This document shows positions 1 to 52,979 of a stretch of 52,979 nt of DNA, piece by piece. The stretch is taken from assembly GCA_012799695.1 (NCBI GenBank), contig JAAZKT010000028.1, positions 1 through 52,979 of the forward strand, in the 5' to 3' direction. The position numbers were made by a program, and so were the translations under genes. This DNA comes from Clostridiaceae bacterium. Its GTDB lineage: Bacteria; Bacillota; Clostridia; Saccharofermentanales; DTU023. Positions within the stretch are counted from its first letter, which is position 1, and the number at the start of each line of letters is the position of its first letter. Under the pieces are notes generated by a model. The model was not told the DNA's origin, ran no database searches, and saw nothing but the letters and a program-made list of their open reading frames with translations.

Positions 1-2980
1 CCGGTCCGGGATCATCGGGATCGCCCGGATCGGGGTCGTCCGGCCCGGGAGGAACGACCTTTTCCTTAACTGTCACCTTGCGAACCACAATGACGGCGTT
101 GCCATCACTGTCCACCACCGTGTAAGTAAGCTTGTAAACTCCGGGCTTCGTCACATCGACCTCTCCAGTGATCTGGATCTCATCAGTCAGATCGCCGTCC
201 TCGTTGTCGTGAGCCGTCACACCCGCCATGGGATCAAACTCATCGCCTTGGGTGATGGTCGTGTCGACCGCGCCGAAGATCTGAGGTTTACCGAGGATCT
301 TAACCGTTCTTTCCACCGAAACTTTCCGCCCGTAAGCATTCGTCACCGAGTAGGTAAAGGTGTAGGTTCCGGGGACACCGGCAGCAAAGGCTTCAGGCAG
401 ATCGCATTCGCAGGTCACATCATCCGTGATATCTCCGTCGAGCGGGTCTGTCGCGGTTACTCCCTGCAGGGGTTTGAAAGTCGCCACATCTTCCGCATAG
501 ATCTCGACATCCGGACCGACATTGATCACTGGATCGCCTACGACCGCAAAATCGAGTTCAACCGTTGTCTTATGGTCGAGTTTATCTTTTACGTAGAATT
601 CGGCATGATATGTGCCCGGTCCGAGCGGCTCACCGTCATACGGTGCACCATTCAGCGTGATCACAATACCAACGGCATCGTCAATACCGATTCCATCCCC
701 GTCATCCGCCTCCGCGGAGAGAACAACCTCATCGCCTTCAACGTCGAGGGTATCATCATCAAACAACTCAACAGGGAGACCGGCAACCGCCGGAATCGTG
801 TATTGAGGGGTTAATGTCGGAGCGGTTGTATCAAGCCTCACCTGGATCTTCTGCAGGAGCGTCTTCGTCGCGTTAAAGTCCGACAGATCTTCGATCTCGA
901 GACGGATGAAGTCTTTGTCGACCGCGCCTTCCACCAAATACTCGAAAGGCAGCTCATTAATATCAGGTCCCTGTTCTGTGATGTCATAGTAATCGAGGAC
1001 GACATCGCCGTTGATGGTCAGCTTGTATCCGAACGTGTTGTCGGACGCCGTTCCGGTGATATTCACGTCGAGCGTCTCCTCGGTCGTCCAAATGACGAGA
1101 GGCGCCTCGCTACCTGATATTTCTTCAGGGTCGTGTGTGTCCTCCGGGAATACGAAATCATACCCACCAACACTCGCAGGATCTGTTTCGAACACGAGAT
1201 TCGGGACATGACTGTCACAGAAGAAGCGAATCTTGGTGTCATAGATGACGAGATCGTCCTCGTTAACTGCCTTGACGTTGACATAAGTGAGACCCTCTTT
1301 GAGCGTCAACGTAACCGCCCAAGCGCCGTCAGCTCCAAGCACTTCAACACCGTCAAAAGTGAGCGAATTAAGATCTTTCGATTTGCCCTCAAGCGTGAGC
1401 TGGTGCGTTTCGGCTTCTTCATCCATGTAGAGAAACACCCATCCGTTGTAGAAGAGACCCTTTAGGCTTTCCGGTTCAACAATCCAGAAATCTCCGGCGT
1501 TCGGAACGATCGGTTCCATCGGCGCCGCGATCTCTTCCGGATCTTTGCCCTCGGGAAGGACGAAGAAACTCATGGTTTCGCCACGGTTTCCGGCATAGTC
1601 GACGGGTACAAGAACGACGAAACCGGCATCGGCGGCGATGGGGATTGAGACGGTACCGTCCTCACCGACCGTGAGGGCGAACTGTTTCTCGCCGTCAAAG
1701 CCGACGACACTGTTCCTGCCTTCCGCGTAGTTATCCGAGACTTTTACCTTGACGGTATCGGTGTCTTCAACATAAGGACGACCCTTGCTGTTGAACTTGA
1801 GCTCGTTCTCGAGCGCGAGTGTCGGAGCTGTCAGGTCAACGAGCAGTTTCCCTGTCGAGGTCGAGACTTCAACGTTATCCGCATCAAAACCCTTCAGCTC
1901 GAGGTCGACGGGCACGCCGTCCTCAACTTCAATGGCGTAGAGGTACGGTTTGCCGTCCACGGCATCTTGACCATTAACGGTCACGCGCTCCACGGCGCCA
2001 GTTGCCAAAGCCACAACGTATCCGAGACCCTTAGGCATCTTCAACGTATCGCTCTCAAGCTTGTTGTACTTAACAAATCCGTCCTTAACAGGTCTCCACG
2101 CATCGCTTCCGTCTTTGCTCTGGGCAAATTTCGCCGCATCGGCTCCCGAGCCCTCCTCATTCAACATCAACGTCTCAATCACTGTGTTGCCTACATAGTC
2201 GGCTACCACGATATATGCGATTGTACTGGTCAGACCCGTGAAGAGTTTGGGATTCACATTGATCGTTATGATCAGGTTGCCTTCCCCATCATATTCGATA
2301 TCTTGAGCAGGTTGTCTGGGTTTATCATTAAGCTTCTCTAACAGAACACCGGAGCTAGAGAGGTCGACTCCTGTACCGGCACCGTCACCAACAGGTCCGC
2401 AGTTGATCTTAACCTCCGTCGCACCCTCCTCATACGTCACGGATTCAGGCAATGTTAAGCCTGTCGGTATCGTATTGTCAATCTTGACCGGCATGTAGAT
2501 CGATTGCCAATCGGATTTCTCATTCATGCGGGCGCGGACTTCGTAAAAATACTGTCCCTCTTCCGCGTAGAAGAATTCGCCGTTCGATTTGTCGTAGAGT
2601 GTCCCGTCCCACTGCGTATCATACAGCGTCGCTATTGTGGCTCTAAACCGCGAGAGGCGATGCAGCACCGGTTTCCTGATGGAATCAACCCATCCGACTT
2701 GTCTCAGTTCATTGCCATCCTTATCCAAGATAAAGCATTCGACGTCTTGAACGCCACGGAAAACCCCGACATGAGGCGTGAGTTCCTGAATAATGTAGTC
2801 TTTCTCCGAGTCGGCGGGATTCGTATTGAACCCGACCGTCGAGGGATTGAAAGGCTTCTTTCCCAAGACCCAGTCCCACCAGTTGCCCGCAGGTGTTGGT
2901 GCGCCAATGCCCGGGTCGTCCCTATAAAGCTGTGTCGCACTGAAAACACAGTAGAGATTCGGAGCTGACGGATCCAACTC
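1..2980 (-). CDS. C-terminal part of a giant secreted S8 protease / Ig-like repeat protein; open to the left edge and in a +1 frame relative to the upstream protease ORF
   Basis: Continuous open minus frame from about 2980 to 1 (FIPELDPSAPNLYCVFSATQLYRDD... to ...VVPPGPDDPDPGDPDDPGP). No stop in this frame, so it is absent from the ORF track. Ends in two DUF5011-like Ig repeats (DPLDGDITDDV...GTYTFTYSVTNAYGRKVSVERTV; DNEDGDLTDEI...GVYKLTYTVVDSDGNAVIVVRKVTV) and a P/D/G linker. Confidence 0.75.
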
Positions 2981-5471
2981 AGGAATAAATGAGGTTGTAA
3001 AGGCTGAAACCGATCGGAGGCATACCCTCAACTAAGTCGAAGATCGGTAGATCATCGCCCCAGCTTCCAACGTATCCGAAGAAAGGAATGGACAAGTCGG
3101 GCGCTCCTACCGTTTCGAACTCCAGATAACCTTCAACGTAGTTACTCTCGACATCGCCCGGATCGATCTCGAACTCAACCGACACGGTGCCGTTTGCAGG
3201 AACCGTAATCGTTGTGTTTGCCGTTGTAACGTCCGCTGTAGGAACGACGACATCCTTTTCGGGGTCTGGACCTTTATGAGGAGCCGTATAGACGACGGGA
3301 TCCTTCAACGTGAAGGTTACGGGTTCTGCCCCATAGTTCTTAAAGTCAAGCGTAAATTTCTTGGAACCGGTAAAATCAAGCAATTCGATGTTACCGCTGC
3401 CATTGTGCGTCACCGTGACAAGCGAATCGACCGCGTCTTTGATATTGATGAGTCCGGCGCCGACTCGACGAGGCGAATGAATTACTTCGCCGTCCATCAA
3501 CACAGTCGCCGTATTGCTCAGGATAGCCTTCAGATATTGGGTGCGAGCAAGTTTCTCGATTCCATTCAACGCGGCGTTATCTTTCATCGCCTGCATGATA
3601 AGCGCCGAGGCGCCGGCCACGTGAGGCGCCGACATTGAGGTCCCGGACATCATACCGTATTGATCACCATTCAAAGTTGAGTAGACCATTCCGCCGACTC
3701 CTGCCACTTCAGGTTTGAAGTTCAGTTCGGGCGTCGGACCCCAGCTAGTGAAACGGGACGGTTGAGGCACTGCGGAAATATCAACCATGTCGTACAGAAT
3801 TGCCGTATTGACCGTGACGACACCGCCTTCTTCCAGCGCCGCCGCCATGGCAGTACCCGCTTCAAGGCTTGTGAACACAGACGAAATACCACCGTTTTCG
3901 ACACCACTCATAAGCGAGTCAGGGGGACCGGCAACGTTGTTGTACACGATGATGCCTATAGCGCCCTTATCGGCAACATTTATCGCCTTATCTTCGAATA
4001 ACAAAACACCACGCTTGACGAGCGCGTATTTGCCTGCAACTTCGTCAGGTATTTCATCCGTGTCGCCGAGACCGCAATCGACAAGCTCAATCCATTGCCC
4101 ATCCAAGAAAGTGCGCCCATCGTATGGCTCTTCCTGTTCTAAGACGTGGAAAGAAACCGCTGGGTCTCCATCGACCTTATACGACATCACGGTGTCATAA
4201 GCCTTCGTGTTGTCGATCGACGCTACCGAGAGTGCAGCCTCGATGGTAGAGGATGCGCCGACGGCACCGCTGTCAGCACCGCGGATAATCTGACCGAGTA
4301 CGTTCGTCGTCATGTTGTTCGGGGAAGACGCATACGCCAGACCTTCATTGCCCGCAGAAATGACGACGAGCGTTCCTGCTTCAGAAGCCGCCTGAATGGC
4401 ACGGGCGGTCGCATTATTGACATTCGAGAATCCGGACGGAGAACCGAGCGACATATTGATGACGTCGGCACCGAGCTTGACGGAGTCCTGAATCGCCATC
4501 AGGATGTCGTCACCGTAAGCGCCGCCCGTCTGGTGGTTCGAGAAAACCTTCATCGCGAGAAGCTGCGCTTCCGGTGCGACACCGCGAATGCCCTTGCGGG
4601 CATCGAGATCTTCATCCGTCGCATTACCCGCCGCGATACCGGCGACGTGCATGCCGTGCATAGATACATAATCCGCGTCATAAGGACGTCCGGATAAGTG
4701 TTGATCCACGACTTCCTGATTCTTGTCGGCGTAGTTGTAGCCGTAAGGAATCTTCGTATTGAAGTATTTACCGTCGAGACCGTATTCAGCAATAAGTCCC
4801 GCGACAGCATCCTTACTCAACTTCGCTTGCGCTTCTCCTTCTGGAGAGAGACGCATATCCTTATGGTTATAGTCGATACCCGTATCGATAATCGATATGA
4901 GCATGCCCTCGCCTTTGAATCCAAGTTCCTCCCAAACTTGGGAAGCCTTTGTCATGTCAGGGGCGTTGAACATCGTCGTCTCAAACACGGGAACTTCCGA
5001 GACGTTCTTCACTCCGGGAATCTCGCGTATTTTTTGGAAATCGCTTCGCTTTGCCATGAAGCTGAATCCGTTGACGAGATAACCGTAGCTGTTGATCGCT
5101 TCGCTTCCGGTAATCTTCCGAACGGCGTCACGCACCGATTTCTGTGACGCAATGACGCTACTCTCGGACTTCCCTGACTGTTTGGCGGCAGGCGCATTGA
5201 GCTCGATCATTACGCGAACAACCTCACTCATATACTCCGTATCTGCCAATAGCTCGCGAAGTTTGCTAAGCTCAGCTGCCTTCTGTTCCCTGAACTGCTT
5301 CTTGATGACTGTCGTATCGAAATCCGCAGGCAAGAGACTGCGTTTACTCTCTGTCTCCGCCAGAACCGGCACGTTCGATGACGGCACGATGAATGCGGAC
5401 ACAGCTACTGCAGAAAACAACAAACCAAGAACCAGCACGAACGAAAGCGCTTTTCTCATATGTTTTTTCAT
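2979..5471 (-). CDS. Secreted subtilisin-family (S8) serine protease, lactocepin/C5a-peptidase-like, truncated by a frameshift
   Basis: Signal peptide MKKHMRKALSFVLVLGLLFSAVAVSA; I9-like propeptide; catalytic motifs IIDTGIDYNH, HGMHVAGIAAG, GTSMSAPHVAG; PA-like insert. Start chosen at the Met after an AGGAG site; the track ORF starts at 5516. Confidence 0.9.
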   Translation of the reverse strand: MKKHMRKALSFVLVLGLLFSAVAVSAFIVPSSNVPVLAETESKRSLLPADFDTTVIKKQFREQKAAELSKLRELLADTEYMSEVVRVMIELNAPAAKQSGKSESSVIASQKSVRDAVRKITGSEAINSYGYLVNGFSFMAKRSDFQKIREIPGVKNVSEVPVFETTMFNAPDMTKASQVWEELGFKGEGMLISIIDTGIDYNHKDMRLSPEGEAQAKLSKDAVAGLIAEYGLDGKYFNTKIPYGYNYADKNQEVVDQHLSGRPYDADYVSMHGMHVAGIAAGNATDEDLDARKGIRGVAPEAQLLAMKVFSNHQTGGAYGDDILMAIQDSVKLGADVINMSLGSPSGFSNVNNATARAIQAASEAGTLVVISAGNEGLAYASSPNNMTTNVLGQIIRGADSGAVGASSTIEAALSVASIDNTKAYDTVMSYKVDGDPAVSFHVLEQEEPYDGRTFLDGQWIELVDCGLGDTDEIPDEVAGKYALVKRGVLLFEDKAINVADKGAIGIIVYNNVAGPPDSLMSGVENGGISSVFTSLEAGTAMAAALEEGGVVTVNTAILYDMVDISAVPQPSRFTSWGPTPELNFKPEVAGVGGMVYSTLNGDQYGMMSGTSMSAPHVAGASALIMQAMKDNAALNGIEKLARTQYLKAILSNTATVLMDGEVIHSPRRVGAGLINIKDAVDSLVTVTHNGSGNIELLDFTGSKKFTLDFKNYGAEPVTFTLKDPVVYTAPHKGPDPEKDVVVPTADVTTANTTITVPANGTVSVEFEIDPGDVESNYVEGYLEFETVGAPDLSIPFFGYVGSWGDDLPIFDLVEGMPPIGFSLYNLIYS

Positions 5472-5862
5472 CCTTGTACTCCTCTCCACGAAAAAACCCG
5501 CAGTTCTTCCGAACATGCGAGTTTAATGCGTACTAAATCCACTATCAATTTGATACAGTTTTCTCGATGTATTACTCAATCTAAATCGTCTCCTCATACA
5601 TCAAATGAACATCGGAAAAGGACGGAACGCCTCCACGCCAAATAGGCAACGAAACAATCCGCCGCATATAGTAGAATTTTACATCATTCCTGAGCAAAAA
5701 TGCAAGTGCGCAAAACAGCTTGTTAGCTGACGCCGAAAACGTATCTTCCTGTGCATATGGATACAAAATAAATCAGAAATAGTCAGAAATTCTCTGAGGT
5801 AAACACCAACCGCTTGTCCGAGCACAGCCCAACGCAATCAGCTTAAGCTTTCAACAGGTCAC

Positions 5863-6357
5863 TTAACGATCAGCGATGATCACGTCCGGAAACCCTCTTC
5901 TCGACCTGCCTTTGGATACAGGCAGATTGGTCGACACGTCGCCGTCGCCCACATCTTCGGCGAGCAGCTCGACGAAATAATGCCAGCTCATCATGTCGGC
6001 CGTTCCGATCTCCGGCGATTCAAGTCGCAAAAAGAGCCGGACGCCCGTTTCCGTCTTGATAACATCGGAGACCGTTACCCGTGTCGAACCGGAACTGGCG
6101 CTCACAACACCCGCCACCAGAACGCGAGTCTCAAAAAAACTAGCATTATACTTCTTGAATAAATCATCGAGACGTGCCTGATCCCACTGCCAGCCGTAAT
6201 GGGCGCCATCTACAAAGCTCCTAAACTGCTCAACACTCTTGATGAGAACAGGTGCCGACGTCACACCGACACCGGCACCCAAAGGACGTGTGGGTATCAC
6301 GCGGATGCGATAGTCGATCGGTTCACCGCTATAAAGTTTTTTAAAACGGTATTTCAT
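5863..6357 (-). CDS. Hypothetical protein, 164 aa (C-terminal half weakly reminiscent of PrcB_C-type domains)
   Basis: Track ORF with a stand-alone position on the same strand as its neighbours; NASFFETRVLVAGVVSASSGSTRVTVSDV segment. Family assignment uncertain. Confidence 0.55.
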   Translation of the reverse strand: MKYRFKKLYSGEPIDYRIRVIPTRPLGAGVGVTSAPVLIKSVEQFRSFVDGAHYGWQWDQARLDDLFKKYNASFFETRVLVAGVVSASSGSTRVTVSDVIKTETGVRLFLRLESPEIGTADMMSWHYFVELLAEDVGDGDVSTNLPVSKGRSRRGFPDVIIADR

Positions 6358-6384
6358 GCCCGTTCTCCCATCGTGTATAACGCT

Positions 6385-6543
6385 TTAAGAGTCGCGAAAC
6401 TGAGACTCCCACTGTTCCTCCTCGTTTCTTTTCTTTTTCCAGTATTTTTCTTTTTTCTTCTGCAATTTTTGCAGGACGGCGACCATACCTATAACCGCCG
6501 CCACGACAATTATAAATCCAATAATTGATACAATGTCAGGCAT
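6385..6543 (-). CDS. Small single-pass membrane protein, 52 aa
   Basis: Translated by eye: MPDIVSIIGFIIVVAAVIGMVAVLQKLQKKKEKYWKKKRNEEEQWESQFRDS*. One TM helix followed by a basic tail. Below the ORF-track length cut-off. Confidence 0.55.
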   Translation of the reverse strand: MPDIVSIIGFIIVVAAVIGMVAVLQKLQKKKEKYWKKKRNEEEQWESQFRDS

Positions 6544-6552
6544 CGCTCTACC

Positions 6553-8406
6553 CTATCCCATCAGCGCTTCCAACTCGTCGAGACCTCGTTCGAAAGCATC
6601 GAGAGCTCTTACGATCGTTTCGGGTGTCGTCATGTCGACGCCGGCCTTTTTCAGCACATCGATAGGCCAGTCGGATGATCCCGCCTTGAGGAACCCGAGA
6701 TAACGCTCGACGGCGGGCTGCCCTTCGGTCAGGATCGCATCCGCGAAAGATGTCGCGGCGGAGAATCCCGTCGCATACTGGAAAACGTAGTAGTTGTAAT
6801 AGAAGTGCGGAATACGCGCCCACTCGTTGGCGATGTCAGGATCGAATGTAAGCGCTTCTCCGTAGTACTTCTTGTTAAGCTCACCGTATTTCTCGCTCAG
6901 AAAATCAGCCGTTAGGGCCTCGCCGGCTTCATCGGCAAGATGGATCATGTGCTCAAATTCGGCAAACTGTGTCTGCCGGAACACGGTTCCCTTGGCTCCG
7001 TCGAGGTAGTGGCTGATCACGGCGGCGCGCATCTCGTCACTGTCCGCTGTCTTGAGCAAATAATTCGACAACAGGATCTCGTTACACGTGGAGGCGATCT
7101 CCGCGAGGAAAATCGGGTAATGACCGTACTGGAACGGCTGCGCGTTGCGCGTGTAGTACGAGTGAATGCTGTGCCCCAATTCGTGTGCGAGCGTAAAGAG
7201 GTTATCGAACGTTCCCTGCCAGCTCATCAGAATGAACGGATTCGTAGCATAAGTGCCGCCGGAATATGCTCCGGAACGCTTGCCTGTGTTCACCGCCCAA
7301 TCGATCCAGCGTTCTTCAAACGCGCGTTTCAGCAATCCGATATATTCTTCTCCGAGAGGTGCGAGCGCCTTGTAGAGGATTTCCTTAGCTTCATCGAATG
7401 TAAAATGCAAGTCGATTTCTTTGACGAGCGAGACGTACATGTCGTACGAATGGAGCTCGTCGACGCCGAGAATACGTTTGCGCATGCGGACATAGCGATG
7501 CAATAGCGGCAAGCGCTCGTTCACAGCTTCCAATAAACTGTCGTAAACAGATTCTGGCACGGCATTTCTGAATAGAGACGCCTCGCGTCCCGTCGTAAAG
7601 CCGCGTACATTCTTGTTAAACGTATCGACGCGGATCGCATTCTGCAGTGTCGTCGCGCATGTGTTCCTGAACTGACCGAATGTTTTGTACATGCTCTTGA
7701 AAGCGTCACGGCGCACGCGCGGATCACGGCTCTCAAGATACACGCCGAGATGCGAATGAGACATCGGAACCGTCTCGCCTTTTTCGTTGACGATGGGATC
7801 GAATGTCATGTCGGCATTCGATAAAATGCCGAAAATCTCATCGGGCGCTCCTAAGATCTGAGACGCTTTGGCTAGGAGGATTTCTTCTGCCTGCGAAAGC
7901 TTGTATTTCTTCTCTCGGAGAATCATCTCGAAGGCATGTCGGTACTCGGCAAGTTCAGGCTTTTCCTCGATGAAATGCTCCAGCGTTTCCGGCGGAATCT
8001 CGATCACCTCCGGCTCGAACCAAGCATCGTCGCCCATAGCGGACGCGATCACCGCACCGAGGCGCCCCTTCATCGCGAGAAAGGTGGTATCAGATGTGTC
8101 TTCATCTGCACGATGGAAAGCGTACGCACCGATTTTCATGAGTTCAATCATGAACTCTTGGCGCGTGCGAACTGCCTCATATAGCGCCTCCGCCGACTCG
8201 GTCAGCCGCCCTCTGTACTCTGTCAACAACCCACGTTTCGGTAGGAGTTCCGCGAAAGCTTCCTCCCATGCTTCGACGGATGGAAAAACAGTCGTCATGT
8301 CCCACGTCTGTTCGACAGGCACTTCAGAGCGATGGAGCTGTTTAACCGATCCCGATTCCTCTGCTTCTCGTTGTTCTTGTTCAAGTAGTTGAGTGTCTAT
8401 CCACAT
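6553..8406 (-). CDS. pepF: Oligoendopeptidase F (M3 family metallopeptidase)
   Basis: LAHELGHSIHSYY zinc motif and full-length M3B-like protein. Start set at MWIDTQLLEQ after a GGGGGAG site; the track ORF starts at 8445. Confidence 0.88.
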   Translation of the reverse strand: MWIDTQLLEQEQREAEESGSVKQLHRSEVPVEQTWDMTTVFPSVEAWEEAFAELLPKRGLLTEYRGRLTESAEALYEAVRTRQEFMIELMKIGAYAFHRADEDTSDTTFLAMKGRLGAVIASAMGDDAWFEPEVIEIPPETLEHFIEEKPELAEYRHAFEMILREKKYKLSQAEEILLAKASQILGAPDEIFGILSNADMTFDPIVNEKGETVPMSHSHLGVYLESRDPRVRRDAFKSMYKTFGQFRNTCATTLQNAIRVDTFNKNVRGFTTGREASLFRNAVPESVYDSLLEAVNERLPLLHRYVRMRKRILGVDELHSYDMYVSLVKEIDLHFTFDEAKEILYKALAPLGEEYIGLLKRAFEERWIDWAVNTGKRSGAYSGGTYATNPFILMSWQGTFDNLFTLAHELGHSIHSYYTRNAQPFQYGHYPIFLAEIASTCNEILLSNYLLKTADSDEMRAAVISHYLDGAKGTVFRQTQFAEFEHMIHLADEAGEALTADFLSEKYGELNKKYYGEALTFDPDIANEWARIPHFYYNYYVFQYATGFSAATSFADAILTEGQPAVERYLGFLKAGSSDWPIDVLKKAGVDMTTPETIVRALDAFERGLDELEALMG

Positions 8407-8521
8407 GGATGATCTCTCCCCCGTTTCTGTTGTTTTTATCTGCATTTATCTTAGTCGTATGGTCCTAAACTGACAAGCGTTTTTGTCGCTTGGCGCGCTT
8501 GCACGTTAACTTCTTCACGAA

Positions 8522-8614
8522 TCAGTTTCAGGAGCGTCCTCTCAGGAGAGCCCCACGAGAGTTGGTCGAAAAACACAATTTCAGTTTCAGGAGCGTCCTC
8601 TTAGGAAAGCTCCT
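8522..8614 (-). repeat. Tandem imperfect direct repeat, each copy forming a nested hairpin, at the gyrA stop/3' UTR
   Basis: TCAGTTTCAGGAGCGTCCTC(T/C)(T/C)AGGA occurs at 8522 and 8581 (25/26 identical). Minus-strand hairpins are AGGAGC-TT-TCCT-AAG-AGGA-C-GCTCCT (8589-8614) and GGGGC-TC-TCCT-GAG-AGGA-C-GCTCC (about 8531-8554). Confidence 0.75.
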
Positions 8615-11207
8615 CTTCGTCAGTACTCTCTTCCAAATCATCGACATATACTTCGTCGTCAAGGTCGTCCGGCACGGCGCCGTTGACGGTTTCATGTTCG
8701 CATTCTTCATCGGGCGATACGACAGACATATCGACGACTAGCCCTTCACGGACTCTCATCAGCGTGACGCCTGACGTGATGCGCCCCATAATGGGAATCT
8801 CCCTCGCACGGAAACGGATGATGATACCGTGATCGTTGATAAGAAGAACATCGTCTTCGTCTGTCACCTCGGCGACACCGATCAGTTGCCCGGTGCGTCT
8901 TGTCGTCCTATACGTGATAAGCCCCACGCCGTGGCGATTCTGAACGCGGTATTCCGAGAGAGAAGTACGCTTGCCGAATCCGTTTTCAGTGACGACGAGG
9001 AGCGTTCCGTCGCCGTCCGTCGTGATCATGCCGATTACCTGATCGTCTTCGCTCAATTTGATGCCGTTAACACCCATCGTGTTTCTCGCAGTAGCGCGGA
9101 CGCTCGATTCATTGAAACGGATCGACAACCCCTTGCGCGTGACGAGCAGGATGTCGTCCGCATCGTCCGATAGGCGTACATTGACGAGTTTATCGCCTTC
9201 GCGCATCTTAATCGCGATCAAACCGCCTTTGTGAATATTCCTGTAGTCGGAAAGCAACGTCTTCTTTACGAAACCGCCCGCCGTCGCCATGACGAGATTA
9301 CCGCCCTGGTCGTATGAGTCAATACGAATTAACGTGCGGACTTTTTCTTCCGGGTCAAGATGCAGCAGGTTGACAATCGCAATGCCTCGCGCCGTCCGAC
9401 TGAACTCGGGCACTTGATAGCCCTTTAGCTCGTAGACTTTCCCGAAATCGGTAAAGAATAACAGCGTTTGGTGCGTCGATGTGATGATGATCGTATCGAC
9501 GTAGTCATCCTCTCGCGTCTGCATTGCCGTGATTCCACGTCCGCCTCGGTGCTGAGCGCTGTACACATCGACAGGCATCCGCTTGATGTAGCCGGCTTTC
9601 GACATGGCAATAACGACTTGTTCCTCTTCGATCAATTCCTCGTCATCGATCTCGTATTCTCCGGCAGGCAGTATTTCTGTTCGCCTGTCATCGCCATACT
9701 TATCCGCGATCGCCTGCAGCTCTTTTTTCATCTCTACATGAAGGAGCGATTCATCGCCGAGGATCAACTTGAACCCTTTGATCTTATCCGTTAAATCAAC
9801 GTTCTCCGCCAACAGTTTCTCGCGTTCAAGACCCGACAGACGCCCGAGTCGCATGTCGACGACGTGTTGCGATTGCTTCTCGGACAATCCGAAACGCTCA
9901 CAGAGACGAGTTTTCGCCGTCTCCTCGTCGGCAGACTGACGGATGATCGTGATGACCTCATCGATGTGATCAATCGCGAGTTGCAATCCTTCAACGAGAT
10001 GGAGCCTCGCTTCCGCGCGCGCCAAATCAAAACTGATGCGGCGTGTGATGACCTCCGCCTGATGCTTGATAAAATGCTCGAGCATATCTTTCAGGCTGAG
10101 AAGCACCGGAACGTACTTGCCGTCCTCGGACACAAGCGCGAGCATGGTCGCGCCGAACGTATCCTGCAATTGCGTATGCCTGTACAACTGATTCAATACG
10201 ACCATCGGTGTCGCGTCGCGCCGCAGCTCTACGACGATACGAATATCGTCGTGGCGATCCGATTCGTCGCGCACGTCGGATATGCCCTCGATACGCTTAT
10301 CCTTGACCAACTCGGCGATCCTTTCGATCAGGCGCGCTTTATTGACCATATAGGGAAGCGACTTGATGATAATGCGATAACGGTTGTTAGTGATTTCCTC
10401 AATCTCCGCGTGACCGCGCACGACGATACGCCCGCGCCCGCGTCTGTAAGCCGCACGAGTTCCCGAGACGCCCATGATTTGAGCGCCCGTCGGGAAGTCG
10501 GGTGCAGGAATGAACTCCATCAGGTCATCGATCGTCGCATCTGGGTTGTCGATCAGAAAAATCGTGCCCGCGATCACTTCGCGCAGATTGTGCGGCGGAA
10601 TGTTCGTCACCATTCCGACAGCGATACCCGTAGAACCTGAAACAAGCAGGTTGGGAAATCCCGCAGGCAAGACGGTCGGCTCCTCAAAGCGATCGTCATA
10701 GTTAGGCTTAAAATCGACCGTATCCTTGTTCAAGTCGGACATCATCTCGCCTGCGAGACGTGTCAGGCGCGCTTCCGTATAACGATAAGCGGCAGGCGGG
10801 TCACCGTCTCTCGATCCGAAGTTGCCATGACCGTCAACGAACGGGTAACGCATCGAGAAATCTTGCGCCAATCGAACGAGCGCATCGTAGACGCTCTGGT
10901 CGCCATGCGGATGAAAACGCCCGAGCACGTCACCGATCGTCGTCGCGCTTTTGCGATGTGGTTTGTCCGCGGTAAACCCTTGCGTATACATGGAGTAAAG
11001 GATTCTACGGTGTACGGGTTTAAGTCCGTCGCGCACGTCGGGTAGCGCACGATCCGAGATAACGCTCATGGCGTAATCGATAAAGGACTTTTTCATTTCC
11101 TGGTCGAGATCGACCGGTATGACAACGTTATCAGGGTTCTGAAATGCCGCGTCGACAGCTTCTTCGCGTTGCTGATAATCGTTTTTATTGTTTGGCTCCG
11201 ATGCCAT
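8601..11207 (-). CDS. gyrA: DNA gyrase subunit A
   Basis: RALPDVRDGLKPVHRRILYSM, FHPHGDQSVYDALVRLAQDFS, AAYRYTEARL active-site Tyr region, and GyrA box QHRGGRG. Start MASEPNNKN after AGGGAGG; the track ORF starts at 11255. Confidence 0.96.
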   Translation of the reverse strand: MASEPNNKNDYQQREEAVDAAFQNPDNVVIPVDLDQEMKKSFIDYAMSVISDRALPDVRDGLKPVHRRILYSMYTQGFTADKPHRKSATTIGDVLGRFHPHGDQSVYDALVRLAQDFSMRYPFVDGHGNFGSRDGDPPAAYRYTEARLTRLAGEMMSDLNKDTVDFKPNYDDRFEEPTVLPAGFPNLLVSGSTGIAVGMVTNIPPHNLREVIAGTIFLIDNPDATIDDLMEFIPAPDFPTGAQIMGVSGTRAAYRRGRGRIVVRGHAEIEEITNNRYRIIIKSLPYMVNKARLIERIAELVKDKRIEGISDVRDESDRHDDIRIVVELRRDATPMVVLNQLYRHTQLQDTFGATMLALVSEDGKYVPVLLSLKDMLEHFIKHQAEVITRRISFDLARAEARLHLVEGLQLAIDHIDEVITIIRQSADEETAKTRLCERFGLSEKQSQHVVDMRLGRLSGLEREKLLAENVDLTDKIKGFKLILGDESLLHVEMKKELQAIADKYGDDRRTEILPAGEYEIDDEELIEEEQVVIAMSKAGYIKRMPVDVYSAQHRGGRGITAMQTREDDYVDTIIITSTHQTLLFFTDFGKVYELKGYQVPEFSRTARGIAIVNLLHLDPEEKVRTLIRIDSYDQGGNLVMATAGGFVKKTLLSDYRNIHKGGLIAIKMREGDKLVNVRLSDDADDILLVTRKGLSIRFNESSVRATARNTMGVNGIKLSEDDQVIGMITTDGDGTLLVVTENGFGKRTSLSEYRVQNRHGVGLITYRTTRRTGQLIGVAEVTDEDDVLLINDHGIIIRFRAREIPIMGRITSGVTLMRVREGLVVDMSVVSPDEECEHETVNGAVPDDLDDEVYVDDLEESTDEEELS

Positions 11208-11389
11208 AAATTCCTCCCTTTTCTTCATGGAAAAATAGTGTAAAAAAGAGAACATTTCCGAGCTTTTATATCATTTATATTTTACCACAGACGGCGGCAA
11301 AACGCCTGTAAAAAAGAGCGCAAAAATGCTCAATATCAGCCTCTTAAAAGCGCTATTAGCCGTGCATCGGCACGTTTTTTAAAAATCAA

Positions 11390-11548
11390 TCAAAGAGGAT
11401 TTTTCTTGATGGTTGCCATTCGCCGCGGATACCGCGAAGGCGTGGGAAAAAGTTTTTTTATGATGACGAGTGAACGCGCATGATCGGTGTCGGGAAGCTC
11501 GTAACGGACAACTTTTTCAGTCCTCGCCTTCAACTCTTTGAGAGCTCG
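11390..11548 (-). pseudogene. rsmG: C-terminal region of rsmG separated from the main ORF by an in-frame TAA
   Basis: Same frame immediately after TAA (11549-11551): RALKELKARTEKVVRYELPDTDHARSLVIIKKLFPTPSRYPRRMATIKKNPL* with stop TGA at 11390-11392. This matches the family C-terminus (TP..YPR..G...K.PL). Confidence 0.85.
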
Positions 11549-12112
11549 TTACGATTCAGCCGTTTCATCGTCTCGACCTTTCATGGCGATGAATAGACCG
11601 CCCGGTCTAACGAGCGGGAGCGACAGTTCGAGAAGAGTCGGCAATGCCGTGACGGCTCGCGCGACGGCGACGTCGAATTGATCACGGTACAGATGATCTC
11701 TGCCGAGCTCTTCCGCACGGCCATGAATCGTGCAAGCATGATCGATGTCGAGAAGTTCAACCGCGCTCTCAAGGAAATCCGTTTTCTTACGAACGGAGTC
11801 GAGCAAAGTGACATCGAGGTCGGAACGAACGATCTTGAGCGCAAGACCTGGAAACCCCGCACCGGAACCGACGTCAATCAGCGTCGAGCCCTTTGGAATA
11901 TAGGGGCAAAGCATCCAGCTATCTTGAAGATGACGCGTCCCGATCGATTCGTCATCCGTGATCGCCGTCAAGTTGACCGTCTCATTGACTTTCTTCAAAT
12001 GATCGACGAAAAGCGTCGTTTGCCGAACGACTTCCGGCGATGCGTCGATACTCGCAAGCTCAAGCGCTTTGACGATGATACGCTCGTCCACGACCGCCCC
12101 TAACCGTTCCAC
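11549..12112 (-). CDS. rsmG: 16S rRNA (guanine527-N7)-methyltransferase RsmG, C-terminally truncated by an in-frame stop
   Basis: LIDVGSGAGFPGLALKI SAM-binding motif, VARAVTALPTLLELSLPLVRPGGLFIAMKG; adjacent to mnmG as in many bacteria. Confidence 0.9.
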   Translation of the reverse strand: MERLGAVVDERIIVKALELASIDASPEVVRQTTLFVDHLKKVNETVNLTAITDDESIGTRHLQDSWMLCPYIPKGSTLIDVGSGAGFPGLALKIVRSDLDVTLLDSVRKKTDFLESAVELLDIDHACTIHGRAEELGRDHLYRDQFDVAVARAVTALPTLLELSLPLVRPGGLFIAMKGRDDETAES

Positions 12113-14028
12113 TGCTCCATATAGACGAGCAACACCTGGATATCGGCAGGAGAGACACCCGAGATGCGGCTCGCCTGACCGATCGATTGAGGTCGGCGCT
12201 CACTGAGTTTCTGTCGCGCTTCAAGGCGAAGACCTCTGATGCGTTCGTAATCGATCTCGCTCGGGAGGCGCTTATGCTCCAGCTTCTTAAACCTCTCCAC
12301 ACGATCTCGCTCCATCCTGAGATAACCCTCGTACCGAATCTGTATCTCGACCGATTCCTGCACCGACGGCGGCAACTCCTGACGCTCTGGATCGAGCGGC
12401 GCCAACATCTCGTAATTGAGCTCAGGTCTCTTGAGGAGATCGTACAGTCGAGTCGTCGACTTGAGAGGTGTGCTCCCTGCGTCCTGCAAAATGCGATCCG
12501 ACAGCTTGGACTTGCGGACACGCACCTCGCTCAAGCGCTCCTTCTCGCCATCGATCATCCGCTGTTTTTCAAGAAAGCGCTGCCAACGCTCTTCTGAGAG
12601 CAGACCGACCTCGTATCCGATCGGCGACAACCTGGCATCCGCATTATCTTGGCGTAAAAGCAAGCGATATTCCGCACGAGAGGTCATCAGACGATACGGC
12701 TCGTTCGTGCCCTTTGTCACAAGGTCATCGATCAGAACGCCGATATAACCTTCCGAACGGTCAATGATGAGAGGCTCCTCTCCTCGTTGCTTCCGGACGG
12801 CGTTTATGCCTGCTATAAGCCCTTGTGCCGCCGCCTCCTCGTATCCCGACGATCCATTGATTTGACCTGCGAGAAACAGTCCCTCAATCCCTTTCACTTC
12901 AAGAGATAATTCCAAAACGGTCGGATCGACACAGAGATATTCGATGGCGTAAGCGGGACGCATCATTTCGGCATTTTCCATCCCCGGGACTGTCTTGAGC
13001 ATCGCGCGCTGAATCTCCTCCGGCATGGACGTCGAGAGACCGGAAGCGTACATCTCTTGTGTATCCAAACCTGTCGGTTCGAGAAATACGTGATGACGTG
13101 AATGACTGGGGAATTTAACGATTTTATCTTCAATGGATGGACAGTACCGAGGTCCGACCCCCTCGATCACTCCGGAATAAAGAGGTGATCGGTCCATGTT
13201 GTCGGAGAGAAGTTGTTTCGTCGCATCCGTTGTCCACGTGATATAGCAGGCGAGTTCCGCCGCGGGGCGCCATGACGGGTCGTCCTCATGCTCAAAAGAA
13301 AAAGGTCTCGCATCACGGTCGGCTGCTTGAAGCTCCATCTGATCAAGATCGACACTGCGCCTGTGAAATCTTCCGGGCGTCCCTGTCTTGAAACGTCGAG
13401 TCGGCAACCCGAGCGCCGTCAAAGCGTCGCCTAAACCGCAAGCAGGAGCAAGCTGGTCGGGACCGGAACTGCGTACCGAATCGCCGATAATAACGCGCGC
13501 ATCGAGAAAAGTACCGGGACAGAGAATCACTTCGCTCGCCACGTAAAGCGAACCGGTCGCCGCAACAACGCCCTCCATTTTTCTTTTACCCTTTACGCCC
13601 GCGACAAGAAGCCCCGTGATCTCCTGCTGAATCAATGAGAGAAGCGGTTCCGATTCGAGCACTTCTTTCATCCCGCGTTGGTAGCCCGTGCGATCCATCT
13701 GCGCGCGAGGCGACATGACGGCAGGACCTTTCGTAGCGTTCAGCATACGATACTGGATCATATGCCGATCCGCCAATCGCCCCATCTCGCCTCCGAGGGC
13801 GTCGATCTCCCTGACCATTTGTCCTTTTGCCGTGCCGCCGATGTTGGGATTGCACGGCAAATTTGCGAGGCTGTCGAGCGTCATCGTAAACAGCAGAACG
13901 CGGCGCCCGAGACGTGCCGCCGCAAGCGCCGCCTCACAACCGGCGTGACCGGCGCCGACGACAATGATATCGGCCTCTCCGGCGACAAAGGCATTTTCTT
14001 TATTGCGTGCTTCAGCGAGAGACAACAT
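12100..14028 (-). CDS. mnmG: tRNA uridine-5-carboxymethylaminomethyl modification enzyme MnmG (GidA)
   Basis: DIIVVGAGHAGCEAALAAARLG FAD motif, PCNPNIGGTAKGQMVREIDALGG; neighbours mnmE and rsmG. Confidence 0.96.
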   Translation of the reverse strand: MLSLAEARNKENAFVAGEADIIVVGAGHAGCEAALAAARLGRRVLLFTMTLDSLANLPCNPNIGGTAKGQMVREIDALGGEMGRLADRHMIQYRMLNATKGPAVMSPRAQMDRTGYQRGMKEVLESEPLLSLIQQEITGLLVAGVKGKRKMEGVVAATGSLYVASEVILCPGTFLDARVIIGDSVRSSGPDQLAPACGLGDALTALGLPTRRFKTGTPGRFHRRSVDLDQMELQAADRDARPFSFEHEDDPSWRPAAELACYITWTTDATKQLLSDNMDRSPLYSGVIEGVGPRYCPSIEDKIVKFPSHSRHHVFLEPTGLDTQEMYASGLSTSMPEEIQRAMLKTVPGMENAEMMRPAYAIEYLCVDPTVLELSLEVKGIEGLFLAGQINGSSGYEEAAAQGLIAGINAVRKQRGEEPLIIDRSEGYIGVLIDDLVTKGTNEPYRLMTSRAEYRLLLRQDNADARLSPIGYEVGLLSEERWQRFLEKQRMIDGEKERLSEVRVRKSKLSDRILQDAGSTPLKSTTRLYDLLKRPELNYEMLAPLDPERQELPPSVQESVEIQIRYEGYLRMERDRVERFKKLEHKRLPSEIDYERIRGLRLEARQKLSERRPQSIGQASRISGVSPADIQVLLVYMEQWNG

Positions 14029-14030
14029 CG

Positions 14031-15500
14031 CTATTTACCGATACAGAACCGGCTGAAAATCTTCTCGATCAACGTCTCGGAGACGTCTTCACCCGTAATG
14101 GTCGAGAGCTCCGTCAGCGCTTCTTTCAACGAGATGGCGACCAGATCGAATGAAAGACCCGCCTGAAGGTCGGCTCTCGCGCGACCGACAAGCTCAACGG
14201 CGCGGTCGACGGCGACCTTATGGCGCGCATGCGTCAGCATACCGTGACTATGTCCTTCACCGTGCGATTTCACCTGTTCGTGACTGGTAACGGAGAGAGT
14301 TTCCTCCGTAAAACTGAGAATCCCGCCTTCAATGAAACGCACCAGTATCTCCTTAAGGCGATGCAAATCGTCTTCGGAGCGGTCCGACCATGTCAGCGTA
14401 GGCAAATCCGGGAAACGTTCCGCAGCGTAATACGCAGGATCTTCTTCAGCAGGAAGCGTCGGACGCAGGTCGTCCTTGCCCAATATGAGGAGAAGCTCCT
14501 TCCCCTCCTCGAGACATCTCTCAATCCGAGTTTCCTCCTGCAGGCGCTCGTCCTCGGGGGGCAATGGCGGTGACAAGACCCATAAAACGAGATCAGCCGC
14601 GCGCAATGCATTTTCCGCGCGCATGATCCCCTCGCGCTCAATGGGATCCTGACTGTCAATTGCAAGTCCTGCCGTGTCGGTCAAATGAACTAGGTATCCG
14701 TTCAGCGTGAGATCGATCTCGACCGTATCGCGCGTCGTGCCGGGGATATTGCTGACAATCGCACGGTCACGTCCTGAAAGAGCGTTGAGGATTGATGATT
14801 TGCCGACATTGGGACTGCCCGCGATCACGACGGCGAGTCCTTCACGTATGATGCGTCCGCCGGCGAAACTGTCTGCCAAGAGGCGTAACTCGTGCTCCGA
14901 GTGCTCCAATTCATGCACGAGCAGTTCACGATCCTCCGGGCGTTCCTCCTCCTCATCCCAATCCAATAACATTTCAAGCCGGGCGAGCGCTCCGTAGAGA
15001 TGATCGGTCCTTTCGTGTATGACGCGCGAAACGCCGCCCGTCAGTTGCCGGTACGCCACTTGCGCCTGTTTCTCGGCTTGAGCGCCGATCATATCCATCA
15101 CGGCTTCCGCGGCTGTGAGGTCCATTTTCCCATTGAAAAACGCTCGTCGGCTAAACTCGCCGGGTCCGGCCGCGCGGGCGCCGGCGGCGAGCACGCTGTC
15201 GAGAACAGCTTGGCGAATTGCCTGCCCGCCATGGCAAGAAATTTCGTAGACGTCTTCACCTGTGTACGAATAAGGCGCTCGAAAACAAGCGAGCACCACC
15301 TCGTCGATTGAACCCCAGTAGCCATGCGCGAGCGTATAACCTTCCATGGCGGAAGGCTTTTTGAATCGCGAAGATGAGGCCACAAACAGACGATCACATA
15401 TCGATGCCGCAAGAGGGCCTGAAATGCGAAGAACCGCCAGGCCGCTTTCGCCCGGCGGTGTCGAAAATGCCGCGATCGTATCCAAGTCCATATCAATCAT
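14031..15500 (-). CDS. mnmE: tRNA modification GTPase MnmE (TrmE)
   Basis: DTIAAFSTPPGESGLAVLRISG, G1 GSPNVGKSSILNAL, G3 DTAGL, C-terminal FCIGK. Start at MIDMDLDTIAA. Confidence 0.95.
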   Translation of the reverse strand: MIDMDLDTIAAFSTPPGESGLAVLRISGPLAASICDRLFVASSSRFKKPSAMEGYTLAHGYWGSIDEVVLACFRAPYSYTGEDVYEISCHGGQAIRQAVLDSVLAAGARAAGPGEFSRRAFFNGKMDLTAAEAVMDMIGAQAEKQAQVAYRQLTGGVSRVIHERTDHLYGALARLEMLLDWDEEEERPEDRELLVHELEHSEHELRLLADSFAGGRIIREGLAVVIAGSPNVGKSSILNALSGRDRAIVSNIPGTTRDTVEIDLTLNGYLVHLTDTAGLAIDSQDPIEREGIMRAENALRAADLVLWVLSPPLPPEDERLQEETRIERCLEEGKELLLILGKDDLRPTLPAEEDPAYYAAERFPDLPTLTWSDRSEDDLHRLKEILVRFIEGGILSFTEETLSVTSHEQVKSHGEGHSHGMLTHARHKVAVDRAVELVGRARADLQAGLSFDLVAISLKEALTELSTITGEDVSETLIEKIFSRFCIGK

Positions 15501-15504
15501 GGTG

Positions 15505-16281
15505 TCAGTCGATAATCTCCAAACCTGCCGTCGGTGCGATGACGACATAGCGGCGCGGATCGGTACCTTCGCTGTACGTCGTAATGCCGTCCGTATCACG
15601 AAGTGTTATATGGACAATGCGCCTCTCTGCCGGTGACATCGGTTTCATCTTCGATGCTCGCCCCCTGTCAAGAACGCGGTCAGCGATCTTTCTGGCTGTC
15701 TGTTGCAACCGCTGTTCGCGGCGGCGACGATAATCACCGACATCGACGACAACTCGTAAATGCTCATCAATCCACCGATTCGCAACGATGTTTGTCAGAT
15801 ACTGAATCGCATCTAACGTCTCACCATGACGACCAATCGCAACTCCGCCATCGTCGCTGATAATGTCGATATGAAGCGTGTTGTCTCCTCCGAGGTACGA
15901 TTCTATGCGCCCATGAATGCCGATTCCGGACAATACATCCTGCACGTAATCGAGTGCGGCATTTTCGGCGGGGACAAGTCCGCGCTGATCTTCAGGCACA
16001 CGCCATCCGTTCTCATCGGACGACTCCATATCGAAATCCTCATCATCAAGATCGACGCGTTCGTAGTCGTCTTCCTCGTCATCATCTTCTTCAAACGTAT
16101 CGTCATCGAGAATCGTCACGCGTACACATGCCGGACGGCGCCCGAAACCGAGCAAACCGCCTGTTTCCCCCTCATCCAGCACCTCGATCAGCACCATGTC
16201 TTCGCTGACGGATAATTCTTCCAATGCCTGCTTGACAGCTTGATCGACTGTCTTGCCTGTTGTTTCAATGGTGCGTTCCAT
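15505..16281 (-). CDS. khpB: Jag/KhpB RNA-binding protein (Jag_N, KH, R3H)
   Basis: MERTIETTGKTVDQAVKQALEELS...GGLLGFGRRPA, KH region GGVAIGRHGETLDAIQYLTNI, R3H-like PMSPAERRIVHITLRD. Lies between mnmE and yidC. Confidence 0.9.
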   Translation of the reverse strand: MERTIETTGKTVDQAVKQALEELSVSEDMVLIEVLDEGETGGLLGFGRRPACVRVTILDDDTFEEDDDEEDDYERVDLDDEDFDMESSDENGWRVPEDQRGLVPAENAALDYVQDVLSGIGIHGRIESYLGGDNTLHIDIISDDGGVAIGRHGETLDAIQYLTNIVANRWIDEHLRVVVDVGDYRRRREQRLQQTARKIADRVLDRGRASKMKPMSPAERRIVHITLRDTDGITTYSEGTDPRRYVVIAPTAGLEIID

Positions 16282-16421
16282 TCGGGTATCCTCCTCACGC
16301 ACATCGTAAAGCTTTTCGCAACACCGACACGCCTTCTAAACTCCATTGGATCGTGCGTCTCGATGTTTTACGTCATATTCATCTATTAACTTCGCGTCGC
16401 CGACGCGCATCTTTAAAAGAA

Positions 16422-17522
16422 TCACCCCTGATTGTCGCGATCCTTTAATTTGGATACAAGTTTTTTGAAAAAGCCGCCCTCTTCTTCATCTTCATCCGAA
16501 GAAGACGAATCTTTTCTCCGCGAGCGATCGAATGTTGCCTGCTCTTCCGCATATGCGAGACGCAGGGGCGTCACATAAAACTTGTAACCGAGTAACGATT
16601 GAATCAAATACATGATGTTCTGGAAAAGCCAGTACAGGCACATCGCTGAAGGCATGCTGAACATGGTAAACAGCATAACGATCGGCATGAAAACATTCAT
16701 TGTCTTCATCATACCGGCAGCTTGGTCGGGATTTTGACCGCGTTTGGCAGGGTTCGCCTTTTCACGCGCTTTCTCTTCTTTCGTCTTCTCGGGGCGCGCC
16801 GTACTCATCCGCATGACTCGCATCTGTAACCAGTAAGTGATCATCGTAATCAAAATCAATAGCACGAGCGGCAATTGCACGCGCCAGTCGGCACCGAACC
16901 ATTCCCACGGCTTATAAGATGGTGTCATCCCGAGATCGATGCCGAGAAAATTCGTATTGATCACCTGCGGCAGTTGAATCCAGCCATTCTGAACAGACTG
17001 TTGGAGCGCCGAACCGGAATCACGCAGCCCGTTTAGAATCGGAATATCCATGACGGCGATATTCTTGACCTGAGCCGCTGTCATCAATCCCTGTGCCTCC
17101 AGCACTTCGCCTATCTTTGTCACATTATAGAAGGGGACATTCGTAATGAAACGTAGAGGCGCGCGGAAAATGTAAATAATCGGCCAAATAATCGCCAACT
17201 GGAGAATTGAGGGCAAGCACCCCGATGTCATCGAAATGCCGTTTTCCTTGTAAAGTTTCTGCGTGAGCTCCTGAACTTTCTGCGCATTGTCAGGATAACG
17301 GCGCTTGATCTCGTTGATCTCGGATTGCAGCGTCTGTTGACGCAGCGTACCCCGCTGACTTCTGAGACCGAGCGGCAACAGGAGTGCGCGAATGATCACG
17401 GTGAAAAGGATAATAACGAGTCCATAATTGTTCAACCATGAATAAAGTCCGCCAAGAACCCACCCGAACAGCGAATACAGCGGATCCAACAAACCGAGTT
17501 GAACCGTAACAAATGATGTCAT
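16422..17522 (-). CDS. yidC: Membrane protein insertase YidC/OxaA
   Basis: Multi-pass protein with [33 protein letters not shown] and [15 protein letters not shown]; position in the rpmH-rnpA-yidD-yidC-jag order. Confidence 0.93.
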
Positions 17523-17902
17523 GTCGCCTCTTTTCTTACCTTCCGCCCCCTACCATCAAATATGTCGGATGATCTTTGCGCGGAATGGTCATTTGTTTTT
17601 TTGTCGGGAACGGGATCATATCCTCCCCGGCAAAATGGATTGCATCGCAGGATTCTCCATATCGCAAGTCCCCCACCTTTAAGCGACCCATGTCGACGAA
17701 TTGCTTCAGCGGCATAAACGGAGCAGGTGGGATCGAATCGACAGCAACCTGGGTTTCCCGCAGATATGAAACGTTGATAAAAACTGATCAGATACAGCAT
17801 GCAGGAAGCCGTAACAGACGGCTTTCGCATTTTATCGCGTGTCAATACCGACGCATCCGCGCCGGAGTCATCTGTTTTATAATTGTGTACGCTATTCCGC
17901 AT
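17519..17902 (-). CDS. yidD: Membrane protein insertion efficiency factor YidD
   Basis: [58 protein letters not shown]. Confidence 0.93.
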
Positions 17903-17905
17903 CGA

Positions 17906-18301
17906 TCAGCAACCTCCGGACTCAGCGAGTCGCACCGGTGGCCTGCCGACGCCCGATTCAATCAGGAGTCGATCCATCTCTTCGATTAAAGCACTCAATG
18001 TCGGTTCTTCCGCGTGTTTCCAACGATTCGTCACAATAAGATCAAAACCCGATAACAAGTCGACATGTCTAAGGCGAAAAGATTCACGTAGCAATCGCTT
18101 GACTCTGTTCCGTTGTACTGCCCCACGAATGGAGCGACTCACTGCAAATCCGATACGCGGATTTGCAATCGAATGAACCCCACGCCTCTTATTGACGTGA
18201 AGACTGATCCAACGGCCTCTGTAACATTTTCCATATCGATAAACACGGGAAAAATCACGGTTGTGCTTTAAACGATCAGCGCTCGCCGCATTCGATAACA
18301 T
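17906..18301 (-). CDS. rnpA: Ribonuclease P protein component
   Basis: Downstream of rpmH; RIGFAVSRSIRGAVQRNRVKRLLRESFR. Confidence 0.92.
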   Translation of the reverse strand: MLSNAASADRLKHNRDFSRVYRYGKCYRGRWISLHVNKRRGVHSIANPRIGFAVSRSIRGAVQRNRVKRLLRESFRLRHVDLLSGFDLIVTNRWKHAEEPTLSALIEEMDRLLIESGVGRPPVRLAESGGC

Positions 18302-18304
18302 TAA

Positions 18305-18439
18305 TTACAGCGAGATTCTGCTGCGACCCTTGAGCCTGCGTCTTTTTAAAATATTGCGTCCGGCTCTAGTTCGCATTCTTTTTCTGAAACCGTGTTCGCA
18401 CGAGCGTTGCTTGCGTTTCGGTTGGTAGGTGCGTTTCAT
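18305..18439 (-). CDS. rpmH: 50S ribosomal protein L34
   Basis: Translated by eye: [44 protein letters not shown]. Canonical L34 length and motif; too short for the ORF track. Confidence 0.95.
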
Positions 18440-18513
18440 ATATTCCCCCTATACATAGGTTAATTTATTATTAAGTGGACAATGATCCGTTTGTATGTAG
18501 GCATAACGTTGAA

Positions 18514-18543
18514 ATTATACTGAAAAAACAACCTCTGCGTCAA
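18514..18543 (-). promoter_or_regulatory. Sigma70-type promoter for rpmH
   Basis: Minus strand TTGACG-N18-TATAAT, about 75 nt upstream of the rpmH ATG. Confidence 0.7.
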
Positions 18544-18556
18544 CATAACCCCTGAA

Positions 18557-19411
18557 CTAAGCCATGGAAGCCCTTTCGGCAGCCTCAACAACGTGTTGCA
18601 TCAGGATCGTCGTCGTCACAGACCCGACTCCGCGCGGCACCGGCGTAATGTTTTCCACGATGGGCTCCACTTCTTCGAACGCGACATCGCCGACGAGGCG
18701 CCCGTCATCCGTGAAATTGATCCCGACATCGATGATGGTCTGACCAGACTTCACGTGCTCAGCCGTCACCATCTCCGCCGCACCCGCACAGGCGATGATA
18801 ATGTCGCCATCGCGCGTCACGCCGGGCAGGTCCACAGTACGCGTATGGCATGTAGTCACCGTCGCGTTCTCCTTGAGGAGCATCATGGCAACGGGTTTCC
18901 CGATCACGAGACTGCGACCGATCACGATGGCTCGCGCCCCTTTAATCGGAATATCATTATGCTTCAATACCGCCATCGCCGCCTCCGCCGTGCAAGGCGC
19001 AAAACCGGTATCGACTCCCATAAAAATGCCCGCCATCGAGGCCGACGTGATGCCGTCGACGTCTTTCTCGGGGCGGAGCGTATCACAGACCTTCTTCTCG
19101 TTGAGATGTTTCGGCAGAGGACGGAAAAGAAGACACCCGTGAATCGACGCGTCATAATTGATCATTTCGAGTTCTTTCTCAATGGCGGATTGAGAAATAT
19201 CGATCGGCAGAACACGAACATCCACCTTGACGCCCACTCTCTCCGCTCTTTTTAAAGCGCCACGCTCATAAGAGAGGTCGTCCTCATTCTCTCCGACACG
19301 AACAATCGCCAAAGTCGGCTCAATACCTTTCGCCTTCAGCTTTTCAACACGCTCGATCAACAATTCGGTCGCCTTATCTGCGACGTCTTTACCAAGTAAT
19401 ATATTCGCCAT
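18557..19411 (-). CDS. folD: Bifunctional methylenetetrahydrofolate dehydrogenase/methenyltetrahydrofolate cyclohydrolase
   Basis: YERGALKRAERVGV, CLLFRPLPKHL, RPEKDVDGIT, IGRSLVIGKPVAMMLL, PVPRGVGSVTTTILMQHVV. Confidence 0.94.
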   Translation of the reverse strand: MANILLGKDVADKATELLIERVEKLKAKGIEPTLAIVRVGENEDDLSYERGALKRAERVGVKVDVRVLPIDISQSAIEKELEMINYDASIHGCLLFRPLPKHLNEKKVCDTLRPEKDVDGITSASMAGIFMGVDTGFAPCTAEAAMAVLKHNDIPIKGARAIVIGRSLVIGKPVAMMLLKENATVTTCHTRTVDLPGVTRDGDIIIACAGAAEMVTAEHVKSGQTIIDVGINFTDDGRLVGDVAFEEVEPIVENITPVPRGVGSVTTTILMQHVVEAAERASMA

Positions 19412-19486
19412 GTATTTCTCCTTGTGTCGTAATCAATTCAAGTGTTGACTTTATCTTAGCATGAATCATGAAACATTGACGACAAA

Positions 19487-20476
19487 CTACTCGCCGCAAA
19501 TGATATCGGCGACTTCAAGGAAAGGACACGTAGCAAGCGAATAGGGACACGGGTCATCCTCCCCGGTCGGCAATTGATCCGTTTCAGAGTTCGTGCATGA
19601 CAGTTGTCTTTGCTCCGTGATCGGTTTCAATGAACAATCGCGCAGAGCGTCGCGTCTATTAACCGGATCGTCAGACAGGCAGCATCGCAATCGCTCGGAA
19701 AATGACGGGGCAAGTTTCTTTAAGGCTCCCCTTATTGAGGAATGAGTCAAAGTCGTCGCCGATTCTTCGCACCAAACGGAAAGGATAGACTTGGCAATCG
19801 CATACAAATCACTTTCAGGAAGAAGATCGCCAAGAAAGATTTCCGGCGCCGCATAGCCTTCCTTGTATACACGTGATGTCTCGGGAGCTCGGGCACGACC
19901 GTCGAGCACGCGCGCGCCGGAAAAATCAATCAACAAGGCATCGCCCGACTCCGCGATGACGATGTTATCCGGTGAAATATCGAGATGTGCAATCGGGTTG
20001 CCGGCACATTGGCTGAGCCACGCTAGGCCATCAAGGATATCGTCGAACCATTTTTCTAAACATGTCGACGACAATTCACTTTTTTCGACCTCGCGCATCG
20101 CTCTTCCGTCAACCCATTCAAAAACAATCGAAGACACGGCGGGCGAGGGGGAGCACTCCAGAAAAGGCAAAGGCTCGCGCCCCTCAAAATAACGAGTGTC
20201 GAGATACTCTTCCCCGGAGAACGTCGCGTTCCCTTCGCCTCTTCGATTGCCGCTATCTCCTTTCCCGCGAGATGTCAGCCCGAGACATCTCGGCAAATAG
20301 GGCGATCTTACATCGTGAAGCAGCCTAGCGATACGCGGATCGGCCCATTCATGCTCGGGTTTCACGGCGACACGTCGTCCATCATCCAAGACGGTCACCC
20401 CGCGCTCTTTACCATCTATACTCCATTCATCCGAATACGCCGTCCCGTCCATATTCCCTTCGTTTCCACCTACCAC
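19487..20476 (-). CDS. Protein kinase-like (Hanks-type fold) protein with divergent catalytic motifs
   Basis: RRVAVKPEHEW (putative ATP-binding Lys), HLDISPDNIVI catalytic loop, LIDFSGAR (DFS in place of DFG), GYAAPEIFLGDLLPESDLYAIAKSI. Confidence 0.75.
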   Translation of the reverse strand: MVGGNEGNMDGTAYSDEWSIDGKERGVTVLDDGRRVAVKPEHEWADPRIARLLHDVRSPYLPRCLGLTSRGKGDSGNRRGEGNATFSGEEYLDTRYFEGREPLPFLECSPSPAVSSIVFEWVDGRAMREVEKSELSSTCLEKWFDDILDGLAWLSQCAGNPIAHLDISPDNIVIAESGDALLIDFSGARVLDGRARAPETSRVYKEGYAAPEIFLGDLLPESDLYAIAKSILSVWCEESATTLTHSSIRGALKKLAPSFSERLRCCLSDDPVNRRDALRDCSLKPITEQRQLSCTNSETDQLPTGEDDPCPYSLATCPFLEVADIICGE

Positions 20477-20534
20477 GATTGTCGCCCTCTGTCACAGACT
20501 GATAACGACAACATCGTATGTTCCGCCAGAAAGG

Positions 20535-20562
20535 AAAAAGCCGGTGAATTACCGGCTTTTTT
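20535..20562 (-). terminator. Intrinsic terminator downstream of clpX
   Basis: AAAAAGCCGGT-GAATT-ACCGGCTTTTTT: perfect stem, T tract in both orientations. Confidence 0.85.
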
Positions 20563-20598
20563 CGTCAATCTCAGACAAAGTGAACGATATATTTCGCT

Positions 20599-21897
20599 TT
20601 ATACGTTGCTGACCTCGCGTTGTTCCGTCTGCTCGTCGCGACGCACAAGAATCGGGCTCTCTTCGCCTTTCACGCTCGCCTTCGTCACGATCACTTGGTG
20701 GACATCACCAAAAGAGGGAACGTCAAACATGATATCGAGCATTAAGCGTTCGAGAATAGTTCTCAATCCCCTAGCGCCTGTCTTCAGTGCGATTGCCTCC
20801 GTGGCAATTTCCTGAACGGCGTCGTCGTGAAAAATGAGCTCCACATCATCGAAACGCATCAGTTTTTTGTACTGCTTCAATAGCGCATCTTTCGGCTCCT
20901 GCAAGATGCGCACAAGCGCCTGTTTGTCGAGGTCTTCCAATGCAACGACGACGGGAACGCGGCCGATAAATTCGGGAATCAGTCCGTACTTCAACAAATC
21001 TTCAGGCAACAAGTGCGAGAAAAGCTCTTTGCTTTCCATCTTGTTTGTTCCTTCAATCTCCGCTCCGAAGCCGATCGATTTCTGGCCTATACGATCGCGC
21101 ACAATCTTGTCGATACCGTCAAAAGCCCCGCCTAAAATGAACAGGATATTCGTCGTATCGATCTGAATAAATTCCTGATGCGGATGCTTACGTCCGCCTT
21201 GCGGAGGTACGTTCGCCACCGTTCCTTCGAGAATCTTCAGCAACGCTTGTTGGACGCCTTCTCCGCTGACATCGCGCGTGATCGACGGATTGTCGGAGCG
21301 ACGAGTGATCTTATCGATTTCATCGATATAAATAATGCCCTGTTCGGCAAGAGCGATGTCATAATCAGCATTCTGAATGAGACGCAGGAGAATATTCTCG
21401 ACATCTTCGCCGACATATCCTGCTTCGGTAAGGGCCGTCGCATCGGCAATGGCGAAAGGAACATGCAAGATACGCGCGAGTGTCTGCGCCAAAAGTGTTT
21501 TACCTGAACCGGTCGGCCCTAAAAACATAATGTTGCTCTTCGCCAAATCCACACCGTCATCTTCATCTTCGATGTAGTCGGCGTAAACGCGCTTGTAATG
21601 GTTATAGACGGAAACGGCGAGCGTTTTCTTCGCGTCGTCTTGGCCTATCACGTACTCATCGAGTTTTTCCTTGATCTGCTGCGGTGTCAACAAATGCATT
21701 TCTTCCGACCGATCGCCTTTCGGATTCGAGTGGCGGAGCATCGGAGTTTCATTGAGCATCGCGTCACAGAGCATAACACATTCATTGCAGATGCAGACAC
21801 CGGGACCTGTGATCAGCTGCTCTACTTGATCCTCTGTCTTGCCGCAAAAGGAACAGTACAAGGCGCCGGACCTGTCATTATCTTTTCTATCAGACAT
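20599..21897 (-). CDS. clpX: ATP-dependent Clp protease ATP-binding subunit ClpX
   Basis: N-terminal Cys4 zinc domain ([27 protein letters not shown]), Walker [16 protein letters not shown]; adjacent clpP and tig. Confidence 0.97.
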
Positions 21898-21942
21898 TCA
21901 ACTTTCCTCCGAGAAATCGCAATGGACGTCTGCGTCCACGTT

Positions 21943-22560
21943 TTACTCGCGCTTGCTCATAATCTTATCAATCAATCCGTATTCGATCGCCTGCTCCGCT
22001 GAAAGCCAAGTATCGCGGTCCGTATCGCGTTCGATCACCTCGATCGGTTGTCCCGTGTGCTCGGAAAGAATGCGATTGAGCCTCTGCTTCAGCTTGAGGA
22101 TATACTCGGCGGCAATCGTAATGTCCGTCGCCTGTCCCTGGGCACCGCCCGACGGCTGATGGATCATCAAATCTGCGTTGGGAAGCGCAAATCGCTTGCC
22201 TTTCGCCCCGGCCGCCACGAGGAAAGCGCCCATGCTCGCAGCCATACCCATGCATATCGTCTGCACATCGGGCTTGATATACTGCATCGTGTCATAAACC
22301 ATGAGGCCTGCCGACACTTCGCCTCCGGGACTGTTGATGTAGAACTGAATATCCTTATTCGGATCCTCCGCCTCGAGAAATAAAAGCTGAGCAACGATAA
22401 GATTCGCTGTCACGTTGTTGACGGAATCGCTCAAAATCACGATGCGTTCTTTCAACAACCTCGAAAAAATATCGTACGAACGCTCTCCGCGGTTTGTCTG
22501 CTCGATGACCATCGGAACGAGATTCATATCCACGTGATTGTTTTTTTCAAAAGTATTCAT
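21943..22560 (-). CDS. clpP: ATP-dependent Clp protease proteolytic subunit
   Basis: [30 protein letters not shown] (catalytic Ser), [16 protein letters not shown] (catalytic His). Start MNTFEKNNH; the track ORF starts at 22647. Confidence 0.96.
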
Positions 22561-22678
22561 TCTGTTGTGACCTCCGACATAATATAGGGTAGTCATATCA
22601 TTTTTCTTTTCAGTGTTCCATTCTCTCTTCTGTGTCCGACAGAACACATCGATCAGGAGAAACGCTTAAGGCATGGAC

Positions 22679-24058
22679 TTAAGCGAGATCGTTACCTTCC
22701 TCTTCTTCCGCCAATTCTTCCGCATCTTCCGGTTCTTCATCGGGCTCGGGCTCGACATCGGTCGCCACGCTGATTTCGCGCAACCAGCTGAGCAGTTTTT
22801 TCATCTCAAGTTCATGACGGAATCGATCGCGGTCATAATCTGTTTTGAGGTATTGCTCCTCGAAAAGCTCCTCGGTAATGCCGGCGCTTTCCGCGGCTTC
22901 CCTGACGCTCTCTTCAAACTCTTCGTCGGTCACTTCGATCCGCTCCTGCTCACGCTCGCGCACGGCATTCAAGACCCATGACCCCTCAAGCATACGACGC
23001 ACGCTTGCCGATTGCGAGTTTTTGTAGTCCTCGATCGTCTGTCCGGAGTACCGCAAAAAGTCCATGAAATTGATCCCGTACATGGAAAACTGTTTCTGTT
23101 GCTGTTCAATTCTGCTTTCGACCTCATCGTCGACCATGAGATCTGACAATTCGACCTTTGAACTTTGAACGATGGCGCCGATGATTCCGTCGTCGTAGAT
23201 GCGATCTGCTTCATCGGCTTTCTTCTTCTCAAGCTGTTCTCTGATCTCCTCACGATACTCCTCGACCGTATCGCTCTTCTCACTGACATCGCGGACAAAA
23301 TCGTCATTGAGCTCCGGGATCTCCCGTTCAAGCGCTTCATGGATCGTCACGGAAAAGACGACGTCTTCGCCTGCGAGATCTTCCGCGTGGTATTCTTCGG
23401 GAAACGTAAGCGGTAGATCGAGAGTATCACCTACCTTGCGTCCGACTAATCCTTCTTCAAATCCCGGAATGAAAGAGCCGGAACCGATTTCCAGTTTATG
23501 TCCTTCTGCCGTTCCTCCGTCAAAGGGCACATCGTCTTTCAGGCCCTTATAATCGATGGTGACGTGGTCTCCTTCTTGGATCGCCCGATCTCCGATCGGC
23601 ACTAGACGCGCCACGCGCGTACGAGCGGCTTCAATCTCTTTATCGATTTCCTCATCTTCGATCTCGATGGGCGGACGGTATGCCTCGAGCCCCTCATACT
23701 CACCGAGCTCGATCACCGGCTTAAGCGCGACGCTGATGTCAAGCTTTAACCCGACGTTTCCGCCGATTTCACGGATATTGAATCTCGGATCCGAGTACGG
23801 CTCTATCTCATGCTGAGCAAGCAACTCTTCGTAAACTTTCGGCAACGCTTCTTCAAGCGCGTCGTCATAGAGAACGCTCTCGCCATAATGATTGACCACG
23901 ATCGGATAAGGAACCTTGCCCTTGCGAAACCCCGGGACTTGGAAATGCTTAGCCAATTTCCGGTGGGCGGCTTGGAGAAATTTTTTAAATTTATCCGCAG
24001 GTACTTCGACCGCGAACTTGATCGTTCTATTCTCTTCTTGAACCTTCTGTGACGTCAT
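22679..24058 (-). CDS. tig: Trigger factor
   Basis: FQVPGFRKGKVPYPIV, FKBP-like GDHVTIDYKGLKDDVPFDGG, acidic C-terminus; gene order tig-clpP-clpX. Confidence 0.95.
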   Translation of the reverse strand: MTSQKVQEENRTIKFAVEVPADKFKKFLQAAHRKLAKHFQVPGFRKGKVPYPIVVNHYGESVLYDDALEEALPKVYEELLAQHEIEPYSDPRFNIREIGGNVGLKLDISVALKPVIELGEYEGLEAYRPPIEIEDEEIDKEIEAARTRVARLVPIGDRAIQEGDHVTIDYKGLKDDVPFDGGTAEGHKLEIGSGSFIPGFEEGLVGRKVGDTLDLPLTFPEEYHAEDLAGEDVVFSVTIHEALEREIPELNDDFVRDVSEKSDTVEEYREEIREQLEKKKADEADRIYDDGIIGAIVQSSKVELSDLMVDDEVESRIEQQQKQFSMYGINFMDFLRYSGQTIEDYKNSQSASVRRMLEGSWVLNAVREREQERIEVTDEEFEESVREAAESAGITEELFEEQYLKTDYDRDRFRHELEMKKLLSWLREISVATDVEPEPDEEPEDAEELAEEEEGNDLA

Positions 24059-24154
24059 ATTCGTCCTCCTACGGTAAAATCCTGTATGCGTTAAAGCTAA
24101 AGTATTCTACCACACTTACACACTCTCACGTCACGAGCTGATGAAAGCGGACTC

Positions 24155-24171
24155 AACTGTCATAGACAGTT
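24155..24171. repeat. Perfect inverted repeat in the nagA-tig intergenic region
   Basis: AACTGTC-ATA-GACAGTT; no T tract, so more operator-like than terminator-like. Confidence 0.5.
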
Positions 24172-24189
24172 CATCAATCGGTTTAATGT

Positions 24190-25308
24190 TCAGTCGGCAC
24201 GATAGAGGCAACGACCCTCGACATAAGTCGCTTCGACATGAAGCGTGTCATCCCAGAGTACGAAATCAGCTTTGGCGCCCGGAACAAGGCGGCCGAGATC
24301 GGGGCGGCCGATCACGTCAGCGGGATTGCGAGTACCCATGCGCAACGCGTCATGCAGGGGAATGTCCGCGTCTTCGACAAGAAGACGAAGGCCCTGATCC
24401 ATCGTGAGCGTACTTCCTGCCAACCGTTCACCTTTCCGCGCGATACCGTTTTGCACGGAGACCGTTCCGTTGCCAAGGCGGTAAATGCCGTCCCGCATTC
24501 CGGCTGCTTCCATGGAATCCGTGCAGTAGAAACAACCTTCCACGCCCTTGGCAAGATAGATCAGTTTCACGATAAGAGGATGTATATGAACCATATCGGC
24601 GACGAATTCCGCTTTGAGATCGGGATGGGTCAGAGCGACGCCGAGAACGCCGGGCTGTCGGTGATGGAGCGCGGGCATGGCGTTAAACGTATGTGTTGTC
24701 GTGCTCACGCCGAGCCTGACAGCCTCTGTCGTTTCGACGGCAGTGGCCGCCGAGTGTCCGATCGACACCGTGATTCCCTGATCTGCAAGGAAACGCACCA
24801 ACTCCATACCGCCTTTTTTTTCAGGTGCGAGCGTAACGCGAACGATCAGGTCTTCGTAACCTTCAACAAGCGCGCGGTAATGGGAAATGGAAGGCTCCTT
24901 TAGGAAGCGCTCGTCGTGGACACCGCGCAGTTCATAGTCAAGATAAGGTCCTTCCAAATATGCGCCCAAGACGCGCGCGCCCTGTGCTGATTCCATCGCT
25001 AGGCGCACATTTTCTAAAAAAACGCGCGTTTGTTCATCCGAATCGGTGACGGAGGTCGGGCAAAAAGACGTAACGCCGAATTGCGGTTGTGTAGTTGCGA
25101 TGCGCGTCGTCCCGCCCGGGCGCATATTGTCCTCGCCCATTTGGCCGTGCATATGAAGATCGATCAGTCCGGGCGAGAGCAGACGTCCGCCCATATCGAT
25201 GCCGTTCGTCATAGTGCCGAGCGCCGTGATCGTACTGTTATCAAAAGAGATCGCCGTTTCATCAAGAAAACGCGTACCGTCAAAGAGTTTGAGATGCGAT
25301 AAGACCGT
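24190..25308 (-). CDS. nagA: N-acetylglucosamine-6-phosphate deacetylase
   Basis: LLSPGLIDLHMHGQMGEDNM metal motif, GHSAATAVETTEAVRLGVSTTTHTFNAM. Start MTVLSHLK after GGAAGG; the track ORF starts at 25365. Confidence 0.88.
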   Translation of the reverse strand, partial: TVLSHLKLFDGTRFLDETAISFDNSTITALGTMTNGIDMGGRLLSPGLIDLHMHGQMGEDNMRPGGTTRIATTQPQFGVTSFCPTSVTDSDEQTRVFLENVRLAMESAQGARVLGAYLEGPYLDYELRGVHDERFLKEPSISHYRALVEGYEDLIVRVTLAPEKKGGMELVRFLADQGITVSIGHSAATAVETTEAVRLGVSTTTHTFNAMPALHHRQPGVLGVALTHPDLKAEFVADMVHIHPLIVKLIYLAKGVEGCFYCTDSMEAAGMRDGIYRLGNGTVSVQNGIARKGERLAGSTLTMDQGLRLLVEDADIPLHDALRMGTRNPADVIGRPDLGRLVPGAKADFVLWDDTLHVEATYVEGRCLYRAD

Positions 25309-25452
25309 CATAGCGATATGCTTTCCTTCCGAGCGGTAGTTTATTTGAGTGCTCGCATTCACCAAGTAATTATAAAGTGCAATCTCTTATCATGTTACCA
25401 AAAGAAACATGGATATCGACCTCTATCTCACTGCAGTGTTTCAAAGAACTGA

Positions 25453-25497
25453 AAATAATTGAAATTATTTGTTCACTCCTGAAACTCATGATATAAT
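25453..25497 (+). promoter_or_regulatory. Promoter with overlapping palindromic operator for the deoC operon
   Basis: TTGTTC (25469-25474)-N17-TATAAT (25492-25497); palindrome AAATAATT-GA-AATTATTT (25453-25470) overlaps the -35. Confidence 0.65.
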
Positions 25498-25714
25498 AAA
25501 TCATCTCAAAAAACGCTCGAAACGCTGTCTCTATTGGGCGTTTTGATACTCGTTTCATTGAAGGAGAAATCACCGGGACAATTGTCGATGCATTAACGAT
25601 CGTTTGGATGAGATCTTTGTATACTTCCTAATCCGGAAAGCAAAATGATCACACCCGACGCAATGCATAGCGACAACAACCCGATAACCATTGATTTTCC
25701 GATGAGGAGGCAAA

Positions 25715-26479
25715 ATGAATAAAATAACTGCGCAAGAAATTGCCGACATGATCGATGTCTCTTTACTCAACCCGACGTTTACATTGGATATGATCACAAA
25801 AGGTTGCGAAACGGCGATGACTTATCGCTGTATATCCGTTTGTCTTCGCCCGGCGGATGTCAAACTTGCGGCGAATATCCTGAAAGGAAGCGACGTCAAG
25901 GTGACGACGGTAGTCGGGTTTCCTCACGGAAGCAATGAAACTGAGACGAAAGTCTTTGAGACACTTAAAGCAGTCGAAGAGGGGTGTGTGGAAGTCGACG
26001 TCGTTTTGAATATCGGGCGACTTCTTTCCGGCGATCTCGATTACGTGCGTAAGGATTTACGGGCCGTCGTGGACGCCGCACACGCTTCACGTGCTTTGGT
26101 CAAGGTCATTTTCGAGAACGCCTATTTGACGGACGAGCAAAAACGGTTGGCATGCCGTATTTGTGCTGACGTCGGCGCCGATTTTACGAAGACTTCGACC
26201 GGGTATGCGCCCGGCGGCGCGACCGTCCATGACTTGAAACTGATGCGCGCCAATACGCCGTCTTCCATGCGTCTCAAAGCGGCCGGCGGCGTACGAACCC
26301 TCGACGATGCACTGATCGTACGTGCAGTCGGAGCATCGCGATTCGGTTGCACACGAACCGAGACGATTATGAACGACGCATACCGAAGAGAGGCGGAAGA
26401 CACTTTGGTTCTTCCCGTCATCACCGATGATACGGAGCTTGCCTCCGTAATCGCCGCGCGAGAAGCGAAATTGACATAG
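25715..26479 (+). CDS. deoC: Deoxyribose-phosphate aldolase
   Basis: VGFPHGSNETETKVFE, LVKVIFENAYLTDEQK (Schiff-base Lys region), GADFTKTSTGYAPGGAT, MRLKAAGGVRT. Confidence 0.9.
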   Translation: MNKITAQEIADMIDVSLLNPTFTLDMITKGCETAMTYRCISVCLRPADVKLAANILKGSDVKVTTVVGFPHGSNETETKVFETLKAVEEGCVEVDVVLNIGRLLSGDLDYVRKDLRAVVDAAHASRALVKVIFENAYLTDEQKRLACRICADVGADFTKTSTGYAPGGATVHDLKLMRANTPSSMRLKAAGGVRTLDDALIVRAVGASRFGCTRTETIMNDAYRREAEDTLVLPVITDDTELASVIAAREAKLT

Positions 26480-26512
26480 CGTATATAGACCTTTGGAAGG
26501 AGAATCTACCCG

Positions 26513-27616
26513 ATGAACGTTATTGAGCAACGGCTAATTGAGGCGACTCGATATGAACCGCCTCAAAGAAAAGACTGGCGGATAGGTTGTATCGGCGCCG
26601 GTTTCATCATGGCGGACTGTCATCTCGTCGCATATCGCAACGCGGGGCTTAATCCGGTGGCAATCGCGTCACGTACTCCGTCACATGCCAGGGCAGTCGC
26701 CCAACGTCATGAGATTCCGAATGTGTATGACACATGGCAGATGCTGTTGGATGACGAGTCGATCGAGATACTCGATATCGCCTACCCGCCTGATCAACAG
26801 CTTGACATCGTCCGCGAAGCGGTCAAACGCGACCACATCAAGGGCATCCTTTGCCAGAAACCGGTCGCGATGACGTTGGAAGATGCAAAAGAGATTGCGA
26901 ATCTTGCCGATGAAAGCGGCAAGAAAATTGCCGTCAACTCCAATATGCGCTGTGATCAGTCGATGCGCGCGCTGAAGTATTTGCTCGATAAAGGCATTCT
27001 CGGCGAGCCTGTGCTCGCCACCATTGAAATGCGTGCGATTCCTCACTGGCAACCCTTTTTGGAGGAGTATGACCGACTGGAAATCTTCAGCATGGGCATC
27101 CACCATGTTGATACATTTCGTTTCCTATTCGGCGATCCCGAAGAGATCACTTGTGTTTGCCGCCCCGATCCGAGAACTCGTTTTCCGCATGTAGACGGCA
27201 TAACGCAATTCACGTTCAAGTATCCTAACGATCTGTTGGCGACGTCACTTGACGATGTGTGGGCGTGGCCGGAAGAACCGTGTGAAAAGGATATTTACAT
27301 AAAATGGCGTGTCGAGGGGATGGACGGTATGGCCAAAGGCACGATCGGTTGGCCTGATTACCCCGAGCGTACGCCGTCAACATTACAATTCACGTCTAAA
27401 CAATATCCGCACCGATGGATCGCACCGGTATGGGATACGGTCTGGTTCCCCGATGCTTTTGAGGGCACGATGACGAGCCTTCTCCGCGCCATCGAACAGG
27501 ATGAGGAACCCAAGATCTCCGCTCGCGACAATGTTCGGACCATCGCGTGCGTGGAAGGCTGTTACCGATCCATTGACGAGAAGCGAACAGTACGCTTTGA
27601 CGAGTTTAATTATTAA
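26513..27616 (+). CDS. Gfo/Idh/MocA-family oxidoreductase
   Basis: N-terminal Rossmann IGCIGAGFIM, CQKPVAMTLEDAKEIANLA (EKP-type motif, here QKP), FSMGIHHVDTFRFLFG. Confidence 0.9.
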   Translation: MNVIEQRLIEATRYEPPQRKDWRIGCIGAGFIMADCHLVAYRNAGLNPVAIASRTPSHARAVAQRHEIPNVYDTWQMLLDDESIEILDIAYPPDQQLDIVREAVKRDHIKGILCQKPVAMTLEDAKEIANLADESGKKIAVNSNMRCDQSMRALKYLLDKGILGEPVLATIEMRAIPHWQPFLEEYDRLEIFSMGIHHVDTFRFLFGDPEEITCVCRPDPRTRFPHVDGITQFTFKYPNDLLATSLDDVWAWPEEPCEKDIYIKWRVEGMDGMAKGTIGWPDYPERTPSTLQFTSKQYPHRWIAPVWDTVWFPDAFEGTMTSLLRAIEQDEEPKISARDNVRTIACVEGCYRSIDEKRTVRFDEFNY

Positions 27617-27635
27617 CGCATAGAGAGGAGACATT

Positions 27636-28538
27636 ATGATTAGCATTGGCATTTTTACCGGGTATTATCCCTACACGATGGCGGAGGTGATCCGCCGCAT
27701 CAAAGCGTCCGGCTTCAATTGTGTCCAGCTGGACGTCACGTTCAAGGATTTCGACGCGGCAAAGGAGCCGCTCACAAAAAAGAAGGCGAATGAAATTCGG
27801 GACGCTTTCCGAGAGGCCGACCTTCCCATCGTCGCGGTCTCCGCTTACACAAATTTCATTCATCCCGATCCGGACGTCCGCAAGAAGAATATCGATTACC
27901 TCAAGATGATGATGCGTTACGCGCGCGACCTAGGCTGTCCTTATGTCGCCAGCGAAACCGGCACGTACAATCGAGAAAGCGATTGGGTATGGCATGACAA
28001 AAATGCAAGTCCCGCCGTATTTGAAGAAACCATTGAGATTATTCGAGATCTGGTCGCGTACGCAAAAGAGTGGGGCGCGACATTCATCGTCGAAAATTAC
28101 GTCAATAACGTGATCGGTTCGGTCGAACAGGTCGAGCGGATGTTCAAAGAAGTGGGATGCGATCATCTCGGACTCATTTGCGACCCGACGAACTATTTTG
28201 ACGAAAACACGATCCAAGATGTCGATGGAACGTTAAATCATATCTTTGACCGCTTAAGCGATCACATGGTCATCGCCCACGCCAAAGATATCAATCTGAC
28301 TGAGGATTTAGGTGAAAAACATGCCGATATCGATGCGGACGCTTCACACACATTCCGCGGATCCGGCGCCGTTGAGCTGCCAGCCGCAGGACTGGGCATT
28401 CTTAACTACGATCTATACGTGAAGCGTCTCGCAGAAAAACACCCCAACATCCCGCTCATCATCGAGCACTTGGATGAGGGGGATATCGATCGAGCCAAAC
28501 GTTTCATCGTCGATACGTTGAAACGCGTAGGCGTGTAA
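27636..28538 (+). CDS. TIM-barrel sugar phosphate isomerase/epimerase-like (AP endonuclease family 2) protein
   Basis: VIRRIKASGFNCVQLDVTF, YVASETGTYNRE, FIVENYVNNVIGSVEQVERMF, MVIAHAKDINL, LIIEHLDEGD metal-ligand-type residues. Confidence 0.85.
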   Translation: MISIGIFTGYYPYTMAEVIRRIKASGFNCVQLDVTFKDFDAAKEPLTKKKANEIRDAFREADLPIVAVSAYTNFIHPDPDVRKKNIDYLKMMMRYARDLGCPYVASETGTYNRESDWVWHDKNASPAVFEETIEIIRDLVAYAKEWGATFIVENYVNNVIGSVEQVERMFKEVGCDHLGLICDPTNYFDENTIQDVDGTLNHIFDRLSDHMVIAHAKDINLTEDLGEKHADIDADASHTFRGSGAVELPAAGLGILNYDLYVKRLAEKHPNIPLIIEHLDEGDIDRAKRFIVDTLKRVGV

Positions 28539-28633
28539 TCTGGAGCTGTTTAAAGGAAAGAACGTCAAAGTCATCTTCCCGAAAAAGTACAAAGAATAAA
28601 AGAATAAAAGATCATTGATAACGAGGTGATAAC

Positions 28634-29578
28634 ATGCAGTATCGGATCGGAATTGATCTAGGCGGCACTGCCATCAAGGCCGGTATAGTGGATGAAACGT
28701 ATCAAGTCATTTGTAGCCACCAACAACCGACAGTTGAAGGCTTCGAACTTGTCGTTGCCGACATGGCGGAAACGGCTCGCATAGCGGCAGAGAAAGCGGG
28801 ACTACGCTTGGATGACTTCCCATCGGTCGGCGTCGGTTCGCCCAGCTGTATCAATCCCTACACGGGACTTCTCGTCTTTTCAAATAATACAAATTGGCGG
28901 AACATGCCGTTAAAGCAAGAACTTGAGAAATACATTCCCGTACCGGTCTTTATCGAAAACGACGCCAACTGCGCCGTCGTCGGAGAGATGCTCGCCGGTG
29001 CGGCGAAAGGTTATCGCCATGTTCTGATGCTGACGTTGGGCACAGGCGTAGGCGGCGGCTTGATCATTAACGGACGTCTTTTCAGCGGAGGTGACGGTAT
29101 GGGCGCGGAACTCGGTCATACACCGCTAGTCGCCTGCGGGGAACCGTGTACGTGCGGTATCAGCGGCTGCCTTGAAGCCTACGCGTCCGTGACGGCGCTG
29201 ATCCGTCAGACGGAAAAAGCCATGTCGGATAATCCCGAATCGCGGATGCACGCGCACGCGGTTGCACATGGCGGTGTCTCAGGTCGCACGGCTTTCGATT
29301 GCGCGCGTGAAGGCGACGCCGTCGCCAAGCGCGTCGTCGATCAATACTGTACTTATCTCGCCGCAGGAATCGGTGGCTTCATCAACGTGTTCCGCCCGGA
29401 AATCGTGCTGTTAGGCGGCGGTTTATCAGGTGCCGGCGACACGCTTTTGGAACCTGTGCGCAAGAAAGTCGAACAATTCGTCTTTGCCCATGACATCATC
29501 GGGGCGCCGCCCATCGAGAGAGCCGCACTGGGCAATGCGGCGGGCACGATCGGCGCGGCTTATCTGGGCGACATATAG
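28634..29578 (+). CDS. ROK-family sugar kinase
   Basis: GIDLGGTAIKAGIVDE, LTLGTGVGGGLIINGRLFSG, ROK zinc motif CTCGISGCLEAYAS. Confidence 0.9.
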   Translation: MQYRIGIDLGGTAIKAGIVDETYQVICSHQQPTVEGFELVVADMAETARIAAEKAGLRLDDFPSVGVGSPSCINPYTGLLVFSNNTNWRNMPLKQELEKYIPVPVFIENDANCAVVGEMLAGAAKGYRHVLMLTLGTGVGGGLIINGRLFSGGDGMGAELGHTPLVACGEPCTCGISGCLEAYASVTALIRQTEKAMSDNPESRMHAHAVAHGGVSGRTAFDCAREGDAVAKRVVDQYCTYLAAGIGGFINVFRPEIVLLGGGLSGAGDTLLEPVRKKVEQFVFAHDIIGAPPIERAALGNAAGTIGAAYLGDI

Positions 29579-29597
29579 AAATATCGAGGAATAAAAC

Positions 29598-30368
29598 ATG
29601 ATTGCATCCGCGAGACGACTGTACATTATCAAAAGGCTTAACGAGTTGGGCATCATCGATTACAAGAGCATCGCCCGCGAACTTGACGTATCGGAAGCGA
29701 CCGTTCGCCGTGATTTCATCAAACTTGAAAACCAGGGTTCTCTTCGTCGCGTACAAGGCGGCGCCATTCGCTCGGAGGAAGACCTCGAGAATAACTATCA
29801 GGTAGAACTGTCGATGCAGTCAAAACACACGGTGAATACGGAAGCCAAACAAATGGTTGCCCGCGCCGCTGCGGAGGTTGTACAGCCCGGTGAATGTGTT
29901 TTCTTGGATATGGGTACGAGCATCGCACCGTTGGCGCCGATACTGCTCGCCATGCCGATTCGTATCGTGACATGCAATACGATGGTCCTTCGTCAAATGA
30001 AACCGAATGCGCGAGCGGAGGTTTTCGTGATCGGCGGACAATATATGCCCGCCGATCACATGATCGTCGGCTCCATCGCGGAGTGCACGCTGAGAAAATT
30101 CGGGCTGCATCATGCTTTCATCGGCTGTATGGGACTTGATATCCACAATAACACCGTTTATGCGACCGATATGGACGTTAACGCCATCAAGCAGGTCGCG
30201 ATTCAAAACGCCACCGATGCGTATCTTCTTGCCGATCGCTCTAAACTGTCTAAAGTAGGCCTTTTCAGAATTGCAGGCTTAGACGCATTTACGACTGTTT
30301 ACCTTGACGGACCGTCTCCAGAGGAAGATTTTCCGTCAAACGTCGTGTTCGTTGAAGAAGAGACATGA
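29598..30368 (+). CDS. DeoR-family transcriptional regulator
   Basis: N-terminal HTH SIARELDVSEATVRRDFIKLENQGSLRRVQGGA; C-terminal DeoRC sugar-sensor-like region. Confidence 0.92.
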   Translation: MIASARRLYIIKRLNELGIIDYKSIARELDVSEATVRRDFIKLENQGSLRRVQGGAIRSEEDLENNYQVELSMQSKHTVNTEAKQMVARAAAEVVQPGECVFLDMGTSIAPLAPILLAMPIRIVTCNTMVLRQMKPNARAEVFVIGGQYMPADHMIVGSIAECTLRKFGLHHAFIGCMGLDIHNNTVYATDMDVNAIKQVAIQNATDAYLLADRSKLSKVGLFRIAGLDAFTTVYLDGPSPEEDFPSNVVFVEEET

Positions 30369-30479
30369 CATCGCCTTTTTGACGCTTTCTTAAATATCGC
30401 GCACTAAAAACATTTTCTCAGCGGTGTAGGACAATCACAGCACTGCGATCGATATTTGCGCGTTTTTGCAAATAAATGA

Positions 30480-30508
30480 TTGACTTTGCAAACATATAGT
30501 TCTACACT
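30480..30508 (+). promoter_or_regulatory. Promoter for the nanE-GRE operon
   Basis: TTGACT (30480-30485)-N17-TACACT (30503-30508), with palindrome TTTGCAAA at 30485-30492 inside the promoter. Confidence 0.7.
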
Positions 30509-30540
30509 AATGCTGTGAACAAACTAATCGGAGCAAGTGT

Positions 30541-31290
30541 ATGAAAACGAACGATCCCCGAAAAAGAGTGTTAATCGAATCGCTGAAAAACGGTCTCATT
30601 GTTTCCTGCCAAGTACAGGACGACGATCCGATCAGTACGCCGGATATGCATGTCAAGATGGCGGAGGCTGCGGCATGGGGTGGCGCGGTGGGCATCCGTG
30701 CGAACTCGCCGAGACAGATTCGCGACATCAAGGCTGCCGTCGATCTTCCCGTGATCGGTCTTTACAAACAGTGGCATGAGGGATCCAACGTCTTTATTAC
30801 GCCTACGCTTGACGCCGTGCACGCAGTCTACGAGGCGGGTGCGGAAATCATCGCACTTGACTGCACCGATCAACTTACGGTGGAGGGACGGCCAGCGTGG
30901 GAACTTTTGCCGAAGGCAATCGAAGCGTTTCCGGATGCCATTTTTTTCGCGGATATTTCAAACTACGAAGAAGCGGCACGCGCAATTGAACTTGGTGCCG
31001 ACATGGTGGCGCCCACGCTTTACGGCTACACACAAGATACGTGGGATATCGAGCACTTTAACGCACGCGAGTTCGCTCGCATGTGTCGAGATTTCGGCGA
31101 TGACACGTACATGATTATGGAAGGACACATCTACACGCCTGAAGACGCGATCAAGTGCCTCTATCTCGGCGCGCACGCCGTGGTCGTGGGAAGCGCCATT
31201 ACGAGACCGCATCTTACGACGAAACGATTTACCGATTTGATGAACGGTTTCCGAACGAACTGGCGTGATGCGGAAAGGAGTACACACTGA
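30541..31290 (+). CDS. nanE: Putative N-acetylmannosamine-6-phosphate 2-epimerase
   Basis: GLIVSCQVQDDDPISTPDMHVKMAEAAAWGGAVGIRANSP, LPVIGLYKQ, ITPTLDAVHAVYEAGAEIIALDCT, VVVGSAITRP. Confidence 0.88.
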   Translation: MKTNDPRKRVLIESLKNGLIVSCQVQDDDPISTPDMHVKMAEAAAWGGAVGIRANSPRQIRDIKAAVDLPVIGLYKQWHEGSNVFITPTLDAVHAVYEAGAEIIALDCTDQLTVEGRPAWELLPKAIEAFPDAIFFADISNYEEAARAIELGADMVAPTLYGYTQDTWDIEHFNAREFARMCRDFGDDTYMIMEGHIYTPEDAIKCLYLGAHAVVVGSAITRPHLTTKRFTDLMNGFRTNWRDAERSTH

Positions 31291-33566
31291 TGCCGAAGTT
31301 CAGTGTTGAAACACCGCAAAATGTCGCTGTTTCCATAAAAATCCCTCCGGAAATGTCTCCGATGGACCAACTGGAGCTTATGGAGCGCTATACGGCCACA
31401 CACCGCGCCTACGAGGGAAAATCGCGAGAAGAACGAGAGATCGCCTGTCTTCGCATCTTGTACCCTGCGCTTTTTCGCTCAATTGAACCCGACGATCTCT
31501 TTGCGGGCAGATTGGATTTTCTGCCGATCGGTTTCGGTTGCGTGACCTCAGTCGGCGGCGTGGGTCACTATTGCGTGTTTAACAAGCTGACCGCTTTCAA
31601 GGATCTTCTCCCCTCTGACGAACACGAACGCGTCGATGCGCTTTACGATTACTGGCTTGAACACGATCTTAAAACGAAATATTGCAGACAGGCATTGAAG
31701 GATGATGTGGTCGGTATGTTTATCGACGTGGAATACCCTCTTATCGTGACGGCGCGTCTCTCAGGCATGATGCTCAATTACCACATGCTTATGGATCTCG
31801 GTATCAGCGGCATCCGGGAGCGTATTCACGAACAACAGGAAAAACTGGGTGACAACGATTTTTATCGGGCATCCTTGGCATCTCTGGAACTTTTCTCTTC
31901 GTGCTGCGATCACCTTGCCGATAAGGTTCGATCCGACATGGAGGGCGCGACGCCTAAGCGGCGGGAAGAACTCCTGCGTATGGAGTCGGCACTCCTTCGT
32001 ATTCGAAATGATCGACCGGAAACCTTCGTGGAAGCACTACAGCTCTTTTGGCTTTATGCGCTCCTCGCCGGCGTCATAAATTACGGTCGCATGGACGATG
32101 TCCTCGGCCCGTTTCTCGCGCGCGATTTGCGCACGGGACATCTGACGGAAAGCGAAGCTTTTTCTCTCCTTCAATCGCTATGGACGATGATCGAAAACCG
32201 TCGCACGACGGTGAACGGTCGCATTATCGTCGGCGGCCGAGGTCGCCTAGATCCTGAATCTGCCGATATCTTCACTAGAATCGCGATGGATGTCGCTCAT
32301 TCATGTCGGTATGTCGAGCCGCAATTCACGTTGCGTTTCGATCGGGAAACGCCTGACGACATCATCGACGCCGCTCTTGACGCGATCGGAAGCGGAGCGA
32401 CGTATCCGACACTATACAACGACGATGTCCATATCCCCGCCGTCATGCGCGCGATGCGCGTCGACGAAAAAACGGCGGAACAGTACGTACCTTTCGGATG
32501 CGGTGAATTTGTCATTCAGGGACAGAGCGTCGGCACGCCGAACATCTGCATCAATCTATTAAAAATACTTCAAATAGCGCTGAATGACGGCATCGATCCG
32601 ATGGACGGCATCGACAAGAGTGACGGTGTATCGCTTCTTCCCGCGGAAGAGATTGATTCTTTCGATGTGCTGTTTTCTCAATACAAGAGACTACTCGACC
32701 ATTACTTTGATCTCTCGATTGAAAGTCAATTGCTCTCCTACGACGTTATGAATCAGGAGGTCTCGTTTCTATTCACGAGTATCTTGATGGACGATTGCGT
32801 TGAGCGAGGCAAAGCCGTGTTGGACGGGGGTATCAGGTATCTGGGCGGAACAGTTGAAACGTACGGCAACATCAACGTGTCAGACTCCCTCGCGGCGATA
32901 AAAAAGGTTGTGTTCGAAGATCAACGGGTCACACTTTCGGCGTTGCGAGACGCTGTCAACCGCGATTTTGACGGCGACATGCTACTCCGTCGACATCTCT
33001 GGGAAGCGCCGAAATACGGGAACGACAACGACGAAGCCGACACCATGGCGAATGAAGTATTTGAATTTGTCGCAAACGGCATTCGCGATCGCGGCATCAA
33101 CGCGGGCATGACGTATTTTTTGATCGTCATCAGCAATAACCAGTTGAATACTGAGTGGGGACGGCGCACGGCGGCGTCCTACGATGGACGCAGAAAGGGG
33201 CAGTTTATGAACCCCGCGAATAATCCGCAAGGAGGCGCCAACACGAGCGGTCCCACTGCCATGCTTAATTCTCTGACGCGTTTTGACGCGGGACTTCACG
33301 GCGGCAGTCTCCAGAATATCAAGTTCACACCTGATTTTTTCAATGGTCACCGCGATTTGGTTAAGAAAATGTTCCGCGTCTATTTCGACCGCGGCGGATG
33401 CCAGTTAATGGTCACTATCGTGAATCGAGGGGAACTTGAGAAAGCGGTGAAGAATCCCGATACTTACCGCGATCTGCTTGTCCGCGTATCGGGGTTTTCG
33501 GCTGTGTTCGTCAACCTCGAAACTGATATCCAGGAAGAGCTGATGAGTCGAGTGCTCTATGGATAA
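31290..33566 (+). CDS. Glycyl radical enzyme (PFL-like superfamily, dehydratase/eliminase-type C-x-E active site), substrate unknown
   Basis: Active-site loop VPFGCGEF (Cys404-Gly-Glu406; TGC at 32499-32501) and glycyl radical motif RVSGFSAVFVNLETDIQEELMSR (Gly735; GGG at 33492-33494); followed by an overlapping activase gene. Confidence 0.92.
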   Translation: MPKFSVETPQNVAVSIKIPPEMSPMDQLELMERYTATHRAYEGKSREEREIACLRILYPALFRSIEPDDLFAGRLDFLPIGFGCVTSVGGVGHYCVFNKLTAFKDLLPSDEHERVDALYDYWLEHDLKTKYCRQALKDDVVGMFIDVEYPLIVTARLSGMMLNYHMLMDLGISGIRERIHEQQEKLGDNDFYRASLASLELFSSCCDHLADKVRSDMEGATPKRREELLRMESALLRIRNDRPETFVEALQLFWLYALLAGVINYGRMDDVLGPFLARDLRTGHLTESEAFSLLQSLWTMIENRRTTVNGRIIVGGRGRLDPESADIFTRIAMDVAHSCRYVEPQFTLRFDRETPDDIIDAALDAIGSGATYPTLYNDDVHIPAVMRAMRVDEKTAEQYVPFGCGEFVIQGQSVGTPNICINLLKILQIALNDGIDPMDGIDKSDGVSLLPAEEIDSFDVLFSQYKRLLDHYFDLSIESQLLSYDVMNQEVSFLFTSILMDDCVERGKAVLDGGIRYLGGTVETYGNINVSDSLAAIKKVVFEDQRVTLSALRDAVNRDFDGDMLLRRHLWEAPKYGNDNDEADTMANEVFEFVANGIRDRGINAGMTYFLIVISNNQLNTEWGRRTAASYDGRRKGQFMNPANNPQGGANTSGPTAMLNSLTRFDAGLHGGSLQNIKFTPDFFNGHRDLVKKMFRVYFDRGGCQLMVTIVNRGELEKAVKNPDTYRDLLVRVSGFSAVFVNLETDIQEELMSRVLYG

Positions 33567-34464
33567 TCCTAAGTTTTTTGTCACCAGCATTGAACGCGGC
33601 GCCTATCATGACGGCCCGGGACTGCGCACAGTCGTCTTTTTCCAAGGGTGCCCTTTGCACTGCGCTTGGTGTTGCAATCCCGAAACGCAACCTTTTCGCC
33701 CTGTCCTCTTGCACGAGGGCAAGCGATGTGTCGCTTGCGGTAACTGTGTGCCGCATTGCCCCCAACAGGCGCTTTCCTTACGTGAAGGACGACTCCATGT
33801 GGATCGCGCGCAATGTATTTCGTGCGGGCGCTGTGTACCGGTCTGTCCCGGTGGAGCGTATTCCCTTTCCTCAGAGATTATGTCGTCTGAAGAGATTCTC
33901 GCCGTCGTGATGAAAGATGCTGATTATTATCGCGCGACAGGCGGCGGTCTGACACTTTCAGGGGGAGAACCCCTTTGTCAGCGCGGGGTGGAGGTGCTGC
34001 TTTTCCAAGCGAAACAGGCGAATCTTACAACATGCGTGGAGACGACGGCCGCACTTTCCTACAAAGTGTTGGAAAGCGTGCTGCCGTATGTTGACTATTT
34101 TTACATCGATTTGAAACACTCGGATCGCGATATTCTTTTGCGCGAGACGGGCGCCGACCTTGATCTTGTCACTTCGAATATAGGCAAGTTAATGGATAAA
34201 GGCGCCAACGTGACGCTTCGCACCGCGGTCATCCCCTGGTATAACGATGACCTTTCTACATTGCGGAGCATCTTTCACCTTGCCCTTGCGTTGGGCGTGA
34301 CAACGTATGTATTGCTGCCATTCCACCAATTAGGACGCGCCAAGTATGCGAAGCTGGGACGCCCGTATACGCTGGAGCACCTGAAAACCCTGACGCCGGA
34401 AGATGTGAGCGAGGCAGCGTCGCTCGGTCGACAGATGGGACTGGACGTTCGGATCGGAGGCTGA
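33559..34464 (+). CDS. Glycyl radical enzyme activating enzyme (radical SAM, two additional 4Fe-4S motifs)
   Basis: GCPLHCAWCCNPE (CX3CX2C), CVACGNCVPHCP and CISCGRCVPVCP ferredoxin motifs, TLSGGEPLCQ; overlaps the GRE stop. Confidence 0.94.
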   Translation: MDNPKFFVTSIERGAYHDGPGLRTVVFFQGCPLHCAWCCNPETQPFRPVLLHEGKRCVACGNCVPHCPQQALSLREGRLHVDRAQCISCGRCVPVCPGGAYSLSSEIMSSEEILAVVMKDADYYRATGGGLTLSGGEPLCQRGVEVLLFQAKQANLTTCVETTAALSYKVLESVLPYVDYFYIDLKHSDRDILLRETGADLDLVTSNIGKLMDKGANVTLRTAVIPWYNDDLSTLRSIFHLALALGVTTYVLLPFHQLGRAKYAKLGRPYTLEHLKTLTPEDVSEAASLGRQMGLDVRIGG

Positions 34465-34465
34465 T

Positions 34466-35446
34466 GTGCTGCCTTTGCGACCCTCTCTTAAAGATGCGAT
34501 TTGGGGCGGCCTCCGGCTCTTTGAGCGATATCGCAAAGGATCGGGAGAACGGCTCGCCGAGAGTTGGGAGCTTTCCACTCACGCGGACGGCCATTCACGT
34601 CTCCCGGATGGTCGTACGCTTCAGGATCGTCTGGCAACGGAGCCGTGGTTGGCAGGCGGTTCGGCACATCGGGACGGCACGATTCCGATCTTGGCAAAAC
34701 TCATCGACGCGCGCTTGCCTTTATCCGTACAAGTCCATCCCGACGATGACGGTGCGCGCCGCCATGGCGGATTATCGGGAAAGACGGAGTGCTGGTATAT
34801 TCTCGACGCGGAGCCCGGTGCTTGGATTTACCACGGTCTTCGCAAATCATTGACGCGCACGAAATTGGAAAAGCATGCGCGAGAGGGCACGATTGAATCG
34901 GTACTCCGAAAGGTGCCCGTCCACATCGGAGACATATTTTATATTCCTGCCGGCACGCTGCATGCTCTCGGCGGCGGCATTCTCTGTTTTGAACTACAAC
35001 AGAGCTCAAATGTAACATACCGCGTTTTCGACTATGGTCGTCGCGACCATACGGGAAAGCCGCGGAGGCTTCATATACAAGAGGCACTTGACGTCGCAAC
35101 TCTTATGCCTACGCCGCGAGAGATTCCGGGCCTTGATGAACCGATCGCGACAAGCGGATTGACACGCCGGACGATTGTGGATTGCGCGCAGTTTACCATG
35201 GAGGAATTGCTGCTTGATGGAGAAGGCACGATCGATGTTCCGAGTCGACGATTTGCCTGTCTTTTTCTCATTGAAGGTCGGTGCCGTGCCGTATCGCATG
35301 GCAGTCACGGTGTAGAAACGGAAGCTGACGAGCTTACGTTGGTGTCCGGGCAAACTGTCTTTCTTTCTTCACGGGAAACAGTCTCGCTTCACGGTAAGGG
35401 TCATGCACTTCTTGCATTCCCGCCGAACGGTGTCGTTGCACGCTGA
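34466..35446 (+). CDS. manA: Mannose-6-phosphate isomerase, class I type (GTG start, TGATGTG-coupled)
   Basis: KDAIWGGLRL, LPLSVQVHPDD, GKTECWYIL, IPAGTLHALGGGILCFELQQSSNVTYRVFDYGR. Confidence 0.88.
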   Translation: MLPLRPSLKDAIWGGLRLFERYRKGSGERLAESWELSTHADGHSRLPDGRTLQDRLATEPWLAGGSAHRDGTIPILAKLIDARLPLSVQVHPDDDGARRHGGLSGKTECWYILDAEPGAWIYHGLRKSLTRTKLEKHAREGTIESVLRKVPVHIGDIFYIPAGTLHALGGGILCFELQQSSNVTYRVFDYGRRDHTGKPRRLHIQEALDVATLMPTPREIPGLDEPIATSGLTRRTIVDCAQFTMEELLLDGEGTIDVPSRRFACLFLIEGRCRAVSHGSHGVETEADELTLVSGQTVFLSSRETVSLHGKGHALLAFPPNGVVAR

Positions 35447-35514
35447 TGACATTAGGAATATCGCAAAAAGAGCGTCAAATACACGATCGCAAGCCTGCCG
35501 GACATGCTTGGAAC

Positions 35515-35528
35515 GTTTTTGCAAAAAC
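35515..35528. repeat. Perfect 14-bp palindrome upstream of the ABC exporter operon
   Basis: GTTTTTGCAAAAAC; shares CGTTTTTGCAAA with the nanE upstream region (30461-30472). Confidence 0.55.
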
Positions 35529-35579
35529 AATGGAAATGTCACATACTTAATTGCATCAGTGGAAAGGAGCGCGATCTGC

Positions 35580-36560
35580 GTGGTCGATGTTGAGCACCTA
35601 ACCAAATACTACGGTGATAAAAAAGTCTTGGATGACATCAGTTTTTCGATTGCGGATCGTCAAGTTGTCGGTCTGCTCGGCCTTAACGGCGCCGGAAAAT
35701 CGACGATCATGAACATTTTGACCGGTTACCTTGCCGCGACGTCCGGAACGGTGCGTATCGCCGGCTACGACATTCTCTCCGATGCCACCAACGCAAAAAA
35801 ACACATTGGCTATTTACCGGAACTATTTTCCTTCTATCCTGAAATGCGCGTCAATGACTTCCTCTCATTCATCTGTGATTTGAAAGGCGTGATGCGTGAT
35901 CATAAAGAGAGAGAGACCCACCTTTCCGACATCTGCGAGAGAGTCGGTCTTGCCGATGAAAGACGTCGCATGATTCGCAATCTTTCCAAAGGATATCGGC
36001 AGCGTGTCGGTTTTGCGCAGGCTCTCATCGGCAATCCAGCACTTCTCATACTCGATGAACCGACGGCAAGTCTTGACCCGTCGCAAGTCGTCGATATGCG
36101 GGAGCTGATTCGCGAAACGGGCAAAAAAAGTGCCGTCATTGTATCGTCGCATATTCTGCACGAGATCCAGCTCATGTGCGACCGCGTGATTCTGATTCAC
36201 GAAGGTAAAATCGCGGCGGACGATACGCCTGAAGGACTATCTAGAAAAATGATGTCCACCCATCGCATGGTCGCGCGCATTAAAGGAGCAAAGGATGATG
36301 TCCTGAACGCGCTTCAATCCGTGCCGTCCGTTCAGCATGTCGAAGCTGTCGTAGAGAATGAGCCGGGCGCGTTCGATTATCGGATCGAAGGAGTCGCCGG
36401 AACCGATATCCGTGAAGACGTTTTTCATGCTCTTGCCTATGCGGATCTTCCGCTCCTTCAGACGACTCGACGCGAGCAGGCCTTGGAAGATGTTTTCCTC
36501 CATGTCACGGGAACGGATCAGGATGCGCAGCCCATCCAGGAAAGTGAGGAACTCCGATGA
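35580..36560 (+). CDS. ABC transporter ATP-binding protein (GldA/NatA-like)
   Basis: GLNGAGKSTIMNILTGYL Walker A, LSKGYRQRVGFAQALIGNPALLILDEPTASLDP. GTG start at 35580 after AAAGGAGC; the track ORF starts at 35403. Confidence 0.9.
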   Translation: MVDVEHLTKYYGDKKVLDDISFSIADRQVVGLLGLNGAGKSTIMNILTGYLAATSGTVRIAGYDILSDATNAKKHIGYLPELFSFYPEMRVNDFLSFICDLKGVMRDHKERETHLSDICERVGLADERRRMIRNLSKGYRQRVGFAQALIGNPALLILDEPTASLDPSQVVDMRELIRETGKKSAVIVSSHILHEIQLMCDRVILIHEGKIAADDTPEGLSRKMMSTHRMVARIKGAKDDVLNALQSVPSVQHVEAVVENEPGAFDYRIEGVAGTDIREDVFHALAYADLPLLQTTRREQALEDVFLHVTGTDQDAQPIQESEELR

Positions 36561-37261
36561 TCGCTGTTTTCAAACGTGAGTTTCACGCATATTTTCACTC
36601 ACCGCTCGGCTACGTTTTTATCGCCGTCATGTATTTTTTCACCGCCTACTACTTCTTCATGGGCAATCTCGTCCAAAATACGACGGACATGTCGTTCCTC
36701 TTTAACCAGCTGTTTACCGTCGTCTTGTTTCTAGTGCCCATCTTGACGATGCGGCTTATGAGCGAAGATCAGCGTGCCGGCACGAATCAAATACTCTTTA
36801 CGTCGCCCGTATCACGCTTAGGCATCGTTTGCGGGAAATATTTCGCCGCTTTCGCCGTGTACTTAATGTCCATCTCAGGAGCTCTCATTATGGCGCTGAT
36901 CGTCGAATTCTTCTCGAAGACGGATTGGCCCGTCGTCATCGGCCACCTAATCGGACTGATTTTGCTGGGAGCGTCGCTCATCGCCATCTGCCTCTTCCTT
37001 TCCGGTTTGACTGAAAGCCAAGTCATCGCCGCCGTCAGCGGATTCGCGGCAAGCTTGTCGCTCGTCCTGATCGATGCGCTGGTGAGTGTCGTTTCAGGAA
37101 AGACTTTTAAGACTCTTTTTATGTACATGTCGTTCAATAACCGTTATCACGGCTTTACTATCGGCATCATCGATTTTTCCAACGTGGTATTTTTCTTAAG
37201 CATCGCCGCACTTTTTGTGCTCTTGACCGGCGCCGGTCTTGAAAAGCGCCGATGGAGCTGA
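36557..37261 (+). CDS. ABC-2 type permease (GldF-like)
   Basis: Multi-pass protein with SPLGYVFIAVMYFFTAYYFFMGNL and LMSEDQRAGTNQILFTSPVS; ATGA overlap with the ATPase gene. Confidence 0.87.
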   Translation: MIAVFKREFHAYFHSPLGYVFIAVMYFFTAYYFFMGNLVQNTTDMSFLFNQLFTVVLFLVPILTMRLMSEDQRAGTNQILFTSPVSRLGIVCGKYFAAFAVYLMSISGALIMALIVEFFSKTDWPVVIGHLIGLILLGASLIAICLFLSGLTESQVIAAVSGFAASLSLVLIDALVSVVSGKTFKTLFMYMSFNNRYHGFTIGIIDFSNVVFFLSIAALFVLLTGAGLEKRRWS

Positions 37262-37274
37262 AAGGAGGGGCGGC

Positions 37275-38726
37275 ATGAAGAAAACGACTAACACGACCGG
37301 CCATCGTATGAACGCGCTTTTCGCGTTATCGATCACGCTTCTCGTCGTGGTGTTTATCCTCCTCAACGCGGTGGCGCTCGTATTATCCAACCGATTCCCG
37401 CTTTCCTTGGATCTTACTGCCAACGCGGCATACAACATCGGCGAAGAGACTAAAACGATGCTCGATCATCTCGTAAGACCGGTCACCATCGATATCCTCG
37501 CACCGGAACAGATGTTTTCGGGCGATGCGTATCTCGTGCAGACGAAGAAAATTCTGGAACAATACGAACGCCATTCTTCGCGCGTAACGGTTCACTACAT
37601 CGACTATGCCGCCGATCCGAGTTACGCGGCAACCCGACCCGATCTCAAGCTTTCCGAAGGCGATCTGATCGTTTCGTCGGGCGACCGCGTCAAACAAATA
37701 CCTCTTTCGTCGCTGTTCAACTACACTCCTACCGCCGCAGGCTCGATCATAATTGAATCGTCGCGTGCTGAAGAGGCGATCACGAGCGCGATCATGAACG
37801 TTTTGAGCGGGGATGATGTGCGATGCGGTGTACTTGTAGGAAACGGAGGACCGGAAGCGGAAACGTTCACGACGCTACTTGTCAACAACCACTACGTCCT
37901 GCAAAACGCCGTGCCGGCAACCGATGATCTTTCCGATTTCGACGCGCTATTCCTTTTCGCGCCGCAAAACGATCTTTCCGCCGATGATATCCGCGCGTTG
38001 GACGCCTTTCTTTACAATGACGGAAACTACGGCAAGACGTTGTTCTATACGGCTTCCGTGACCCAGGCGTCCCTTCCCATGATCGAATCGTTTCTTGCCG
38101 AATGGGGTGTCACTGTCGGCGAAGGCTCCGTGTTTGAGACGACACCGGAGCGCACCTATCAGCGTCAGCCGTTTTACGCCATCGCCGACTTCGCGGAAAC
38201 TCATTACCGCGACATGCTCGTCGACCCCAACGCGCCGATGTTGATGCCGCTGGCGCGACCTTTGAAAACGATATTCACTGTTCGCGATCATCAGTTTACG
38301 GAGACGCTACTGACGTTTGGAGAGACCGCGGCAGTGAGACCGCCGAACGCGTCGGATGATTTCATCGCGGATGACGCTACGGAACGGGGACCGTTCCCGG
38401 CACTCGTATTAGCCTCACGCCGTTTCTATGAAGACGGATTATTGGCGCGTCAATCTTCGATCGTCGTTTCGAGTTCACATCATATGCTGGAACCGATCGC
38501 GCTTCACAACACCTCTCTCTCAAACAGCGCCTATCTGCTCAACATGATGAACGACTTGACGGGACGCGAAGAGGGACCCGCCATCACACCGAAGTCTCTT
38601 GCCGGTAAAACACTCGGCGCGACATCATCGCAAGTGACGAGACTGGGCGTCGTGCTGGGCGGCATTATCCCGCTCGCCATCCTCCTGACAGGTGTAGGCG
38701 TTTGGCTTTACCGGAGGTATCAGTGA
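37275..38726 (+). CDS. GldG-like ABC-associated membrane protein
   Basis: N-terminal TM, LSLDLTANAAYNIGEETKTMLDHLVRPVTIDILAP, C-terminal TM; starts after GGAGGGG, between the permease and DUF4340-like genes. Confidence 0.8.
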   Translation: MKKTTNTTGHRMNALFALSITLLVVVFILLNAVALVLSNRFPLSLDLTANAAYNIGEETKTMLDHLVRPVTIDILAPEQMFSGDAYLVQTKKILEQYERHSSRVTVHYIDYAADPSYAATRPDLKLSEGDLIVSSGDRVKQIPLSSLFNYTPTAAGSIIIESSRAEEAITSAIMNVLSGDDVRCGVLVGNGGPEAETFTTLLVNNHYVLQNAVPATDDLSDFDALFLFAPQNDLSADDIRALDAFLYNDGNYGKTLFYTASVTQASLPMIESFLAEWGVTVGEGSVFETTPERTYQRQPFYAIADFAETHYRDMLVDPNAPMLMPLARPLKTIFTVRDHQFTETLLTFGETAAVRPPNASDDFIADDATERGPFPALVLASRRFYEDGLLARQSSIVVSSSHHMLEPIALHNTSLSNSAYLLNMMNDLTGREEGPAITPKSLAGKTLGATSSQVTRLGVVLGGIIPLAILLTGVGVWLYRRYQ

Positions 38727-40150
38727 TGCGAAAGCTCATGCGGTTTACAACGGGGCTGGCCATACTTGCCGTCTTACTTGCGGTAACGCTGTCGCTGCTC
38801 CTTCTGAGCACACAAGAGACCGAAGATCTGACACTGACTCTTTCGGACAGGAAAGTGACCGACGTGCGTGCAGTACATCTCACTAATGCGACCGGCACGC
38901 TGCAAGTCGGTATGGCGGAAGGAGGCTATGTCATCGAAGATCTCCCTTCAGAGCACGTCGATATTAAACAATTCATAGACTTTCTAGGCGCTTGCGCCGA
39001 CATTCGCCATCTTCCCCTCGTCGTAAAAAAGCCTGATAACTTGGCGGTGTACGGACTTGATGCCCCTAGGGCGGTGCTCAATGTGGAATACACGGACGGT
39101 GCGACGATTTCGCTTTCCCTCGGTATGCAAGAACCGATTTCCGGCGACAGCTATTGCACAGCGGAAGGTCACGACGGCGTATACCTGATCGAAAGCGAAC
39201 AGGCGGATTTCTTTCTTTTAGCGAAGAATGATTTGCTCTCCCTTTGGGTGACACCTGAGCTTGCCTTGTCGAGCGCGCTTTCGGCACTTCAGGACGTGAC
39301 GTTTGTGTTTAAGGATCGACCTTCGCCGATCGTCATCCTATCCGTACAGGCGGGCAACGATGCCGTCAAATCAGCGGCAATTTCGTTCGGCGCGCCGACG
39401 CACCTCGTGTTGTCAGCAGGCCTATATGAGCTTGATGCGACGTATGGTCTGCAAGTTTTGGCACCTCTTTGTGGAATGAGGGGAACAACGATTGTTGAAC
39501 AGCATCTCACGTCGGAGCTTGAAAAAGAATACGGCTTTGACGATCCGTGGCTCGATGTCTCCTTCGGCTATCAGAACAGTGCTGAAGAGGGCATGCGTTA
39601 TGTATTGAGATTTCAGCCTGCCGGCGACGACAGCTCGTTGTTTTATGTAAACGTGAAAGGCAGTCCCCTCGTGTATATGATAAATCGACAGCCGTTCATG
39701 GACATTGAGTTCGAGAAGTTGTTGCTGCGTTGGTTTTTGTCGCCGTTGCTCATGGATGTGAACGCCATTGACATCGAGATGCCGGAAAGCCATCGGACGT
39801 TCGTGCTTGATCAGGAGAATCCGCGCGAGCCGTCCGCAACCATGGACGGCGAACCGCTCGCCATTGATCGGTTCCGCCTGCTTTTCCGTTTGCTTGGAAG
39901 TGCCGCGTCGGACGGTCGTCTGCTTCCCGCAAAGGAACAACCGGACGAAGCCCCGCTAATGACGATTACATACCGTTATCCCGGGGAAAAACACGACGAC
40001 GTCATGGCGCTCTACCCTGAGGAGGACCGACGTGTGCGCGTTTATATCAACGGCATTTCCGAGTTCTCGATGAAAGAGTCCTTTGTGACTCGCGTGTCAG
40101 AAGCACTTGAAGCGTTGGATAAAGACGAAGACTTTGATATCACTTGGTAA
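38726..40150 (+). CDS. DUF4340-like membrane-anchored protein
   Basis: N-terminal TM, then FIDFLGACADIRHLPLVVKKPDNLAVYGLDAPRAVLNVEYTDGATISLSLG repeats; TGATG overlap with the GldG-like gene. Confidence 0.75.
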   Translation: MRKLMRFTTGLAILAVLLAVTLSLLLLSTQETEDLTLTLSDRKVTDVRAVHLTNATGTLQVGMAEGGYVIEDLPSEHVDIKQFIDFLGACADIRHLPLVVKKPDNLAVYGLDAPRAVLNVEYTDGATISLSLGMQEPISGDSYCTAEGHDGVYLIESEQADFFLLAKNDLLSLWVTPELALSSALSALQDVTFVFKDRPSPIVILSVQAGNDAVKSAAISFGAPTHLVLSAGLYELDATYGLQVLAPLCGMRGTTIVEQHLTSELEKEYGFDDPWLDVSFGYQNSAEEGMRYVLRFQPAGDDSSLFYVNVKGSPLVYMINRQPFMDIEFEKLLLRWFLSPLLMDVNAIDIEMPESHRTFVLDQENPREPSATMDGEPLAIDRFRLLFRLLGSAASDGRLLPAKEQPDEAPLMTITYRYPGEKHDDVMALYPEEDRRVRVYINGISEFSMKESFVTRVSEALEALDKDEDFDITW

Positions 40151-40224
40151 AGTGCGTCACGACGTGATACAACGTCACGCATGTCTATAAACACAAACAA
40201 AATCATAGAAATGGTGGTGGACCA

Positions 40225-41352
40225 ATGGATACTAACAGTCGTCTAAAGGTTGCGATCATCGGAAGCGGCATGATCGCCAATACGGCGCATATCCCGGCTT
40301 ATCTCAATTTGGGTAAACGCGTGCATCTATGCGCCGTTTCAGATCTAAGAGCGGATTCCGCGCGCGAAACGGCGGAACGTTTTTCCATTCCGCGCTGGTA
40401 TACCGAGGCAGAGGATATGCTTGTCAAGGAAAAACCCGATCTTGTTTCCGTATGCACGTCAAACGCCAGCCACAAGGCGATGGCGATGTTGGCGATGCGA
40501 CACGGCGCGCATGTCGCCTGCGAAAAGCCCGTCGCGTTAAACTACGACGACACGCGCGAGTTATACGCCTATGCACGTAAACACGGCTTGGTGTTGTTTG
40601 CTTGTCAGGTACTGCGTTACAACACCGAATACCAGCTCGCGCACGAATGGGCTCAGGAAGGGCGACTCGGCGACATATATTTCAGCGAGTCGGTGCTGAT
40701 CCGCCGTCGCGGAATTCCAAAGTGGGGCGCTTTCCATAAGAAAGAAACGAACGGCGGCGGCGTATTCTGTGACCTCGGTGTGCATCTTGTTGACGCCGCC
40801 CTTTGGGTTATGGGCGGTCCTAAATTCACCTCCGTATCGGGCGTAACGTCATCGATCATCGCCCGAAGCGGCGAGAAGATTCTCACGAGCGTACCGGAAT
40901 CCGGCGCACCTGCCGGCGTACCGAATATGCCGCCTTATTCGGCGTCGGCATTCGATGTGGACGAATTCGCCGCGGGCATGATTCGCCTCGACAACGGCGC
41001 GTCCATCCATTTCAAGACGTCTTGGGTGATCAATCTCCCGAACGAATACGGCATGACCTTCGCGGGCAGTCTGGGCGGACTCGTGCTCCCCGAGATGACA
41101 TTGCTGACGACAATGGGACGCTATCAGGCTGATGTCCGGCCGCGTGTTTTTTCTGAAGAGCGACCTTATGCGAACGAAGTTTTTCCCGGGCATTTTTTCC
41201 TTATGGAAAACGCTGTCGATCACTTGCAAAAAGCGACACCTCTTATGGTTCAACCCGAGGAAACGCTGAATGTCACTGCAATCATTGACGGCTTTTATCG
41301 TTCCGCTGAGCTTGGACGTGAAGTATTTGCCGATGAGATTGTCGGCAAGTGA
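40225..41352 (+). CDS. Gfo/Idh/MocA-family oxidoreductase
   Basis: VAIIGSGMIANTAHIPAY Rossmann motif, CEKPVALNYDDTRELY, GGGVFCDLGVHLVDAALWVMG. Confidence 0.92.
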   Translation: MDTNSRLKVAIIGSGMIANTAHIPAYLNLGKRVHLCAVSDLRADSARETAERFSIPRWYTEAEDMLVKEKPDLVSVCTSNASHKAMAMLAMRHGAHVACEKPVALNYDDTRELYAYARKHGLVLFACQVLRYNTEYQLAHEWAQEGRLGDIYFSESVLIRRRGIPKWGAFHKKETNGGGVFCDLGVHLVDAALWVMGGPKFTSVSGVTSSIIARSGEKILTSVPESGAPAGVPNMPPYSASAFDVDEFAAGMIRLDNGASIHFKTSWVINLPNEYGMTFAGSLGGLVLPEMTLLTTMGRYQADVRPRVFSEERPYANEVFPGHFFLMENAVDHLQKATPLMVQPEETLNVTAIIDGFYRSAELGREVFADEIVGK

Positions 41353-41375
41353 CGCAAATAAATGGAGGTAAACAT

Positions 41376-42323
41376 ATGAAAGTCGGTTTATACTCGATCT
41401 CCTGTTCGGGGGTCTGGTTTAACGACAGGCCGCCCTTAACAGTCGAAGAGTTTATCGATACGGCTGCGAAATATGGTTATGACGGAATAGAGCTCGACCT
41501 GAAACGTCCGCACGGCTCACCCTTGGATCTCGATGAGCGGCGCTGTCTTGAAATCAAGACCTACGCAGAAAGCAAGGGCCTTGAGATCGCCGCTGTCGCG
41601 GCGAATAACAATTTCGCATCGGTGGTTCCTGAACACATTGAAAATGAACTTCTCATGGTCCGCGAGCAGATTCGTGTCGCGCGCCAACTTGGCGCGCCCG
41701 TGCTGCGCGTTTTTGCGGCGTGGCGCGGTGTCGTCATGAGAAATGGCATCGCGACGTACGAGGTTCCTGAAGCTCACCATTCCTATTACGGCGCGCTCGA
41801 TTACGAATTGCGTCAAAACATCGTTGAATGTCTCAAAGAATGTGCGGTTTGGGCAGAAGACGCAGGCGTCGTGCTTGCTCTCCAAAATCATCACCCCATT
41901 ATTGAGGATTATCGTGACATGCTCGACTTTGTACGATGGGTCGATTCGCCATGGGTGCAGTGCTGCCTTGACGCGCCCTGTCTCGGCTGGACGGAAGAAC
42001 GTCAAAGCGATACCTATGTGGCGCAGGCTGTCAAAGACGTCGGCAAACGACAGGTGCTGTCACACGCCAACGGCGAGTTCGTAGAAGAGGCGAACGGCGA
42101 TATTCGCATGATCTCGTTCGATCCGCATATTCAGCCCGTACTTACAAATTATCCCGCTTTTATCAAAGCGTTGAAAGAAGAAGGGTACGACGGTTATATC
42201 AATTACGAGTTTTGCCATATGCCGTTTCACGACGGTCGCGTACTCGGTTATAACGACTTCATTGAAGACCAAATTCGGATCGCGGAGAAGTATTTGCGTT
42301 CTTTGATTGAAGACTATTTGTAG
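41376..42323 (+). CDS. TIM-barrel sugar phosphate isomerase/epimerase-like protein
   Basis: FIDTAAKYGYDGIELDLKRP, VLALQNHHPIIEDYRDMLDFVRWVDSPWVQCCLDAPC, YINYEFCHMP. Start after TGGAGG; the track ORF starts at 41349. Confidence 0.87.
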   Translation: MKVGLYSISCSGVWFNDRPPLTVEEFIDTAAKYGYDGIELDLKRPHGSPLDLDERRCLEIKTYAESKGLEIAAVAANNNFASVVPEHIENELLMVREQIRVARQLGAPVLRVFAAWRGVVMRNGIATYEVPEAHHSYYGALDYELRQNIVECLKECAVWAEDAGVVLALQNHHPIIEDYRDMLDFVRWVDSPWVQCCLDAPCLGWTEERQSDTYVAQAVKDVGKRQVLSHANGEFVEEANGDIRMISFDPHIQPVLTNYPAFIKALKEEGYDGYINYEFCHMPFHDGRVLGYNDFIEDQIRIAEKYLRSLIEDYL

Positions 42324-42568
42324 GCATCTTGAAAAGAAATGCAAAAAGAATTGCAAATCACGTCTTTAGTATGATATTCTATTAGCGTTATTAGCAATTT
42401 ATTTTCAAATTGTAAAAGAAATCGTCATTTGAAAGGTAAGCGTTGCGCAAGTGTGCGCGCCATTTGTATAATTCTTCCATACACCGTTAAACCATTTCGT
42501 TTGTTCAACATGCTAGTTAAGGGGGAATTCCCCCTTGATGATAGAAAAACAGGAGGAAAAGAAAAGAA

Positions 42569-43666
42569 ATGAAGAAATATCTTGTGATCCTTTTGGCTCT
42601 CATGATGGTTCTAGTTGCTGTTGCTTGTGGCCCTAAAGATCCCGATACCACCGGGACTGAACCGCCAGGGGGTGATGTGAAGGTAGTTAAACTGGCCTCT
42701 CACAATGCGATTATCGAAGGAAACCCCTACCGGGTGCGCTATGAGGCAGACATCCAAGAAGCGGCGAAAGCGGCGATCAGCCATGGCTTGGACGTCAAGT
42801 ATGCGTCTTTCGTCTCGAACTGGGATGCCGCCACTGAGTCGCAGCAAATCGAGAACAGCATCAATGAAGGCTACGACGTGATTCTGGTCAACCCCGTTTC
42901 TCCGACAGGTCTTGATCCGATCATCGAGAAAGCACAGAAGGCCGGCATCGTCTACATCAATGCGGACTGCGAGTACACCTCGACCGACGTCAATGTGTTG
43001 AATGTCAGCACTGACCAGTATTATCTCGGTTACACAACCGGCACCTACGCGGGGGAAGTCCTCGGCGCAGGCACCAAGATCATCATGATCGCGGCACTCG
43101 ACGGCAACCAAGCCAATGCCGATCGTCAGGCAGGCTTCGAGAAGGCCTTTGAAGAAAAGGGACTCGTCGTCGTCGGCGGACAGTACAACCACGACTGGGA
43201 CGCGGTAAAAGCGCAACAGATCATGACAGAAATCCTGAACTCCGGCTTGGAATTTGATGCCGTGTTGACATCGCAGTGCGCTGAGGCCATTCTGGCCGCC
43301 TACGATGCGGCAGGCAAACCGTATCCAAAATTTGTCGGATTCAACGACACGGGCGAATTCATGCACCGTGTGATCAAAATCAATGAGAATGAGAGAAAAA
43401 TGGACTTTATGGTCCTCTCGAATCCTCCGGGCGTCGGTGCCAGCGCACTGAACTTTGGCTTGAACATGCTTCTTGGCAAAGAGCTGAAGGACAACGTGTA
43501 CACCGTACCTGAAATTCACGCCATTCGTCTGCCTTCGAAGGTCAACTTCACTTATGATGACATCAAGAATGATGAATTCCTTAACTTGGCGAACAGTATG
43601 GAGCCCGGTGACGCGATCACATACTGGCTGACCATCGACGAAGTGGCACAAGCCTACTTCAAATAA
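42569..43666 (+). CDS. Sugar ABC transporter substrate-binding lipoprotein (RbsB-like)
   Basis: Lipobox LVAVAC, periplasmic-binding fold IENSINEGYDVILVNPVSPTGLDPIIEKAQKAGIVYINADC. Confidence 0.92.
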   Translation: MKKYLVILLALMMVLVAVACGPKDPDTTGTEPPGGDVKVVKLASHNAIIEGNPYRVRYEADIQEAAKAAISHGLDVKYASFVSNWDAATESQQIENSINEGYDVILVNPVSPTGLDPIIEKAQKAGIVYINADCEYTSTDVNVLNVSTDQYYLGYTTGTYAGEVLGAGTKIIMIAALDGNQANADRQAGFEKAFEEKGLVVVGGQYNHDWDAVKAQQIMTEILNSGLEFDAVLTSQCAEAILAAYDAAGKPYPKFVGFNDTGEFMHRVIKINENERKMDFMVLSNPPGVGASALNFGLNMLLGKELKDNVYTVPEIHAIRLPSKVNFTYDDIKNDEFLNLANSMEPGDAITYWLTIDEVAQAYFK

Positions 43667-43702
43667 GCCGCTTTACATTAAAGCGAATTAGCCTATGAAA
43701 TA

Positions 43703-43734
43703 CTGACCGGCGCAAAATCCGCCGGTCAGGTTTT
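43703..43734 (+). terminator. Intra-operon terminator/attenuator after the substrate-binding protein
   Basis: CTGACCGGCG-CAAAATC-CGCCGGTCAG followed by GTTTTAT. Confidence 0.75.
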
Positions 43735-43787
43735 ATGAGAAAGGAAGGGTTGGGTTCGATTCCACTCTTCCGACAAACGAATCGCCT

Positions 43788-43842
43788 CTGCAGCGCGCGA
43801 GCATACGTCATGCGAAAGCATCCTGCTTTCGTCGCGCTGCAG
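43788..43842 (+). repeat. Long nested inverted repeat immediately upstream of the ABC ATPase gene
   Basis: Outer stem CTGCAGCGCG (43788-43797) / CGCGCTGCAG (43833-43842); inner stem CGAAAGCA-TCC-TGCTTTCG. Confidence 0.7.
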
Positions 43843-43870
43843 AACAATGTAATCTACGGGATGTCAACAC

Positions 43871-45400
43871 ATGTTTGAATTACGCGGAGTCGACAAAAGA
43901 TTTGACGCAGTCGTCGCGCTCAACAATGCTTCCTTAAATGTAAAGCCTGGTGAAGTACATGCGCTTCTTGGATCAAACGGATCCGGAAAATCCACGATGA
44001 TCAAGATTCTTGCCGGTCTGGTCAACCCGAATGCAGGTGAGATTCTGATCGATGGATCCCCGGTTGAAATACGCAACGGGTACGATTCACGCAAGTTGGG
44101 GATCGCGACAGCTTTCCAAGATCTAAGCCTCATACCGACCATGAGTGTTCGGGATAATATTCTTTTGGGCAATGAGCCGAAAAACGCACTGGGACTCGTC
44201 GATCAAAGGGCCAGCGATGAGATCATTAGCCGCCTTCTTGAACGTTTTCAGATCGACTGCGATCCGGACGATTATGTCCAGACCTTGATGCCATCTACTC
44301 AGACGATGCTTGAGGTGGCGAAAGCCGTTGCTTTGAAACCGCGTCTTTTGCTTTTGGACGAGGTAACTGCCGCGTTGCACTATGACGAGATTCAGGTCCT
44401 CTTTTCCGTCATGCGCGAGTTGAAGGAAGAGGGCATCGCGATGGTCTACGTGACGCACCGCATGAACGAGGTCTTTGAAGTGTGCGACAGGACGACCATC
44501 ATGAGAAGCGGTGAATCGGTGATCACGGGGCCGATGGACGACTTCAGCCTTGATGACATCGTTTATTACATGACAGGACAGCGTCCGGACAAAAGCAAAA
44601 AGGATGTAGTACACTCGCACTCGGATGGGGGACGTGAGATCGTACTCGATGTCAAGAATTTATCTATTTTCCCGAAAGTACATGATATTTCGCTTCGCGC
44701 TCACAAAGGCGAAATCGTCGGTATCGGCGGACTGCAAGGACAGGGACAGCCGGAATTGATACGTGCTATTCTAGGCGCCATCCGTTATGAAGAGGGAGAG
44801 ATTATCTACGACGGCGAACCTTCTACTTTTAAATTGCCCTCGAAAGCCGTAAAAAACGGGATGGGCTTTATCTCGGGTGAACGCAACCGGGAAGCCGTAT
44901 TCCCCGCACGCACCGTGTTGGAAAACATACTCGCCGGCAAAGTCGCAAAAGGTAAAACTTTCGCCTACATGCCTGCTAAAGCGAATCGCTCGTTTGCGCA
45001 AAGTGCCGTCGATAAATACAATATTGTGATCGGTTCTCTGAATCATCCTGCTAGCTCACTGTCCGGAGGCAATCAACAGAAACTCGTCGTCGCACGATGG
45101 ATTGCGATGCAACCTAAACTTTTGCTTTTGGACGACCCGACGCGCGGTGTCGATATTCATTCCCGTCTCGAAATCCATGAAATCCTCAAAGAATGTGCAA
45201 ACGATGGGATGACCATTTTGATTTCTTCAAGCGAATCGGAAGAATTGTTGAGTCTATGTGACGTCATTTATGTCTTTTACGAAGGATGTGTCAGCGCGCA
45301 ATTGACCGGTGAAAATAAAACACCCGAGAAGCTCGTGGCGGCGATGATGGGGATGTCGGAAGATCACGAGATCGTCTCGACGATGGAGGCAAAGGCATGA
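43871..45400 (+). CDS. Sugar ABC transporter ATP-binding protein, duplicated ABC domains (RbsA/MglA-like)
   Basis: GSNGSGKSTMIKILAGLVNP and LSGGNQQKLVVARWIAMQPKLLLLDDPTRGVD. Confidence 0.93.
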   Translation: MFELRGVDKRFDAVVALNNASLNVKPGEVHALLGSNGSGKSTMIKILAGLVNPNAGEILIDGSPVEIRNGYDSRKLGIATAFQDLSLIPTMSVRDNILLGNEPKNALGLVDQRASDEIISRLLERFQIDCDPDDYVQTLMPSTQTMLEVAKAVALKPRLLLLDEVTAALHYDEIQVLFSVMRELKEEGIAMVYVTHRMNEVFEVCDRTTIMRSGESVITGPMDDFSLDDIVYYMTGQRPDKSKKDVVHSHSDGGREIVLDVKNLSIFPKVHDISLRAHKGEIVGIGGLQGQGQPELIRAILGAIRYEEGEIIYDGEPSTFKLPSKAVKNGMGFISGERNREAVFPARTVLENILAGKVAKGKTFAYMPAKANRSFAQSAVDKYNIVIGSLNHPASSLSGGNQQKLVVARWIAMQPKLLLLDDPTRGVDIHSRLEIHEILKECANDGMTILISSSESEELLSLCDVIYVFYEGCVSAQLTGENKTPEKLVAAMMGMSEDHEIVSTMEAKA

Positions 45401-46488
45401 TCGATACTTTGAAAAATAGTTTCGCGCGGTTAAGACGCTCATCATTTTTTGCCGGTTTCGTTTTATTCATAATCGCTTTGATACTCAATGCGGCTCTACA
45501 AGGACCGGCATCCTTCTTTAGCATCAAAAGCATCAATACGCTCTTTGCGAAAAATGCCGCGTTCATTCTGGTCGCGATCGGTCAGAGTTTATTGTTGATC
45601 GCGGGCACGATGGATGTCTCTTGCGGGATTCAACTTGCCTTGGTGAACGTTGTCACTATCATGACCCATCAGGTATGGGGCATTCCCTTTGGTCTCTCCT
45701 GTCTTTTGGGTATCGGCGCCGCGGTTCTCGCCTCGATCGCGGTCTGGGTCTGTTGTTCCGTTTTCCGATTGCCGGCTCTCCTTGCAAGTTATGCCATGAC
45801 TTATGTCATTCGAGGAGTTAACGTGATGATCATGAGCGTACCGCAAGGCAAAGTGCCGCGGGAGTGGTACATGGCGTACGACAGTCAGCTTTTCGGACTG
45901 ATCCCCGTTTCTTTCTTCGCAGTTCTCGGTGTACTTTTGATCTGTCGTTTCGCCCGCAAAACTCCTTTCGGATCACACATCTACGCCGTTGGCGGCAATC
46001 CGAGAAATGCGTTCGCCGCGGGCATCAGCCCCGTTAAAGTTCAGTTGAAAGCATTTCTCCTTAAGGGAGTCATCGTAGGTATTGCCGGTCTTTGCTTAAC
46101 ACTGATGATCGCGGCAGGAAATCCGCTTCAGGCGGAAGATTACGGCATTCGCTCGCTCTCAGCCTGCATCCTCGGCGGCCTCGGCTTCGGCGGTTGGGGA
46201 TCGGTAGCCAGCGCCGTCTTCGGTAGCGGCTTTTTCGTTCTGATCCAAAACTCCGTTTACTACTTCTTCTCTCTCTTGGTACGCATGATCCCGGGCTTCT
46301 CGGTATCCAGCTACTGGCAAAATTTCGTATCCGATGTCATCATCTTCCTCGGACTCTTGATGACCATTGTCACCGCGAAGGGAAGACAAGAAGTACTAAG
46401 AGAGGGCATTGTCCGACAATTCAAGCGTATTGACTACCGAAAGAAACCGGAGGGATTAGATGGAAAGGAGGCAGCGAGTCATGAATAG
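45397..46488 (+). CDS. Sugar ABC transporter permease (RbsC-like)
   Basis: Multi-pass; LIAGTMDVSCGIQLALVNVVTI, YAVGGNPRNAFAAGI, SACILGGLGFGGWGSV. Confidence 0.92.
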   Translation: MIDTLKNSFARLRRSSFFAGFVLFIIALILNAALQGPASFFSIKSINTLFAKNAAFILVAIGQSLLLIAGTMDVSCGIQLALVNVVTIMTHQVWGIPFGLSCLLGIGAAVLASIAVWVCCSVFRLPALLASYAMTYVIRGVNVMIMSVPQGKVPREWYMAYDSQLFGLIPVSFFAVLGVLLICRFARKTPFGSHIYAVGGNPRNAFAAGISPVKVQLKAFLLKGVIVGIAGLCLTLMIAAGNPLQAEDYGIRSLSACILGGLGFGGWGSVASAVFGSGFFVLIQNSVYYFFSLLVRMIPGFSVSSYWQNFVSDVIIFLGLLMTIVTAKGRQEVLREGIVRQFKRIDYRKKPEGLDGKEAASHE

Positions 46489-47470
46489 CACTCAATCTAC
46501 CTTGACATTGGGTCAGCGATCGAAACTCTTCATGCAGAATAGTCCGGCGCGCATGGCGTTCATCATTGCGATAATCTTATATGCCGTAACAGTCATGATC
46601 TCGCCCGGCTCATTCAATGCGAGCGCCATCGGATCCATCGTCATGCTTACGTTGCTTCTGAGCATTGCCTCGGCAGGTCAAACGATCGTCCTGATCGGCG
46701 GCGGTATGGATTTTGGGGTTGGCGCCGTCATGTCGTCGGCAGCTATTTTAACGACGACCATCATGAACAGTCAGGATGGACGTTTTTTCCCGTTACTTTT
46801 CGCGGCACTTTCCATGGGAGCGACTGTCGGTCTTTTGAACGGCATTTGCACTGTAAAAATCGGACTCCCACCGCTCATCGTCACGATGGCCATCTCAAAC
46901 GTGATCACGCGCATGCAGTACGTGTTGACGCAAGGAAGCCCCATGGGATACGCTTCACCGTCGTTCATTAAATCCGTGACATCCAAGTTGTTCGGCCTGC
47001 AATTCTTGCCGTCGATTATTTTATACGGACTGATCATCATACCGTTGGTCTTCTACTTGTTGAACCATTCGCGTTTTGGGAAACAAGTTTACCTTCTTGG
47101 AAACAACCCCGTCGCCGCGCGTCTTAACGGAGTGAATATCAATCGCGTACAGATTCTGACGTACGTATTTTCCGGGATGTTTGCCGCTTTTGCCGGCATG
47201 CTGGGCGCAGCCTACATGAATGCCGCGCGTTGCCAGATCTTTGATGAATACGCTTACAACTCGCTAATCGCTGTCATTATTGGAGGCACGTCATTCTCGG
47301 GCGGTGTCGGAACGTATACAGGGAGTATCGCCGGCTCACTTGTCATGGTGGTGCTCAGCAACTTGCTGACGGCGATGGGCCTTGCACAACCGACACGCAA
47401 CGTGTTCATGGGTCTTATCATGATCGTGCTGTTGATCTTATATAATCGCGAAAAGAAGGTTCGCCAGTAA
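46481..47470 (+). CDS. Sugar ABC transporter permease (RbsC-like)
   Basis: VLIGGGMDFGVGAVMSSAAI, YLLGNNPVAARLNGVN, SLIAVIIGGTSFSGGVGTYTGSIAG. Start MNSTQSTL after GGAGG; the track ORF starts at 46460. Confidence 0.92.
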   Translation: MNSTQSTLTLGQRSKLFMQNSPARMAFIIAIILYAVTVMISPGSFNASAIGSIVMLTLLLSIASAGQTIVLIGGGMDFGVGAVMSSAAILTTTIMNSQDGRFFPLLFAALSMGATVGLLNGICTVKIGLPPLIVTMAISNVITRMQYVLTQGSPMGYASPSFIKSVTSKLFGLQFLPSIILYGLIIIPLVFYLLNHSRFGKQVYLLGNNPVAARLNGVNINRVQILTYVFSGMFAAFAGMLGAAYMNAARCQIFDEYAYNSLIAVIIGGTSFSGGVGTYTGSIAGSLVMVVLSNLLTAMGLAQPTRNVFMGLIMIVLLILYNREKKVRQ

Positions 47471-47504
47471 TTCAATTGATTCATAGGCGAAAATGCAACC
47501 AATC

Positions 47505-47550
47505 AAAAGGGGGCTTTCACCGGAGAGCAGTGTGAAGGACACCCCCTTTT
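47505..47550. terminator. Bidirectional terminator between convergent operons
   Basis: AAAAGGGGG (47505-47513) ... CCCCCTTTT (47542-47550) with inner CTTTCAC/GTGTGAAG pairing; between genes ending at 47470 (+) and 47572 (-). Confidence 0.88.
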
Positions 47551-47571
47551 CTTATCTTAATGTTTTGACTT

Positions 47572-48651
47572 CTAGCGCCAGTTATCGACGGGACGCTCCG
47601 CCGTGGAGTTGTATGGCAAAGCTAATTTACGTCCTTCACGTGCAGACGCATAGGCGGCATGAATAACCGCTATGACAGCGCGCCCCAACTCACCATCGGT
47701 AAGAGGCTTCTTCCCGTTTCGCACACAGTCCACAAAGTGAGCGAGCTCTTGTGGGTAGCCTTGGTTGAAGGCTTCCTCAAAAATGGGAAACGTCCATCCG
47801 GTCGTCGCGCCCGCTTTCTCGCTCGCGTAGTCGTAGCCGCGCAGGCTGTAAAGCTGGGATGAATTGCCTTGGAAAAGATCGGAATAACAGACGCCCTCAT
47901 CTCCATAAACCTCGATGGCATCTTGCATACCGCCGTGTTTGACCCAACTGTCCTCAGCGACACAAATAATCGTACGACCGTCTTTCTCAAATTCCAGTTG
48001 CGTGAGCGCATGATCCTCGCCATCCGTATCGTGATAAACGCGCATGTAGTGTCCGTAGACGCTGACGGGGTTGTAGTCTTTGAGCATCCACATAAACCAA
48101 GCGATCGCATGACAACCCATGTCCATCATCACACCGCCACCGGAATGCTTCGATTCATAGAACCAACGACTGTGCGGACCTGAATGCTTTTCACTTTGTT
48201 TGAGCATGTAAATCTGCCCGAGCGCACCGCTTTCGACGATGGCGCGGACGCGCTCATATTTCGGTGCGTAACACAATTCCTCCGCGTACATGAGCAACAC
48301 GTTGTTTTCTTTTGCCGCCTCGATCATCTCGTCCGCTTCACGCAAGGAGAGGCAGAACGGCTTTTCGATGATGACATGCTTCCCCGCATTTACCGCTTGG
48401 ATGCAGGCAGGATGATGTAGGTCGTTGGGAAGGCAGATGTCGACAATATCGACATCGCTCTTATCCAAAAGCTCTTGAATATCGTCGTACGCAGCCGGTA
48501 TGCCATGCGCATCGGCAAAAGCACGCGCCTTATCGATGTTCCGCGAATAGACGGCGGTCACTTCCGCGTCCGGCACAAAGCGCCGGAACGATTCCGCGTG
48601 GATATCGGCGATGAATCCGCTTCCTAATAGAACAACTTTTGTTCTGACCAT
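47572..48651 (-). CDS. Gfo/Idh/MocA-family oxidoreductase
   Basis: VVLLGSGFIADIHAESFRRF, IIEKPFCLSLREADEMIEAAKE, GGGVMMDMGCHAIAWFMWML. Confidence 0.92.
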   Translation of the reverse strand: MVRTKVVLLGSGFIADIHAESFRRFVPDAEVTAVYSRNIDKARAFADAHGIPAAYDDIQELLDKSDVDIVDICLPNDLHHPACIQAVNAGKHVIIEKPFCLSLREADEMIEAAKENNVLLMYAEELCYAPKYERVRAIVESGALGQIYMLKQSEKHSGPHSRWFYESKHSGGGVMMDMGCHAIAWFMWMLKDYNPVSVYGHYMRVYHDTDGEDHALTQLEFEKDGRTIICVAEDSWVKHGGMQDAIEVYGDEGVCYSDLFQGNSSQLYSLRGYDYASEKAGATTGWTFPIFEEAFNQGYPQELAHFVDCVRNGKKPLTDGELGRAVIAVIHAAYASAREGRKLALPYNSTAERPVDNWR

Positions 48652-48685
48652 TGTAATCCTCCTTACTTTTACTTGTCCGCGACGC

Positions 48686-49600
48686 CTAAATGAACTGGCG
48701 GAGGAAGCGATAGCTCTGTTCTATGCCAGCACGTACATCCTCGACGGAATTCTCATAAGCTTTATCTTCAACTTCGAGACAGGCGGGACCTGTATAGCGG
48801 ATGTCGTTGAGCGCCGAGATAAAAGCGCCAAAGTCCACACCGCCCATTCCGGGGAGCTTCGGTGAATGCCAGAGCGAGGGATAGGCAAAATAGCCGTACT
48901 CATCAAGCTTATCTTGGTAAATCTTGATGTCCTTGAAATGAATGTGGAATATACGGTCCTTAAATTCATAGAGCGGCTTCGTGTAGCTCGCCCCGATCAG
49001 ATAGGGATGCGAAGGGTCGAAGTTCAGACCCAATGCCTTTGACGGAATGCGTCGGAACATTTCACGCCAGATGTAAGGGGCGTGCGCCAGATTGTTCCCG
49101 CCGGGCCATTCGTCTTTTGTGTAGAGCATCGGACAATTCTCGATGCCGATTCGGACCCCTTTCGACTCGGCGTACTCAACGATCGGCGTCCAGACACGCT
49201 CGAATTTATCAAGATTTTCTTCGACCGTTTTCGTTTTGTCGCGTCCAATGAAGGTCGTGATCATGTTGACGTCCATCAGGGCGGAGGCGTCGATCATTTT
49301 GTAAATATGCTGCACCGCTACATCAGCCGCTTCCTGATTCACATCCATGGGGTTCGGGTAGTAGCCAAGAGATGAAATCTCAATACCGCGGTCTTCGGCG
49401 TATTTTTTGTACGCCAGCAATTGTTTCTCATCGCTTTCATCAAGGTCGATGTGTGTCACGCCGGCATAGCGGCGGACGGCTTTGCCTTTGGGCCAACAAC
49501 ACACCTCCACGCATTCAAAACCGACGCGTGCGGCGTAGTCAATGACCTCTTCAAACGTGTTGTCCGGCAAAATGGCGGACAGCAAACCGAGCTTCATCAT
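48686..49600 (-). CDS. TIM-barrel sugar phosphate isomerase/epimerase-like protein
   Basis: EVIDYAARVGFECVEVCCWP, VRIGIENCPMLY, LGLNFDPSHPYLIG, IFHIHFKDIKI, ACLEVEDKAYE. Start after AGGAGG; the track ORF starts at 49633. Confidence 0.88.
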   Translation of the reverse strand: MMKLGLLSAILPDNTFEEVIDYAARVGFECVEVCCWPKGKAVRRYAGVTHIDLDESDEKQLLAYKKYAEDRGIEISSLGYYPNPMDVNQEAADVAVQHIYKMIDASALMDVNMITTFIGRDKTKTVEENLDKFERVWTPIVEYAESKGVRIGIENCPMLYTKDEWPGGNNLAHAPYIWREMFRRIPSKALGLNFDPSHPYLIGASYTKPLYEFKDRIFHIHFKDIKIYQDKLDEYGYFAYPSLWHSPKLPGMGGVDFGAFISALNDIRYTGPACLEVEDKAYENSVEDVRAGIEQSYRFLRQFI

Positions 49601-49652
49601 GTTTCGATATCCTCCTTGTGTCGTCGTGTCCATTAGGGACGCGATGTTAGTT

Positions 49653-50504
49653 TTATAGTTGTTCTATACACTCTTTCAAGAATTGCACAGCCATGCGTAT
49701 GTCTTCCGAGCCATTGACGACTTCGCGCTCAATGGTCAGGTAACCGTTATATCCGATCTCCTGTAGTGCGCGCAGATATGGCATCCATCGGACACTCCCT
49801 TCGCCAAGAGGCGTTTCCTCCGAGCAGCCTGATTGGGCAGCCCATTCGAGGCCGCCTTCGGCAAACTGATGGTAAAAATCTTCAGGGTCGATTTGTTTGA
49901 GAGATCGTCCGTCCTTGGCATGGGTGTGAACGATGGCGGAGCCGGCGATTCTTACGCCTTCGACCTCATCGTCGGCGCCCACCATGACCAGATTAGCGGG
50001 ATCGTAGTTGATGGCTGCCCCCGGACCGCACTCGTCAACAAATGCCCGCAAAACCGTCATCGATTCCGGGCCTGTCTCGACGGCAACGTAGGAGCCAAGG
50101 CGGTTTGCGAAATACGCCAATTCGCCCATCGCATTAAGCATCACCTCATAGCGCGGATGGGAACGATCTTTCGGCACCACACCGACGTGTGTCGTGACGA
50201 TACGACAGTCCAACCGATCCGCAAGAATCAAAACTTGTTTGAGGTAATCGATCTTTGCGGCGTTGTCTTCCGCCTTCTCCAAACCGTAACCGCCGAGTTC
50301 GCCGCAAAGCGCCGTGATCGTCTGTCCGGACGCGCGTGCGACGGATATAACTTCTTTGACGACGGAATCTGTCGCGGTCGTTCGCGGATCAAATTCACCC
50401 GCCGCATAGATCTGCACGCCCGTGGCGCCGCATCGCGATGATTCGCGAATGCCCTCCAGAAGTCCGAGTCCGAACCAATCGGCAAGGGTACCTATTTTAA
50501 ACAT
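49653..50504 (-). CDS. TIM-barrel sugar phosphate isomerase/epimerase-like protein
   Basis: SYVAVETGPESMTVLRAFVDE, AAINYDPANLVMVG, AIVHTHAKDG, YNGYLTIEREVVNG. Start MFKIGTLADW; the track ORF starts at 50567. Confidence 0.88.
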   Translation of the reverse strand: MFKIGTLADWFGLGLLEGIRESSRCGATGVQIYAAGEFDPRTTATDSVVKEVISVARASGQTITALCGELGGYGLEKAEDNAAKIDYLKQVLILADRLDCRIVTTHVGVVPKDRSHPRYEVMLNAMGELAYFANRLGSYVAVETGPESMTVLRAFVDECGPGAAINYDPANLVMVGADDEVEGVRIAGSAIVHTHAKDGRSLKQIDPEDFYHQFAEGGLEWAAQSGCSEETPLGEGSVRWMPYLRALQEIGYNGYLTIEREVVNGSEDIRMAVQFLKECIEQL

Positions 50505-50509
50505 GGAGA

Positions 50510-51655
50510 TCAGCCCTCCACGGGGACCCAGCGGCCCTCTTTCGCGCTTCTTACGATCGCGTCGCAAAGTTGCATTTCCCTTAAACCGTCCTCAAACGTC
50601 GCAAAGAGATTTTGACCGGTGTCACCTTTTTCGACTGCGGCATAGATGGCTTTGAAGTTCTGTTTAAACGAGTCGGGGAAACCCTCCGCATGCCCGCCGG
50701 GATAACTGATGATCGAACCGGCAAGCGGACTTAGCGTAGAGGGATCTTTCGTGGCGGTTTGATTGAACGTGTCTCGTCTGCCGATCCAAAGTTCGTTGCT
50801 TCGTTCGCTGTCCCAATGCAAGGCGCACCGGCTGCCTCCGATATCCACGAGCATCTGATTTTTTCTTCCTGCAAAGACCTGACTGATGGTGCACGTGCCG
50901 CGCGCTCCGCTATCAAATTTAAACAGCACCGTGCAGTAATCTTCCGTGTCGATGTGTTTCTCTTCGTAGTCTTCCGGACGGAGCGTCATGCCTGAATAGG
51001 TATCAATGGCCTTCAAAGGTTTCTTACGTACTTTATGGAATGTTTCAAAATCGGCAAACACTTCCACGGCACGGAGACCGGAAATGAATTCCACCGCATC
51101 GATCCAGTGGGAGCCGATGTCGGCAAACGCGCGGGATTCACCGCTGATCTCCGGCTCAAGGCGCCAACTGTAATCAGTCTCATAGAAAAGCCAGTCCTGC
51201 AAATAACCTCCGTGGATGGTGTAAATGTCGCCTACTTCGCCTGAATCTACCATCGCCTTTGCCTGCATGATTTGCGGATACATACGGTAGTTAAAGTTGA
51301 CACCCGTTACGATACCTTTTTGTTTCGCGAAGTCGGCAAGACGTTTGGCTTCATCGACTGTTTTAGTCATCGGCTTTTCGCAGACGACCGCGATATCACG
51401 CCCCATCGCGTACATCGCCATTTCATAATGATCCACATTGGGCGTACAGATGTGTACAACATCCGGCTTCTCCCGGTCAATCATCTCTCGATAATCTTCG
51501 TAACCTTTGGGAACACCGTGTGCCGCCGCTTTTGCTTCCGGATCAACCACGTCGGACAGTGCGACAACATCGACATTTCCAAGGCGACGGAGCGCTTCAA
51601 TATGAGCGGCGCCGATAAAACCGACGCCGATGACACATGCTTTGAACTGTTTCAC
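50510..51655 (-). CDS. Gfo/Idh/MocA-family oxidoreductase
   Basis: ACVIGVGFIGAAHIEALRRLG, VVCEKPMTKTVDEAKRLADFA, SRAFADIGSHWIDAVEFISG, YPGGHAEGFPDSFKQNF. Confidence 0.93.
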   Translation of the reverse strand: MKQFKACVIGVGFIGAAHIEALRRLGNVDVVALSDVVDPEAKAAAHGVPKGYEDYREMIDREKPDVVHICTPNVDHYEMAMYAMGRDIAVVCEKPMTKTVDEAKRLADFAKQKGIVTGVNFNYRMYPQIMQAKAMVDSGEVGDIYTIHGGYLQDWLFYETDYSWRLEPEISGESRAFADIGSHWIDAVEFISGLRAVEVFADFETFHKVRKKPLKAIDTYSGMTLRPEDYEEKHIDTEDYCTVLFKFDSGARGTCTISQVFAGRKNQMLVDIGGSRCALHWDSERSNELWIGRRDTFNQTATKDPSTLSPLAGSIISYPGGHAEGFPDSFKQNFKAIYAAVEKGDTGQNLFATFEDGLREMQLCDAIVRSAKEGRWVPVEG

Positions 51656-51712
51656 AAGAGAACCTCCTTATGTTTGAAAAGCCTTTAGGTTAAGGTAGAA
51701 AAAGACGGTTTA

Positions 51713-51741
51713 ATTATAACGTACGGTGAAAATGAATGCAA
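51713..51741 (-). promoter_or_regulatory. Promoter for the minus-strand Gfo/Idh-TIM-barrel operon
   Basis: Minus strand TTGCAT (51741-51736)-N17-TATAAT (51718-51713). Confidence 0.7.
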
Positions 51742-51848
51742 TGAAATGCACTTCTTTATGGCATATTATTTCAATTTTTTTCATTTTGGAACGTGCTGAG
51801 CGTATTCTTCCGGAGCTGCACTTTTAAAATGATTTCTAAGTTGGTCAC

Positions 51849-51887
51849 TCAGCTTCAAACACATTTAGAAGCTGAATAATCAGCTTC
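51849..51887 (-). repeat. Three-segment inverted repeat capable of two alternative hairpins, overlapping the response-regulator stop codon
   Basis: TCAGCTTC (51849-51856), GAAGCTGA (51868-51875), TCAGCTTC (51880-51887); the middle segment can pair perfectly (8 bp) with either flank. Confidence 0.7.
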
Positions 51888-52545
51888 GATTCTTATAGTA
51901 ATAGACCGCCAACTGCGTTCGGTCACGCAAGTCCAGTTTTTCTAATATCGTCGAAATATAGTTGCGCACCGTTCCTTCGCTGAAGTGTAAAGCCTCGGCG
52001 ATTTCTTTGTTGTTTTTTCCTTCGGCGACCTGTTCAACGAGACTGATTTCCTGAGGTGTCAAAACAGCGGACAGGCGGTCGACCGCATCCCCGCCCGTGG
52101 CGGGAGTACCGGAATCGCTTCCGATGATGCGGGGAATCTGTTCGATGATCTCGTCGCCGAAGACACGCTGGCCATTTTGTACGGCATATAGCGACGGTAA
52201 GACGGCGTCGTAGCTGGACTTCATGAGGTACCCTTTAGCGCCGATGCGCAGGGCTTCGAGGATGTATTCATCGTCCAGAAAGGTAGTCAGATAGAGGATT
52301 CGGGCGTCCGGATCCTTGGCAAGAATATTCTTACCGGCGGTGATGCCGTCCATGCGATCCATGCGGATGTCCATGAGCAAAATGTCGGGGCGCAGCTTTT
52401 CGTACAGCTCCATGGCGGCATATCCGTCGTGGCCGATGCCCACCACCTCAACGGCTTCCCGCTGATCCCTGCGGGAGCCGATTTCCACAATCATGCGGAG
52501 GCTTTCACAGACAAGTTTGTCGTCGTCAACAATGAGCAGTCTCAT
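51880..52545 (-). CDS. NarL/LuxR-family response regulator
   Basis: Receiver domain LLIVDDDKLVCESL...ILLMDIRMDRMDGI...GAKGYLMKS; HTH LTPQEISLVEQVAEGKNNKEIAEALHFSEGTVRNYISTILEKLDLRDRTQLAVYY. Confidence 0.95.
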   Translation of the reverse strand: MRLLIVDDDKLVCESLRMIVEIGSRRDQREAVEVVGIGHDGYAAMELYEKLRPDILLMDIRMDRMDGITAGKNILAKDPDARILYLTTFLDDEYILEALRIGAKGYLMKSSYDAVLPSLYAVQNGQRVFGDEIIEQIPRIIGSDSGTPATGGDAVDRLSAVLTPQEISLVEQVAEGKNNKEIAEALHFSEGTVRNYISTILEKLDLRDRTQLAVYYYKNRS

Positions 52546-52979
52546 GCCTCTTCCTCCTTTTTAGCAACAGGCAGGGTCACAAAAATTCGAAATCCGTCGC
52601 TTGCGGATATGTGGATGGTTCCGCCTTGCCCGCGGACGCGCTCTTCCATGGTCACCAGTCCGATGCCGGTTGTTTCGGCAGGACGGGGATCTTTGGGCTT
52701 GCCGTTGTCAGTGACGATCATGTGGTACTGACGTGCTACTTCGGTGAGTGATACCGTGACCACGGTGGCGTCGGAATGTTTTATGGTGTTGGTCAGTGCT
52801 TCCCGCACAATGGCCAGCAGTGTGTAGTGAACTTTTGCATCGGGCTCCTGTTCAATCGCTACGTTTGAGGTCATGCGGCAGAAGGTAAAATTCTCCTGAA
52901 TTTGCTGCAATTCCCGGCGAATATCCAACGAGTCGCGATGGATATCATGGACGCTGTCACGGATTTGTTGCATGGCGTC
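52542..52979 (-). CDS. Sensor histidine kinase, C-terminal part (runs off the right edge)
   Basis: HATPase N box IVREALTNTIKHSDA, VTDNGKPKD, GIGLVTMEERVRGQGG; overlaps the response regulator start. Confidence 0.9.
   Translation of the reverse strand, partial: DAMQQIRDSVHDIHRDSLDIRRELQQIQENFTFCRMTSNVAIEQEPDAKVHYTLLAIVREALTNTIKHSDATVVTVSLTEVARQYHMIVTDNGKPKDPRPAETTGIGLVTMEERVRGQGGTIHISASDGFRIFVTLPVAKKEEEA

Follow-up and report, generated by a model that had tools for sequence, protein, structure and literature searches.

Gene organization of the locus

The window, that is, the whole stretch of 52,979 nucleotides analysed, comes from a gut bacterium and carries a gene for a glycyl radical enzyme (GRE), a type of enzyme sensitive to oxygen, within an operon on the + strand. 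The genes and features are:

24190..25365, - strand: nagA-like N-acetylglucosamine-6-phosphate deacetylase gene, divergent from the operon
25715..26479, + strand: aldolase of the DeoC (deoxyribose-phosphate) type, with which the operon begins
26513..27616, + strand: Gfo/Idh/MocA oxidoreductase, with broad matches
27636..28538, + strand: xylose-isomerase-like TIM barrel protein (AP_endonuc_2)
28634..29578, + strand: glucokinase-like sugar kinase of the ROK family (245.6 bits, below the cut-off of 260.35)
29598..30368, + strand: DeoR-family regulator
30541..31290, + strand: NanE-like epimerase of the GRE-linked subfamily NanE-G (NF002231, 226 bits against a cut-off of 189)
31290..33566, + strand: GRE of 758 aa (ORF, Pfam, motifs, clade alignment, AF2 model, Foldseek)
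32499-32501, + strand: codon for GRE Cys404
32505-32507, + strand: codon for GRE Glu406
33492-33494, + strand: codon for GRE Gly735
33559..34464, + strand: GRE activase, radical SAM with two ferredoxin-type clusters (TIGR02494, 272.5 bits against a cut-off of 174.35)
34466..35446, + strand: manA, short class-I mannose-6-phosphate isomerase-like protein (100.2 bits, slightly under the cut-off of 116.2)

The nanE stop codon (TGA, 31288-31290) and the GRE start codon (ATG, 31290) share one nucleotide, the activase ATG (33559) lies upstream of the end of the GRE stop codon (33564-33566), giving an overlap of 8 nt, and manA starts at 34466, after the end of the activase gene at 34464. These coordinates confirm the sequence-only reading that the activase overlaps the GRE stop and that the pair lies between nanE and manA. 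The gene order of the nanE-GRE-activase-manA operon then proposed also holds, but the operon is larger, with deoC and the genes for the Gfo/Idh protein, the TIM-barrel protein, the ROK kinase and the DeoR regulator upstream. The same operon was found in a sister genome (G009), with protein identities of 79-99%, showing that the locus is not an assembly accident. Promoter and terminator scans of the locus gave results at chance level. When searched against the PDB, the TIM-barrel protein had no match, and the matches of the Gfo/Idh protein were all broad; a 66% identical copy of the TIM-barrel protein adjoins the GRE at another locus (L074). As had been proposed, partner genes of known eliminases did not turn up: profile scans covering part of the window genes found neither a CoA-acylating aldehyde dehydrogenase nor a microcompartment gene, and there is no proC.

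A predicted GRE of the eliminase type

The 758-aa ORF contains both domains that define the GRE superfamily (PF02901 and PF01228), with scores far over the Pfam cut-offs (PFL-like, 395.6 bits; Gly_radical, 76.5 bits), and is the sole PFL-like-domain GRE of the 1.7-Mb genome, which has one PF02901 match. The Cys loop reads VPFGC404-G-E406 and the glycyl site RVSG735F. C404, E406 and G735 are retained across the whole clade alignment described below. The complete GRE signature reported earlier from the sequence is borne out. The Cys-x-Glu motif is that of GRE eliminases; within the orthogroup its middle residue is Gly or Thr, while the Cys and the Glu are invariant. The AF2 model (pLDDT 93) superimposes on solved GREs with TM scores of 0.81-0.87, and on eliminase structures with 0.83-0.87 at 20-24% identity. 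The single Cys, in place of a Cys-Cys pair, and a score of 82 against a cut-off of 994 bits for the pyruvate formate-lyase family (TIGR01255) place the protein outside that family. The GRE also has its own activase, an adjacent overlapping gene that scores above the TIGR02494 cut-off and whose product retains the radical SAM and ferredoxin domains in Pfam. By its sequence, the protein is an intact GRE of the Cys-x-Glu eliminase type, with a predicted activity.

A separate clade with its own invariant residues

Phylogenetic analysis placed the GRE in a clade of 46 sequences (SH-aLRT 100, stem 1.5), with the references (GD, HypD, YbiW, PflD, PflB and CutC) outside it. The proposal that this GRE is uncharacterised is thus supported by the very placement suggested as a check: none of the characterised clades tested includes it, and it belongs to a clade in which we found no characterised member. 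Nested within the clade is an orthogroup of 30 members from Bacillota, Bacteroidota, Actinomycetota and Pseudomonadota, whose carriers include the isolates Thomasclavelia saccharogumia DSM 17460 and Citrobacter. The clade is deep and has spread by transfer across these four phyla. A search of E. coli genomes with the Citrobacter gene, at distant sensitivity, gave no DNA match. In the literature searched, which includes one review covering YbiW and PflD, we found no GRE linked to nanE.

Assignment to a family by other means failed. No specific GRE family in NCBIfam scored near its cut-off: HypD (NF043068) reached 276.9 of 1100 bits, CutC (TIGR04394), which forms a separate clade, 222 of 1050, and the sulfopropanediol dehydratases HpsG/HpfG (NF048011 and NF048009) 215.6 and 231.4 of 1000. 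The nearest PDB entry, glycerol dehydratase, shows no more than 24% identity in the Foldseek alignment. As all eliminases are about equally near structurally, function cannot be read from the fold.

Members of the clade keep the radical core but have other residues at positions that contact the substrate in known GRE eliminases. An invariant Gly159 occupies the position of the usual eliminase His, and Arg156, Arg311, Arg319, Asn616 and Asn617 are new invariants of the clade. The invariant arginines are common to outer-clade members too, whose substrates may not be phosphates.

NanE-G and the conserved cassette

The usual cassette of the orthogroup consists of a ROK kinase, nanE, the GRE and its activase. 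A fructose-type PTS takes the place of the kinase in Proteobacteria (Citrobacter, Vibrio) and in Maledivibacter, and the PTS adjoining the GRE is closest to the mannosylglycerate type; in the group B layout, PTS, GRE and activase occur together. Outside the cassette the neighbours vary between loci. Six other loci have a DeoR-family regulator close to the GRE, deoC and manA are found again in just a few, and nagA, though found with deoC near L073 and L076 as well, is missing from most cassettes. The partners that do recur are the ROK kinase and nanE, rather than manA, which had been named earlier as one of the two flanking genes. Genes of the outer clade adjoin sugar ABC transporters and glycosidases. 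GH94-like genes beside some GRE copies gave weak matches to cellobiose phosphorylase and no clue to the substrate. In Propionispora, a YbiW-type GRE (47% identity) lies 6 kb from NanE-G and the orthogroup GRE, and in two Erysipelotrichaceae NanE-G is found with deoC and a YbiW-like GRE.

The NanE-like protein belongs to a subfamily that tracks the GRE. Occurrence counts, compared by Fisher test, were 23 of 28 for orthogroup genomes, 0 of 11 for outer-clade genomes and 0 of 390 for other genomes of the class. It cannot be an absolute requirement, as Vibrio thalassae lacks NanE altogether and NanE-G is missing from one MAG (L054). A 48% identical NanE homologue was also seen in G880, on an uninformative contig of 3.4 kb. 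Like bacterial NanE, NanE-G keeps the six catalytic residues of SaNanE (Gln11, Arg40, Lys63, Asp124, Glu180 and Arg208), as well as Tyr149 and Phe72, which are reported to contact the N-acetyl group (PMC8482478). It differs in being about 40% identical to solved NanE against 59-73% within its own group, and in its motifs: DDP in place of the EPLH of NanE, MEGHxYTPEDA, and a C-terminal RDAExxKH. Moreover, about ten NanE-G genomes also encode an ordinary NanE. This coexistence, together with the separate subfamily, suggests that the label N-acetylmannosamine-6-phosphate epimerase may misdescribe NanE-G. Of the amino-sugar or sugar-phosphate context suggested earlier, the sugar-phosphate part stands, such genes recurring across phyla; the amino-sugar part derives only from the name NanE and has yet to be established.

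Proposed function

What the sequences show are the motifs of GRE and activase, a clade of its own and a conserved cassette, and the cassette points to an undescribed anaerobic route of sugar breakdown. We favour, with a probability of roughly 60%, an elimination by radical chemistry whose substrate is a hexose-type sugar phosphorylated at C6; the pathway would be akin to that of YbiW and PflD but separate from it. A transported hexose-type sugar would be phosphorylated at C6, here by the ROK kinase and in Citrobacter, Vibrio and Maledivibacter by the fructose-type PTS, and in most lineages the dedicated NanE-G would adjust the configuration at C2. The Cys404 thiyl radical would then take a hydrogen from an OH-bearing carbon and Glu406 would accept the hydroxyl proton; as the ketyl radical collapses, the neighbouring carbon would lose its leaving group, OH or a ring ether or, less probably, NH3, and Cys404 would return the hydrogen. 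We infer each of these catalytic steps, as well as the phosphorylation of the substrate and the order of NanE-G and GRE. Against this reading stand the two genomes that lack NanE-G, the small number of loci with deoC or manA, and the sharing of the invariant arginines with the outer clade. The predicted product is a deoxy-keto or deoxy-aldo sugar phosphate, which the DeoC-type aldolase, present in the window and in some relatives, could split into glyceraldehyde-3-phosphate and a small carbonyl, by analogy with FsaA. In E. coli, FsaA may cleave the YbiW product. More tentatively, and at somewhat less than even odds, the kinase or PTS, the NanE-like 2-epimerase dedicated to the route and a GRE from this uncharacterised clade would act together in at least four phyla. 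A reducing sugar of the hexose type, phosphorylated at C6, would undergo radical elimination to a deoxysugar phosphate for an aldolase, by a pathway that we did not find in the literature searched and through a reaction not known from any characterised GRE.

In a rather unlikely alternative, the GRE would be a third anhydrohexitol-6-phosphate dehydratase, converting a 1,5-anhydrohexitol-6-phosphate to a 1-deoxyketose-6-phosphate, with NanE-G serving another step of the regulon. YbiW and PflD catalyse such reactions (PMC12441222), pflD of E. coli is accompanied by fsaB and by PTS genes of the fructose type, which the group B layout matches, and three genomes have a YbiW-type GRE in the same locus or in the operon of NanE-G. 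An anhydrohexitol, however, offers no carbonyl group on which a C2 epimerisation like that of NanE could act, the conserved His of YbiW/PflD is Gly159 here and their Asn/Thr is Arg311, and at 26-28% identity the enzymes fall into separate, fully supported clades. The retention in NanE-G of the NanE catalytic residues and N-acetyl contacts would instead suit a C-N lyase, with the GRE removing NH3 (or acetamide) from mannosamine- or glucosamine-6-phosphate after nanE and nagA to give a 2-deoxy sugar derivative for DeoC. The operon is flanked by nanE and the divergent nagA, and nagA and deoC near L073 and L076 fit as well; C-N cleavage by GREs has precedents in CutC and HplG, although we know of none for the loss of acetamide. 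With nagA missing from most cassettes, ordinary NanE coexisting with NanE-G, and NagB-type deaminases encoded elsewhere in the source genome, which would make a radical route redundant, we regard this as improbable.

It seems more doubtful still that the sugar genes are incidental, with a substrate of the GRE that is no sugar or carries no phosphate, or with the GRE acting as an acyltransferase like pyruvate formate-lyase. The varying neighbours outside the cassette and the lack of another PFL-family GRE in the genome would fit, but a cassette with a rare epimerase subfamily is conserved across phyla, and the GRE has a single Cys followed by x-Glu rather than the Cys-Cys of PflB, to which it is 23.8% identical. 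The cassette of kinase or PTS, NanE-G, GRE and activase is small and lends itself to direct expression and assay. New GRE clades have repeatedly explained unassigned gut chemistry, as for choline, hydroxyproline, taurine and anhydroglucitol. With the substrate identified, the map of the anaerobic diet would gain a sugar and GRE chemistry a new class of substrates, and it would become clear whether the epimerase NanE-G carries a wrong annotation.

Comparison with characterised GREs

HypD resembles the window GRE in fold (TM 0.87) and in the CxE motif, but its essential Asp278, Asp339 and His160 correspond to Gly261, Val308 and Gly159, and its partner gene proC is absent. Glycerol/propanediol dehydratase gives the best sequence and fold matches (236 bits; TM 0.85) and also has Cys-x-Glu. 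The GD reference nevertheless lies elsewhere in the tree, its aldehyde dehydrogenase and microcompartment partners did not turn up among the window genes scanned, and identity is low (24%, Foldseek). What we take to be its contact residues, His164, Ser282 and Asp447, are replaced by Gly159, Val262 and Pro417.

A further close parallel is with YbiW/PflD of E. coli. There are structures of YbiW in complex with 1,5-anhydroglucitol-6-phosphate and of a PflD in complex with 1,5-anhydromannitol-6-phosphate (PMC12441222), and hence precedents for sugars phosphorylated at C6 as GRE substrates. Both fall outside the clade of the window GRE (SH-aLRT 100, stem 1.5), which besides Gly159 has the clade-specific Arg156, Arg311, Asn616 and Asn617, and their genes are accompanied by fsa and frw genes where nanE and the ROK kinase are found here. 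The systems share the GRE eliminase fold with Cys-x-Glu and, as far as the genes suggest for the substrate here, a PTS-supplied, C6-phosphorylated sugar-type substrate with an aldolase downstream.

A glycyl radical enzyme in a sugar-phosphate operon

The window contains one glycyl radical enzyme (GRE) gene, whose product scores strongly against the PFL-like barrel and Gly_radical domains:

31290-33566, + strand, GRE ORF, 758 aa

The coordinates (30541-35446) and the motifs given by the sequence-only reading proved correct: the Cys loop reads VPFGC404-G-E406 and the glycyl motif RVSG735F. Neighbouring genes lie very close together: nanE and the GRE gene overlap by 1 nt (stop on start), the GRE and activase genes by 8 nt, and manA begins 2 nt after the activase, whose score exceeds the GRE-activase subfamily cut-off in a profile search. 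The operon extends beyond the previously proposed nanE-GRE-activase-manA: same-strand genes continue upstream of nanE, namely deoC, a Gfo/Idh oxidoreductase, a xylose-isomerase-like TIM barrel, a ROK kinase and a DeoR regulator, with nagA on the opposite strand, divergent from them. The gene is the only one with PF02901 in its genome, and among 38 genomes of the family this GRE is otherwise found only in the sister genome G009 (96% identity), with the same surrounding gene order.

Directly downstream of manA (35403-40150) lie an ABC-2 type transporter and two large membrane-anchored proteins, which, from ORF reading alone, resemble a gliding-type ABC export module and are kept in the sister genome. 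A second sugar region (40225-51655) codes for a ribose-type ABC transporter, several Gfo/Idh oxidoreductases and TIM-barrel proteins; one of its proteins has distant similarity to levoglucosan/glycoside 3-dehydrogenase (178 bits, cut-off 650). Five Bacteroidales loci likewise have dehydrogenase genes of this kind, and a 3-keto-disaccharide hydrolase gene, close to the GRE.

The enzyme belongs to a separate clade

None of the specific NCBIfam GRE families came near its cut-off (best, HypD, 277 against 1100 bits), and the general PFL2-3 subfamily cut-off was also missed (325 against 678 bits). The best PDB sequence match was glycerol dehydratase (236 bits). Relatives within the class are 31-44% identical in a genome search, and a search of the GTDB collection found a group with 48-66% identity in Bacteroidales, Oscillospiraceae, Lachnospiraceae, Erysipelotrichales, Coriobacteriia, Sporomusaceae, Citrobacter, Vibrio and Maledivibacter. 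A tree of 110 GREs places the window GRE and its relatives in a clade of 46 (SH-aLRT 100, stem 1.51); where this clade attaches among its neighbours is uncertain, given a quick search and some long terminal branches. The enzyme had been called uncharacterised, and the tree agrees, with the references for glycerol dehydratase, HypD, YbiW, PflD, PflB and CutC all outside the clade; isethionate lyase, HpsG, HplG, BSS and HPAD were compared by HMM score or PDB identity. Nested within the clade, with support of 100, is an orthogroup of 30, made up of group A (24 rows, including the window) and group B (6).

The outer-clade members (loci L041-L045 and L080-L091; 31-44%) come from Spirochaetota, Verrucomicrobiota, Acidobacteriota, Lentisphaerota and Flavobacteriaceae. 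Some adjoin sugar ABC transporters or glycosidases, and those of L044 and L045 adjoin AraC, MATE and lactonase-like metallo-hydrolase genes; the outer members probably use the same chemistry on other substrates. Separately, a distant GRE homologue (L006, in genome G080) was reported by the search with one in-frame TAG stop.

An AF2 model (37-sequence alignment; mean pLDDT 93) is about equally near all solved eliminases (TM 0.83-0.87, 20-24% identity), including YbiW with bound 1,5-anhydroglucitol-6-phosphate. Cys404, Glu406 and Gly735 are retained in the clade, which, compared with 64 other GREs, has invariants of its own at Arg156, Gly159, Arg311, Arg319, Asp326, Gln345, Pro417, Asn616, Asn617 and Asn644. 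The position of Gly159 is His in 50 of the 64, including YbiW, PflD, glycerol dehydratase and HypD-type enzymes, and that of Arg311 is mostly Asn. In HypD, Asp278, Asp339 and His160 are essential by mutagenesis (PMC7077986); the window GRE has Gly261, Val308 and Gly159 in their place. We read this sequence pattern as conserved radical machinery acting on what would be a substrate different from the known ones. The additional invariant arginines could help to bind an anion, for example phosphate.

A NanE-like epimerase accompanies the orthogroup

Most group A loci have nanE near the GRE, often in the order ROK-nanE-GRE-activase. The product belongs to a NanE-like subfamily, NanE-G, whose members are 59-73% identical across phyla and about 40% identical to solved NanE. 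All catalytic residues and N-acetyl contacts of SaNanE are kept; the signature motifs differ. NanE-G was found in 23 of 28 whole genomes of the orthogroup and in 0 of 11 of the outer clade. In the class sample it was present in the window's genome (573 bits, next best 184) and in none of the 390 others, which also had no orthogroup GRE; no further NanE-G was found in the phylum sample. Fisher P is ~1e-33 for the comparison with the class sample and 3e-6 for that with the outer clade; both values ignore shared ancestry and come from orthogroup genomes selected via the GRE. NanE-G is unlikely to be just the enzyme of sialic-acid metabolism, since about ten genomes have an ordinary NanE alongside it.

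A third NanE type, 46-48% identical to NanE-G, lies beside the group B GRE at two loci (L073:6501-8900 and L076:6500-8900) with SIS-domain and manA-like genes; NanE-G is elsewhere in those genomes. The group B loci of Citrobacter, Vibrio and Maledivibacter are without NanE-G and have instead a GntR/UTRA regulator and a fructose-type PTS EIIABC, closest to the mannosylglycerate type yet under its cut-off. The two groups would each obtain a sugar phosphate, one through a ROK kinase and the other through a PTS, and this argues for a phosphorylated sugar as the GRE substrate.

Proposed function and relation to the YbiW pathway

We propose, with a probability of about 0.58, that the window GRE, paired with a C2 epimerase, acts as a radical eliminase on a hexose-type sugar phosphorylated at C6; any single named substrate is much less probable. 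NanE chemistry requires a C1 carbonyl, so if NanE-G directly precedes the GRE, the substrate would be a reducing aldose phosphate and not an anhydrohexitol. Enzymes with the CxE motif more usually break a C-O bond, though the window GRE could instead break the C-N bond of a hexosamine phosphate.

E. coli YbiW and PflD, whose genes adjoin fsaA and fsaB, act on 1,5-anhydroglucitol-6-phosphate and 1,5-anhydromannitol-6-phosphate (PMC12441222; PDB titles). A Propionispora locus (L079:2946-12400) has two GRE-activase pairs separated by about 6 kb, one with a YbiW-type GRE (47% identical to YbiW) and the other with the window GRE orthologue and NanE-G. In two Erysipelotrichaceae with a group B GRE, NanE-G is in a separate operon (L152:8481-19901 and L153:331-10068) with HxlA/HxlB-like genes, a corrinoid methyltransferase system, deoC and a YbiW-like GRE (38-40%) plus activase, where names other than deoC, nanE and GRE are our reading of the sequences; its substrate is perhaps a methylated sugar. 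The recurrent company of NanE-G, deoC and two kinds of GRE supports a pathway in which sugar phosphates first undergo a radical reaction and an aldolase then acts.

No link between a GRE and nanE was found in the open-access literature; the subscription literature, including the primary YbiW/PflD paper, may mention the clade. GRE eliminases themselves are already known; what is new here is a conserved partner, NanE-G, for an uncharacterised clade of them.
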